A stretch of 64,000 nucleotides of DNA from Impatiens glandulifera (Eukaryota > Streptophyta > Magnoliopsida > Ericales > Balsaminaceae). Numbering within the stretch: the first letter of the stretch is position 1; each line of letters opens with the position of its first letter. Below the pieces are notes generated by a model. That model was given only the letters and a program-made list of their open reading frames with translations, searched no databases and was not told the origin of the DNA. Of this stretch, positions 1 to 64,000 are shown piece after piece. The stretch covers positions 25,065,905-25,129,904 of the forward strand of contig NC_061866.1 in NCBI RefSeq assembly GCF_907164915.1, written 5' to 3'. The position numbers were made by a program, and so were the translations under genes.

Positions 1-1376
1 GTTTTCCAATCTGTTGTGTAGATCAAAGCATGATGCAGTATTACTTTCAACCGATTCATCGAAAACAACGTGAAGTGTTTCCTCCATGGTTAAAGTTCTA
101 TTGTTGTACACTCTATATGCCTTACTTACTGCTGAGTATCCTAGCATGATCCCAATATCGATTTTTGCATCAAAGGCAGAAAGATATGTTTTACCATTTA
201 TATGAATATAGCACTTACAGCCAAAAATCTTGAGGTACTTAAGATTAGGAACCCTGTTAAAATAAACCTCATACGGTGTTTTGTTATGAAACTTGTTAAT
301 TAGAGACCGGTTTTGTGTATAACATGCAGTGTTGATAGCCTCAGCCCAGAATTTCTTAGCAATACCCGAATCGGCTATCATGGACCATGCGGCTTCCTTG
401 AGAGTCCGGTTTCTTCTCTCGGCCAGGCCATTTTGTTGAGGAGTCCTAGCACTAGACAACTCGTGTCTAATGCTGGATTTATCAAGAAATGCGGTTAAAG
501 TACTATTGGTAAATTCGGTACCTCGATCACTTCTAATGCTATTAATGCGAGTTGATTTTTCATTTTGCAAACGTTTAAAAAGTGTGATCAGGTTTGATGC
601 GGTTTCACTTTTGGATGGTAAAAATATTACCCATGTAAACCTAGAGTAATCATCAATAACTACCATGGTGTACAACATACCTCCTAGGCTAACGACCTGA
701 ATTGGTCCAAATAAATCCATGTGTAATAGATCTAAGAATCGGCTAGATTGGATATTTCCTTTACTCTTAAAGGTTGACTTAGTCTGTTTAACCATTTGAC
801 ATGCTGAACAAACCTTATCCTTGTTAAATACTATGTCAGGGATACCTTCTACTAGCTTTTTACCGCGAATGTAGTTCAATGTCTTCATGTTTAGATGATT
901 TAGTCTTTTATGCCATAACCAGGTTTGATCAGTTTTAGCTATCATGCATATAGGGTGTTCTACCTTAGTTTTCCAGTCTACCTTGTAGATATTTCCTAGC
1001 CTATTTCCGGTTAGTAGTATAACACCTTGAAAGTTCTTAACTAAGCATGCATGTTTAAGAAATTCTACAGTGTATCCAGCATCACACATCTGACTAATGT
1101 TTAGCAAGTTAAAACGTAGGTTTTCAACTAAAAGTACGTTATCAATAGTTAAGTTACCATGGACAATCTTACCCTTGCCCACAGTTCTACCTTTTGAGTT
1201 GTCACCGAAGGTGATTAGAGCACCGGTTTCTATTCTGATGTCGGTTAGCAGATTGTTGTTCCCGGTCATATGCCTGGAGCAACCGCTATCCAAGTACCAT
1301 TCAGAATTTCCTAGCCGTTTCATTATATCCTGCAAAATGTACATATTTACAACTATTTGGTACCCACATTCACTTG
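1..1376 (-). CDS. Copia pol fragment: protease remnant, GAG-pre-integrase, integrase core (partial)
   Basis: On the minus strand an open frame runs from about 1376 to the window edge without a stop. It starts around the aspartic-protease-like motif WYLDSGCSRHMTG (about 1305-1265). The GAG-pre-integrase segment follows (WLWHKRLNHLN near 920-890), then integrase core with [28 protein letters not shown] and [10 protein letters not shown], which supply the D, D and E catalytic positions. The RT and RNase H parts would lie left of the window. The long intact frame suggests fairly recent insertion. No start codon is expected because this is the interior of a Gag-Pol polyprotein. Confidence 0.85.
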
Positions 1377-2176
1377 GGTCCACATGCGATTAGTCCCTTA
1401 GGTATCCAAACCTTGACAAACCGGACAACCTTCTTTGCTAGAGTTTTAACCGTCCTTTTGGCACTCGGTTTTGGGTGTCTCGGTTTTTCAAAGGTCTTAA
1501 ATGAGGGTGATCTTTGGTTTGACCTATGCGGTTGACGATTGGCTTTCCTATTTTTGAGAATGTGGGCTTTTCTTTTCTCAGGGTCAAGCCATTTCTCAGA
1601 GTCGGTTGGACCAACATAGTTGTATTTTAGCTTTTCTTCCCTATAGTATGCGGTCAGCTCTTCTTCAGCGGTCATGGAGCTTTTAATGAATCTTATGAGA
1701 GGAAGGTTACTCCTTGTAAATCTTACTTTCTCTACGGGTTTTTGGTCTTTGGAGCTATCCTTTGTGTATCCTAAGTCGAACATGAAAAAAGGGTGTCTGT
1801 AATAACTACACATTTTCTTTACCATGTCACTAGATCTCTTATATGCGGCCATTTTATACTGGAGTCGGGCATTTTCTTCTTCGGTTAGTTCTCTAGCTGG
1901 TTCACTAGACTGTTCGATTCTAATTGGTGGTTCAGGTTCTAATTCGGTTTCTATGCTAGGGATTTCATCAGGTTCTATGACCTCTGGTTCGGTTATAATG
2001 GATACCTCTTGTTCTATCGGAATGGGTACTATAGGATCGGTTCTAAGTTTGGTTGCTTAGGTAACATGGCTAGCAGGTTCTTATACTCTTCTACCATATC
2101 ATTTAATGCATTGTATAACTCATCTTTAGTAAATTCTTCACAAGGAGAGTCAAATACCTGTTCCTCGTTTGCCATG
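1370..2176 (-). pseudogene. Linker region of C1 Gag-Pol, frameshifted
   Basis: On the minus strand this joins gag to protease. It begins MANEEQVFDSPCEEFTKDEL (from 2176), continues as an acidic, Glu/Pro-rich stretch, and then a basic segment that ends LIACGPK at 1370. The reading frame changes once near 2045 and again near 1375, so the polyprotein is interrupted. The same segment recurs in copia relic C2 at 19341-20090 (MVNEEEVFDFASKEFTRED), which supports it being a genuine part of this family's polyprotein. No catalytic domain is visible in it. Confidence 0.7.
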
Positions 2177-2247
2177 AGACATGTGAGTTCATCATCACTG
2201 TCACTGTGAGCCCATAGACTTCCTCCATCATCGGCTATCAGTGCTTT

Positions 2248-3186
2248 CTAAACCTCACTTCCTTCACCGGTTTGTTGATAATTGTTTCGGTTATTTTGGT
2301 AATCCGGTTTCCGGTCATCCCTCATCGGTTTTCTGCATTCCCACTTGAAGTGTCCCAAACAGTTGCAGTTATAACACCTTACATTGGATTTATCACCATA
2401 GTTGTAGTTTGTCGGTTGGCTTCTTTTCATGAACCTCCCGAACTTCTGTGCAAGCATAGCCATGGCATCCTCGGTGAACTGTTCGGCGGTTCTGATAGGT
2501 GCAGGTTCCGGTGCAAGTGCAGGTGCAGCCGGTTCTGTAGAGGTGATTAGTGCTCTGGTTGATGTTGAGGCCGAGACTTCTTCTTCAATCCTAGATCTCA
2601 TTTCGAACTCATATGCCTTAAGATCTTCGAATACATCGTGTAGTTTCATCTTACGTAGGCTTTTTGATTCCCTCATTACCATTGTCTTTATGTCCCATGC
2701 ACTTGGAAGAGATCTCAAAGCTTTCATGATGACCTCTTTGTTGTCATACCTCTTGTCAAGAGTTGCTAGCTCATCTAACACACCAGTGAACCGGTCACTG
2801 TACTCCTTCATTGTTTCTTCCGGTTTCATTTTGATGCTTTCAAACTTCTGAGTAGCTACCATTACCTTGTTTTCCTTTGTTCTTTCATTTCCCTCAAAGA
2901 TCTGAATAACCGTGTTCCATATCTCCTTCGCGGTTTTGCAGTCTCTGATCTTGCAGTATGTGTTTCTATCCACACTGTTGGAGATCCGGTTTCTAGCATG
3001 GTTATCCAGGTTGTTTCTTGTCCTATCTTTAGTTGTCCATTCCTTTCTGTCCTTATCAATGAATATCGGTCCTTCGGTCAGAATGGACTCCATCTCATCA
3101 TCCAAGGTGATTAAGTGTAGGTGCATGCGTGCCTTCCAGTTGGCAAAGTCATCACCTTCTAGCATTGGAGGCCTATCGAAAGACAT
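2248..3186 (-). CDS. Copia Gag polyprotein N-terminal part (C1)
   Basis: A 312-residue capsid/nucleocapsid protein of a Ty1/copia element. The order is a UBN2-type gag domain (about residues 10-200, with FANWKARMHLHL, WTTKDRTRNNLDN, AKEIWNTV), a Pro/Ala-rich spacer (about 215-240), and a zinc knuckle CYNCNCLGHFKWEC that fits CX2CX4HX4C near residue 270. The start at 3186 lies 37 bases downstream of the primer site, the usual arrangement. The ORF closes with a TAG at 2248 and the same frame continues beyond it towards the linker, so the stop probably is a mutation of a sense codon in a longer Gag-Pol. Product would assemble the virus-like particle. Confidence 0.88.
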   Translation of the reverse strand: MSFDRPPMLEGDDFANWKARMHLHLITLDDEMESILTEGPIFIDKDRKEWTTKDRTRNNLDNHARNRISNSVDRNTYCKIRDCKTAKEIWNTVIQIFEGNERTKENKVMVATQKFESIKMKPEETMKEYSDRFTGVLDELATLDKRYDNKEVIMKALRSLPSAWDIKTMVMRESKSLRKMKLHDVFEDLKAYEFEMRSRIEEEVSASTSTRALITSTEPAAPALAPEPAPIRTAEQFTEDAMAMLAQKFGRFMKRSQPTNYNYGDKSNVRCYNCNCLGHFKWECRKPMRDDRKPDYQNNRNNYQQTGEGSEV

Positions 3187-3211
3187 GCTTGCTTGAGTAT
3201 TGAAACTAACT

Positions 3212-3223
3212 GCTCTGATACCA
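3212..3223 (-). promoter_or_regulatory. tRNA-iMet primer binding site of C1
   Basis: On the minus strand TGGTATCAGAGC lies two bases inside the LTR end. This matches the 3' end of initiator tRNA-Met used to prime reverse transcription in most plant copia elements. It fixes the LTR boundary at 3226. Confidence 0.92.
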
Positions 3224-3598
3224 ATTGTTAGGATCTAGGTAGCCGCTGGAGGACCGGGGTTGAACCGGTTAGCGGTTCTCACTCAAAGGGTGGTGGTTAA
3301 TCCTGTTAGAGATTAACACCGGGGTTTTAATACTACACAAACTGTCACAAACCCTTGAACTAGGTTCAAGCGCGGAAGAGGTTTGTTTTAGGGTGAAGCA
3401 GCACACTTGTATGATAGGCAGAACCGGTTTAGGATGATGAAGGTTAAAGAAAATGATGGGTCGGTTTCGGTAACCTGGTGATTCGGCTTGGATAGAGTTA
3501 AGTAGGTTAGAGCGGTACAGATCGGTTAGATAATGGAACCGACAGAAAGTAAATGACAAGACAGATTTTATGGATGTTCGGAGATAAGGCTCCTACGT

Positions 3599-3770
3599 CA
3601 CCCCTTCCTCTCGAAACCGCAAGAAGGATATTCACTAAGGAATACAAGTACAATCCGATCAAGACTTATTTCCTACTTGATAACCACCCCTTCCTCTCGA
3701 AACCGCGAGAAGGATATTCACTAAGGAATACAAGTACAATCCGATCAAGACTTATTTCCTGCTTGATAAC
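3599..3770. repeat. 86-bp tandem duplication within the C1 LTR
   Basis: Two adjacent copies, 3599-3684 and 3685-3770, differ at only a few positions. Both begin CACCCCTTCCTCTCGAAACC and end CTTGATAAC. The C3 LTR has a single, diverged version of this block, so the duplication is specific to C1. Confidence 0.92.
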
Positions 3771-4014
3771 ACTCTTACAATTTACACCGAAATTGTAAAA
3801 CACACACTTCAACTTTAGCACTTAGGCTTTCTCTAGAGATAGAACACACTGTTTTTCCCTTGTAAATTAAATGCTCTTTAGAATCTCTTGTTGTCCCACT
3901 TGTCCCGCTTTTACTCTTCTTCAACTGCCCCTTTTATAGATGAAATATGCCAACGGTCATATTTCACTTCCTTGAATCTGATTGGCTGAGCATATGTGCA
4001 GAGGTTCAGTGATT

Positions 4015-4091
4015 TAGACCCTGCGGTCATCTTTTTAGACCTGACGGTCAACCTCAGACCTGGCGGTCAATCTTTCAGACTTGGCAGTCTG
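4015..4091. repeat. Four short inverted repeats in the C1 LTR
   Basis: Four units of about 20 bp each contain a small hairpin: GACC-ctgc-GGTC, GACC-tgac-GGTC, GACC-tggc-GGTC and AGACT-tggc-AGTCT. The last has a different stem that still pairs. Confidence 0.6.
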
Positions 4092-4618
4092 TTCTTCCGG
4101 TGTGTAAGACAAACCTGCTACATTTGTCTTTTACTCAATGTGGACACTGTCTATTAGACAGTTGTCTGTACTTGGAAGATCTCCTTTCTGACTTATCCCG
4201 AAGTAGAAAGATCCTGTAGGACTGTCTTCTGCAGTCTGCAGACTTTCCTCAGACTTGTATAGATATGGAAATGTTCAGTCTGTTCCTTTGGTATCATACT
4301 CAACAGATACCCAAATTGTCTTCTTGTACTTGTCGGTTATTTTACTTAACCGGATGGCTTCCGGTGTGAGTGGTTTAACCGGACATCTTCCGGTTATTCC
4401 TCTGCCTTGTGGCTGATCGGCTGTCTGATGTTTCCGGTTTTAAGCTTTGGCCGATCCTTTCTTTGTGCGGTCATGTTCCAAGTATTCTCGGTCGGTTTAG
4501 TAGCTTGACCGGCTAGTCTTCTTAACCGGTTTATTTGTTTGACCGGTCCGGTTCCTTGTTCCTGCATGAAGGGTTTATTTAAGTTAGGTTATGTGAACCG
4601 GTCTAATTTTATCTAACA

Positions 4619-4800
4619 ACGTCTAACTACGCTCTTCTTCAAACTACTACGTCTAAGAAGATTAGACGATGTCTAACTAAGCTCGTCTTAAGACTACTAC
4701 ATCTAAGAAGATTAGACGACGTCTAACTGGGCTCTTCTTCAGACTACCACGTTTAAGAAGATTAGACAACTTCTAACTGCGCTTGCTTCAGACCGCATCC
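4619..4800. repeat. Tandem array with GTCTAA...TTAGAC hairpins beside C1
   Basis: About three copies of a 55-60 bp unit flank the C1 LTR. Each contains GTCTAAGAAGATTAGAC (6-bp stem, loop GAAGA) or a close variant. The GTCTAA/TTAGAC half-sites are the same as in the large array inside the C4 LTR (61203-61737), so this may be a relic of a related LTR into which C1 inserted. Confidence 0.6.
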
Positions 4801-5255
4801 GAAGAGACATACTTCTTTAGATTTGTACATGCACAAAGATAAATTACCCAACTTAGTTTTGTACAGACCACATCATTAAAATTATGTCGTATTGATTTAA
4901 ACTTATTCTCTTAAGTTTATTAATTTATTTTTCCTTAATTAATTATTTCTCATTTAATTAATTTTTCCTTTTCTTTATTTAACTTAATCTAACTGTTTCT
5001 TTTAGTTTGTAGTTTGGTGACTCTATACCTATTTTAAAAACAGTCTCTACTTATAAATTTGACTTTTTGAAAATCGGTTGTATAACGTTTTATTTTAACA
5101 AATTATTCTTCCGGTCCTAAGCATGTATAAGGTTTGTGTATTATTTAAAAAATTGTAAAAACAATTATTTAAATGTTGGTACTTGTAACCCCCGGAAAAA
5201 CAATTAGCTTTCCAAGTGAATGGAGGGGTATTAAGGAAGTGGTTATTCTTAAGGC
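4801..5255. other. Non-coding, probable old gypsy/LARD-type relic
   Basis: No coding sequence seen. It is AT-rich. 5015-5024 reads TGGTGACTCT, which resembles the tRNA-Arg primer sites of Tat/Ogre-type gypsy elements, but the match is short. The block 5018-5185 recurs in diverged form at 6393-6555. Confidence 0.4.
5018..5185 (+). repeat. Dispersed direct repeat, copy a
   Basis: Shares ATTTTAAAAA, a CTTATAAA..TTTG..TTTTGAAAATC stretch, GGTTGTATAA and a ...ATTATTTAAA..GGTAC tail with 6393-6555. The copies are in the same orientation about 1.4 kb apart. Confidence 0.6.
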
Positions 5256-5559
5256 TAGGGACGATCCTGGGTAAGACAACCTTTGTAGTTGCATTGCCCC
5301 CATCTTTCTAGGGCCTCCAAATTTTGGTTATATAATAGTATTATTAATTATATATTATATTATTAATCATATTTTTTCCTTTTTTTCTTTCTCTTTTCAT
5401 ATTAAATATAAATTATACAATATATATAACTTTTTTATCCCCCTTTTTATCTCTTTATATCTCATTTTATATTATTATAATTTTAAAAAAATTATTTACA
5501 ACTTTAGTGGCCACAAAATTTAAATTTGCATTGCCCCCCAATTCTTAGGGCCGACCCTA
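5256..5559. mobile_element. Non-autonomous hAT-like MITE (304 bp) with 8-bp target duplication
   Basis: Terminal inverted repeats begin TAGGGACGATCC on the left and end GGGCCGACCCTA on the right, the TAGGGNCGGCCCT pattern of hAT elements. It is flanked by CTTAAGGC (5248-5255) and CTTAAGGA (5560-5567), a 7/8 match, as expected for hAT. The interior is AT-rich with no ORF. Confidence 0.8.
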
Positions 5560-6010
5560 CTTAAGGAAACCAGTGATATATTTTATTCTATTGTGTTCAA
5601 GTGTGGATTTGGTTCTATTGTATATCATATTTGGAAAGAAAGGAATGCTAGAGTGTTTTCAAGTGTGAGTATAAGTATTGATTAAGTTTGGGAAGGCATT
5701 GTGTTTTATAGCGCCTCTCTTATGCGAACTTGGAGGTGTGTTCCCGCAAGTGAGCAAGCTTTGAGTATATGCCAAAGTTGAAAGATTCCTTATAATGTAG
5801 TCGCTCAAGTGAGAAATTCAAAGGCGAGATAAAACTTTAAAATGTGTTTGTAATAATTCATTAGCTTGTAATTTTGATGTATGTTTTTTTAGTTGTCTTT
5901 ATAAATCATGTCTTGGTTTTGTCTAGCATGATACAAACAATTATTGTCGATTTTTTCCCATTTTTGCATTTTTAATAAAATGACGATAAGTCGTTTTCCA
6001 AAAAAAAAAA
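5560..6010 (+). pseudogene. 3' end of an L1-type LINE, with poly(A)
   Basis: Translation shows the degenerate C-terminal tail typical of plant LINE ORF2 (SYLERKEC, IWKERNARVF-like), with stops. It ends in TAATAAAATGACGATAAGTC and then a run of A at 6000-6010. The same 3' motif in reverse complement is seen at the poly(T) end of the truncated LINE at 54063. The hAT MITE at 5256 appears to have inserted in this LINE. Confidence 0.65.
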
Positions 6011-6734
6011 CATTCGTTGGTTTTCGTGACAAACACGAGGTTCGAGAATTTCAACCTCGGTTTGCGTGTTAAAATTTTTTTTTTTAAAATAAAACATTAT
6101 TTAAAAGATTTTATTAATTCACGACATCGTTTGAAATTAATTAAAAATAATTAATTTCGACGTTCAATTTTAAATAATCTGGAGATACGGTAATCATATC
6201 ACAATTTGAATTTATTATTTAGTTTAAATTAATTAAACATAATTAATTTAAAAGATTATTGATTTTAAAACAGAGTTGTCAATTGATTTTTAAAAATCAA
6301 TAAAAGTTGGCATACGTATACAAACGTATTGACCAAAGTTTTCTTTTTGTTCGTATTTTGGTGATAATCCGGAAAGGAATTCGCGCTTTATCCTCCGTAC
6401 CCATTTTAAAAATGGTATTTACTTATAAAGTTTGGCTTTTGAAAATCAGTTGTATAAGGTTTGAGTTTTAACCGATTATTCTTCTAGTCAAAGTCATTTT
6501 CTAGGTTTTAGCATTATTTAAAATATTGAAACAACAATATTTAAAATGATGGTACCTATTTCTGTTGATAACTAGGGAGGATTATACATGAAGAACAACT
6601 GTCATTTTAAGGATGTTAGGGTTTAGGAATAAACACAAAACATGCCTTAGTCAAAATAATTTTTTTCGTAGAAATATCCCAAAAATATTTTGAAATCATT
6701 TTCTAATTTTTTGGGATTTTTAGAAAAGTGGAAC
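6011..6734. other. Non-coding, probable gypsy/LARD-type relic
   Basis: AT-rich with no supported gene. It contains the second copy of the dispersed direct repeat at 6393-6555. Confidence 0.4.
6393..6555 (+). repeat. Dispersed direct repeat, copy b
   Basis: Diverged second copy of 5018-5185 in the same orientation. The two could be parts of two related LTR or leader sequences of one LARD-type element. Confidence 0.55.
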
Positions 6735-7345
6735 CAAACAGGCATTAGGACCGGAGTTCTAAGCTTGGAGTTCGTTTTTGGGACGGGGTCCGGAGACCCT
6801 TAGTCTAGGTGCTATGGACTCTAAGTTGAGATTATCGGTCTAGGTATATAAACCCATCAGTCTTAGGTTAGCATGGACTAAGTCTCTCGATCGAGGTGTA
6901 TAAACCTCATGGTCCTAGGTTAGCTCTAGGCTAAGTACCTCGGTCGATGTGTATAAACCTCACGGTCCTGGGCTAGCTCGAGGCTAAGTGCCTCAGTCCT
7001 GGGTTTAGGGATTCTCAGTCTTGAATTGAGATTCATCGGTCCTAGGTTTGGACCTCTCGGTCCTAAGTTCTAGAATCCTCAGTCCTAGGTTCAAACCTTT
7101 CGGTCCTAGGTCGGACCTCTCGATCCTAGGTTAGATCTCTCGGTCTTAAGTGAAAATCCTCGATCGGATTTCTCGATCCTAGCTCAAGAACATCGGTCAG
7201 ACCCTCAGTCCTAGTTCAAGAATATCGATTGGACCTCTCGGTACTGTTAAAATTATTGGTCCTAGGTTTGAATTTCTCGATCCTGGGGTTCGGGCTAGAC
7301 CGAGAATCTTCGGTCGGATCTCTCGGTCCTACACTAACAAGCTCG
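6735..7345. repeat. Degenerate array of CTCGGTCCTAGGTT units
   Basis: About twenty imperfect copies of a short unit built on CGGTCCTAGG. 6840-6990 has a longer period of about 65 bp that includes the hairpin GAGGT-gtataa-ACCTC; near 7297-7314 GACCGA-gaatct-TCGGTC also pairs. No coding potential. Confidence 0.75.
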
Positions 7346-8836
7346 GTCATCAATAACACCTAAATTAATTTTTTTTAATTAGTTTTTTTAGAACGAATTC
7401 TTTGATCCAAGTGTTTGGGTAGCTTCACAAAGCTTACAAGAACATGTTGATCATCATCTCATGGTATCAATCAACTTGGATGATGATCAAATCGTTCAAA
7501 ATAATTTTTGATCAAAATTTGAGTTTTTGATTGTAAAACTGTTTTGAGTGGAAATGAGATACCCAATAGCTTTCTTATATCTCATATACTTGATTGTTAC
7601 TAAAACAAGAACACTGGTTTTTCGTTTTGACCAAATCAAGAACAAAAAAAAATTATTTTTTTTTGAAAATTTTGATTTTGATCAAACATTATCGGGATGG
7701 ATCAAACATGATCCAAATATTTGTCCAACATCATTACAATCATGTTGAGATGCTTTCTAGGTTATGATTCAACATAATTAATAGCCCAAGAACAACAAAC
7801 CCGATTTTTGGATTTTAAAAATTCAAATTTGGATTTTTGTTCTTAAGATCAATTTATCCTATCCAAATAGTTATAAATGATCCTTAGATATATATCCAAC
7901 CATAAAACACCATAAACAACAAGGATACAAGCTTATACAATTTGAAATATAAAAAAGTCAAATTCAAACTCTAAATATGAATTAGAGGGTGATTGGATAT
8001 TTACTAGGATTGAAGAACACTTCTTAAACCTTAATAAATGTATTTGGATGCTCAGATCCAAGGTTTAAGGCCTTATCCAAAGTTTTCAAAAAATCTGAAA
8101 GCTTGAAGCTTTAAAGGTATATTTATGAAAATCGACGATTGGAAGGTGAATAATGGATCTATTACCTTCGGATCGACTCAAGGAGCTATTTATAGCTGCC
8201 CAAGGTCGGTTGATCCATCTAAGTGGACTGAATTAGCCAAAATCCATTTATGGTATTTTGGTTGTGCTTCCTCAAGTTGGCTAGAATAGGGTTGAATCAT
8301 CCTAATTCTTGTAGGAGAAATGATCACCATCATAAGGTAATCATTTCAGGATTTAAATCAGGCGAAATGGTTGACTAACGAAGGAGTTCCAAAAAGAGAA
8401 GATCAAAGACGGGTCTTTGATCTTATCTCTTCGGCGTCGCATTGGAGATGAATGTGGCGCTAAAAACGACGTCGTTTTGAGCGCGTTTGGACATTATGTT
8501 GGCGTTCCGTCCAAGCACCGTTGCGTCTAGGCATTTCATTAGCGGTCTGACTAACGGGCATTAGCCAATCTGGTGCCTCGTGAGCGCGCGCTCCTTCCAC
8601 TACAGTGGGCTATGTGGGCGCGCCTAGAGCATGGGATGGAGATTCGATGCTCATTCGATGGCTTTAGTTGCGAAAGTGGCTTTAATTCCCGATTTCAGCT
8701 ACACCAGATTACGATTTTATTATTTATTTAAAACCTTAAGGGTTTCTTTGAAATTTATTTTTCTTTCACCCTTTTGGCTTTATTTTTGATATTTTTAAAT
8801 AAACAAAATTTTAAAATAAATATGAAAAATAAATTA

Positions 8837-8840
<4 letters not shown>
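7346..8840. other. Non-coding stretch, no gene seen
   Basis: Only short chance ORFs are present. The GC-richer block 8390-8640 (many GCGC and CGTCG) shows no recognisable protein. Probably part of the same retroelement relic. Confidence 0.5.

Positions 8841-8871
<31 letters not shown>
8841..8871. repeat. (TA)n microsatellite
   Basis: Uninterrupted run of TA dinucleotides of about 31 bp, directly before the LTR-like repeat at 8874. Confidence 0.95.
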
Positions 8872-8873
<2 letters not shown>

Positions 8874-8874
<1 letters not shown>

Positions 8875-9232
8875 GTTAAATAAATAATTGTTTTAGATGA
8901 AATGGATACAACAATTCATTCTAAATTATTTATTTGTGTCCCTTTAATTTTTCTAAAATTATCTTATAATAAAATTGGTACGGACCTTGAGTTAAATTGA
9001 TCGTGTCATGTGCAACGTCCATCTAAAAAGACTAAATACCTAAAGGGCAGCATTTATCCCAAATAATTTTATTTTTTTTATTTTGGCATTAACCCTTAAT
9101 TAATTTGATTAATTAATTATTTTAATTGGGTTTTTAGCAGTGGGATTAATTATTTTGATTTTATTTATTTAAAAATAAATCAAAATATTATTTTAATATT
9201 ATAAATTGTAGTGTAGATTTTTAGTGTTTATA
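8874..9232 (+). repeat. LTR-like dispersed repeat S, copy A
   Basis: Begins TGTTAAATAAATAATTG and ends GTAGATTTTTAGTGTTTATA. Copies in the same orientation lie at 26328-26617 and 28424-28724, ending ...GTGTTTACA. TG...CA-like ends, about 300-360 bp length and dispersion suggest solo LTRs of a gypsy family, but no primer site follows. Confidence 0.6.
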
Positions 9233-10090
9233 GTGTGCTCCTCTCGAATCGAGTTTGAATACAACAAAATAGTTTTTGAAAACATTGATTGAGTTTGACA
9301 TCTAACACTAGGTTATCTAGTCCAATTTATAATGAGAGAGTTTAAAAAGATGGAACATGTAGCGTGCTGAATATTGGAGTGACCTAGTGATGCTATGTAT
9401 ATCAATTCGTCAAGGTTCTTTCAAGCGTTGATGTATGGATTTTTCTTTGATGCTTATCCTAATAAAGATAATTCTTTTGTGGAATCATGTTTTACAGAAC
9501 TTAACAAAGTACCCGTAAAATTCATAGGGTAAAGATAATCTTAGGTAGTGAAACATCATTTCGTGTATAGTCTAGTATGATTATCAACCGATTATTCATA
9601 TTTTAGTCATGTATAAATGGCTCAAGGATATTATTATGAGATATGATGGGAAAATGAAAGTTTTAGTAATGTTTCATGTGGGTTACTAACAAGTAACATC
9701 TTTAGGGTGATCATAAATATATGATCATTAGACTATCAACAATAAGTCTTGGTGAGGAAGTCAACAAACTTTCCTATAGGTTTTGTTATCGTGTGATCAT
9801 GAATATATGATCATGGTATCGCTAATGGATATCGCGAGAGATAACAAAATTTCCGTAAAGATCACCAACATGTGAGGTTGAGAACGATCGTGTATAAATG
9901 ATCGTGGTTCTATCAACAGATAGACTTTCATATCATTGTGAATTGGGAATAGAACATTTATCGAACAACGAAACTTTATTGGAGAATAAGACTTTATCAA
10001 AGAACGAGACTTCATTAGAGTACCTATCGCGGAATAGAATTTTAACAAGATCATGTACAAACGATCGTTGTGCTTGTTGACAAACAAGGC
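9233..10090. other. Non-coding repeat DNA with imperfect palindromes
   Basis: No gene. From about 9700 there are recurrent small palindromes such as GATCAT-aaatat-ATGATC (near 9709), GATCAT-gaatat-ATGATC (near 9794) and ACGATC-gtgtataaat-GATCGT (near 9885). These foreshadow the ordered arrays that follow. Confidence 0.6.
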
Positions 10091-10245
10091 TTGAATACCT
10101 ATGGAGCGATAGGGTTTGGATACCTACTCGGACGATAGGGTTTGAATACCTATTCAGACGATAGGGTTTGGATACCTATTCAGACGATAGATTTGGATAC
10201 CTATTTGGACGATAGGGTTTGGATTCCTATCCGGACGATAGGTTT
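10091..10245. repeat. Tandem array, about 30-bp period, five copies
   Basis: Unit is close to GATACCTATTCGGACGATAG plus GGTTTG. Each unit contains a CCTAT...ATAGG inverted repeat with a 6-7 base loop. The copies differ by a few substitutions. Confidence 0.85.
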
Positions 10246-10553
10246 TTTTTGTTAGAGTACCTATTACGAGATAGGGTTTTCTTGGGGTACATTATCAAGA
10301 GATGAGATTTGGTTATCTATTGGGAGATATGATTATGAGGTACCTGTTCAGATGACAGGGTTTGGATACCTATCGAGCGATAGGGTTTGATCAAGATCAT
10401 GTATAAATCATCATTTTGCTCGTTGACAAACAAAACTTGGATACCTAGGAGTGATAGGTTTTTGTTTTGAGATATTTGGTTTTAGTGATTTTAGGAGAGG
10501 TGATACCTATCAAGAGATAGGGTTTTCGTATAATCCTAAATAAACGTTGTATT
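10246..10553. repeat. Irregular copies of the CCTATC...GATAGG hairpin unit
   Basis: Four or five loosely spaced units. Stems include CCTATCG-ag-CGATAGG (near 10368), CCTATC-aaga-GATAGG (near 10507) and CCTGT-tcagatg-ACAGG (near 10343). The last has a changed base pair that is still complementary. Confidence 0.65.
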
Positions 10554-10945
10554 GACCTATTGACAAATAGGGTTTAGTCATGAAGTCGTGTGCGAATGAC
10601 GTCTAGACCTATTAATAAATATGATTTAGTCACGGATTCGTGTACGAAAGATGTCTTGACCTATTAACAAATAGGATTTAGTCATAGAGTCGTGTACGAA
10701 AGACGTCTCGACCTATTAACAAATATGATTTAGTCATGGAGTCATGTATGAACGCCGTCTGAACCTATTAACAAATAACATTTAGTCATAGAGTCGTGTA
10801 CAAACGACATCTCGACCTATTAACATATAAGATTTAGTCACGGTGTCGTGTACGAACGACGTCCCGACCTATTAACAAATAGAATTTAATCACGAAGTTA
10901 TGTACGAACGATGTCTCGACTTATTAACAAATAAGATTTAAACTG
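10554..10945. repeat. 52-bp tandem array, about 7.5 copies
   Basis: Unit starts (GACCTATT...) fall at 10554, 10606, 10658, 10710, 10762, 10814, 10866 and 10918, an exact 52-bp spacing. Each unit carries two inverted repeats: CCTATT-aaca-AATAGG (perfect in some units, one mismatch in others) and GTCGT-gtacga-ACGAC. No ORF spans it. Confidence 0.92.
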
Positions 10946-11072
10946 GATCATATACGTATGATCTCAGGTCCTTGTTAACATACAAAATTATTAACGAATC
11001 ATCTTACAAATGATCTCCATGTTTGTTAAGAAACAAAGCTTTCAATGGAATTGCATACGAACAATTTCTCAT
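10946..11072. repeat. Transition units between the 52-bp and 77-bp arrays
   Basis: Three units hold GATCATA-tacg-TATGATC (near 10945), ATCAT-cttacaa-ATGAT (near 10998) and AATTG-catacgaa-CAATT (near 11050). The stems differ but each pairs. Confidence 0.6.
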
Positions 11073-11458
11073 ACCTATCAATAGATAGGGTTTAGATACC
11101 TAACTACAATCAGGGTTTAACTGGGATTAGGTATGAAGAATCTCACATACCTATCAACAAATTTGATCTAGATACCTAACTGCAATCAATGTTTTTAGCA
11201 AAATCGTATAAAAACGATATATCGCACCTATCAACAGATAGGGTTTGGGATACCTAAATACAATTAGGGTTTATCCGGGATTGTGTATGAACAATCTCAT
11301 TTACCTATCAATAGATAGGATTTAGATACCTAAATACAATCAGAATTTTTAGCGGAATCGTATAAAAACGATCTATCGCACCTATCAACAGATAGGGATT
11401 AGGATACCTAACTATAATTAGGTTTTTATCGGAATCGTAGATTAACGATCTATCACAC
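11073..11458. repeat. 77-bp tandem array, five copies, interrupted by gypsy insertion
   Basis: CCTATCAA starts fall at 11073, 11150, 11227, 11304 and 11381, an exact 77-bp spacing. Each unit contains CCTATC-aaca/aata-GATAGG, CCTAA-ctacaa-TTAGG and a GATTG...CAATC or ATCGT...ACGAT stem. The next unit boundary (11458) is where the gypsy pair is inserted, and the array resumes at 16906. Confidence 0.88.
11423..11458 (+). repeat. Left copy of the 36-bp duplication flanking the gypsy pair
   Basis: Identical over 36 bp to 16870-16905. It contains GAATCGTAGATTAACGATCT, which other units of the array do not have in this form, so it is not just a neighbouring unit. Confidence 0.88.
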
Positions 11459-11943
11459 TGTTACGGTCTGCTCATCAAAAACATCGGTCCTAAAATATTT
11501 TATGCACCCGTCTCTCGGCCCAAGTGTCCATATGGGCCAGTTTATGTTTTTATGGAATAATTCTGTTTTGTTTCCTTTCTCTCTTATTTCTCTTGAAACC
11601 GAATTCTGTTATGTTAGAAGTAGTTGTAACCGAATACTTTTTGGGTAAACCAGCCTCTTTAAATGTTGATGCCCACCCCACTTTTTGGGGCTATGAATTG
11701 AATATTTTGGAACTTGGTGCTCTAAGTTATCTCTCGGCCCTCCTCCCCCTTCTTGGACTACTAGGTGTAATCTAGTGGCATTTCTCTTCTCCCCTTTGGC
11801 TCTTCTCTCCTTAACCTCAAATTCTCATCTCATTTTATGTCTGCTGCGCTTGAGTGTTGAATTCCACCTTCGGCCCGATCATCAAGAACCCGTTTCTTGA
11901 ATTAAAGAACTTGAAAGGCCCGGTTATAGTTTAAAGCCGAACA
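11459..11943 (+). repeat. 5' LTR of G1
   Basis: Starts TGTTACGGTCTGCTC and ends GCCGAACA; 485 bp. Matches 14063-14547 almost base for base, indicating a young insertion. An 83-residue ORF appears in both LTR copies and is a by-product of the repeat. Confidence 0.9.
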
Positions 11944-11945
11944 AT

Positions 11946-11956
11946 TGGTATCAGAG
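11946..11956 (+). promoter_or_regulatory. Primer binding site of G1
   Basis: TGGTATCAGAG, complementary to the initiator tRNA-Met 3' end, two bases after the LTR. Confidence 0.85.
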
Positions 11957-11972
11957 TTGGCCGATTCTCAAC

Positions 11973-13085
11973 ATGGTAGAAACTCGCCAGCAATCAGAAA
12001 TGGATGCGCTCAAGGCCCTCATTGAAAACCTGTCCCAACAAACAGCTGCGATGCAAACTGCCATAGACCGAAGATTTGATGCGGCTGAAGAAAGAATGAC
12101 AGCCTTTGAGAGCGGGGCATCTGGAAATGTGCAAGAACCCCGCCACATGCCCTATGATGATAATTCTTGCCACGGTCCTTCACCATTTAGGCCCCCGCAC
12201 CCTGACCAGAATCGTGACCAACACTATGCTCCTCCTACTCGGCTAACCAATGTCGATTTTCCTCGGTTTGATGGGTCGGATGTCGAGGGCTGGCTAATAT
12301 CTGCCAAGCAATTTTTCAGGGTGGACAAAACTAAGGATGCCACTAAATTAGAAATCTCCTCCATTCATTTTTCTGGAGAAGCAAGAATGTGGTACGGGTC
12401 ATATCTTCAAAACCGAAATCATATGGAAGCCTTATCTTGGGACGTGTTCAAGAGAGACCTTATGACTCAATTCGGGCCCTCTATACATGACACACCAATG
12501 AGACAGTTGATGAATTTAAAACAGGTTGGGTCGATTCAAGAATATAATCTACGATACATATCGATCTATCAAAAACTCTATAGCATGCCAAGGGAGTACG
12601 TCAAAGATTGCTACTTGTCCGGTCTAAGGGAGGAAATTGCAAACTACATTAGGCTGCGATTCCCAGATTTTTTAAACGAAGCCATGGCCATTACTAAAGT
12701 CCAAGAAGCAACATATCGGTCCTTAATGAGCAGTGGTAACTTGTACAGCGCTGAAGCATCGTTGCTGCCCACGCCATCCAATGTCAACACAGCCGGGCCG
12801 AGCACCAATACTGACTTCAAGAATTCATCATATGGGTCCTCTTCAAATGCAATCCAGGGCCATGTTAAGCAATTAGACCCAGCATCAATGGATGAAAAGA
12901 AAAAGAAGGGCCTATGCTACTCTTGCAATGAAAAATGGCAACCAAACCATAGGTGTAAATCAAAGTTATTCATGGTCTCGGCCAATCAAGAAGATCAAGA
13001 ACCTGACCAAGAACCTGTTTTGGATGATCTACCTTCATTGCTCGGCCCAAGGGATGAACCAGCCATATCCTTATACATGCCTTGA
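11973..13085 (+). CDS. Ty3/gypsy Gag (G1)
   Basis: A 370-residue capsid protein of a Ty3/gypsy element. An N-terminal coiled-coil-like segment (about residues 1-50) is followed by the Retrotrans_gag domain (about 90-240: PPTRLTNVDFPRFDGSDVEG, ARMWYGSYL, DLMTQFGP, SIQEYN). A zinc knuckle CYSCNEKWQPNHRC lies near residue 312, the variant knuckle of chromovirus-type elements. The start lies 30 bp after the LTR and is the first ATG after the primer site. The ORF ends at 13085 where the frame slips by two bases before the protease. It is related to the gag of G2 (15631-16326, minus). Confidence 0.88.
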   Translation: MVETRQQSEMDALKALIENLSQQTAAMQTAIDRRFDAAEERMTAFESGASGNVQEPRHMPYDDNSCHGPSPFRPPHPDQNRDQHYAPPTRLTNVDFPRFDGSDVEGWLISAKQFFRVDKTKDATKLEISSIHFSGEARMWYGSYLQNRNHMEALSWDVFKRDLMTQFGPSIHDTPMRQLMNLKQVGSIQEYNLRYISIYQKLYSMPREYVKDCYLSGLREEIANYIRLRFPDFLNEAMAITKVQEATYRSLMSSGNLYSAEASLLPTPSNVNTAGPSTNTDFKNSSYGSSSNAIQGHVKQLDPASMDEKKKKGLCYSCNEKWQPNHRCKSKLFMVSANQEDQEPDQEPVLDDLPSLLGPRDEPAISLYMP

Positions 13086-13513
13086 CCGGGTCTAAAGCTT
13101 TCCAAACGCTCCAGATTCTTGGCAAAGTTAGGAACCTACCGGTGGTGATCCTGATTGATACAGGCAACACCCACAATTTTATCAATAGCATGATTTTGGA
13201 GAAAATAGAACACAAAAGCATAGCAACCAGGGTGCAATCGGTTAGAGTGGTCGATGGGTCTAATGTGTTATGCTCTAGTGTTTGCAAGGACTTGAAGTGG
13301 TCGATGGAAGGCAATGAATACCAAACAGAAATGAAGGTAATTTCCATGGATGGATATGATATTGTGCTGGGAATTGAATGGTTGATTACTCTAGGCCCGT
13401 CTTCTTGGGACTTTGAAAAGCTGACCCAATCCTATGAGAAGCAAGACAGAACCACGGTCCTAAAGGGGATTCCTCTGTCGCAGGCCAGTCTGATGCATGA
13501 AAACCAGCTGTAA
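13082..13513 (+). pseudogene. Retropepsin-like aspartic protease segment (G1)
   Basis: 143 residues with the active-site motif LIDTGNTHNF (Asp near residue 26) and the downstream flap/core motif IVLGIEWL, as in gypsy proteases that cleave the polyprotein. It overlaps the end of gag in another frame; family alignments normally have it fused in frame, so a small insertion near 13070 probably broke the fusion. It ends at 13513, where RT should follow but does not. Confidence 0.8.
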
Positions 13514-14062
13514 AAGACCTTAGATGAATATATTGTTGCTGCCAAAATGCAAGTAAAGAGTAAGCCCGAAGGCCAAACTGTTTCACTCGCGGCATTGACA
13601 TTGGAAGATATTCCTAACGATCTAATTAGAAGATATGGCTCCTTCGATGCTGCTGTTATGCTAGTTCGGGAAAAAGACTTGGCCTGAATTTTTGAGCCAA
13701 GTATGGAGTTTAATCGAAGTTGGAAGAAATTATTTTTACACCAGGCGCTGGGGACATTGCAGCAACCAAGGCCAGCTCTAAACACTGAAAAACTCGACCT
13801 TAGGTGCACATAAATTCCTCACATGGGCGGAGTGAGTGGCAAGCGACCCGACAACGCAAAAGATCGCAAGGACCCGGCCAGTTCCACTACTGAAGCGATT
13901 CTACCAAAAGTTTTTTGAGAAAATACGGTCTTATGCTACGACCCTTGCTGAATGTGCCGAAGCCCGACCGAAGCAATAGTTTTGAAGTTAAAGATGCGTA
14001 TTAGAGGCTGACCAGTCCATGTTCTTTTCGTCGAGGACGACGAACCTCGAAGGGGGAGATTA
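13514..14062 (+). other. G1 interior remnant and polypurine tract
   Basis: A short remnant near 13560-13690 reads QTVSLAALTLEDIPNDL, which looks like the C-terminal tail of gypsy pol, so RT to integrase were lost as a block. The polypurine tract is at 14050-14062. Confidence 0.55.
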
Positions 14063-14547
14063 TGTTACGGTCTACTCATCAAAAACATCGGTCCTAAAAT
14101 ATTTTATGCACCCGTCTCTCGGCCCAAGTGTCCATATGGGCCAGTTTATGTTTTTATGGAATAATTCTGTTTTGTTTTCTTTCTCTCTTAATTCTCTTGA
14201 AACCGAATTCTGTTATGTTAAAAGTAGTTGTAACAAAATACTTTTTGGGTAAACCAGTCTCTTTAAATGCTGATGCCCACCCCACTTTTTGGGGCTATGA
14301 ATTGCATATTTTGGAACTTGGTGCTCTAAGTTATCTATCGGCCTTCCTCCCCCTTCTTGGACTACTAGGTGTAATCTAGTGGTATTTCTCTTCTCCCCTT
14401 TGGCTCTTCTCCCCTTAACCTCGAATTCTCATCTAATTCTATGTCGGCTGCGCTTGAGTGTTGAATTCCACCATCGGCCCGATCATCAAGAACCCGTTTC
14501 TTGAATTAAAGAACTTGAAAGGCCCGGTTATAGTTTAAAGCCTAACA
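14063..14547 (+). repeat. 3' LTR of G1
   Basis: 485 bp, TGTTACGGTCTACTC to GCCTAACA; about a dozen or more differences from the 5' LTR at a rough visual count. It abuts the truncated LTR of G2 directly. Confidence 0.9.
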
Positions 14548-14550
14548 ATT

Positions 14551-15019
14551 CGTAAGGTGTGTTTTGGGTTCAAGAATAAAGTTCTTGATCACTAAGACCG
14601 GTGGAAATTCTACAATCAAAGGGCAGCGAAAGGTTTTCGATAGAGAATTGGGGGGGGGAGGGGATAGAAGAATCAAAGGTGCGAAGAGAATTACTGTTGG
14701 TCTATACCAAACAGTCCATAGTAAATAATAATAGATGAATAGGGACGAAGTTCATATCTTCATTATTCCATTCATGGGTCCTTGGGGAAGAAAGACCAGC
14801 CTTATATAGGTGATGTCTTGCCCCATAATATTCGGTTACAACAAATACTAGAAAATAACAAAATTCGGTTTGTAAAATAGAAAAGGAAAGCAAAACAAAA
14901 TATTAATACAACAAAACAGAAATCTAGCCCATGTGCACACTAGGACCGAGATCGGGTGCCGAGAAAGGTTGCTGGAATTATTCTACGACCGAGGCCTTGA
15001 TTCTTAGGGTCTAGCATTA
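14551..15019 (-). repeat. 3' LTR of G2 (truncated)
   Basis: Matches 16398-16863 closely (CGTAAGGTGTGTTTTGGG at one end, GGGTCTAGCATTA at the other). The terminal TGTTACGACTTGTTT of the other copy is replaced by the end of the G1 LTR. Confidence 0.88.
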
Positions 15020-15165
15020 TCTCCCCCTTCAAAATTCGTCGCCCTCGACGAAAAAGACCGTGGTCTGCCGAGTCTGTCGAGCCTCTAATGCGCATGCTCA
15101 ATATTTCAAAATTCGGTCGGACTTCAGTAAGTCCAGCAAGTGTCGGAGTTTTAGGACCGCATTTC

Positions 15166-15612
15166 TTAGAAGCCTTCGGTCTTCATGCTCCATAGCCAGT
15201 CATTCCTTCGGCCCAACACGCCCGGTGCGGCAAAATGGCCATTTTTCTTCCGGGCATATTCTAGAATGTCTTCAAACAACCAAGCCCAGTCCTTTATCCA
15301 GACCAGCAACACATGCGCAACAATATAGCCATGTCTTCCGACTACCTTTCTGGCTGGTATTCGGTTGTTGGGTTGCTGGGTGAGCCCTTTGATTATTTTT
15401 TGGAAATTTTTAGGAGCGTCTTCCAAAACAAGTGAAACACTTTGGCATTCGTTCTTGTTGATTATTTGTACCGTGGCAGCAACATTATGATTTTCCAAGG
15501 CCTTTTCTAGCTGACTGCCTTGTATTATGTTGACCCGCGACCGAGGGGAACCTTGCTGGACCGAGAAAGTGTGCAAGATAATGACACGTTCGTCCCTTGT
15601 CTCAAGCACCAA
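15166..15612 (-). pseudogene. G2 post-gag coding remnant
   Basis: A 148-residue minus-strand ORF that continues after the G2 gag. It includes LEDAPKNFQKIIKGLTQQP, reminiscent of the linker near the fused end of gypsy pol, but there is no protease or RT motif. Treated as a degenerate remnant; its function cannot be assigned. Confidence 0.5.
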
Positions 15613-15630
15613 AGGTTGGTCATAAAAATC

Positions 15631-16326
15631 TTATTCTTGGACGGGTTCTTGAACGAGTTCTTGAACTTCTTGCTGATTAGTCGGGGCCATGAACAATCTG
15701 GATTTGCACCTATGATTGGGCTCCCATTTTTCATTGCAAGTATAACGTCGGTCTTCCTTGGGATCGTTCGTCCGATTTGTGCTCGGCCAGACCGTGTTAA
15801 CAATGCATGGTTTGGGCAGCAGCGGCGGCTTGGCGCTGTACAAGGGCCTACGACCGAATGGCAGCAAAAGATCGCTCTTGAATGCATCCCACGTCAAAGC
15901 TACCTTTTGGTTGCGATTCTGCAAATATGATTCATGCCACGTTCTTACCTCTTTTGAGACGTGAGTGCGGACAATGTCTAGCTTTGTGGCATAATTCGTC
16001 TTGCTCTCTCTAAAGATTTGCTCGGCAAATAAGAGCCATCCCTCCAAATCAGTCCCATCAAATTCAGGAATATTAACATTTGTGAGCCGGGTTGGGGGAC
16101 GGTAGCAAGAAGCAATAATATAGGATCGGGTGCGGGGATTTTGGCCATTATTAAACACACCTTTTTCAATGACTGTCAAGATTTTTCCAGCAGCATCCAT
16201 TCTGTTCATATTTTGCAGAAAAGCATTGTGCAAGACAGCATGTTCGGTCATATGTTGTCGCAAGGCAGTATTCATGGAGGCATATTGTTGGGTCAGCCCT
16301 TCGAGTAGGGTCTTAAGATCATCCAT
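15631..16326 (-). pseudogene. Ty3/gypsy Gag with internal deletion (G2)
   Basis: 231 residues on the minus strand. It shares with G1 gag the motifs PPTRLTNVNIPEFDGTDLEG, AFKSDLLLPFG and knuckle remnant YTCNEKWEPNHRC. The sequence jumps from the middle of the gag domain (DLLLPFG) to the pre-knuckle region (LYSAKPPLLPKP), so about 90 residues present in G1 are deleted in frame. The first Cys of the knuckle is changed to Tyr, so RNA binding may be impaired. Confidence 0.78.
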
Positions 16327-16382
16327 CTTTGCTGCTATCAGGTTTCTTTTATTTGAGAATCGTCTTGCTCTGATACCAAGAA

Positions 16383-16868
16383 TGTTACGACTTGTTTCGT
16401 AAGGTGTGTTTTGGGTTCAAGAATCAAGTTCTTGATCTCTAAGACCGGTGGAAATTCTACAATCAAAGGACAGTAGAAGGTTTTCGATAGAGAATTTGGG
16501 GGGGAGGGGATAGAAGAATCAAAGGTGCGAAGAGAATTACTGTTGGTCTATACCAAACAGTCCATAGTAAATAATAATAGATGAATAGGGCCGAAGTTCA
16601 TATCTTCATTATTCCATTCATGGGTCCTTAGGGAAGAATGACCAGCCTTATATAGGTGATGTCTTGCCCCATAATATTCGGTTACAACAAATACTAGAAA
16701 ATAACATAATTCAGTTTGTAAAATAGAAAAGGAAAGCAAAACAAAATATTAATACAACAAAACAGAAATCTGGCCCATGTGCACACTAGGACCGAGACCG
16801 GGTGCCGAGAAAGGTTGTTGGAATTATTCTACGACCGAGGCCTTGATTCTTAGGGTCTAGCATTAACA
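16383..16868 (-). repeat. 5' LTR of G2
   Basis: 486 bp from TGTTACGACTTG to AGCATTAACA in plus-strand terms; adjoins the primer site on its left side and the 36-bp duplicate on its right. Confidence 0.88.
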
Positions 16869-16869
16869 A

Positions 16870-16905
16870 TTTTTATCGGAATCGTAGATTAACGATCTAT
16901 CACAC
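16870..16905 (+). repeat. Right copy of the 36-bp flanking duplication
   Basis: Identical to 11423-11458. The hairpin array then resumes at 16906 with ATATCCACATATAGGG, the expected next 77-bp unit. Confidence 0.88.
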
Positions 16906-19147
16906 ATATCCACATATAGGGTTTGGATATTTAACTACAATTAGGGTTTAAATTGTACGAACAATATCATGTACCTATCAAAAGATAGGGTTTAGGAGAC
17001 TCGATTTTTTTTGCTTATTTTGCTTTTGTAGTATCGGTCGCGGCTCTATGACTTTTAAGAGAATATTTAAATAGAATACATGTTTCCCCTTTCTTTTCAA
17101 AATGTCCTTCGTAGCTAGTTGAAATCCATATGTCGATGGTTTCGAGCCTTTTCTTTATAGACAAATGACTCATGTTTTTGGATAAAGAAACATTTTTTGT
17201 TTCTCTAGTTCCTATTATTGTTTATCTCTTTTCTTTTTTTTGAGATTGGAATGAACCTTGATCCTTTGGAATGAATCATGCCGTTTTTAGATTTGAAACG
17301 TATTCGGGGCTAGACTTCGAACATCTTTTCTATTCTTTGTGATGATTGTTTTCATTACGGAATAAGATTTCCTTTTCCCCCCAAGTTTCGAGATATCGGC
17401 TATAAATTTTATCTCGTCCACAAATGATTATCCACAATCATAACCCTCAAGGAAGTTGGTCAACACCTTCATGTTTTGATAAAAGAGTGCAACTTATTTT
17501 TGGTTGCTCGGCCTTGAACCTCATTTCTTGAAAGTTCAACTCATCACAAAAACATTTGGGAGATGTTTTTATCAACTTTCTTCTTTGAGTTTTCATATGC
17601 CATTTGTACAAGTTTTTTTCGTTCGATTCCTCCTAAGAAAAATACCCTGTCTTTAAGGGCGGTTTGTGCGATCCAGAAATGATCAACACCATGTCTTACC
17701 TTCCTCACGTGCTCCCGTGGTAGTAGATGAGGGATTTTTATGGTAGGTTTGACCCGTACACTATTTTTTAAGAGAAAACGTTTTTTCGTGAGTTAAGGCG
17801 AGCTATGTTAAAGAACCCCTTGACTTACCTTCCTCTACATCCTGTAAAAAGGTGGAAAGGGACGAGGAACCGAAAATAGTGTTATTTAGAATATGCCTTT
17901 TGAATTGGCCCGTACAGTTTTTAAATTGATACACTCGTGGATGTATCGATTTAATTGACTTAGGAGTCTTCACTTTAGTTTTCTTCCTAAAGAAACTAAA
18001 TAAAAGAAAATCAGAGATTCATTTTAAGAGTTCAGTGTTTGTTACGTATTAAGAAATGGCCTACGACGCTATGTCATATACGTCTGTCTTTATAGACAAT
18101 CTACTCTTAAGTAATTGACTAGTTAATGTTTGAAGGATTATTACGTTTTCGTTCTGAGTTCATAACTCTTTTGCTTGTGTGAGAAATATTAACCACTTTT
18201 GCAAAGGGGCTAATCATATTCACAAGGTACTTGACGAGGATAAAGCAATGAAAATCTTAGAGCACAACTCCAAGGGAAGAAAGGGTTCATGATTCCCGAG
18301 GGAGAATAAATGAGTGTAAACGAATAGGATGAGGATTCAGATCAAAGATTAGAAATTTATTCATTTAAAAAGAAGAAAAGAGAACAAATTAATCCAAAGT
18401 CCTGAGTGTTTTCCTTTTGAAATTTTCGGCGTTGTGAAAAAACTCCGAATACAACACCTTAAAACAAGTTATTTTCAAAAATGATTTCCAAAATTCTCTA
18501 AACTTCGCATGATAGTCAAAAATATTTTTAGAAACTCATAGGAATTGAGTTTCGAATTTTTGAAGTTATAAAACTCTAGATATGACACCGTAAAGACAGA
18601 TGTTTTTTCAAACGGATCTAAAAATTTCTAAAAATAATTATGGGCATTGAAAGTATTTTTAAGAAGCTACATATTTAATTTCATGATTTTTGGACTCATG
18701 AAATTCAAGTTATAGCTTTTTACAGTTCCGGATTTTGCCAAACAAGCTCTATAAATTCCAAAAAATTATTTTTGAAGAAAATAATAATTTTGAATTTTTG
18801 AAATTTTTTTGAAATTTTGTGAAAATTTGGGAGTGATTTAAATGTTTGAATCATCGTTATAAAGTTGTTTGTTAAACTTGGGAAACAAATAGGGCTTAAG
18901 AGTTTATTTTATTTTTAATTTTTTAAAGTTTGAAATCAAAATAAAAGGAAAAGAAAATCAAGGGTTCAATTAAAAAGAAAGGAAGAGTTCAAGGCCTTTT
19001 TAATTTTAATTTAAATAATTAATTCCAAATTAAAATCTTTAGGCATATTTAAAAATTAAAAAGGCCCAAGGGCCTCTTTGCAACTTCCTGAGAAGTTGGG
19101 GAATTCAAAAATGAAATATTTCCTCCGATCTCCGTCCGCTTTCCGTC
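16906..19147. other. Array end and non-coding LARD-type relic
   Basis: 16906-17005 is the end of the hairpin array (perfect CCTATC-aaaa-GATAGG at about 16973). The rest is AT-rich and has no supported gene on either strand. It looks like the interior of a decayed gypsy-type element, but nothing identifies the family. Confidence 0.5.
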
Positions 19148-19957
19148 CACAGGTCACTACATGTCGGAGTGTCGAAATCCAAGAAGAGGCGACAGAAATC
19201 CAACTGATCATAACCAAAGGGAAGATCATCAGTCAAACAATCAAAATAAGGAGATCCAAAAAGAATTGTTAGCGGATGACAGCGGAAGAAAGTGAGTTCA
19301 AAGTGATTCGGACAGTGACGATAAAGGAATCAGATGCCTCATGGTAAATGAGGAAGAGGTATTCGACTTTGCCTCTAAGGAATTTACCCGGGAAGATCTG
19401 ATTACTGCACTCAATGACATGATCATTGAGTACATGAATCTGTTTAATCTCGTACCAACCCAGTTAAATAACCAAGCTGGTGGAACAATTGAACTATCCT
19501 CTAAGAATGAGAAACTCAAGGAGACAATTCAATTGTTGACTGAAGAAAACGAAAGAACAAAATATTTGATCGCTGCATGGACGAAATCTAGAGATGTTGT
19601 GAGCTAGATGACGAGTCATCATAGACCTCCTAATTGCAAGTTCGGTCTAGTCTATGACAATAACAGTCTAAATAAGTCATGCAAAAAGTTGAAACTCACT
19701 AAATACAAGCTTCCATTTATAATCTTTGTCAAGGGCACATCAACTAACAATGAAACACGTCATGATTCAAATAAACCGATAAAAGAACTGACATATATAG
19801 GGCCAACCTATAAGTCACGGTGGCTTAGTCTTGAGAGAAGGAAAGCCAGCTGGCCGGTTAAACAAGAACATGACAAAAGGTCAAAAAAGGTTCATCCAAA
19901 GTCATCATCACTATACAATGAGGCATTCAAAGGCAGACAGAGAGATGTCAAGCCTAA

Positions 19958-20601
19958 GGCCATCTCCAACCCAAATACCTATTCTCAAACCCAAAATGCA
20001 ATAAACATTCCATCAAACAGTAATTCATCTCCAACCCAAAAACCCAAACTCAAACTCAAAAGAATATTCTCAGAATATTCTTTTTTATAATAATTTTTAA
20101 TTTTTTCAATATTATCTATATATTTATCTAAAATTATAAATTGAACCCATAACTTTACAACAACTTATTAATTACTTTTAAATTCTAATTATAAATCAAC
20201 TATTTATACAATATTGTTTATTATTATAAATTTATAATACTTAAAAAATATAAAATATAAATGTAAACAAATTTAAATATAAATTAATCATATAAACAAA
20301 TTAAAATTATCATGAATTAAACATATAAATAAAGTAAAATATAAATAAATTAAAATATAAATAAATAAAATAGATAAACAAATTAAAATATAAATAAGTT
20401 ATGTAAATTAATTAAAAACAAACTAAAAGGACTAAAATGAAAGTTTTGAAAAGTTTTGAGTATGTGAATAGTGTCTCTGCAAATTTGAGTATGGAGGAGA
20501 GAGAATTTGCAGAAAAACTCAAAATGCAGTTGAATTTGTAGGTGGGTTGGAGGGCTCAAACCTATTATGGATATGGGTTTGCAGGTGGGTTGGAGATGAT
20601 C
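19958..20601. mobile_element. Tourist-like (PIF/Harbinger) MITE in C2, 644 bp
   Basis: Inverted termini GGCCATCTCCAACCCA and TGGGTTGGAGATGATC, of which 13 bases (CATCTCCAACCCA) are an exact inverted match. The direct repeat TAA at 19955-19957 and 20602-20604 is the 3-bp target site typical of PIF/Harbinger. The interior is AT-rich with no transposase. Copia-like codons resume at 20605. Confidence 0.78.
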
Positions 20602-21274
20602 TAATGCGAGTAGAATCATTACGACTAACACCGTGAGGTTCATTTGAATAATTCGAGTATAGATCCCCAAGGGAATAATTAACCGTGGACCCAATTAAAT
20701 GTGAGTAACAAAAGGTGTAAATAGTTAAATTTTGCAAGATAAATAGAATAAACAATTAGAGGACTCGGAATGATACTTGGACAACGGATGCTCAAGGCAC
20801 ATGACAGGAAACAACAAACTATTAACCGATATTGTGAAAGAGTCTGGTTCAAAGATTATCTTCGGTGACAACTTTAAGGGTAAAACTGTGGGCAAGGGTA
20901 AGATTGTCCATGGCAACTTAACAATAAATAATGTGTTACTTGTCGAAAATTTATGCTTTAACCTTCTCATCATAAGTCAGATGTGCGATATAGGATATAC
21001 TGTGGAATTCTATAAACAAGCATGCTTAGTTAAGAATCAACAAGGAAGTAATTTGTTGACAAGACATAGGGTAAGAAACATCTATAAAGTAAATTGGAAA
21101 AACAAATGTCCTAATTCTGTTTGCATGATTGCTAAAAATGACCAAAACTGGTTGTGGCATAAAAGATAGAATCATTTGAACTTTAAAACAATCGACTATA
21201 TTTGTACTAGGGAATTAGTTCAAGGAATTCCTAATATGAAGTTTTCAAAAGACAAGGTTTTCTCTTCTTGACAA

Positions 21275-22735
21275 ATGGGTAAACAAATTAAATCAACCTT
21301 CAAAAGTAAAGGAAATATTCAATCTAATAGATGCTTAGAGTTTTTACACATGGATTTGTTTGGACCAATTAGTGTAACCAGCTTAGGAGGAATGAATTGC
21401 ACTCTAGTAATTATTGATGATTACTCTAGCTTCACTTGGGTTATTTTCTTAGTCTCCAAAGATCAAGCTACCCCAAACTTAATTAAGATGCTTTAAAAAG
21501 TGCAAAATGAAAAATCTACACGTATTCATAAAATCAGAAGTGATAGAGGCACTGAATTTACTAATAGAGTGTTAAAATCTTATCTTGAGGAATCTGGAAT
21601 TAAACATGAGTTGTCTAGTGCTATAACTCCTCAACAAAATGGCTTAGCTGAGAGGAGAAATAAAACCCTTAAGGAAGTTGCCAGATCCATGATAACAGAT
21701 TCGGGTGTTGCTAAACTTTGGGCAGAAGCTTTAAACACAACATGTCATACTCAAAACCGGTCCATGATAAACAAACGTTTTAATAAAACTCCTTTTAAGG
21801 TTAACAATGACAAAGTTCCTAATATCCGGTATTTTAGGATATTTGGCTGTAAGCGTTATATCCACAATAATGGCAAGAACTATTTGACCGCTTTTGATGC
21901 CAAATCTGATGTTGGTATTATGTTAAGATATTCTGCAGTTAGTAAAGTATATAGAGTTTATAATAATAGGACACTTACTGTTGAAGAATCATCTCATATT
22001 GTATTTGATGAATATGTTGAAAGTAATACAACAATAGCCATTGATTTGTCTAACAGATTGGAAAATATTAATATCCAATCTGATAGTGAAGATGAAGTAC
22101 AAGTCTACCAAAGATTTTTTTATGATCAACCGGTTAATAACGCTGAAGTTTATCATGATCAAGTTGTTCCGCAACAAGTAGTTGACACTTCGGATAATGA
22201 CAAGGAAACTGGTCGGTCTGATACTATTCAACCTATCGGTCAATCAAATATTGATAAAATAACTGGTCGATCAGAAAGCATTTCAGGACCAAACTTCAAA
22301 TGGAATAAAGATCATCCTCCTAAGCTAATTATAGGTAAACCCTCTACATCCATTAGAATTAGGCATCAATTGTTAGAAGAATATGCAAATTCTGCATTCA
22401 TTTCACAGATTGAACCTAAAAAGGTGGATGAGGCATTACTTGATCCGGATTGGATTTTAGTAATGCAAGAGGAACTAAACAAGTTTGAGAGAAATAAAGT
22501 ATGGCATCTAGTTCTAAGACCAGCTAATCAATCTGTCATTGGAACTAGATGGGTCTTTCGAAATAAACTCGATGAAAACGGTTTAGTTACGAGGAACAAG
22601 ACTAGACTAGTGGCCCAAGGATACAAACAGGAAGAAGACAATGATTTTGAAGAATCATTTGCTCCTGTCGCCAGACTCGAGACTATTAGAATATTTTTAA
22701 CATTTGCTGTTTTTAAAATTTTTAATGTTTTCTAA
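21275..22735 (+). pseudogene. C2 integrase and start of reverse transcriptase
   Basis: Two adjoining open segments (21275-21496 and 21500-22735) encode the integrase core and C-terminal domain, then the start of RT ([29 protein letters not shown]). The catalytic Asp, Asp and Glu positions of the integrase are still readable, but a stop after IKML and the stop at 22735 break the frame. RT would otherwise copy element RNA into DNA. Confidence 0.82.
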
Positions 22736-23331
22736 ATGGATGTTAAGAGTTCTTTTCTAAATGGTATAATCAATAAAGAAGTTTATGTTGAATAACCGCC
22801 CGGTTTTAAAAATACTGCATTAATTAGTCATGTTTATAGATTAGATAAGGCACTCTACGGTCTTAAACAAGCCCCTAGAGCTTGGTATGACACACTCACA
22901 AAATTCTTGTTTGATCACGATTTTACCATAGGATCTGTAGATTAAACTTTATTCAAATTTGAGAAAGATGAACATATTCTACTTGTACAAATTTATGTGG
23001 ATGATATTATTTTTGGTTCAACTAACTCCAAATTATGTGACAAATTCTCTAAGATGATGACTGACAAATTTGAAATGAGTATGATGGGGGAGTTGAGCTT
23101 TTTCCTAGGTCTTCAAGTTCGACAAATTGAAGGAGGCACTTTCATCAATTAGGCCAAGTATACCAATGAACTACTAAAGAAATTTGGTATGAAAAGTTGT
23201 TCGGCTGACTCAACCCCAATGAGCTCCTCGATCAAGTTATACAAATATGAAGATGGTCAAAGCGTTACATCATTGCATATCATGGAATCATTGGTTCTCT
23301 ACTTTACTTAACAACAAGTCGACCGAACATA

Positions 23332-23922
23332 TTGTTTATAGTTGGAGTATGCAGGAGGTTTCAGGCTAATTCCAAACAATCTCACTATATTGCTGCAAAA
23401 AGAATACTAAAATATCTTAAGTTAACTCAAAATGTGGGACTGTGGTATCCAAAGGATTCCAGTTTCAATTTGACAAGTTATTCTGATGCAGACTATGAAG
23501 GTTGTAAAGTCGATAGGACTTTCCAGTTCTTAGGTGACCGACTTGTCTCATGGTACAACAAGAAACAAACCTCAATAGAGACCTCAACGGCAGAAGAAGA
23601 GTACCTTGTAGTTGGAAGTTGTTGTGCTCAACTACTCTGGATCCAACAACAATTAATAGATTTCGGTATCGAGGCTGTGGAGTCCCCGATATTCTGTGAT
23701 AACACAAGCACCATTGCCATAACATATAATCTAGTATTGCACTCGAGGCCCAAGCATATCGATATTCGACATCACTTTATTTGGAAACATGTGGCGCAAA
23801 AGCATATTCGACTAGAATATGTGAAAAACGAACATCAAGTGGCAGACATCTTTACCAAGCCACTCCAAGAGACTAAGTTTTCTTACTATAGAAATATCTT
23901 AGGACTTGCTGATATTAATTAA
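23332..23922 (+). pseudogene. C2 RNase H domain
   Basis: 196 open residues at the C-terminus of pol. Motifs include LTSYSDADYEGCK, STAEEEYL, IFCDNTSTIAI, RPKHIDIRHHF and HQVADIFTKPL, the standard copia RNase H signature. This marks the end of pol in this family; accessory ORFs follow about 790 bp downstream. Confidence 0.88.
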
Positions 23923-24652
23923 AATTTTCTAAAATACCGGCATGCATTCATGGAGAACTCTCATTCTTTTTCTTAAAGAAATCATCTCATATGTTTTTAT
24001 GAAAAACCGGGCACACATTGAGGGAGGAGCCTTTGCTTCTCCACATAAATTTTATGAAAAACCGAGCATGTGTTCAGGGAGAAGCCTTCGCTTCTCAAAT
24101 TATTCAAAATTGCATAAAACGTTTCTCAAAACATTCATATGCATGAAAAATAGAAGGAAAAACAATATCAAACAGATAAAACCGGACAACTTTCTTCTTC
24201 TGAAAATGGTAAAATTATTCTACCGAAATAAGTGTAAACAAAACTGAACGGCTCAAGAGAAATGGAGATAAAAACGATCGGTTATTTAACTGAACAACTA
24301 CCGCCCGGTAAATTCTCTGTTTCAAAACGGAAGTAGTTTTTCCTCAGGCCTAAATAACCGATCCTCTGAATACCAATTTTGCAGATAGCCGACCAATTAT
24401 TTACATGATAAATTTTGGTAGCTTCATTTTCCAATCAAAATGGGATAGTTGGCTAGTATTTAGTATGTCTTGTTTAAATCAATCCTTCTTAAACAACAAA
24501 CAATCATTCCTCAAATAACGTGAAGACCTATGTCTATCATCGTTCAAATTGGAAGACTGACATTCCAACAAAAACTTACTTTCTTGGAAATGAAACGATT
24601 ATACTCTTTTGTCCAGTAGAATCTATGATGAATTCCCAATCATAACCTCATC

Positions 24653-24659
24653 TATTTAA
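24653..24659 (+). promoter_or_regulatory. TATTTAA box upstream of accessory ORF A (C2)
   Basis: TATTTAA 50 bp before the ATG at 24709, within CTATTTAATGATGCCCTC. The same context (TTATTTAATGATGCTCTC) precedes ORF A of C3 on the minus strand near 59180. A TATA-like role is inferred. Confidence 0.5.
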
Positions 24660-24708
24660 TGATGCCCTCACGAATAGGAAAAATTTACACCTGAAAAATC
24701 TTCAAACC

Positions 24709-25486
24709 ATGTCATCTCTTTCAAAAGACAAAGACATGAATCCAACCCTCTCTAACAACACCCTTCTCATCGACTTCGATTCCATTTTATCATGTAAAAA
24801 AGAAGAAATCGTTTCCATGTTCAAATCCTTAGAGGACACAGGTCTGAGATCATTCTTAGAAGATCGTCATGTTATATATGATGATGTAGTAGTTGAGTTT
24901 TTCAAAAATGCTAAAATAATCCGTGAAAATCTCATCATGTCTAAGGTTCAAGGGAAGGAATTCATCTTCGATGAAGAAGACTTCGCACGCAGCTGCGAAC
25001 TTCCAACCGAAGAATTCACTAACTTCTCTTTTTCAAATGAAATAATCGATGATATGTCCTACTACTTCTCTTGTTCTTTCGATCCTGTCGAAAATCATGG
25101 AGCCAAATCTCTTCTACAAACTTAATATCAAATCCTTAGCGAGGTCGTTGGTAAATCTATTCTAGACAAAAAAAATCCGTCAATCTATACTCTAAGAAAG
25201 ACTTCGAAATGATGATATCCATCACAAAAGTCATTTCCATAAATTAGTCGAAGGTCATATTCGACAATCTAAAAAAATGATCTCTTCCGACAAAAGGCTG
25301 ACCGGCTATGCACCTCAACTAAGTTGTCTCTTCTTTGATCTCGACATCTACCTTGGTCCAGGAGTTGGACTTAATCCATCCCAACTTCAAACAAAAGAAA
25401 GGGTTCAGATGTATATTGATAGGGTGGAAAGAGCTAGAATCAAGAAAGAAATAACTATAGGATCTCATAGTTATCAATCTTAGGAT
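24709..25486 (+). pseudogene. Accessory ORF A of C2 (function unknown)
   Basis: Downstream of pol and separate from it. The first part, 24709-25125, is open for 138 residues; after a stop and frame changes the reading continues to 25486 (ILSEVVGKSI, then SKVIFDNLKKMISS, LTGYAPQLSCLFFD). The N-terminal signature is LLIDFDSILS..., LEDTGLRSFLED, VVVEFFKNAKII, then IMSKVQGKEF and ELPTEEF. The same signature is in ORF B of C2 and in both accessory ORFs of C3. No enzyme motif, signal peptide or membrane segment is seen. I recall similar proteins in Lamiales, some auto-annotated as dystroglycan-like, which I do not trust as a function. Confidence 0.75.
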
Positions 25487-25963
25487 CACATCCTTTTATC
25501 ATTTTATTCGGATGGGAAATTAGTCATTTTGTATCATGAGTCGGCTACCATATACGTTAAATCGACTTATTGATTAAAATCCTAACAAAAACAAGGTTTA
25601 TTAAAAATTAAGTTGCATCGGTTATCTATCTTAGGGAGAAACATTAGCTTCTCAAAAATATCTCAAACTTCTAAAGCACTTAAAATTAAGTAATGTGTCT
25701 AAAAACCGCTTGGTTTTTAAGTAGAAACCGATCAGTTGACCGATCACTTTGGGAAAGAACATGTCCGGCTACACATTTGAACCTTTCGGAGTATCTTTGA
25801 AAAGGTGCCTTAAACAATTAAATTTGATTCCAATTTTCAAAAAGTCATTCCTCGAGTAACGTGAAAAGTTATATTTCTTAATATTCACATTTATGACTAA
25901 CATAACGGCTATATTATCTTGCCCAATGGACTTTAGGAAGACTCTTGAGCGGTCTCATATGCC
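25487..25963. other. Spacer between accessory ORFs A and B of C2
   Basis: Non-coding. Parts (CATTCCTCNANTAACGTGAA near 25848) repeat the spacer upstream of ORF A (near 24510), so the upstream region was duplicated together with the ORF. The end (ATGACTAACATAACGGCT, CTTGCCCAATGGA) matches C3 in reverse complement at 59215-59285. Confidence 0.65.
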
Positions 25964-25970
25964 TATTTAA
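25964..25970 (+). promoter_or_regulatory. TATTTAA box upstream of accessory ORF B (C2)
   Basis: TATTTAA in GCCTATTTAAGAATG, 71 bp before the ATG at 26041. It occupies the same relative position as the box before ORF A. Confidence 0.45.
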
Positions 25971-26040
25971 GAATGATCTTTCTAAGAATAACTCACAAAA
26001 AATTTATCATAAATCTCTTCCTTAGTTTCTTCTTTCCAAA

Positions 26041-26328
26041 ATGAATCTAGCTTTTTCTCGCAACACTCTTCTTATCGACTTTAACTCAGTTCTATCTCTT
26101 GAAGATATTGAGACTCTCGAAATGGTGTTCCAACCCTTAGAAAATACTGGGTTAAGAAAATTTCTTGAAGGAATTCACGTGGTGTATGAAGAAGAGGTTT
26201 TTGAGTTTTTAAAAAATGCAAGAGTTATTGACAGTTTTATCTTATCAAAAGTGGGAGGAGAATCACTTATGATTGAAGAGGAAGACTTCACTCAACTCTT
26301 TGATCTTCCCACCGAGGGGTTCTCCTAA
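26041..26328 (+). pseudogene. Accessory ORF B of C2, truncated
   Basis: 95 residues, N-terminal part only. LENTGLRKFLEG, VFEFLKNARVID, SFILSKVGGES and DLPTEGF align with ORF A (24709), showing a tandem duplication. It breaks off exactly where repeat S copy B begins, so the missing C-terminus was removed by that insertion or a deletion. Confidence 0.75.
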
Positions 26329-26617
26329 TTTTTAAATGAAATGGATACAACAATTCATCAAAATTATTTATTTTGTCCTTTAATTTTTCTAAAATTTTGA
26401 GACAATATGAGTACAACTTTTATGCCAATTAATTTTATTTTTTATTTTCCCTTAACTCATTATTAATTTGATTAATTAACACATTAAATAATCATAATTA
26501 ATTGTCTTAAATAGGTTTTGGCCATGAGGTTAATTATTTTGATTTTATTTATTTAAAAATAATTCAAAATAATTAGTTTAATATTATAAATTGGAGTGTA
26601 GATTTTTAGTGTTTACA
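26328..26617 (+). repeat. LTR-like dispersed repeat S, copy B
   Basis: Matches 8890-9232 (AAATGAAATGGATACAACAA at the start, TAGATTTTTAGTGTTTACA at the end). Truncates accessory ORF B of C2. Confidence 0.7.
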
Positions 26618-28423
26618 GGTAGAATTAGTACATTTTACTCTTGCGACAACAATCAAGACTAGAGTCTAAGTGAGCACGAATGAAGATTTTAATAGCTTTA
26701 AAGGAGCGGCGAAATTCGTGATCGGCACGATCGACACAATCGGCACGGCTGACATGATCGACACGTTAGTCAAGTGAACTTCGGTCAGTTGATTTGGTAG
26801 TCGGTTACGGGAATCGTGGTTGGAGTCACGATCATCAGCACGTCTGTTACGTTCGGCACATCAAGGAATTTCGTCTAGGGTTATAAATTGTGAAATCAAG
26901 AAACATCGGTTAGGGTTTGAACAAGGTCCGGAAAAGGGTCGCGAAGTCTTTGCCTACGATTGTTTGAGGTTGGTCGCGGTTCAGTTCCTAGTTTGTTGCA
27001 CAGGGTATTTAAGTATTCTGTATTATTCTATTATGTATTTGCTCTATTTGCTGCATAATTATGTTCTTCTACAATAATGGGAAGAAAAAAAGCAACAAGG
27101 CAAATGAAGTTCAAGAATTTGATTTGGAGGTACAAAGGATGCTGCTGAATCTAAAATCCGTAGGAAATCAAAGGAAAATGTACAGGAAATTATACAATAA
27201 GACAATAAAGGTAAACAACCCGTTAATGTTCAAAATTCTGGTGAAACTGAAGTAGGAAAACATGGGAGAAATGAGAGAATATGGAGGGTTGGGTATAAAA
27301 AAAGAACAAATCTCTTCGGACTTAAAAATTTAATCACAAAGTTATTGATGCATGCATAGAAAGGAAAGATTGTTCTAAACAAAGATAAATTCCACCAAAC
27401 AAATATTCAATTGAATGTAAACTACCTCAAGGATTGGAATTTACTAAAGAAGGAAGAATATGAAAAAATAGTTAACTGGTCTGTGGAAATAATGAGGGAG
27501 CTGATGAAGTCCCAAAAATTAAAGATATATACTATCATAAGAAATTCCAGCTAGATGGTAATGAAGTCTGAAAAAAAAATGTAGAAAAGAAAGCAGATGA
27601 TCATGCATACAAAGGTCAAATCTACTTGTGTGAATTTAAAACAAAAGTCGAGATTTTCAACTCTCCTTGTGAATTTAAATTACCCAGTGAAGTGGATGAG
27701 AAATGCGTCAAAGAATTGGAAAATGTAGTTGTTAAGAACTATATAGGGAAAAAAACCATGTATCTTTTCCAGTTACCAAGGAGGCACTAATGAAACAATG
27801 GGAGCAGAAATGACTGGAGAAGGTTTCTACAAACATCAATGATTTCTATTTTATGCAATTCAAAAAGGGAACAAATTTGGATGATATTCTGAAAATTGGA
27901 CATAATTATATTGGATCGAACTGTATGAAGTTGGAGATATGGTCTAAAGAATCGAGTCTTCTAAGCAAACCAAAAGAAATAGTCCAAATATGGTTCAAGC
28001 TTAAGAACATCCCATCACACATGTATAATGCATAAACTCTAAGTCACTTTGCTAGTCTATTAGGGAAACCATTATATATAGATAAAATTGTAGAGGGAGG
28101 AAAGCACATTACTTTTGCTAGAATAAGCATTGAAGTGCTTTCTCAAAATACACTGCCAAAGAACATGATAGTTGTTGATAAGACGGGAAAGCCAACAGTC
28201 ATAGAAATCTCATATGAATGGAGGCCAAACAAGTTTGCTTTGTGTAATACTTTCTAACATGTTAGTACTAAATGTGCAAAAACAATTGAGGAAGAGTAGA
28301 AAATCCTGAAAGCCTAGGAAGCGAAAAAGTAGGAAAATGAAACGGAAGAGATAATCTCGTCCTCAGTTTCTAAGGAGTGTTTAGTTTTGAAATCCAAGTC
28401 AGAGTAAAAGGAAAATCATTTTT
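26618..28423 (+). pseudogene. LINE ORF1 relic with DUF4283 domain and CCHC remnant
   Basis: A leader of about 440 bp (26618-27060) is followed by a broken ORF. 27061-27255 is basic. After several stops comes a DUF4283-like segment (NYIGKKTMYLFQLP near 27740, KLEIWSKESS, VQIWFKLKNIPSHMYNA, LLGKPLYIDKIVEGG, FARISIEVL) and a zinc-knuckle-like tail (ISYEWRPNKFALC...HVSTKC) near 28210-28270. This is the usual order in ORF1 of plant L1-type LINEs, an RNA-binding protein. At least six stops or frameshifts show it is dead. Confidence 0.72.
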
Positions 28424-28724
28424 GGGTTAAATAAATAATTTTTGGGGATGAAAATCATTTAATCCTAAATTTTTTATTTTGATCCTTAATTTTCTAAAAT
28501 TACTTTAAGATAAAATAAGTATAGTATTTATCTCAAATAATTTTTTTTTATTTGGTTATTTTCCTTAATTGATTAGATTTTAATAATTATAATAATTAAT
28601 CTGATTAATTGTTTAATTAGGTTTTGGTATTGGGGTTAATTATTTTGACTTTATTTTTTTAAAAATAAATTAAAATAATAATTTTAATATTATAAATTGG
28701 GTATGTAGATTTTTAGTGTTTACA
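28424..28724 (+). repeat. LTR-like dispersed repeat S, copy C
   Basis: Begins GGGTTAAATAAATAATTTTT and ends GTAGATTTTTAGTGTTTACA, the same family and orientation as copies A and B. With copy B it brackets the LINE ORF1 relic. Confidence 0.7.
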
Positions 28725-29107
28725 ATTATATATAAAATGTTATAAATATAATTATGAGGAGAAAGAATATTTATATATTAGATATATTATATAAAATTAT
28801 ATATATATATATATAAATTAATGAAGATAATTTATATATTCTATATTTTTATGATGTAAAATATGATAAAAATATGAAATAATTTATAATGTTTCATAAT
28901 TATATATATATATATATTTATTTATATAAAGAAATTAAAAAATATATAAATATTTATTTTATTATATTTAGTGTTTCTTGTGAATAAACAAGAATAGCAT
29001 GACACCCCATAATCATAACCAACTCGTAACATATTAGTCTATTGCGTCAATTATTATCACTAGGCTACTTTAATGAAGTTATATATAGTGTTATATATAA
29101 TTATGAG

Positions 29108-29155
<48 letters not shown>

Positions 29156-29289
29156 AAATGATACATTGAGAAATAAATTAAGAGATAATAATTCTTAATT
29201 TTTTATAATTATAATACAATTATTATTATTATTATTATATACGTTTTATATATCATTAAATATATTATTAAAATTAATAAATTATAATT
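28725..29289. repeat. AT-rich stretch with (TA)n runs
   Basis: No gene. Contains a long TA run at 29111-29149 and shorter ones near 28800 and 28905, plus (ATT)n near 29220. It separates repeat S copy C from the LINE 3' end. Confidence 0.8.
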
Positions 29290-29369
29290 TTTTTATTTTT
29301 CTTTTGAAAAAAGGTTAATGTATAATAAAAATGATAAAAATTATTTAGGTCTGTCATATTAGCCGCATC

Positions 29370-31600
29370 AATCCAAATTTCTTAACAACTACCCATAGAC
29401 TCGGGCATCACCCAATTAATCCTAGTGATACTCCACAAAAGACTCCAGATACTAGTCACCTCTCGACAATGCAAAAGTAAGTAAGTTGCTGATTCAACTT
29501 CTTCGCGACACATGCGACTAACCATAATACAACCTATTTTTATGCACATATTATCTGTAAGAATTTCATCGTGAATAACAATTTATCCAAAGAACGAGAC
29601 CATGGAGGGAATATTTGACTCCCAAAGTTTTTTTCCAACAAAAATTATATGAACTCAACTTAGCAAACAACTTGTAACAATGCCCCACATTAAAATTATT
29701 CATGTCTAGCTAGCGCATAACATCTTGTTCAGACGGGCGTACTACCAAAAGTAAAATTCTATTATGAGACAAACTCTCCATAATGTTTAATCTACTTCTA
29801 TATCTAATTTGGCTAGCAAAACCACTAGTTCAAGGATCAAACATGTCATTAACTGTGTCACTTTTACATATAGCAATGGAAGCAAGCTTAGGATTCGTCA
29901 TGCTACATTTTTGACACTACACCAACTATTGTCCTAAAAATTGATCGAAGAACCATCCCCACAATGAATCTAGATTTCTCACGAAAACTTTTCCACATAG
30001 AATAAATGTCCCTCCAAATAATACACCCCGCTGGATAATTAGACATTTTGTGAACCAACCAGTCAAATCATAATCATACTTACATTTGATCATCGATGCT
30101 CAAAGACTATTTGGTTCTGTTGCAAATCTATAGCACCATTTGATAGAAGAGAGTTATTAAAGTAAATAAGATCTTGAATATCCAAACCTCCTTCATCTTT
30201 AAAATATTTAACTATATCCCAACTAACTAAATGACAAAACGATGAGATAGAGGATCCCATAAAAATTTATATATTATTCTCTCTATTTTCACCGCTACAC
30301 TCTTGGGAATAATGAATAACGGCGTCATATATGTGGGTATAAATGACAACACATTCCTAATGAGTATTAACCGACCCTCTTTCAAGATTAATTTACTTTT
30401 CCATATAGACAGTTTACATTCTATTTTAGTGATAATCGGGTCCCAAGAGACCTTGGATCGTAATTTAGCAACCAATGGCATACCAAGGTATGTTGATGGA
30501 AGATCACCAATTCTAAACCCAAAATATTTTCCAACATCATCCTTCTTCTTTTCAAAACAGGATCCGAGAAAAAGATATTTGACTTATTAAGATTCACTCG
30601 AAGACCAGAACATGCACCGTATATCCATAAAATATCCCAAAAGTGTTTAAAATTCATGTAGGTAGCTAGAACCATGCATAGAGTGTCATCAACGAAAAAA
30701 ATTTGATATAGTAAGATGATATATTCTTGACCCACAACTCACTCGACGGATGAGTCCCGAGTTTTTTGCGAACGATATCATTTTGAGAGAGCTTCCAATA
30801 ACGAACAAGAAAGGAGAGAGTGGATCACCATGTTTAATCCCTCAAGAACTCTCGAAAATCAACTACCATTAAAAATTACTGAAAACTTAGCCGTCAAAAG
30901 ATCTAATCCACCCAATCCATTTCACACCCATTACCATTATTCCCATTACATCAAACAAAATCTCTCAATTAATATGATCATAAGCTTTTTCGATGTCTAA
31001 CTTAACTAAAGCACATTTTCACCTCTTGAATTAACTTAGTCAATGCACTTATTGACTAATAGTACATCATATATTTGACAACCTTTAATAACGCCATTAG
31101 ATTACTAGGTATGACCGTCTTTAATACCTTTCTTAATTTGTTGGTCAAACATTTTATGACAATCTTATAGAAAGATGAAACGAGACTAATAGGACTAAAG
31201 TTCTTCACATCAATAGACCCTAGAGTTTTACGAATAAGATATGTCAAAGTAGAGTTCCAACTCTTATCAAATGATCAACAACGATAAAAATGATCAAAAT
31301 TTTCCATAATTCCCGTCATAAGAAAAGGCTTAGCCTTATTCACATCCCTTAATGGCCTTATCAACCTCTTCCAACGAAAAATCGAGTCTCCAACATATCT
31401 TTTTGTGCTAAATTAATTGAATAAAAAATAATACCATTCAATTTAGGTCTAACCTTAAATCTCTTAAACACATCCTTAAAAAGTTTTACAATACTCATAA
31501 AAATTTCTAGTTCATTATCATGAACTTCCCCCTCGATCGAGATCAAATTAATCACATTATTCATTGCTTGCGTGTTAGAGATCCAATGGAAAAATTTGGT
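29370..31600 (-). pseudogene. LINE ORF2 reverse transcriptase and zf-RVT tail
   Basis: Pieces on the minus strand: RKTLGSIDVKNFSPISLVSS and KIVIKCLTNKLRKVL (31247-31056), FFVDDTLCMVLA (near 30700, the RT catalytic FxDD region), LRVNLNKSNIFF, LPLVAKLRSKVSWDPIITKI and LILIRNVLSFIPTYMTPLF (30590-30230). The zf-RVT tail (DEILTDNMCIKIGC, ATYLLLHC) is near 29560-29440. All frames are broken, so no active enzyme is made. Confidence 0.8.
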
Positions 31601-31782
31601 ATTTATATCTGACTTTCAACCATGTAGCTCTACTTCGCTAGCGTGTCCCAATTTCTTCCTCCTTACACATATTGAGAAACTTACTAACAATGTGAAACCG
31701 AGAAGTAACGTCCTTAGTGGAGAGTTCACGAATCTCCTCAGCCCTATCAATTCCATTAATTTTATTACACAAGTCATTGATT

Positions 31783-32640
31783 TTAACACAATAAAGGACG
31801 ATCTCCCATTAACCAAATTTTGAGAAGCTTACGTAGATTTCTTAAGTTCATAAAGAGTTTACTCGACGGAGAACCAACTGATGTCTGACACACCCACCAT
31901 GATTGCACAAGAGGTATAAAGTCTTCCATGATCAACCATTTATTTTCGAATCTACATGGTCGATATGTTCTCTCCATCATACTGCGTTCCATCAAAATCG
32001 GTCGGTAATTTGAACAACTCCATTGAAGGACCTTTTGAAATATATTAGAAAACCCTTGAAAAATAGATTCACTAATTAGAAATCTATCAATACGAGAATG
32101 AACTTGTCCCTCATTTCCATTACCTCTCAGAAAGGTGAATCGATCGCCTTCCAAAGGTAAGTCGATAAGTACAAGATCTTAATTTGTCTATGAGAACTCG
32201 TGCATTAGGCTACTAAGCCTATTGACCCCTTACATTTCAGACGGGGATCTAATTTCATTCATGTCGCCCGCAAAAACAATTGGTAAGTCTCAAAGACTCA
32301 TCACGTTCTTCATTTCATTAAAGAACTCTATTTTAAATTGTGATAGAATCGGTCCATAAACCGTAGAAATTACCCATAGAAAATTATCCTCTCGATTTCT
32401 TAATTGAACGTTAACCGAGTATCTACCGAAATTAACATATATTTTCTCATACATGTCTTCATTCCATGCCACAAGAATTCCACATGACGCCCATATAGAA
32501 TCAAGAGCCTCCCAACCACACAACTGCTAATTACATAGATCCTTAATGATCCATTGATCCATATTCTGAAATTTTGTTTCACTAAAACAATATATGCCAC
32601 AATTAAGGGTTCCATTAATGACTTAATGATACCTCTCTTC
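31783..32640 (-). pseudogene. LINE endonuclease domain
   Basis: Minus-strand pieces 32523-32290 (DSIWASCGILVAWNEDM, ISTVYGPIL) and 32154-31783 (FTFLRGNGNEGQVHSRIDRF, FENKWLIMEDF) align with the apurinic-type endonuclease of plant LINEs, which nicks the target. The SRIDRFL motif is typical of the C-terminal part of this domain. Frames are disrupted between the pieces. Confidence 0.78.
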
Positions 32641-32699
32641 ACACAATCATTTAACCCATAAATGTTCCAAGAAATATTTTTTTTTAATCATTGATAAAA

Positions 32700-34640
32700 T
32701 CTAATTAGAATAACCCTATCTTGGCTTCAAGACACGCTTTCTTTCTTGCATATAACCCTACGGTAGATCATTTAGCCTTTTTAGATGACAATGTTGATAG
32801 TTTTTCGATGAAGAATTATTTAGATGAAAAGTATACGGTAGAGGTGGAATCTTGTGCACAATGGGCCACACTTCAGTCTCTAATTCAAGTACCTCCTTTA
32901 TAGGGGATTTGTTTTCATTAATCGTCATATTATGTGTCGAGAATTCTATTTGGATATTCTCGTTGACATCATAATTTGGCTTAGAAACCACATATTTCTC
33001 ATCAGACACATAATGAATGAAAACTGGTGATTCAAGAATATTAATCTCAGGATAAAGAGTTCTAATAGGATTGACCTGTATTATATCTTCTACAGGTGAC
33101 CAAAACTTATTTTCTACCTCGTCAATAGTTTCTTTCTCGGACAACAAATCTGAAATAGGACGATAAGTTAATGAACTCGTCTTTTCATGATATATCACCA
33201 TCTGCATACTCTCCCTTTTTTCGCCATATATGGAGACATCACAACTCGAGGGGTGTGAAGACATATACTCTATCTCATCCTCGCGGGAGTCTATTGGATC
33301 ATTTAATCCGGCCTCGTCTTGTTCAATCACTCTCCCGACCATATCAAATCCCCTAAAATTGGTCATCTCAACAACAAATCTTTCAACATCTGCAACGCTA
33401 TCCATACGAATCCAATCGACGTAAAATGGGGTGAGCATTGACTCTCTCGTTAGTCTGAATGAAGTCGATGCCTCTAACACATGCATATTTGATCCTGGTG
33501 AAAGAGACATGACAAAAGGACATTCATGCCACAACATCACTTTATATACTTGTATCCCGTTATCAACACAAATAGATTCAGGGTAAGGTCTATGTGAATC
33601 AGATTGACACACCCTAATTTTAACCCCAATCATTCTCTTGTCAAGTTTAATAAATCCCCTAAGATCATTACCGACCTGACTAAGAAGATCATGATTCCAC
33701 ATATTCGTTGTCATTCCAAACAATCGAATCCATGTACCTTCCCTATCTAAGGGCGGTCTTATGAAATAACATGTTGGTTTTCAATATTAATTAATCGACT
33801 ATCAACAAGTCGTCGGATTCCTTCATCGACTAAGGGTCTAATACGTTTATCAATTGGCTTGATAAATATTGTTTTAAATTCTTTCCATAAGCAACATATC
33901 TTCCATGATAATTGAATCCATATCAAAAGACGTCATCATTAGGTCCGAGCCCCAAACACCCTCGGTTCCAAGTCAACGTATGAAGAGCCCAAAGTAACAA
34001 CTTTAATTGAAACAAATTAACCGCAATTTCTCTTTCTTCCAATTCTTAATTTCCGAAATATCCACAACTCCAGGGCGCGCCTCCAACGTTTGAAATTCAA
34101 ACGATTTAGTTTCAACATGAATCGTCTTTCGACCAGTTGACCCAAACAGTTTGTTTCTTCGCGCCTACCACTACTGCATAGGTCTGAACTTCATCCTTAC
34201 GAGGATCTGGTTGTATCGCTCCAAACCTAGTTTGCTGCATATGTTGATATTCTAACTAGAGACATTTCCTTCCTTTTATTGTGAACTCAGAGTCTAGTCG
34301 ATTGTCGACTCCTTTCTAGAACCCTCCCTCTACCACATGTGTCATTCATGTTACGTTACAACATATAGCCTCTCTAGACCTAAATGCCTACGACATCTTT
34401 AAAGGTTGTTGAGAAAGCGAATTGAAGACCGATGTCCGATTTGACCTTTCGATTTCTCCTGACCCTCTCACCATGTTCTGTGTCGATTTAACTTGAACAC
34501 TCACCTGAGGTTGATCGTCCACCAAACGGACCGCACAACCACGCCTACTAACCAAGAACTATTCTTCCTAAGGGGCTTGAGGCACATCAGGCATAGGCTT
34601 CCAATGACTATGGTTTTTCATAATAATTTTTTTATTCTAT
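32700..34640 (-). pseudogene. LINE ORF1 with DUF4283-like region
   Basis: The longest open part is 33723-32758 (321 residues), with earlier degenerate sequence up to about 34640. WIRLFGMTTNMWNHDLLSQVGNDLRG spans the DUF4283 C-terminal pattern seen in plant LINE ORF1. The rest is an acidic, low-similarity tail. It would have bound LINE RNA. No zinc knuckle is clear. Confidence 0.65.
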
Positions 34641-34850
34641 AAAGAGAAAGATAAAAAGAACTCCAAAAATTCAGATATCAAGCGCTTTACCACCATCCCA
34701 CCGTTTCAGATATTCGATCTCAATCTATACTTCGTCCTAATATCTCTGGGCACTTGTAGTGCATCTGTTGAATTATATATTATTCAACTAATATCCAAGC
34801 TCTCTTTTTGATTGCCTCCAAATTGAAAAGGAACGATGTAACCATATGTA

Positions 34851-35749
34851 ACCAAAAAAAATCCTGATAATAAATTGTAATTTTGTTTTAATTGATCCAC
34901 CAATCTTTTTAAGCAATATTATAATAAGGTATAATTTTCTTTTTATATTACATGAATTTATATTATTATGAAATTAGTAAATAAATATAGAAAGATATTA
35001 TAACAATTTTTTAATATTTAAAGTGTTGTAAATATTAATTTTAGAGAATGATATTTTCTTTATCCTCATATATTAATTATAAGTAATTAAACATTATTTC
35101 TATTATGAGTTTATTAGTTAATATAAATTTATTTATTTAAAGATAAATTTTATAAATGTTTATTTTAATTGTATAATATAATATATTTGATTTATATAAA
35201 ATAAAAAATATGTATAAATTAAATTTATCTATCGTTTTAATAAAATGAATTAAGAAAAACAAATTGTAAAAATAGATATATAAACAATTATTCTATATAT
35301 AAATGTGTAAAAATATATTAATACAAAAATATTATGTATTCTATAATTAATATAAAATTAATTATCTAACATAATTTTTATTTTATTTTCACTATATTAT
35401 ATAATATATTTTCATTATATTATCATAAAAAAAATACACAAGTAATAAAAATTGCAATACTAGTTGATAAGAAGAAACAAAATCTTTGTTTCTAAATAAT
35501 ATGAATATACTTCCCTTTTTTAATATTCTTTTAGTGATATTTAATGTATTGTTTATTCTGTGTTTTGGCTTAATTTAGTAATATTTACGAAGACTCCATT
35601 CTCTCTATCCAGAGTCTAGCTAGACTCATTCCATTGGTCTTCGGTTAAACTAGGGTTCTCTTCAACCCTCATATGTTCTTTAGCGGATTTCTAAGAGAGA
35701 GGAAGATAGAGTGAGAGTGAGAGTGAGTGTGAGAGGTGGAGAGAAACGA
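34851..35749 (+). promoter_or_regulatory. AT-rich upstream region and 5' leader of the BTB gene
   Basis: Very AT-rich to about 35580, then a CT-rich and GA-rich leader (35590-35749) that looks like a plant 5' UTR. No convincing TATA box can be picked. A short upstream ORF lies at 35673-35714. Confidence 0.5.
35673..35714 (+). CDS. Possible upstream ORF in BTB gene leader (13 aa)
   Basis: ATG TTC TTT AGC ... GAG TGA reads [13 protein letters not shown] and stops 35 bp before the main ATG at 35750. It is only relevant if the transcript starts upstream of 35673, which is not shown. Such leader ORFs can reduce translation of the main frame. Confidence 0.3.
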
Positions 35750-38700
35750 ATGAGAGAAACGAGCCTTGATTTGTTCGATCCAAGGTCATTAATGGAATCC
35801 GAATACTCGCCTACATGCTGCAGAGACGGGGATTTCGGTTTCGCCTTCAATGACAGTAATTTTTCCGACCGGGTTCTCCAGATCGAGGTCGCGGTTGATC
35901 CGGCAGAGATTAGGTCCGATGTTGATGGTTTTCACAGCCTAGCCGATTGGGCCAGGCACCGTAAAAGGAGGAGGGAAGATTTGAAGAAAGACTCTGGTAA
36001 TTCCTTTATTCCTTTATTCATACTAATATCGCTGTCTTCACACCTGCTTCTATCTCTTTTTTTTATTTGTCCTGGGCGTGACATGCATATGTTTTTGTTG
36101 AATTTATTCCGCATAAGTTCCCTTTTTCCTATTTATGAAGTCTGTTTATGTCATTGGTCTTTTCTTATCTATAACTTTGCAACTAGGAATTAGATGATAA
36201 GTGCAGGAAGGGACTGAAAAACCTCTCTCTAACTATGGATGTATATTTGCAATAAAAGGACCCTAGAGATGACATATAAGAAAGAGAATACATTTTTTGT
36301 TTGTTTGAAAAAACTAAAGAGATGACATATAAGAAAGAGAATACATTTTTTGTTTGTTTGAGAAAACTAAAGAGATGACATATTTGAATAGCTTAGCTGA
36401 AGCATGAGTATAATACCATGGTGATTGTATGAACATATCGGGTTTGGAGGTCTTTTTTTAAGAAATGGTTTGATCCTTTTATCAAAACTGCCCAAATAAA
36501 CAGTCTTAATCCATTACTCATATCACACAAAAAGATGTATCAATGTGAATGAGTCAATTCCTCATTTAAATGGGAACATCGACTCAAATATCAAACATTT
36601 AGATTGGAAGACCCAAGATTCTAAGAAGATGTTGCAATACCAATAAAGAAAGAAATAATAGAAAAAGTTCAGGACGTGTCTTTCCAAACGAATGATAATA
36701 CAGAAGCAATACAAGAGGAAGACGATTTCGGATGTGTTTAGAAAGAAGCAGAAAACGAAGAAATAAATCTTGATGAAACTGTTCAAATTTCAGAAGGCGA
36801 AAAAGCGAAGATAATATTCTAAAGATCCTTCTTCTATCGTGTTTAAGTAGAGATCCATTTTGGATTAAGGTAGAGTTACTTCTACCAACCACAATTCCTG
36901 ATCGATGCTCGACGTGCAAATTTGTCCTTCAGGTTTTGCTTGCGAACAAGGAGAACTGAAAAAGAGATCGTCGGCGAAATCATTGGACCTCCACTTCTAC
37001 CGTCTAGCTGCATCGATCGAACGTCACCTCCAAGTGATTGTGGCGGGGATTAAATAGGCTTTTTAATTGAGGAAAATTGTTAGCTGTCCGTTTTTCAGAA
37101 CTTTTATGAATCATTGTACAGCTATATACACTAAATGAGCCTAAAAAATTCTGATTTTCAGTTCTCTCGAAGACAAGGGAAGTTAACGGGGGGAGTATTG
37201 TCACGTGTATGTAGTTAGATAGTTAGTATTGTAGTTAATATGTTAGTCTGTTGGTTAGTCGTTGGTTAGAATAGTAGTATAAATATTAGACAATGTAATC
37301 AAATGAGATGAATTTTTCTCATCTCTCACTTCCGATATTCATGTTTCATTATCTTTCGTCAAGAACCATAACACAATCCCTCATTTCATAAGGTTTAGTC
37401 CAATAAACCAAAACACTAAGACCAGACTCTTACACCATCCAATAAGATTAAGTAAAATCCCTCAATTCATAATGGTAAACAAAAAATAACAAACACTTAA
37501 CACAAGACTCTTACCACATCCATTAAGATTGAGACAATTCCTCAGTTCATATTGGTAAGTAAGGAGATACTAAAGTATTTTCTCAACTTCATTAAGGTAG
37601 AAACACCCCTCAATTCATAATGATTAGAAGCGGATCTCAAACGAATAGAAGGGATTCATATATGATGTGTTGTCCACTATGATTAACCCTAGTAGGAGGT
37701 TAAGAACTAAATAATCATTACCGACCTTAATGTTAACATAGGATTGACCTTACTAATTCATAAAATCTTGTTGAGATGGGGTGATTAGACACATTTATTG
37801 TTTGTGCAATAATTTTTTATGGTCTTGCATTGTCTTAAGTGGATCCCTAACTAGTTTCCGTAATGTACATATTGTGCATTTGTACTGTGGTTAATTTCAT
37901 TCATTTTAATTATTATGTATTTTGCTTGCAGATGTGGACAATGCTGGATGCCCCCAGGAGATTTTGAATTCCACACAACCTGATATAGATGAAGTGGTTA
38001 AATGTGAAAACGAGGATGATGAAACTGTTGCAATGGCTGAAGAATTAGCATCAGGTTCAATGCTTATTTTATAACCCGGAATACAAACTAAATTGAAAAC
38101 CACTTTTCCATTTTCACATCAATCTGTGATTTTAACTATTATGTTAAGTTTCGTAAGTTTGAAGCTGAAAATGCTCATTGGGACTATTATTCTCATGTTT
38201 GTGCCAAACTCAAGCTTCATCTCTTTTGCAGGAGATGAAGCTTCAAATAGCAACGATTCAAATGGTAGCAGGGATTGTTCCACAGTTGTTAGAGTTCAAT
38301 CATTATACATCAGTTCTCCAATTTTAGCTGCAAAAAGTCCATTCTTTTATAAGGTGAGGAACATGACTACTAATTTGATATCTTCCCTATTTGCATCCTA
38401 GAAATTGTGAGTTGATTCCAAATTTCTTTCTTTGTTTTTGTTTTTATAGCTCTTCTCCAATGGGATGAAAGAATCAGAGCAGCGAAGCGTATCCATAAGG
38501 ATCCATACCTCAGGTGTGTTTGAAGTTTCAAGCCTCTAAAACCACTTTTGTTAGTTAAACTTGTTGTGAACTAAATGTTTTGTTTCATTTGACTACATTT
38601 GTAACAATGCATTGGAGATTATAATTTCAGTAGATTTGACTAGAATGGAAGCATGATATTACTTATATATAATGGTATTATCGTAAATATAATGAAATTG

Positions 38701-41554
38701 ATGGGGTCCAGGTATCGGGCTTGAAAACATGGGTCTCCAACCTGAACATGAATACTCTACTTGCGGGTTTCTTTACGTATACCCATTCCCTTTACTTGTA
38801 ATTACTATTATTAAATCCTAATACAGAACTAGAACATTTGTGTATTCTAAAGGAATACTGTGAATGACTTTATATATGAAGTGTTTTCTTGTGGCTCTCT
38901 GTTTGGGATAAAAAATCGGCCAGTTCATTATCTCTATTTCTTTCTTGTTCGCAGAAGAAGCTGCCCTTATGGAACTCCTTAATTTCATGTACAGTAATAC
39001 CTTAACAACGACCGCTGCTCCTGCTTTGCTCGATGTGTTGATGGCAGCAGACAAGTTTGAAGTTGCTTCTTGCATGAGGTATTGCAGCAAGTTATTGCGG
39101 AATTTGCCTATGACTTCGGAGTCTGCTCTTCTTTATCTTGATCTTCCCTCCAGTGTCCTAATGGCTGATGCTGTCCAGCCTTTGACAGATGCAGCCAAAC
39201 AGTTCCTTGCTGCCCGTTACAAAGATGTGACCAAGTAAGTCATTTTTATATTCTACTTGTGGCCTTATTTGATATGAGTTATTTGAATATCTAAAGTGGT
39301 TATTTCCAAATAACTTTGTTTCATGTAGGTTATAAAAAGTAAGATTATTTGGGTAAAAGGACATTAGAGTAGAAATATATAATGATTATATATGCCTTTT
39401 AAAAAAAATTATAAAGGGTATGTTGGTTGATGATTTGAAGGATGTGATTGATGAGTTTCTGCATAATTCCCAAATAACCAACATCAAGCAAGGCCTTAAT
39501 TTATCAATTGTAAAAGAAGGATAAAACTGCAAAGACAATCATAAAATAAAAACAAGTTCTGATCTTCCATGTTCTGGATTAATCATCTGAATTATTTTTT
39601 CCTTCCATAAATATATGTGCAGAGCATGGTTGTTGGCACCTCATTATTTCCATTCAAGCATTGTTTTCTGATTATTTGACATTAAGCTTTTGAATTTTTG
39701 AATTAAGTAAGACGATTAATGACCGAGTTCTTGGTGTTTATGTAACAAAGCTATTGTTTTGACTCTATTTTCTTTTTTATGCTATTGTTGAACTCATGGC
39801 TACACATGACATGATTTGTATATTTTTTTATCGTACTCTCATATTTACTATGGTTTTGGAAATGATTTGTATTTAAGCTCACTTTGCTGCCGTGTGGTAA
39901 GTGGTGGTGTTTTTTTAATTAGAATTTTCAAGCTGTGAGGGAATAGGAAAAGATTCGGGAGTTGCAAAAGCAGAGTCCAGCAATATCACTAATAAGATTT
40001 GAGTTTGTGTAATAATGTTATATCTCAAGTTGAAATCTATCATTTTTTGTATGGTAATTAGCCTATTTGGAAACTAGTATTTTGTTACATCCCATTGGAA
40101 TATCATCAAAGTTTAAATTTAGGGTTTAATATATCCAATAGTAGATTGCAATCTAGAGTTGGAGCATAAAGAACATTTTATAGGAAAATGTTGGGAGTTA
40201 GATATGTCGATTCGGTTCCTAAAACACTTCCCGAGTTAACATTAGATATTATTTCCTATAGCATGATTCAAATTATAGTATAATTTTTAGCTTCATTCTA
40301 TAATATTTTTTTTTGTATATAATCAGAATATTTTCTAAATCATTGTGATATTTGACAAGCACAACAATTTTATATTAAAAACAAATTTAGAATAAAACCA
40401 CCCAATGTTGTGTATGGTTTGGGCTTACAGATTCCGTGATTTTACTGGTAGATTTTTATGTTCTTGGGAGTTCAGCAGATTTAGTAAATGTAGGATCCAA
40501 TTTTTTCTTTTATAATTTTCTTTGTTTCCAAATTTGACTTCCTATAAGATTTTAAGATCCATTTAATCATTCTGGATTAAAAATGACCTTTTCATTTGTA
40601 GATTGTTTCATCATACTTGCTCCTCCTATTTATCCATCCTTTGTTGTCCCTAGTGGCTACTACCTACTGGGTTTACCTTATCATGTAACTAGATGTCTAG
40701 GTTTTAATTGTAAATCTATTTCACTCACTCACAGGTACCAAGACGAGGTAATGAACTTACCTCTATCCGGACTAGAAGCAATTCTCTCTAGCGATGACCT
40801 TCAAGTGGCGTCTGAAGACACAGTCTACGACTTCGTACTAAAATGGGCCCGAGCCCAATACCCAAAACTAGAAGACCGTAGAGAAGTCCTTGGCTCTACT
40901 CTTGCCCGTTGCATCCGTTTCCCATTCATGACCTGCCGAAAACTGAAAAAGGTCTTAACATGTAACGACTTTGACCACGAACTAGCTTCAAAAGTCGTTC
41001 TCGAATCCCTCTTTTTCAAGGCAGAAGCGCCTCACCGTCAGAAAACACTGGCGGAAGAAAAATCCCTTGCCTCCTCAACCAGCCGCAGGTTTGTGGAGCG
41101 CACCTACAAGTACAGGCCGGTTAAGTTGGTGGAATTCGAACTGCCTCATCAGCAATGCATAGTCTATCTCGATCTGAAACGGGAAGAATGTGCCAATCTT
41201 TTCCCTTCTGGTCGGTTATATTCGCAGGCTTTTCATTTAGGCGGGCAAGGGTTCTTCCTCTCTGCTCATTGTAACATGGACCAACAAAGCTCGTTTCATT
41301 GCTTTGGGCTGTTTTTGGGGATGCAGGAGAAAGGGTCTGTTTCTTTTGCAGTTGATTATGAATTTGCGGCGAGGTCTAAGCCAACGGAGGAGTATATGAG
41401 CAAGTATAAAGGGAATTATACTTTTACTGGGGGAAAAGCTGTTGGGTATAGGAACTTGTTTGCGCTGCATTGGACGTCGTTTATGGCTGACGATAGTCTT
41501 TACTTTATCAATGGTGTTCTTCATTTGAGAGCTGAGCTTACTATAAAGCACTGA
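35750..41554 (+). CDS. POB1: BTB/POZ-BACK protein, POB1/LRB type, complete, 6 exons
   Basis: Exons: 35750-35996, 37932-38054, 38232-38353, 38450-38513, 38955-39234, 40735-41554; all introns are GT-AG and frames join without a stop, giving 551 residues, close to the roughly 560 of Arabidopsis POB1/LRB2. Residues 69-76 (RHRKRRRE) form a basic nuclear-localisation-type stretch. The BTB domain spans about 140-250 ([50 protein letters not shown]), BACK about 255-365 ([35 protein letters not shown]), and a conserved C-terminal domain about 395-551 ([20 protein letters not shown]). In the family, the BTB binds CUL3 and the rest recruits substrates for ubiquitination; LRB proteins act in red-light (phyB/PIF3) signalling and POB1 types also in defence. 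Start chosen at [13 protein letters not shown], conserved in the family. Confidence 0.93.
36265..36383. repeat. 53-bp tandem repeat in BTB intron 1 (2.2 copies)
   Basis: AGAGATGACATATAAGAAAG recurs at 36265 and 36318 and in part at 36371, spaced 53 bp. The copies are nearly identical, so the duplication is recent. Confidence 0.88.
36560..37373 (+). mobile_element. LTR-element remnant in BTB intron 1
   Basis: 37186-37198 is a polypurine-like AACGGGGGGAGTA, and 37199-37373 looks like a short LTR (TGTCACGTG ... CCATAACA, 175 bp) with TATAAATA near 37282. The upstream 600 bp would be interior, but no gag or pol motif is readable and no matching 5' LTR is in the intron. A truncated copia-type element is the best guess. 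Spliced out of the mRNA in the gene model above. Confidence 0.5.
37374..37630. repeat. Degenerate 70-80 bp tandem repeat in BTB intron 1
   Basis: About three copies of a unit starting CCCTCAATTCATAATGGTAA with a later AGACTCTTAC..CATCCATTAAGATT. A similar CAATTCCTCATTTAAATGGG occurs at about 36554, before the LTR-element remnant, which may have inserted into the array. Confidence 0.6.
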
Positions 41555-44379
41555 CATAGTTTATTTTAAGTGGTTGAAAATGATGAAGAAATGGGGAAAC
41601 AACTAGTTTGACCTATTTCCATTTAAGTGTAAGGATTACTTACAAATGGATGTCTGCTTCAATTTCAAGACAGGACATGGTATAATTTTGTGATGTAAAT
41701 GAATGTGCTTCATTTCCTTTTATCATCCCTTGGAATCTGTGTACCTTGCTTAGGCTCATGATGATAATACAAAGATAAGGAATTCCAGGATTAATTTAAT
41801 ATGCTTGTTTTTGCAAAGTAATGTTCATTTTCAACTTTGATGTTTAATGTATTATATTACATAAATTTAAATGTTTTCAAAGTTTGTTTCAAAACACAAG
41901 ATTCAGTCATTTTTTTTTCTAGACTTAATCAAACCACAACCTCTGTCTTTTACTTTGTACAATTTACTTTCTTTTCCAGAGTTTGACTCGTTTGCTTTCC
42001 TCACAATCATTTAGTGACTATTAATTTTTCATATATTATCTTAACAGAATAAAATATGTCTCTCACAGTTAGTGTTAATGTTGTGCAGCTCATGTAGATT
42101 GTGTGTTTTGTAGTTGTGGGATCATACTCACCTTTTTAGACTTGTATTGAATAGAGAAATATGTTTAATTGTCGTTTTTGTGTGTTGCTTTGTTGTATTA
42201 AATCATACATTTTTGCATTTATAAATAAAATCGTCATGTTCTTAAATAAAAAATAATGAAAAGAGATTGTTTTTTTAAATGTAACGAAGGCTCGAGAGTC
42301 GAATCGACAACTTTACGCCAATTAGCCTTGCACTTTATTACCGAACTAAACAAGCATCAAACCTAAATTGTTTATATGCATGTCTAAGACTAGAATCTTG
42401 GATAAAAACAAAGTTTAATTTATAGTCATGAACATTAATTGTAATAAAGTTGTTTTATTAAGATTATTTATGCAACTATAAAATGTAAAATATGTTAAAT
42501 GTTATGCTTAAGATTTAACAAGACCCATGATTTATAGTTATTGATTTGGTATATAATATAGAGGTGAAACATGTGTTAATCTAATTTCAATGGACATTCA
42601 TTTCCATTTGCTCTTTTCAGGACAAGTTTGAACTTGAAAATTTTGTTTCTTATAGCTGTTTCTATAAATTTATAAAGATGTTATTTTTATATTTCCATTG
42701 TTATTTTATGTGTCAAGATTTCTGTTTAACACAGTTTTGTTTCTTGAAACTCGTAATCATTTCAGAATAAAAAATAAATAAAATTAAAATTATATAAAAA
42801 AATATTATGATAATCTATTGAAATTATATTTGAGGTGAAATCCCAAGGTTCTTCATCACAAACATATTGCAAAGCTTCCCACAAAGTCACTTCTATGGCT
42901 CTTATTGTTCTTTGCATAAGCACTACAAAGGTTACATATCTATAACTTAATAATGATGAGTAGTGAGTTAATTCACTAAATTTACTAAGCCGACAATTTA
43001 ATCTTTATTCTAGGCCACTCAAATACTTCCATTATAAATATTGCAATTATGCTTTACTCACGAAAAAAAGGAAAAGAAAGAAGAAGGAAGTCTTCATCTT
43101 GAATATCCCAACATTTTTAACCTTTAAAGTGTAAAAAAAGTTATTAAACTTTCAACCTGTCTTTTAAGTAACAATTTTACACCTTTTCATGGGACAAACT
43201 GATAACAATGGAAGATGCCTAACTTGTATCCAAATCCAAGCAAGGGCTTATATGATATATTATAGGCTTTTTTTTTTTTAATTTAAAAATCATATATCTA
43301 AATTGATAATGACACCACTAGCTAGCTAGGCTGGCTAGCTGGATTGGATAATGATTATTTTCAGACACTGAACATTAAAGTTTATAAGAAATTTGGATAA
43401 AAGACTAAATTTTTTAAATGGTCTAGATTTTCATTAAAAATATCACTTGGTTTTGGTTGTTATTCTACCTCTTTCATTATATATTAGTTGAGGAACATGT
43501 CACTTGGTTTGGTAATGTTGGGGTGTTTTGTTATACACTTTATTTTATGTTGATATAATTTGAATTTTTTTTATTATGTTTGTCAAAATTATATAAATAT
43601 ATAATATAATTTTGATTATGGTAAAATAATTGTGATAATGATTTAGACTAAAATCTTTATATAAGTTAATTTTTTTTTACAAAAGATCATAATTTAAAAA
43701 ATAATTAGTATAACAAATAAGTAACAAAAATCATACTATATTTTGAATTATGATCCTAAAACTTCTTATCAAATAAATAATAAAATTATTTGTACTTTTA
43801 ATTTTGCCAGACTTTTTATTGCAATTGTGACAAAATAATAATATGTTTTGAAAACTGTTATTTTATTATGCTCAAAATCTCATTTTGTCAAAAATTAGAA
43901 TTGAATTAAGTCTTTTCATATTAAGCTCAAAATTTTTATGATTTTTATTATTTTATAATCCCTTCTTGTTTTCTTGGTTAATCAAGTTGTATATTTTTTT
44001 GGATTGTTATTCAAATAAAATTTTAAATTAGAGTATAATGGATAAATATAATATTTTCAAGATCATCTTGAACCCACCAAAATTGTATTACATGACAACA
44101 TTTTAAATAATTAAATTAGTGGTAAAAATTACCTAAGATATCAAATATCACGTATTCAACTTTAAAAACATATCTTAAATTGTAATTGTAGAAACATGTT
44201 AACTTTTTAAACTTTTAAGATTTATATTTGACAATCAATATTGAAACAGAACCTAGGCAATCTTTGAAAGCAAGCTCAACTAAAATTAAACAATCATAGC
44301 AATATTAGTTAGGTTAAACATTGTTTTTCACTTTCCAACTATATATCACAACAGTACCCTTTTATACTCTTTGTCTGTC
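41555..44379. other. Intergenic region between BTB and subtilase genes
   Basis: The first 300 bp or so is likely 3' UTR of the BTB gene. The remainder is AT-rich and I see no gene, RNA gene or recognisable transposon. 43318-43345 has a cluster of GCTAGCTAG-type palindromes of no known role. Confidence 0.6.
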
Positions 44380-44387
44380 TATATATT
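44380..44387 (+). promoter_or_regulatory. Probable TATA box of the subtilase gene
   Basis: TATATATT, 56 bp upstream of the ATG at 44443, a normal spacing for a plant gene with a short leader. Confidence 0.5.
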
Positions 44388-44442
44388 TAGGCCATCAACA
44401 TATCTAAAACACAAAGTTTAATTAATACTTGATGCATCAAAC

Positions 44443-48515
<4,073 letters not shown>

Positions 48516-49289
48516 GTGTTGATTGTAATATTGTTGATCATTTTATTTTATTAATTAAATTGTTACGAGTGTCTAATTTCACAATGTACAAAACACTAGG
48601 AGTTTACATGAAAGTGCAACTATAAAAGGGAAGTAAACTCCATATTATGTAATGTATACAATTTGTACCCTAATCTCATTCTTCTCCAAGATTGTTTTCT
48701 TCTGTAATTGTAAAATAAAATAAAAAAATAATTCCAAATTAGGGTGAAATGCACCATCTAGGTATAACCCCAAACCTTTAAAAATGAACCCTAACTATTG
48801 AGTCAAATAATTTAAAAATCAAAACAAAATAGTTTAAAGTTACCAGAATCATTGCCTAATAAACAAATGTCATAGATTCTGTTCCTACTTAAAACATCTT
48901 AAGTTGAGTATATTTTATTATTGTGAGATTATTCTAACTTTCTATTTCATAAAAACAAATTCAATATAAATGATCTTCATCCTACCATGATCCATTGAAG
49001 GATATTTTCAAACTCATAACAAATGACACAAAGTGAAGAACAAAGATTAAGGTTGACTTACAAGTTAATACACTCATTGGATGGTTAACATGGACCCAAG
49101 TAGACTTTATATCATTTTTTCTGATCACCCAAAACTCAAAATAAGGACAAGTTATCATGCAAGTGGTGTTTCAAAATAGTGTTAGATTAGGTTTCATTAA
49201 ATGAATGGATATACCCGTTATATCTTACATTCAACTCTAAGACGTCATCTAATAAATAAAACTTTTATTCAATCACTCATTATCACTAT
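48516..49289. other. 3' region of the subtilase gene and intergenic DNA
   Basis: The first 200 bp or so probably include the 3' UTR. The rest, up to the gypsy LTR, has no gene or recognisable element. Confidence 0.6.
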
Positions 49290-49301
49290 TGTAATAGCTG
49301 G

Positions 49302-49358
<57 letters not shown>

Positions 49359-50691
49359 TATTTGACTAAGTGTATGAGTAACACCTCAAAAGGCACTTAA
49401 AGTTTATATATATAAATAGATAAAATGTTCTCTTTCTTTATTTTAGCAAGGAGAAAGTGATGTTTTAGCAAAGAGAAAGTGAAGGATATAAAAATAGAGA
49501 GAGTGGAAGAAGTGAAAGAAATGTGCTGAGCAAATGAGAGAAAATTGGGAAGAAAAGAGTTTAGTGTTTGATTGAGTTGGTAGATTTAAGGATTGACTGA
49601 ATTAAAGGTAAGAAATATTTTCTAACTACAGTTTATTTTTATTATAAATATATATATAGATATGTATTGTTGTTTAAAGATAGAGCATGTGTATTTAAAA
49701 ATTGGTTTCTAAAAATATGAATTAAGAATGCATGTATATGTTGATGATAAAATTTGAAATAGTTTTGGTAAACTGATAGTTTAGGATTGATAATTTTGAA
49801 ATGAGTTTTTGATAAAATGAGGGTTTATGAAAGTTGATTTTGAAATGGGTTTTGATCAAACATGGTATATGAGAAATGGATTTCAAAATAGTTTGAGCTG
49901 ATTATTTCGACGATGAAATGGAATACGCTGTACTTAGACTTGGAAATGAAGTTTTACATAATTATGACGATTGTACTACTTATATTACTCTGGACTTGAT
50001 CTTGTACTTGTTTATATAATAATGGACTATTTGTGCTTTGAGTGCCGTTTATACCGGTTATGCGTCAACGCAAGACCTTTACGTCTTGGTTGATGGCTAC
50101 CGTGTCAATGCAATAATTTCATGTCTTGGTTGATGGCTAATGCGTCAATACAAGACCCTAGTCTTGATTGATGACTAATGCGTCTATGCAAGACATTCAT
50201 TTCTTGATAGATGACTTATTATTAAGTTCTTATGATATTAGAGTCACTATCTTGATCCCTAAGTATATAAATACGATGTTGTGATAAATAATTTCTACAT
50301 CTATTTAAGAATTAATTTTCTATGAAGTTATACATTATTTTTGATCTAGCTGTAGAAAGATGTGATTCTCTTACTGGGCGTATTTAGCTCATCCATTTAA
50401 ATGGATTTCTTTCAGATAAGAACAATGATTAGTTAGAAGGAAGGTTGGGAAGAAAACGGTATATATTTAGACTAGCCGGTAAAGAAGTTTAACACTCTAT
50501 TTTGTAGTAGTAAAGATGTATAGTGAGTGTGCAAATATGAAAAGACAGTGTTATGTAAGAATGTGATATGTCATCACCTATTTTAAACTAATGTTGAAGG
50601 TCTTAGTTTATGGCAAAAATATTAGGTAAGTTTGATGAATGTATTAGTCTATTATGTCAATGCTTAAAGATTTTTGGTTCGGGGCATGACA
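49290..50691 (+). repeat. 5' LTR of G3
   Basis: 1402 bp. The first 330 bp match 52048-52296 in order (CTAAGTG..TGAGT.ACACCTC, AGAGAAAGTGATGTTTTAGC). Around 50060-50200 it carries a triplicated TGCGTCAATGCAAGAC..TCTTGGTTGATGGCTA unit of about 50 bp. Confidence 0.85.
49302..49359. repeat. (AAT)n microsatellite in the G3 5' LTR
   Basis: About 19 AAT units here against about 5 at the same place in the 3' LTR (52058-52075), so the run expanded or shrank after insertion. Confidence 0.92.
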
Positions 50692-50698
50692 ATTTTTG

Positions 50699-50710
50699 TG
50701 GTATTAGAGC
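50699..50710 (+). promoter_or_regulatory. Primer binding site of G3
   Basis: TGGTATTAGAGC, one mismatch from the initiator tRNA-Met site, eight bases after the LTR end. Confidence 0.75.
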
Positions 50711-51066
50711 ATAAAGTTTAACTCAAATGTTAAGAGTTTAGTTCTGAAAAAAAAGTGACATGGGAACAGGAATTTGATATTAAGGAGAAATATCCACAAC
50801 TATTTGAAATAAATTTAAGCTTGGAGGACCAAACTGTTAGAGTATAATATAATATATTTATAAGATATTATCACAATATTATAAATTGTGATAATATCAA
50901 TATTATATTATTTAGTTTCTTTATATGTCAATTATAATGTCTAAATAATATACATAATTTATGTAACCAAGAATAACAATTCAATACAATCTTTCTCTCT
51001 TTAGTTTAACATGGTATCAAAGCCTTGTTATCGTTCTTGAGTCAATAAAGTGATAGTCTTCCGCTG

Positions 51067-51101
51067 CCTCCATCAATGGTTACCTTAACCATTGATGGAG
51101 G
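51067..51101. repeat. Perfect 15-bp inverted repeat in the TRIM interior
   Basis: CCTCCATCAATGGTT - ACCTT - AACCATTGATGGAGG, a perfect hairpin 55 bp after the primer site. It may be an RNA structure such as a packaging or dimerisation signal, but nothing proves it. Confidence 0.85.
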
Positions 51102-51359
51102 GCTCTAATAATTTATTATTAATATTATTTTTTGTCGATAGTCTTAAGAAGTTTATCTAGGGTTTTGGATTTCATTTGAGTGGATTTGTTTTCGTCTAGT
51201 TGGATTGAGGATTTTGGTAGCTTAATGGAAATGAGTATGGTTGTTTTATTCTTAAGTGAAGTGGGTAACTTGGACAGATCGAATGTTGATTTTGTCGAAT
51301 TAGCTGGTTTAGAATAATGTTGGTTTTATTATTAGTCTTGGATGATAGGAAATCGAAAG

Positions 51360-51665
51360 TGAGTTTTTGAAGCTTGGTTTGATTGGTCATTGTTTGATTG
51401 GTTTAGTTTTGGTTTGGGTTGTTTTGTTGAGTATAGGGAGTTGAATTTGGTTTGGTGTTTCCCTATGTGAAACTTGGTTTGATTGGTTTTGGTTTTGGTT
51501 GTTGTTGAGAATAAGAGTTGATTTTGGTTTGGGTTTTTCCTAAGTTTGTAAAGTTTGGTTTAGTTTAGTTTGATTGTTGTGGGTTGTTGATTTCAGTTTG
51601 TTTTTTTGGAGGAGTTTGTGAAACTTGGTTTGATTAGTTTTGGTTTGGTTGTTAATTTTGGTTGG
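51360..51665. repeat. GT-rich degenerate repeats in the TRIM interior
   Basis: GTGAAACTTGGTTTGATTGG recurs about four times, with TTTTGGTTTTGGTTG runs between, on a period near 70-130 bp. Confidence 0.7.
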
Positions 51666-52047
51666 TCTGAATCGAAGAAGAGATGTTTTTTTTGGTGGAT
51701 GGTCAATTGATTCGGGTAGAAGAGAAAAGAGAAGGAAGAGAAGAAGATTAAGAATAATGCGTAACTTCTTATTGTTCACGTTTTTATTTTCTAATTATCA
51801 AACTCTCAATGCTTATTATTTTTGCATCGTGAGTTTGAGTGGGGATGTTAGAGTATAATATAATATATTTGTAAGATATTATCATAATATTATAAATTAT
51901 GATAATATTAATATTATATTATTTTGTTTCCTTATATGTCAATTATAATGTCTATATAATAGACATAATTTATGTAAACAAGAATAACAATTCAATACAA
52001 TATTTCTCTCTTCAGTTTAACACAAACTTCTCTTAAGGAGGTAAGAT

Positions 52048-52296
52048 TGTAATAGTTATATAATAATAATAATATATTTGGCTAAGTGCATGAGTGACAC
52101 CTCAAAAGGCATTTAAAGTTTATATATATAAATAGGTAAAAAATTCTCTTTCTTTGTTTTAGCAAAGAGAAAGTGATGTTTTAGCAAAGAAAAAGTGAAT
52201 GATAGAAAAAGTAGAGAGAGTGGAAGAAGAGAAAGAAAGGTGTTGAGAAAATGGGAGAAATTTGGGAAGAAAAGAGCTTAGTTATTGATTGAGTTG
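52048..52296 (+). repeat. Start of the G3 3' LTR, broken by copia C3
   Basis: 249 bp matching the start of the 5' LTR; identity stops at GATTGAGTTG and the C3 LTR (TGCTAGGATCGG) begins at 52297. Confidence 0.85.
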
Positions 52297-53997
52297 TGCT
52301 AGGATCGGGATCAACAATGGAGACAGGGGTCTCATAAAGTTGAACGCTTACGCACACTTCGTTTGATAATAACCCTGTTAGAGGTTAATATCACTTTATA
52401 TTCTTTGTAAGTCGTCACAAACTCTTTAACCGAGTTCAAGTGCGGAAGTGTTTATTTAGACTTGAAGCAACACAACAAGATTGGAATAATGCAATAAGAT
52501 AGAACGCACGACACACAGATGTTTATGGATGTTAGGAGATAAATCTCCTACGTCACCCCTTCTTCTCAACCTTGAGAAGGATATTCACTAGAAGATTTGA
52601 TTGAATACAACACTTGTACACAACCAGTCGAACAACCATGACTTTGTTACTGCCTGTTTTCAAACTCCTAGCACACACTCTCTATTGAGAAGAAACAAAT
52701 TCTATCAACTTACAATGCTAACAAACTCACACAGAATAAGTAGTATTGTAATACAAATTTATAGTTCTAACACACTTGAAAAGCTTATGAGACTTTAAGA
52801 GTTTGAAAGAATTGATCGCTTAATAGTTAGTAAGAGGATTGTTCAGAACTCGTATGAAGCAAGTTGTCCATGTCTTCTTAAATAGGCAAATGTCAACAAA
52901 TATATTTTACTGCTCAACGGACATATTTTGTTTATGAGACATTTGTCTTGATTTTGATTGGTTGAATTCCAAGATAGTATATCAGATGAGATATTCTTTA
53001 ATCTTGTCTGTACTTGGATGATAATAAGCCAAGTTGTCATTAATTGGATTATGATTTACGAGGAGCATAAATCTCAGAAGCTTTGACTTGTCTTTTATTC
53101 TTTTATCATATATCTACTGCTGCCAAAAAGGACTTCATCAGTCTTTGCACCAAAATGAAAAGAAAGTACCAAGTCCATATAAAGCTAATATCTGTAGCTA
53201 CCAGAAATGTGCTTATATAATACCGATGCTAATAGATTGTGAGAAGCAAGAAAAGTGCTGGAAACGCTTCTAAGAAAATACCGATTTTATTAAAAAAACC
53301 GATTTCAATAAAACACCGGGAATTCTTCTTATATAACCGAAGTTATATAATACTAGAGAGTAAAATACCGGAAGCGTGCTTTGCTATAAAATCGATGTTA
53401 GAAAATGCCGACTTTTCTTTAATAGAATACCGAAATGTAGACTACTGGCTCTGCTTTGGTAAAATACCGACTTTGTAAAATACATGCTCCGCTTCACAAA
53501 ATACCAACTTTGTAAAATATCGATTCCACTTCACATAATACCGACTTTACTAAAATACCGATTTGGGATAAAATACCGGTTACGTGTTTGTAAAATGCCA
53601 ATTTTACAAACTACCGATCTTCATAAAATGCCGATTAGACTTTAATTGAATACCGATTTATAAAATGCTGATTTCATATAAAACCGGTTACGTGTTTACA
53701 AAATACTGATTTTGTAAACTACCGGTTTCACTTTTAATAAATACTGATGATTGAACAAACCGGCTTGCTTCATATAAAACCGACTTCTTATAATACCGGA
53801 TACGCGTCTTCACATATTGCCGATCTTGTAAGAATGCCGATTCTGTAGATAATATTGAACATTGATAAAACCGACTCAATAAAATGCCGAGCATCTTTTA
53901 CTTTCGGTTTTCTTTAATATGTAGAAGATTAACACATTTAAGTTCTTATTTAATAGATAATTAATACTAATAATTAATTATCTATTTTTACTTAACA
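52297..53997 (-). repeat. 3' LTR of C3 (1701 bp)
   Basis: Minus strand starts TGTTAAGTAAAAATAG at 53997 and ends GATCCTAGCA at 52297. The C4 LTR starts TGTTAAATAAAAATAG and the C1 LTR TGTTAGATAAAATTAG, which fixes the boundary. The block at 52525-52600 matches C1. U3 (53270-53900) holds dozens of ATACCGA/ACCGGT motifs. Confidence 0.85.
53270..53900. repeat. Array of (A)TACCGATTTT-type motifs in C3 U3
   Basis: Roughly thirty variants of AAAATACCGANTTT or ACCGGTTACG at irregular 20-35 bp spacing. The same region of C4 carries the complementary-looking ATCGGTATTTT as a 38-bp tandem array. Confidence 0.75.
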
Positions 53998-54062
53998 ATT
54001 TATTCCTTTTTGATTATTAAAAATAAATATTTAAAACATGGTAATTTTATAATCGTTGGTTA

Positions 54063-54181
54063 TTTTTTTATTAATTTTTTTTTTGGGAAAACAGCTTAGT
54101 GCCATTTCATTAAAAAAACCCAAAAGAGGGAAAAAAAATACAAAAGTTTAAGATCAGATCTAGACAATTTCTAGATTTGAC
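54063..54181 (-). mobile_element. 5'-truncated LINE insertion (119 bp) in C3
   Basis: Begins with a poly(T) run (54077-54090) and GGGAAAACAGCTTAGTGCCA, the reverse complement of the LINE 3' end seen at 5985-6010. Flanked by AATCGTTGGTTA at 54051-54062 and 54182-54193, a 12-bp target duplication as expected for target-primed LINE insertion. Confidence 0.8.
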
Positions 54182-54193
54182 AATCGTTGGTTA

Positions 54194-54799
54194 ATTATCC
54201 TAAGTTAATTAGCTAATTTGATCTAACAATTTCTCTCTCTTTGATTGTTTAGAATAAATTATCAAAGCCTATAATCTATTCTTCTGTAATTTCTCCCTTT
54301 TTGATATTTTTAACTTAAAAATTATCAAAACTAGCAATTGAACAAAAATATTTATCATGTAATTTCTCTGTTTGATAAACAAAATGATGAATGCCGTTAG
54401 TCAGAAGCTTGATGTTCAACAAAAACATTGAGTTTAAAATTGAAAGACATAGAAGGAAAAAGCAAATGTAAAAAGATGGTTTTAGCGTCTCCCTCTTGAA
54501 GCTTTCTTTTCAACGTCCGCAGTCCTCTTTGCTTGGTCCGCTCACACTCCTTCTATGAAAGTACTACTGGGTTGGCCCACATTGTTACGCCCATGACAAC
54601 CATCACTTCAACGCAACCTATGAGTGGAGCGAGTGCAGCGTGTAATTTCAGATTGAGGCCGAGAGTTCACAAGTTGAGTCGTCATTTTGGATAAGGTTCA
54701 TCCGTCAGGATCAACTACATTTTTTGATCAGCCATAGTTTGTTTAGCAGCCTTAGAAGCTGCATTTTCTTCATCCTGAAGACGTTGTGCTAGGACCTCC
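54194..54799. other. C3 non-coding region between LTR and accessory ORF
   Basis: No supported ORF. 54230-54400 has repeated TTCTC(T/C)...TTTGAT motifs (AATTTCTCNNTTTGAT), perhaps polypurine-tract-like on the minus strand (ATCAAANNGAGAAATT). This multi-copy polypurine feature is known in Sireviruses. Confidence 0.45.
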
Positions 54800-57700
54800 T
54801 ATTCTCTTAACTTTTTAGCATACACAACATTTTGAGACTTAACCATTTCCAATATTTGAGATGTGAGGACCTCAACAACGGATTTGGTTTCATGGTTGAT
54901 GTCATATGTTTACTCGAAGAAAGGTTCGAGCTTCTTGAGATCTTCTCGCATTTCTCGTCTCAATCATTCTAGCCCTTGGTTGTGTGCATCAAAGGAGGAT
55001 GCCTGCCGGTTCTCCATTTGGTCCAGACGTGTCTTGAAAGATTGGAAAATGTCTTTCAAAAGTACAAAACATCCATAACAATCTGTTGGATACTCGTCGG
55101 TCTCCGTATTTATTCTTTAGTGGTAGATTGAGTGGACATATGGAACCTAAGAGGAATAGCCCAGAGAGGTTGAGCACGGTGGGAACTTACTTGAATTGAC
55201 TCTCTAGTTCAATCGGTTCTTTGGACCTCTTATCCCTAGAACTATGAGTACTCTTGGATACCTCTTTGGAGTGAGCAGGAGTAGGCAATATGGAATTTTG
55301 AACTTCAATCTCCTCTTCAATAACCGGTTGTTCTGGAGGAGTAATCTCTCTACCAGTCGGTTCAGGGTTCTCGACTTGATGAAAGGATTCTAGACCCTTG
55401 TCTATTGCGAATGAAGGAATCGAATGGGCTTCATCTTCTCAATTTCTTCAGGTAACCCGAGAAGACCCAAATCTTTACGTCGACAAAGTTAGGTTCCGTA
55501 CGCTTATAAAAATGCTCTCAATTTTGTTGTGACATACCGCCGTACTACTCCTTAACACAAGGTCCTCATACTTCATAGCCATCAAACAATTCTAGTTCTT
55601 CTAAACTTTTCCAAATTCACTTTGATGTCTGAGCTTCTTCAACCGACATCTACTCAGTTCTTATGGTTTGAGTTTTGCCTTGAGGAGGAGGCATTTCTTC
55701 AATGAAGTCCAAAGGTTCATTCTCGTCTTCATGATTTAAGTCGGTTCAATGATGAGGGATTTCAGTTTCTTCCGAGTTAGAACATTCGCCACCATCCACA
55801 TATTTTAGGGTAGTGAATATGTACCTCTCCAGTAGGCCATTAAGATGATTAATTACCTCTACATTTGTTTTTGCTGTGTCAGAGGTATGATTAAAGTTCA
55901 TCTGGCATGCTTTGAGGGCATGAAAAATCGCGTGGCCCCTTGCATAAGCTTCCACGAATTCACTTTTTCTGAGGGCTGCGGTGACAGACCTTGTCTTAGT
56001 GATGGAGAAAACTGACTCCTCTAATTCTAAGAGTTTTGACCATTTCTCATTTTCTACTAAGTTCGAAAACACTTCACTAAAACTTGTTTCCAATCTTTGG
56101 TTCGCCCAAGAATTGAAAATATCAATTTTCAACATAGCATCAGCTTTAACCTGTTCGAGAATCAGTTGAATGGATGTATGTACCTCTGGGGTGACATCAA
56201 GAGGCGAGTTAGGAGGAGGAGGAGCGATACCTTTGTCTGGATTACCTTTGCCTAGCTTACCTTTGTCTACCGCGACGACTTCCGCTTATTCAGGTTCTGG
56301 AACTGATTCTATAATTTCAAGTTGCTTTATTGTTCTCATTGCAATAAAGGAGGAAAATGATTCAACCATAGCCGTTCTTATGGCATGTTCATTCAGAGGA
56401 GGCACAATGTGCAGGATTCCTTGTGGAAATGTTGGAGTGGGAATGAATTCTTCATTGACGACTACCGTAGTCGTCTTATCACTAACACTTAAAGAATTCA
56501 TAACCGGAGTTGGAGTCTCATTGTGAAAACTTTGATCAATATTGGTTTTACCGTTACAACCATCTCTAGCTGGTTAGTTTGCAAGGCATCAAACCGATCA
56601 GTTTGAGCAACGCCTGACCGATCGGTTTCAACAACAAGTAATCGATCGGTTTGAACAACATTATTTAGCCAGTCGGTTTGGGATTCGGCTAAACAATCGG
56701 TTTGAGGAGCATCTGACCGATCAGTTTCAGAAACAAGAGGCATTTTGGTAACAACGGGATCCACGATTTTGGCCGAAATATCAACAACTCCCGATTAAAC
56801 CTCTAAATCCGCAGGCTCAATCAAAGTAGTAATCTGAACTGCACTTTCCGTAGGCATGGATGAGACATTAAAAGGAGGAGGAGGGGGAATATTTATCTCA
56901 AACCAAGTTCGTTTTTGAGATGATGTGATCTCACCGGTTTTTTGTGGTCCGGTTCTAGCAACACTGTTTGTGTTAGCGGTAGACTCAATGATCGATCTAA
57001 GTCTTTTTGAGGATGCGACACGAGTGGATGGATTAATATGCTTTGAACCGCCCACTGACCGTCCTCCTATCGTTTTTGTACCGGCAGTCTTACCGTCACT
57101 TGACTGTTGGCTAGAAGCTTCGAAGTTAGACTCCTTGACTTTGTTGATTCTGGTAATATATCGACCAATAGTGAAAGCAGTCATGATTTTGCTAGGGTTT
57201 ATTGAAGTACCTAGACCGGTAGACACATATAGATGCTTCAAAATCCATCCCATCTGTAATGTGAAACCGAGGCTTTGTTTGTTGTGAGGATACACCATTC
57301 CGCACAAGGTATTAAATAGAACTAGCCTCTAGTTAATAATATCGCCCCTGATGATGACGTCCATCATATCGAACTTGGATTGGGTAATTGTGTCATAGTT
57401 GTCGCCTTTTCACTATAGTGCTTTAGCGACAATATCTTTGAGAATGCGAATGGCACTTTAAATCTTTCTTTTTACCGCTAACGCTTACCGGAACGGTGCT
57501 ATCGGAAAATATGGATTGCAAGTGGGATAAGGTATCGTGAGACATTACTTTGTTAAGATCCCAACCTTCTATTGGAAGTTGTAGAACCTTGGCAAACAAC
57601 TCTTCAGTAATAGTGAACTCCACACTATTCATCGTGGCGGAGATAGAGTCGTCGACGAACATCGCGGAGTCAAAGAACACATGGACCGCTTTAGTGTAGT

Positions 57701-57844
57701 AGATGAACGACCCTCCCAGAAAATGTCTGAGGTCGGAATCCTCAAGAGATTCAAACATTGTTTGCATCTCCAATTTCCAGATTCGTAGACTAAATCGAAG
57801 TCTACCTGCATGATATTGTTAGAGAATGCATTATCCTTAGTCAT
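54800..57844 (-). pseudogene. Accessory ORF B of C3, long form, degenerate
   Basis: Homology begins at MTKDNAFSNNIMQVDFD (57844). Then come, in changing frames, MFESLEDSDLRHFLGG and VLQLPIEGWDLNK (57773-57423), a GFTLQMGWILKHLYVSTGLG segment and Ser/Thr-rich basic region (57307-56795), a repeat region (56764-56498), and pieces at 56501-56286, 56135-55746 (ITKTRSVTAALRKSEFVEAY) and 55177-54989. Unbroken it would be about 900 residues or more. No domain of known function. It is the long version of the ORF truncated at 26328 in C2. Confidence 0.72.
56498..56764 (-). repeat. TDR-type amino-acid repeats within accessory ORF B
   Basis: Minus strand reads units such as ETDRSDAPQTDCLAESQTDW and VVETDRSGVAQTDRFDALQT: seven or eight copies of a (V/E)xTDR-like 8-10 residue unit. 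In DNA the units contain CCGATCGGTTT, so they also echo the CCGATCGG motifs elsewhere in this family. Confidence 0.7.
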
Positions 57845-57952
57845 TTTCGTAGGTTTAGAAAAGATGAAGAGTTCTAGAGTGAGAGGGAAGAGCAAGATGA
57901 AAATGATTTAGGGTTTGCAGAACGTAAACCCGAAATTTCGCATGCATTGCCT

Positions 57953-57959
57953 TTAAATA
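57953..57959 (-). promoter_or_regulatory. TATTTAA box upstream of accessory ORF B (C3)
   Basis: Minus strand CCTTATTTAAAGGC, about 108 bp before the ATG at 57844. Same element as upstream of the other three accessory ORFs. Confidence 0.4.
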
Positions 57960-58289
57960 AGGATATAACAGGCTGTTTTTCAAAAACGGATTTAGGGGAT
58001 ACTGAACAATCACATTTTTGGCGCGCGAATCCACACCCTATCAAATGAGGAAAAATGACGCCTTTTTGAAAGAATATATTTCCAAGATAAAATTCATTTT
58101 TAAAAATAAATGTTTTATAACGGTTATAAATTAAAATTTGACTTAGAATAAATGCACAAATTATTTAATAACCCATAATTTCATTAATATAAATAATTGG
58201 CCGATTCATACCACAAAATAACCGGTTAGCAATACAAAGTGACCGATTCACATTTTCCCAATTCAAATTTGATAAAATAAGAAGAATTA

Positions 58290-59039
58290 AATCCTAAATC
58301 TAATGACTTGGAGATCTTAGGAGCATTTCCTTCTTATCCCTTTCCCTTTCAACCTTATCGATCCAGCTAAAGATTTTGTCTTTGGTCAGGACATGAGAAG
58401 GTATTGGACTAGTTCCGGGTCCCTAGTAGGCATTGATGTCGTAGAAGACGTGGCCAAGTGGAGTGGAGAGACATAACCGGTCAGCATTTTTGGAGAAGAT
58501 ATCATTTTCTTCAGATTTTCGAAAATGACCTTTGACTAGTTAATAGGAATGCCTCTGGTTATGGAAATCATAATTTTGAAGACTTTCTTGGAATAAATGT
58601 GGGTGAATTCTTTTTCCAGAATGCATTTGGCAATAATGTCGTTGAGAATGTGAAATTCGATTTTTAAGGAGGATTTAATTCCATGGCTGCCAACGTGTGT
58701 AGAGGAATCTGAAAAGTGTAGTTACATTTCATTGATAATGTCACTTGGAGATGGAGGGAACTCATAGAACCCTTCCGTAGGAAGGTTGAGGGTGTGAGAA
58801 AAGTCTCTTCGTACAAAAAGAATTATTTTCCTGCTACTTTCGAGAGAATTGCACCATCAATGACTCTTGCGTTTTCAAAGAATTCGAAAATGATGTCTTT
58901 GTAAAGTATTGGCGTGCCTTTGAGAAATTTTCTCAAACCAGAGTATAGATCGAAACATGGAGATGATTTCTTCATCCTCACAAGATAGGACATAATTGAA
59001 TTTAATGAAAAGACTGTTGCAAGCAAATGCTGAATCTAT
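58290..59039 (-). pseudogene. Accessory ORF A of C3, degenerate
   Basis: Minus strand. NYVLSCEDEEIISMFRSI, then SGLRKFLKGTPILYKDIIFE, FFENARVIDGAILSKVAGK (58820-58920), LPTEGFYEFPPSPSDI, ILNDIIAKCIL and KVIFENLKKMISSPKMLTGY follow the same order as ORF A of C2. The position of the start codon reads ATA (59039-59037), so the start is lost, and there are several frameshifts. Confidence 0.72.
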
Positions 59040-59178
59040 TTCTCAATTTTTGAGAGAGTAGAGATGAATTTTTCTTTGTGAGAGGAAGATAATGATTGAT
59101 AAAAAATGGAAACTTAGATCCTTTTGAGGAGGTTTTGAAAAGCTTCAAATGGATAGTTTTTCTTTAATGAGAGCATCA

Positions 59179-59185
59179 TTAAATA
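59179..59185 (-). promoter_or_regulatory. TATTTAA box upstream of accessory ORF A (C3)
   Basis: Minus strand TTTATTTAATGATGCTCTC, matching the context of the C2 box at 24653 over 17 of 19 bases. Confidence 0.5.
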
Positions 59186-59668
59186 AAGGAGAATTTATCT
59201 AAGATTCATCCTAAATTCCATTGGGCAAGAGAAAATGACCGCTACAAGTATGTGAAAGTAACCGTTGTAAATATGTTAGTCATCCGTTTGAACGGTGAAA
59301 GACACAAGTCTTCACATTTTTTGAGATATGACTATTTGATTTGTGAGAGGGAATATATTCAGATAGATAATGATAAACACTGGACAACTGTCCCATTTTG
59401 ATTTGAAGATGAAACTACCGAAATTTTCAATGTAAATAACTGAAGAGGCTGTCTACAAATCCTGTATTGAAGGTATCGGTTATTTAGGCTTGAAGAAAAA
59501 CCACTTCCGCGTAAAGCGAAAACTTAACCGAGCGGTATTTGTTCATTCTTCTAAATAACCGATCGACTTAATATCTAGTTTTACTTAAGCTGTATGGTTT
59601 ATCTATAGTTGTATCAGTAGAATAATCTGTTAAATAAAAATAGTTAATTAAGTAGAATTATTAATTAA

Positions 59669-60263
59669 CGGCCAAAATAACAAATTAGGGATTCTTATTA
59701 GAGGCTAATTGCAATTCAGGACCTCTTCTTTTGAACTTCAAAATTTGAGGCTCATTATTGGAGTCAATTCTAATTTGGGACCTCTTCTTTCGAACCTCAC
59801 AATTTAGGGCTTTTTATTGAGACCAATTGCAATTTGGGACCTCTTATTTCGAACATCACAAATTAGGGCCAAATTGTTAGGTTTGTACAAAATGGAATTT
59901 TTCTCTGAATGTCTGTAAAAAAATGTATTACGTGGCTTTTATAATTAAAAAATTAACAGTGACATTTAATTCTAAATAATACTAACGTGCCATGTTAATA
60001 CTTTTTTTTACTAAAGTTCATATCCTTTAAGGCAAAACCCCATTTTACATCAACCTAACAATGCGGAGCCTCAAATTGTGAGACTCAAAATAATAGGTCT
60101 CAAATTGCAATTGGCCCCAATAAGGAGCCATAAATTGCGAGGTTCGAAAGAAGAGGTCCCAAATTGTAATCGAGCTTTAATAAGAAGCCTCAAATTGTGA
60201 GGTTCAAAAGAAAAGGTCTCAAATTGCAATTAGCCCCTAATAAGAAGTCCGAATTTTCAGCCA
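59669..60263. mobile_element. Long inverted-repeat MITE in the C4 LTR (595 bp)
   Basis: Arms of about 200 bp (59669-59880 and 60058-60263) are inverted copies: CTTATTAGAGGCTAATTGCA on the left pairs with TGCAATTAGCCCCTAATAAG on the right. Flanked by TTAATTAA at 59661-59668 and 60264-60271, an 8-bp direct repeat. Each arm holds three copies of a 60-bp unit (GGACCTCTTCTTTCGAACCT). No transposase. hAT or foldback type; the palindromic target makes the exact class unsure. Confidence 0.8.
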
Positions 60264-60294
60264 TTAATTAACTATATCAATTTAATCATGTGCA

Positions 60295-60800
60295 GGATCG
60301 GCCTTTTGAACAAGGATCGGCTTTTTGAACAAATCGGGTTTTCAACATGATCGGTATTTTCAAAAGCGCAGTTGGTTTTTATCAATATCGGCAATTTTGA
60401 AGGCGCAATCGATTTTTTAACAAGATCAGTAATTTTCAAAGGCGCAATCGCTTTTTTAACAAGATCGGTAATTTTCAAAGGCGCAATTGGTTTTTATCAA
60501 GATCGGTATTTTCAAAGGTACAATCGTTTTTTATAAAAATTGGTACTTTTGAAGGCGCAATTGGTTTTTATAAAGATCGATATTTTTGAAGGCGCAGTCA
60601 GTTTTTATCAAGATCGATAATTTTGAAGGCACAATCAGTTTTTATCAAGATCGGTATTTTTGAAGGCGCAATCGGTTTTTATCAAGATCAGTATTATTTG
60701 AAGGCGTAGCCGATATTTTTTTTATCAAGATTGTTATTTTTGAAGGGGCTATTAGTTTTTATCAAAGATCGGTATTTTGCAAACGCGAAGCCGGTAGTTT
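60295..60800. repeat. 38-bp tandem array in the C4 U3
   Basis: About twelve imperfect copies of a unit like AAGGCGCAATCGGTTTTTAT + CAAGATCGGTATTTTTG. Related to the ATACCGA motif array in the C3 LTR. Confidence 0.88.
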
Positions 60801-61202
60801 GCACTTCGGTTTTTATTTTAAACGAAGTCGGAAATTTTCTCAGATCAGTTTTATATCAAAATAAAGCGCGTCCGGTAAGTTTATAATTTGGTGATACATT
60901 AGAGCGCTTCCGACTTTATCAGAAGTCAGCTTTAGGATTCTCCAGCAATTGTTTCTATTTTGGTGCAAAGACTGATGAAGACCTTTGGCAGGAGTAGTCT
61001 GCTAAAAGAATCAAAGACAAGTCAAGTGTTGGGTCAAATTATTTTGACCATGTGTTGAAATAGTTTGACTATTGGAATTTTGATGATGAATGAATTATAT
61101 ATATGAGTCTAATCGTTTTTGATGCAGGTGTATTGAAATTTTTTTTCATTAGACTTGGTTCTAATGAGGTTTATTAGACCGATTTGGTATTAGATGTACG
61201 GT

Positions 61203-61737
61203 GTTAGACGTGCAGTCTAACTGAAGTAATTAGACGTGCAATCTAACTCGTGGAGTTAGACGTGCAGTCTAATGGACTCGTAATTAGACGTGTAGTCTAA
61301 CTCGTGGAGTTAGACGTGCAATCTAATGGACTCGTAATTAGACGTGTAGTATAACTCGTGGAGTTAGACGTGCAGTCTAATGAATCCGTAATTAGACGTG
61401 CAGTCTAACTCGTGGAGTTAGACGTGCAGTTTAATGAATTCGTAATTAAACGTGCAGTCTAACTCGTGGAGTTAGACGTGCAGTTTAATGGACTCATAAT
61501 TAGACGTGCAGTCTAATGAATCTGTAATTAGACGTGCAGTCTAACTCATGGAGTTAGACGTACAGTATAATGGATTGTAAAAGTTAGACGTGCAATCTAA
61601 CTCCTTTAGATTAGTCTGAAGTAGAACCGTAATTAGACGTGCAGTCTAACTCGTGGAGTTAGACGTGCAGTCTAATAGAAAGAGAAAGTTAGACGTGCAG
61701 TCTAACTGGTGAAAGTTAGACGTGTAGTCTAACTCCT
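61203..61737. repeat. Palindrome array in the C4 U3 (about 20 units)
   Basis: Units of 26-28 bp alternate TTAGACGTGCAGTCTAACTC and TTAGACGTGCAGTCTAATGG types, making a 54-bp higher-order period. Each core TTAGAC-gtgca-GTCTAA is a perfect 6-bp inverted repeat. Confidence 0.9.
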
Positions 61738-62762
61738 TCAGGTTAGTCTCAAGTGATTGCAATTAGACGTAAGTCTAATCCCATTAGACTAGGTGGTCTA
61801 ATGGATTCTGTTATTAAACGGGGACGTTTGATTTCATTAGACGAGGTCGTCTAATTGAAATACGTCTAATGCCTTGCTTAAGTAGTTGCTTGAAGCTAGC
61901 ACCCGCCTACCCACGTGCTATAGCTGTACGCTACTCCTGCTCCACTTTCTAGTGAAGATTAGTACGACAGCCCGATGCAACCAATTAACTAATGACACGT
62001 ATGCGAATATCCTTCCCACTACTTGTTTGCAGGTAAATCTCTGAAGAATATTCGGCGCACTACCTGTTGTGTACGGCCACGATCCTTGTATTCAGAGTCT
62101 GCTGTGTACAATGGAGGCGTTCCAATGAAAGAGTGCCACGTATCATTATGAAGATTCGACCGTTGGTACCTGCTCATATTTAAAGATTCAAAAGGACAAC
62201 GGAAGAACCGCCAGAACTAAGAAAACGAACAAGCCTGAATTACAGAGAGAGGATTCAATTGATCATTTTGATATACAGAAACTGTTAGCTGCTTTCTTGA
62301 TTTACTGTGTATTAATCAAGAGAGAGTTAGAATCAAAACATCCTTTTGCTGAGTGATATTCTTCATCGTGTAAGTTGAACAGAGGGTATTCTGTTTAATA
62401 GTGAGCTAAGTGTGTGTAAACTGTATTTGATTCAAATCATATTATAGTGAATCCTTCCGGTGGTTGGAAGAAGGGGTGACGTAGGAGAGTTTGCTCCGAA
62501 CATCCATAAACAAACTGTTATGTTGTTCATTTCTGTCATCTTCTCATTTTTCATCCTAAGTAAACATTTCCGCACTTGATTATGTTTCAAGTGTTTACAA
62601 GGGTTTACGTAGAATAGAAAGTGAATCAAATTCCTAATAAGATTTCTTTCAAACCATTTTTCATAAGCTTTCATCTATCGCCAGACCCCCGTCTCTATTG
62701 ATTAAGCCGATACTATCAATTGGTATTCAAGTTTCTATTCTCAAGCTCAAAGATCCTGAATC

Positions 62763-63122
62763 ATGTCTATCATCAATGAGATCCCTAATATGTCAAGAGA
62801 CAACTGTGAATATTAGATGATGAGAATGCAAGCTCACTTGGCTGCCCTTGATTGTGATATGTGGAGCGTCATTACTGATGGCCCCATAAAGATTTCGAAG
62901 CCAAGAAGTGAGTGGACTACTGAAGACAAGATGACCAACAACCTGGATAATGTTGCTAGGAACATTCTGTATCAGTCGATCAACATGAACGTTTTCTATG
63001 AAATCAAGACCTGTTCCTCTGCTAAAGAGATATGGGATAAGCTTACTCAGATCTATGGTAGAAACGTTCAAGCAAAGAAGGATCACAAAGTTTTCATGTG
63101 TGTTGAAAACAAATCCAAATAG
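62763..63122 (+). pseudogene. Copia Gag, internally deleted (C4)
   Basis: Starts ATG 62763 (MSIINEIPN). TAG at 62814-62816 replaces the conserved Trp of the WMMRMQAHL motif, and a second TAG sits at 63120. The segment reads MRMQAHLAALDCDMWSVI, SEWTTEDKMTNNLDNVARNI and SSAKEIWDKLTQIYGRN, like C1 gag, then jumps at about 63117 to the acidic linker (DSDSEES). About 180 residues including the zinc knuckle are missing. The frame is kept across the deletion. Confidence 0.82.
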
Positions 63123-64000
63123 GCTGATAGCGACTCAGAGGAGTCCCCTGCTGAAAGAGAGACTGAAGCTATTACATGTTTGATGGCAGATGACCAATCC
63201 AAGGTACAAATAAACGATGGGCTGGAGGAATCTGTATGGTATCTTGATAGCGGATGTTCCAGGCATATGATAGGAAACAGACAGCTTCTTATTGATATAT
63301 CAGATTGCTCTGGACCTAAGATTACCTTTGGTGACAACAAAAGGGTAAGACCATGGGTAAGGGTAAGATTATCCATGGTAACCTAACCATTAATGACGTG
63401 CTACTTGTAGACAATCTGTGCTATAACTTGATTAGTATTAGTCAGTTATGTGATAATGGTTTATCAGTTGATTTTCAAACTCATGCATGTCTAGTTAAGG
63501 ACCAAGATGGAAATACTTTGTTAATTGCAGTAGAGTAGGGAACTCATACAAAATGAATTGGCAAAAAGAATCTTCTGATCCTATGTGCATGAATGCCAAA
63601 AATGACCAGAAATGGTTATTGCATAAAAGGTTGAACCATTTGAATTTCAAAACCATTAACAACATTTGTTCAAACAACTTAGTTATTGGTTTGCCCAAAC
63701 TTTAGTTTTCAAAGGACAAGATATGCACTGCTTGCCATTTAGGTAAACAGGGCAAATCATCGTTCAAAAGTAAAGGGAAATCATAATCCAGCCGTTGCAT
63801 AGAACTCTTACATATGGATCTGTTTGGTCCAATTCCTGTAAAAAGTTTAGTAGAAATGAGATTTGCCCTAATTATTATTGATGACTTTTCTCGATTTACA
63901 CGGATTGCATTTTTGCCATCAAAGGATAAAACATCTGAAAACTTGATTAGAATATTTAAAAGAATTCAGAATCAGAAATCTTTGAATATTGCAAGCATTA
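63123..64000 (+). pseudogene. Copia pol start: protease remnant, GAG-pre-integrase, integrase (C4, partial)
   Basis: VWYLDSGCSRHMIGN (63234) is the protease motif. A frameshift near 63345 follows, then KGKIIHGNLTINDVLLVDNL (63356), a stop at 63536, LLHKRLNHLNFKTINNICSN (63615), and integrase ELLHMDLFGPIPVKSL and IIIDDFSRFT (63805-63900). Runs off the right edge. Closest in order and sequence to C1 and C2. Confidence 0.82.

Follow-up and report, generated by a model that had tools for sequence, protein, structure and literature searches.

A hairpin-rich tandem-repeat 3'UTR in a Tat-lineage retrotransposon of Impatiens glandulifera, a candidate platform of repeated cis-acting RNA sites

Introduction

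Tandem repeats in a hypervariable 3'UTR are a known feature of Tat-lineage plant retrotransposons (Macas et al. 2009, as cited in PMC7004042), with further descriptions in a survey of Retand elements (PMC11963269) and for soybean Gmr9/GmOgre (PMC3305785). Tat elements, including Ogre, occupy a substantial part of certain plant genomes, Ogre accounting for 45% of that of Lathyrus sativus (PMC7004042), and new satellite DNAs arise from the 3'UTR repeats of Tat elements. Where these repeats come from, and what function they may have, is described as still unknown (PMC11963269).

Here we analyze such an array in a 64,000-nucleotide stretch of Impatiens glandulifera DNA (the window). Like the hypervariable 3'UTRs described in the available text of these sources, it lies between pol and the 3' LTR, consists of short-period minisatellites whose unit number varies from copy to copy, and is dispersed together with the element; as in soybean Gmr9 (PMC3305785), several minisatellites are interleaved. 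The initial annotation of this DNA knew of no named element with such a layout, which is nonetheless that of the published Tat-lineage 3'UTRs. The window array departs from those accounts in having hairpins, characteristic loops and covariation, none of which is mentioned in the text available: that of PMC11963269 contains no mention of hairpin, secondary structure or stem, that of PMC7004042 none of dyad, palindrom- or secondary structure, and that of PMC6317226 none of hairpin, while that of PMC3305785 names no structure. Among the open-access papers at the head of the text-search listings, none gave an account of hairpins in Tat 3'UTR repeats. Tandem repeats at this position are thus already known, and it is the hairpin grammar, with unlike stems around a UGUN loop, that was not found described in these partial texts.

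RNA transport elements of retroelements sit near the 3' end, and those of IAP (the RTE) and MusD (the MTE) are compact folds. Both are structured cis-acting RNA elements that export full-length retroelement transcripts, and the MusD MTE has a pseudoknot and a kissing loop (PMC12786077). The window array differs in being made of many small repeated hairpins. LARDs have long LTRs and a non-coding internal part that is said to carry conserved RNA structure; the family in the window, in contrast, keeps pol remnants, and its hairpins lie in the 3'UTR and LTR. Stem-loops from transposable elements that resemble tandem-repeat units are described in a paper on enod40 (PMC10578108), which is not about this region.

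Results and Discussion

The array belongs to a decayed Tat-lineage element

The array belongs to a decayed Ty3/gypsy element of the Tat lineage (Ogre-like) on the minus strand, where it forms the tandem-repeat zone of the 3'UTR between the integrase end and the 3' LTR. The LTR of this element, its 3' LTR in the sense direction, occupies 5990..9232 on the minus strand, starting in sense at 9232 and ending at ~5990; the left edge is approximate, and homology reaches its limit at window positions ~6005-6060 in the copies that extend that far. Inside the LTR is a further array with GGTC..GACC hairpins (6835..7330, minus strand; TRF periods 53 and 20). A polypurine-tract-like stretch adjoins the LTR at 9235..9245 (minus strand, sense GAGAGGAGCAC); sibling elements are spelled GAGAGGGGC or GAGAGGAGC just before their LTRs. 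On the other side, a unique stretch of 3'UTR (17009..17620, minus strand) leads from the array to pol. Right-hand homology to the window runs up to ~17600 in most copies; past this point the other copies stay alike and go on towards integrase, whereas the window copy does not and is broken at ~17620.

In another copy, C3, the left stretch recurs in direct orientation, in the manner of an LTR, and 6 kb of internal DNA separates the two (82% over 1301 columns). Between them, on the minus strand, lies an RNase H piece, followed by a second RNase H and then by integrase pieces. The RT_RNaseH match is above cut-off (3.3e-12) and the rve match below it (0.0032); RVT_3 (1.9e-5; 25 bits, cut-off 21.6) falls between the RH and INT pieces and was seen in this one copy only. 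In L032, the 77-bp and 52-bp arrays start ~1.5 kb downstream of the integrase end, where the identity is 85%. The direct LTR repeats and pol order of C3, together with the layout of L032, identify the array as the 3'UTR of a Tat element that is read from the minus strand.

A free-standing element is ruled out, since 19 of the 20 fetched copies have an LTR-side or pol-side flank (L023 has neither beside its array), and the stretches around these 20 copies contain no long free array. The retained flanks also set the array apart from the satellites derived from Ogre 3'UTR repeats (PMC7004042), which represent the same raw material. Subterminal repeats of a CACTA or MULE transposon are ruled out by the nature of the flanks, the array having an LTR at one end and pol remnants at the opposite end. 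An inverted copy of the left flank in L011 resembles a terminal inverted repeat, a reading disfavored by the direct LTR repeats of C3.

The Ogre subclade is distinguished by a gag-pol intron and an extra ORF upstream of gag. The intron of Ogre elements is documented (PMC12786077), and a second RNase H between RH and INT is a mark of both the Ogre and Retand subclades of Tat (PMC6317226). Retand LTRs are 315-1,194 bp long (PMC11963269), and because the window LTR, at ~3.2 kb, is beyond this range, an Ogre-like element is the better guess. An antisense ORF with a TRP28 domain is present in 97% of Retand clusters (PMC11963269); TRP28 was absent from the five antisense ORFs scanned, out of seven of at least 100 aa in five of eight loci, most copies being decayed.

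Copies elsewhere in the genome

A search of the assembly (654 Mb, 1110 contigs) with window positions 9700-11458 gave at least 198 matches, from the best 40 of 1086 candidates. Apart from the window, no fewer than 39 locations in this genome carry the array, often with its unit types arranged in the same order. Searching with the end of integrase gave at least 150 matches, the best 150 of 1916 candidates. Twenty of the other array copies were compared together with their flanks. They vary in unit number and array length, are 70-82% alike and look old and neutrally decaying, so that much of the change observed among them is neutral decay.

Layout of the array

All parts of the array are on the minus strand of the window. 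Next to the LTR is zone 1, a non-tandem string of hairpins at 9320..10090 that is found in 15 other copies in an alignment of 16, with hairpins at 9682, 9708, 9794, 9909 and 10073. A 26-bp minisatellite zone with a CCTAT..ATAGG hairpin follows at 10091..10550 (delimited by a TRF call at 10091-10246 plus a margin, and by its hairpins), then a 52-bp minisatellite at 10554..10940 (7.4 copies by TRF, and pair statistics), whose hairpins in plus-strand spelling are CCTATT-AACA-AATAGG and GTCGT-GTACGA-ACGAC. The 77-bp minisatellite at 11060..11458 (5.1 copies by TRF, and pair statistics) has three hairpins per unit and is broken by nested insertions, beyond which sequence comparison identifies the rest of it at 16868..17000. 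The first insertion is an LTR retrotransposon on the plus strand (11459..14554; LTRs 11459-11950 and 14063-14554, 96% identical) with a gag frame at 11901-13082, and the second is an LTR retrotransposon on the minus strand (14549..16866; LTRs 14549-15019 and 16396-16865, 97% identical).

The initial annotation had placed the start of the array at 9700, but the hairpin string begins earlier, at ~9320, and resumes at 16868-17000. Its periods of 52 and 77 bp are right, whereas its 30-bp period is 26 bp according to TRF. The stems that it quoted are readily located. Its first stem is found as CCTATC-AACA-GATAGG at 11227 and 11381, as CCTATT-AACA-AATAGG at 10660 and as CCTGT..ACAGG at 10343, although the statement that CCTATY/RATAGG occurs in nearly every unit was overstated, the stem being perfect in only two of seven 52-bp units. 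The variants of the second stem lie at 10793 and 10845 (GTCGT..ACGAC), 11279 (GATTGT..ACAATC), 11049 (AATTG..CAATT), 11203 (ATCGT..ACGAT) and 10946 (GATCATA..TATGATC), and the extra CCTAA..TTAGG stem of the 77-bp units at 11253.

Hairpins exceed chance in the array and LTR

Counting perfect stems of at least 5 with loops of 3-9, 9236-11458 contains 43 hairpins, whereas dinucleotide shuffles average 16.2; with at least two G/C required per arm, the numbers are 30 and 5.6. The 611 bases beyond the array (17010-17620) hold 6 hairpins, compared to 4.4 in shuffles. Relative to shuffled sequence, hairpin scores over 12 of the 20 copies are 2.65-fold in the tandem part, 2.0-fold in zone 1 and 1.98-fold in the LTR; beyond the array they are 1.26-fold for the first 600 bases and 1.5-fold for the next 1200. 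Folding of the array, which had been suggested as a check, gave modest z values (-1.1 in sense, -1.4 for the plus strand) that are no lower than in the LTR. For the hairpin stretch of the sibling L034, the RNA fold z is -6.5, compared to -2.5 for an INT-side control (20 shuffles each).

A single unit stands out little on its own. The best hairpin of one unit has p 0.04-0.21 and is mostly not significant. With all hairpins of a unit summed, a 77-bp unit reaches p 0.003, two 52-bp units have 0.07 and 0.15, and a 26-bp unit has 1.0. That the best hairpin of a unit is often within chance is in keeping with an explanation in which the hairpins are a by-product without function, made and perfected when template switching and palindrome correction accompany reverse transcription or repair, and multiplied by tandem duplication. 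Other arrays in the window also have hairpin units (4619, p 0.047; 50060, p 0.076; 61203, p 0.003-0.01), and abnormal strand transfers have been proposed as a source of the repeats (cited in PMC7004042). The bearing of covariation and of loop identity on this explanation is considered below.

Paired changes in the stem arms, probably from few ancestral events

The two arms of the stems had been said to change together around stable loops. We removed unit rows with more than 15% gaps, keeping 494 of 663 (52-bp), 269 of 614 and 83 of 104, and dropped duplicate rows; the pair statistics cover 21 loci, with 240 distinct units of 52 bp and 269 of 77 bp. The loops are indeed stable, and paired changes exceed slid-register controls: the summed Watson-Crick pair excess in the true register is 0.86 for the 52-bp units and 0.91 for the 77-bp units, as against -0.14 to 0.16 with one arm slid by 1-3 columns, and 0.68 and 0.81, respectively, remain within loci.

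In place of the R-scape check envisaged by the initial annotation, we used a custom-made, R-scape-like tree null that redistributes substitutions on the unit tree, and its outcome is only weakly positive. After removal of the 252 of 494 52-bp rows that overlap 77-bp matches, one of 11 stem pairs passes in the 52-bp units (32-47, E 0.011) and one of 17 in the 77-bp units (31-38, E 0.0002), with none passing in either set when slid. An earlier tree null on mixed unit families had given one pair per family at E <0.05 and none for the 26-bp set. That this test is mostly negative also speaks for a by-product. The outer G-C pairs of the first stem decay without compensation, and the zone 1 hairpins, viewed by eye across 16 copies, change mainly on one side.

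The swapping of C/G for T/A is partly ordinary CpG decay in dead copies. At stems with a CpG in both arms, double changes preserved pairing in 119 cases and broke it in 26 for the 52-bp set, and in 48 and 14, respectively, for the 77-bp set. The two sets overlap, and since the tallies are of cells and not of events, they are inflated by shared ancestry. Sense G.U outnumbers A.C among leaves (442 vs 261 and 423 vs 206), an excess that we do not count as support because the outer stem columns are at the model ends, where mutated bases may be trimmed, and because a general bias of G>A over C>T (0.0437 vs 0.0335; 0.0571 vs 0.0454) can account for it. In a separate alignment, A1, of seven rows (five near-identical), five of seven double changes at pairs of UGU hairpins restore pairing, compared to 0-2 in slid controls, and there are nine G.U changes and four A.C; L040 supplies four of the five compensations, two of them where it aligns poorly. 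We take the covariation as real but based on few ancestral events.

A UGUN loop shared by two Tat families

Among distinct left arms from 21 loci, and with no selection for stems, plus-strand AACA (UGUU in sense) heads a list of 177 tetramers ordered by how complementary their flanks are. Two Tat families supply 17 sense stretches of 3'UTR or LTR, and in 16 of them the class UGUN comes first among 46-64 loop classes, with z of 3.5-8.6; several siblings are near-copies, so these stretches are not independent. The 3'UTR stretches contribute 10 of 11 (46-60 trinucleotide loop classes), the exception being L032, in which UGUN is 5th of 59, and the LTR stretches six of six (63-64 classes; L034, the window, L010, L012, L033 and L039), with the window LTR placing it first of 64 over its whole length. 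L041, of the same family as the window copy, was omitted from the sibling test. Collapsing 193 sites from five stretches to 72 dissimilar ones leaves the UGUN signal at p 0.0005.

None of 46 control strand-pieces (23 2-kb pieces of the window, both strands) ranks UGUN first, with a mean z of -0.17 and a maximum of 1.57; z is -1.0 to 1.8 in the integrase-to-hairpin part of four siblings, and 0.3 and -1.8 in the nested elements. Of the array copies, 18 of 21 have z of at least 2.7, and L014, L023 and L025, at only 0.1, 1.5 and 1.5, have no clear loop signal; a 940-base piece of the L032 LTR also gives 1.5. Over nine stretches, sense stems of at least 4 pairs enclose UGUN 53 times and the mirror class NACA 5 times, although NACA still has z of 3.0, 3.9 and 4.7 in three of the nine.

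The siblings L033-L037 and L039 look younger, being alike to each other and in some cases carrying long open frames. Their 3'UTR is different, yet its last kilobase, which precedes the polypurine tract and LTR, likewise consists of successive hairpins whose stems differ: AGGTTAT-TGTC-ATAACCT, GGGTTAT-TGTT-ATAACCC, GGTCAT-TGCC-ATGACC, AGTCAT-TGTA-ATGACT and GAGTCAT-TGTG-ATGACTC. L038, with 69% at its integrase end, represents a third Tat family, which gives no UGUN signal in the loop-rank test and has a hairpin array of its own, AGTTAGAC-GTTGAA-GTCTAACT with variants CATTAGAC..GTCTAATG, which matches the window array at 61203-61737. Hairpin arrays are therefore present in all three families examined, and the UGUN loop in two of the three.

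A loop class that is common to two families and strand-specific points to a fold in RNA or single-stranded cDNA more than to inverted-repeat repair, two origins that the initial annotation had left side by side. Palindrome correction gives no reason for one loop class on one strand across the LTR and 3'UTR of two families, nor would it spare the INT-side part and the nested elements, and we therefore regard a functionless by-product as unlikely. The conserved part could instead be a DNA signal, either an array of teloboxes (sense-strand AAACCCTA) or palindromes bound by protein, each hairpin arm being a half-site. The repeated AAACCCTA motif is present at the sequence level, and 53 kb of array contains 304 instances of TAGGGTTT, always on the plus strand, compared to 2.05 in shuffles. 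However, by eye, the GTTACT-AACA-AGTAAC and GATCAT stems of zone 1 and the stems of the L033-L040 siblings lack a telobox, and palindromic DNA sites require no fixed loop strand; we give a DNA signal little credence. It is similarly improbable that the hairpins are sites of reverse-transcriptase pausing and strand transfer, selected, if at all, only for array expansion: structure-promoted strand transfer is established for retroviral reverse transcriptase, and unit number and array length do vary among copies, but pausing requires stable stems and no particular loop, and leaves loop identity unexplained.

A putative platform of repeated RNA sites

The reading that we prefer, with a probability of roughly 0.6, is that the RNA of the Tat 3'UTR and LTR forms a string of UGUN-loop hairpins that would act as a repeated cis-acting platform of protein sites. 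In the living element, the 3'UTR genomic RNA and the LTR would have folded into a string of short hairpins, many with a UGUN loop, as the loop and hairpin statistics suggest. Selection would have preserved the fold and the loop and not the stem sequence, leaving the arms free to change in pairs. A strand-invariant loop, paired stem variation and variable copy number are what would be expected of a repeated protein-binding RNA site, and the hairpins may be many weak copies of one such site. Its most likely use would be in picking unspliced genomic RNA for nuclear export or packaging, a first guess that we make because retroelements carry such RNA elements and Ogre has an intron. In view of the UGU, far-upstream elements of polyadenylation (UGUA) and Pumilio sites were further candidates that we considered. 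If any copy number works, strand transfer during reverse transcription could freely expand or shrink the string, which would explain the hypervariable sequence and length of these 3'UTRs; a repeat origin via abnormal strand transfers is the published proposal referred to above (cited in PMC7004042).

More tentatively, and with the balance somewhat against it, the hypervariable Tat 3'UTR may represent a kind of cis-acting RNA element not described before, in which a varying number of UGUN hairpins is strung over the 3'UTR and LTR. Only the loop and the fold would be informative, so that the sequence would look hypervariable though the structure is conserved. If true, a shared grammar of loop and stem would give this 3'UTR region a testable function, permit sequence-independent recognition of relatives, and supply a reason for the fast change in sequence and length.

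Other features of the window

No known RNA family was recognized for the array: Rfam 15 has no match at gathering score in the window, and the three weak matches that were obtained are all far below that score. No tRNA was found for the array. A coding reading of 9800-10123 on the minus strand (108 aa) is without a Pfam match. Elsewhere, the window contains gypsy and copia gag, RT and integrase pieces, a subtilase and a BACK-domain protein.

Telobox motifs in the arrays

The 53 kb of array sequence formed by positions 9700–11458 of the window and the 20 other array copies fetched from the same genome contains 304 occurrences of the telobox TAGGGTTT (sense-strand reading AAACCCTA), as against approximately two in shuffled sequences. 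All 304 lie on the plus strand, and 14 of them are in the window array at 9700–11458.

Retroelements within and near the array

A pair of nested LTR retrotransposons, at 11459–14554 (plus strand) and 14549–16866 (minus strand), is flanked by a 36 bp exact duplication (11423–11458 and 16870–16905), much longer than a usual target-site duplication. The two elements share a fused LTR end at 14549–14554, and parts of their LTRs are 76% alike in inverted orientation; the pair looks as if it arose by recombination between two related elements. In L037, a sibling Tat copy, the edge of the hairpin stretch carries an LTR (2987–3455) that shares 93% identity with the LTR of the second element.

At 26330–28724 the LTR of this Tat family recurs as two fragments, with 1.8 kb of other sequence between them. 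At position 26618 the LTR start abuts the integrase-side 3′UTR directly, with no array in between.

Other repeats in the window

Further hairpin minisatellites are found at 61203–61737 (TTAGAC-GTGCA-GTCTAA), which matches a third Tat family, L038, and at 4619–4793 (CGTCTAA..TTAGACG), and a 78 bp repeat at 50060–50213 carries the hairpin CAAGAC..GTCTTG. By eye, the units of arrays 59680–59869 and 60065–60244, the latter with the hairpin CCTCA-AATTG-TGAGG, seem to be reverse complements of one another, and the two arrays are perhaps the termini of an inverted-repeat transposon. Two copia-like copies with integrase and RT-related domains, at 2–1406 and 20662–22065, form an inverted pair and are 73% identical.
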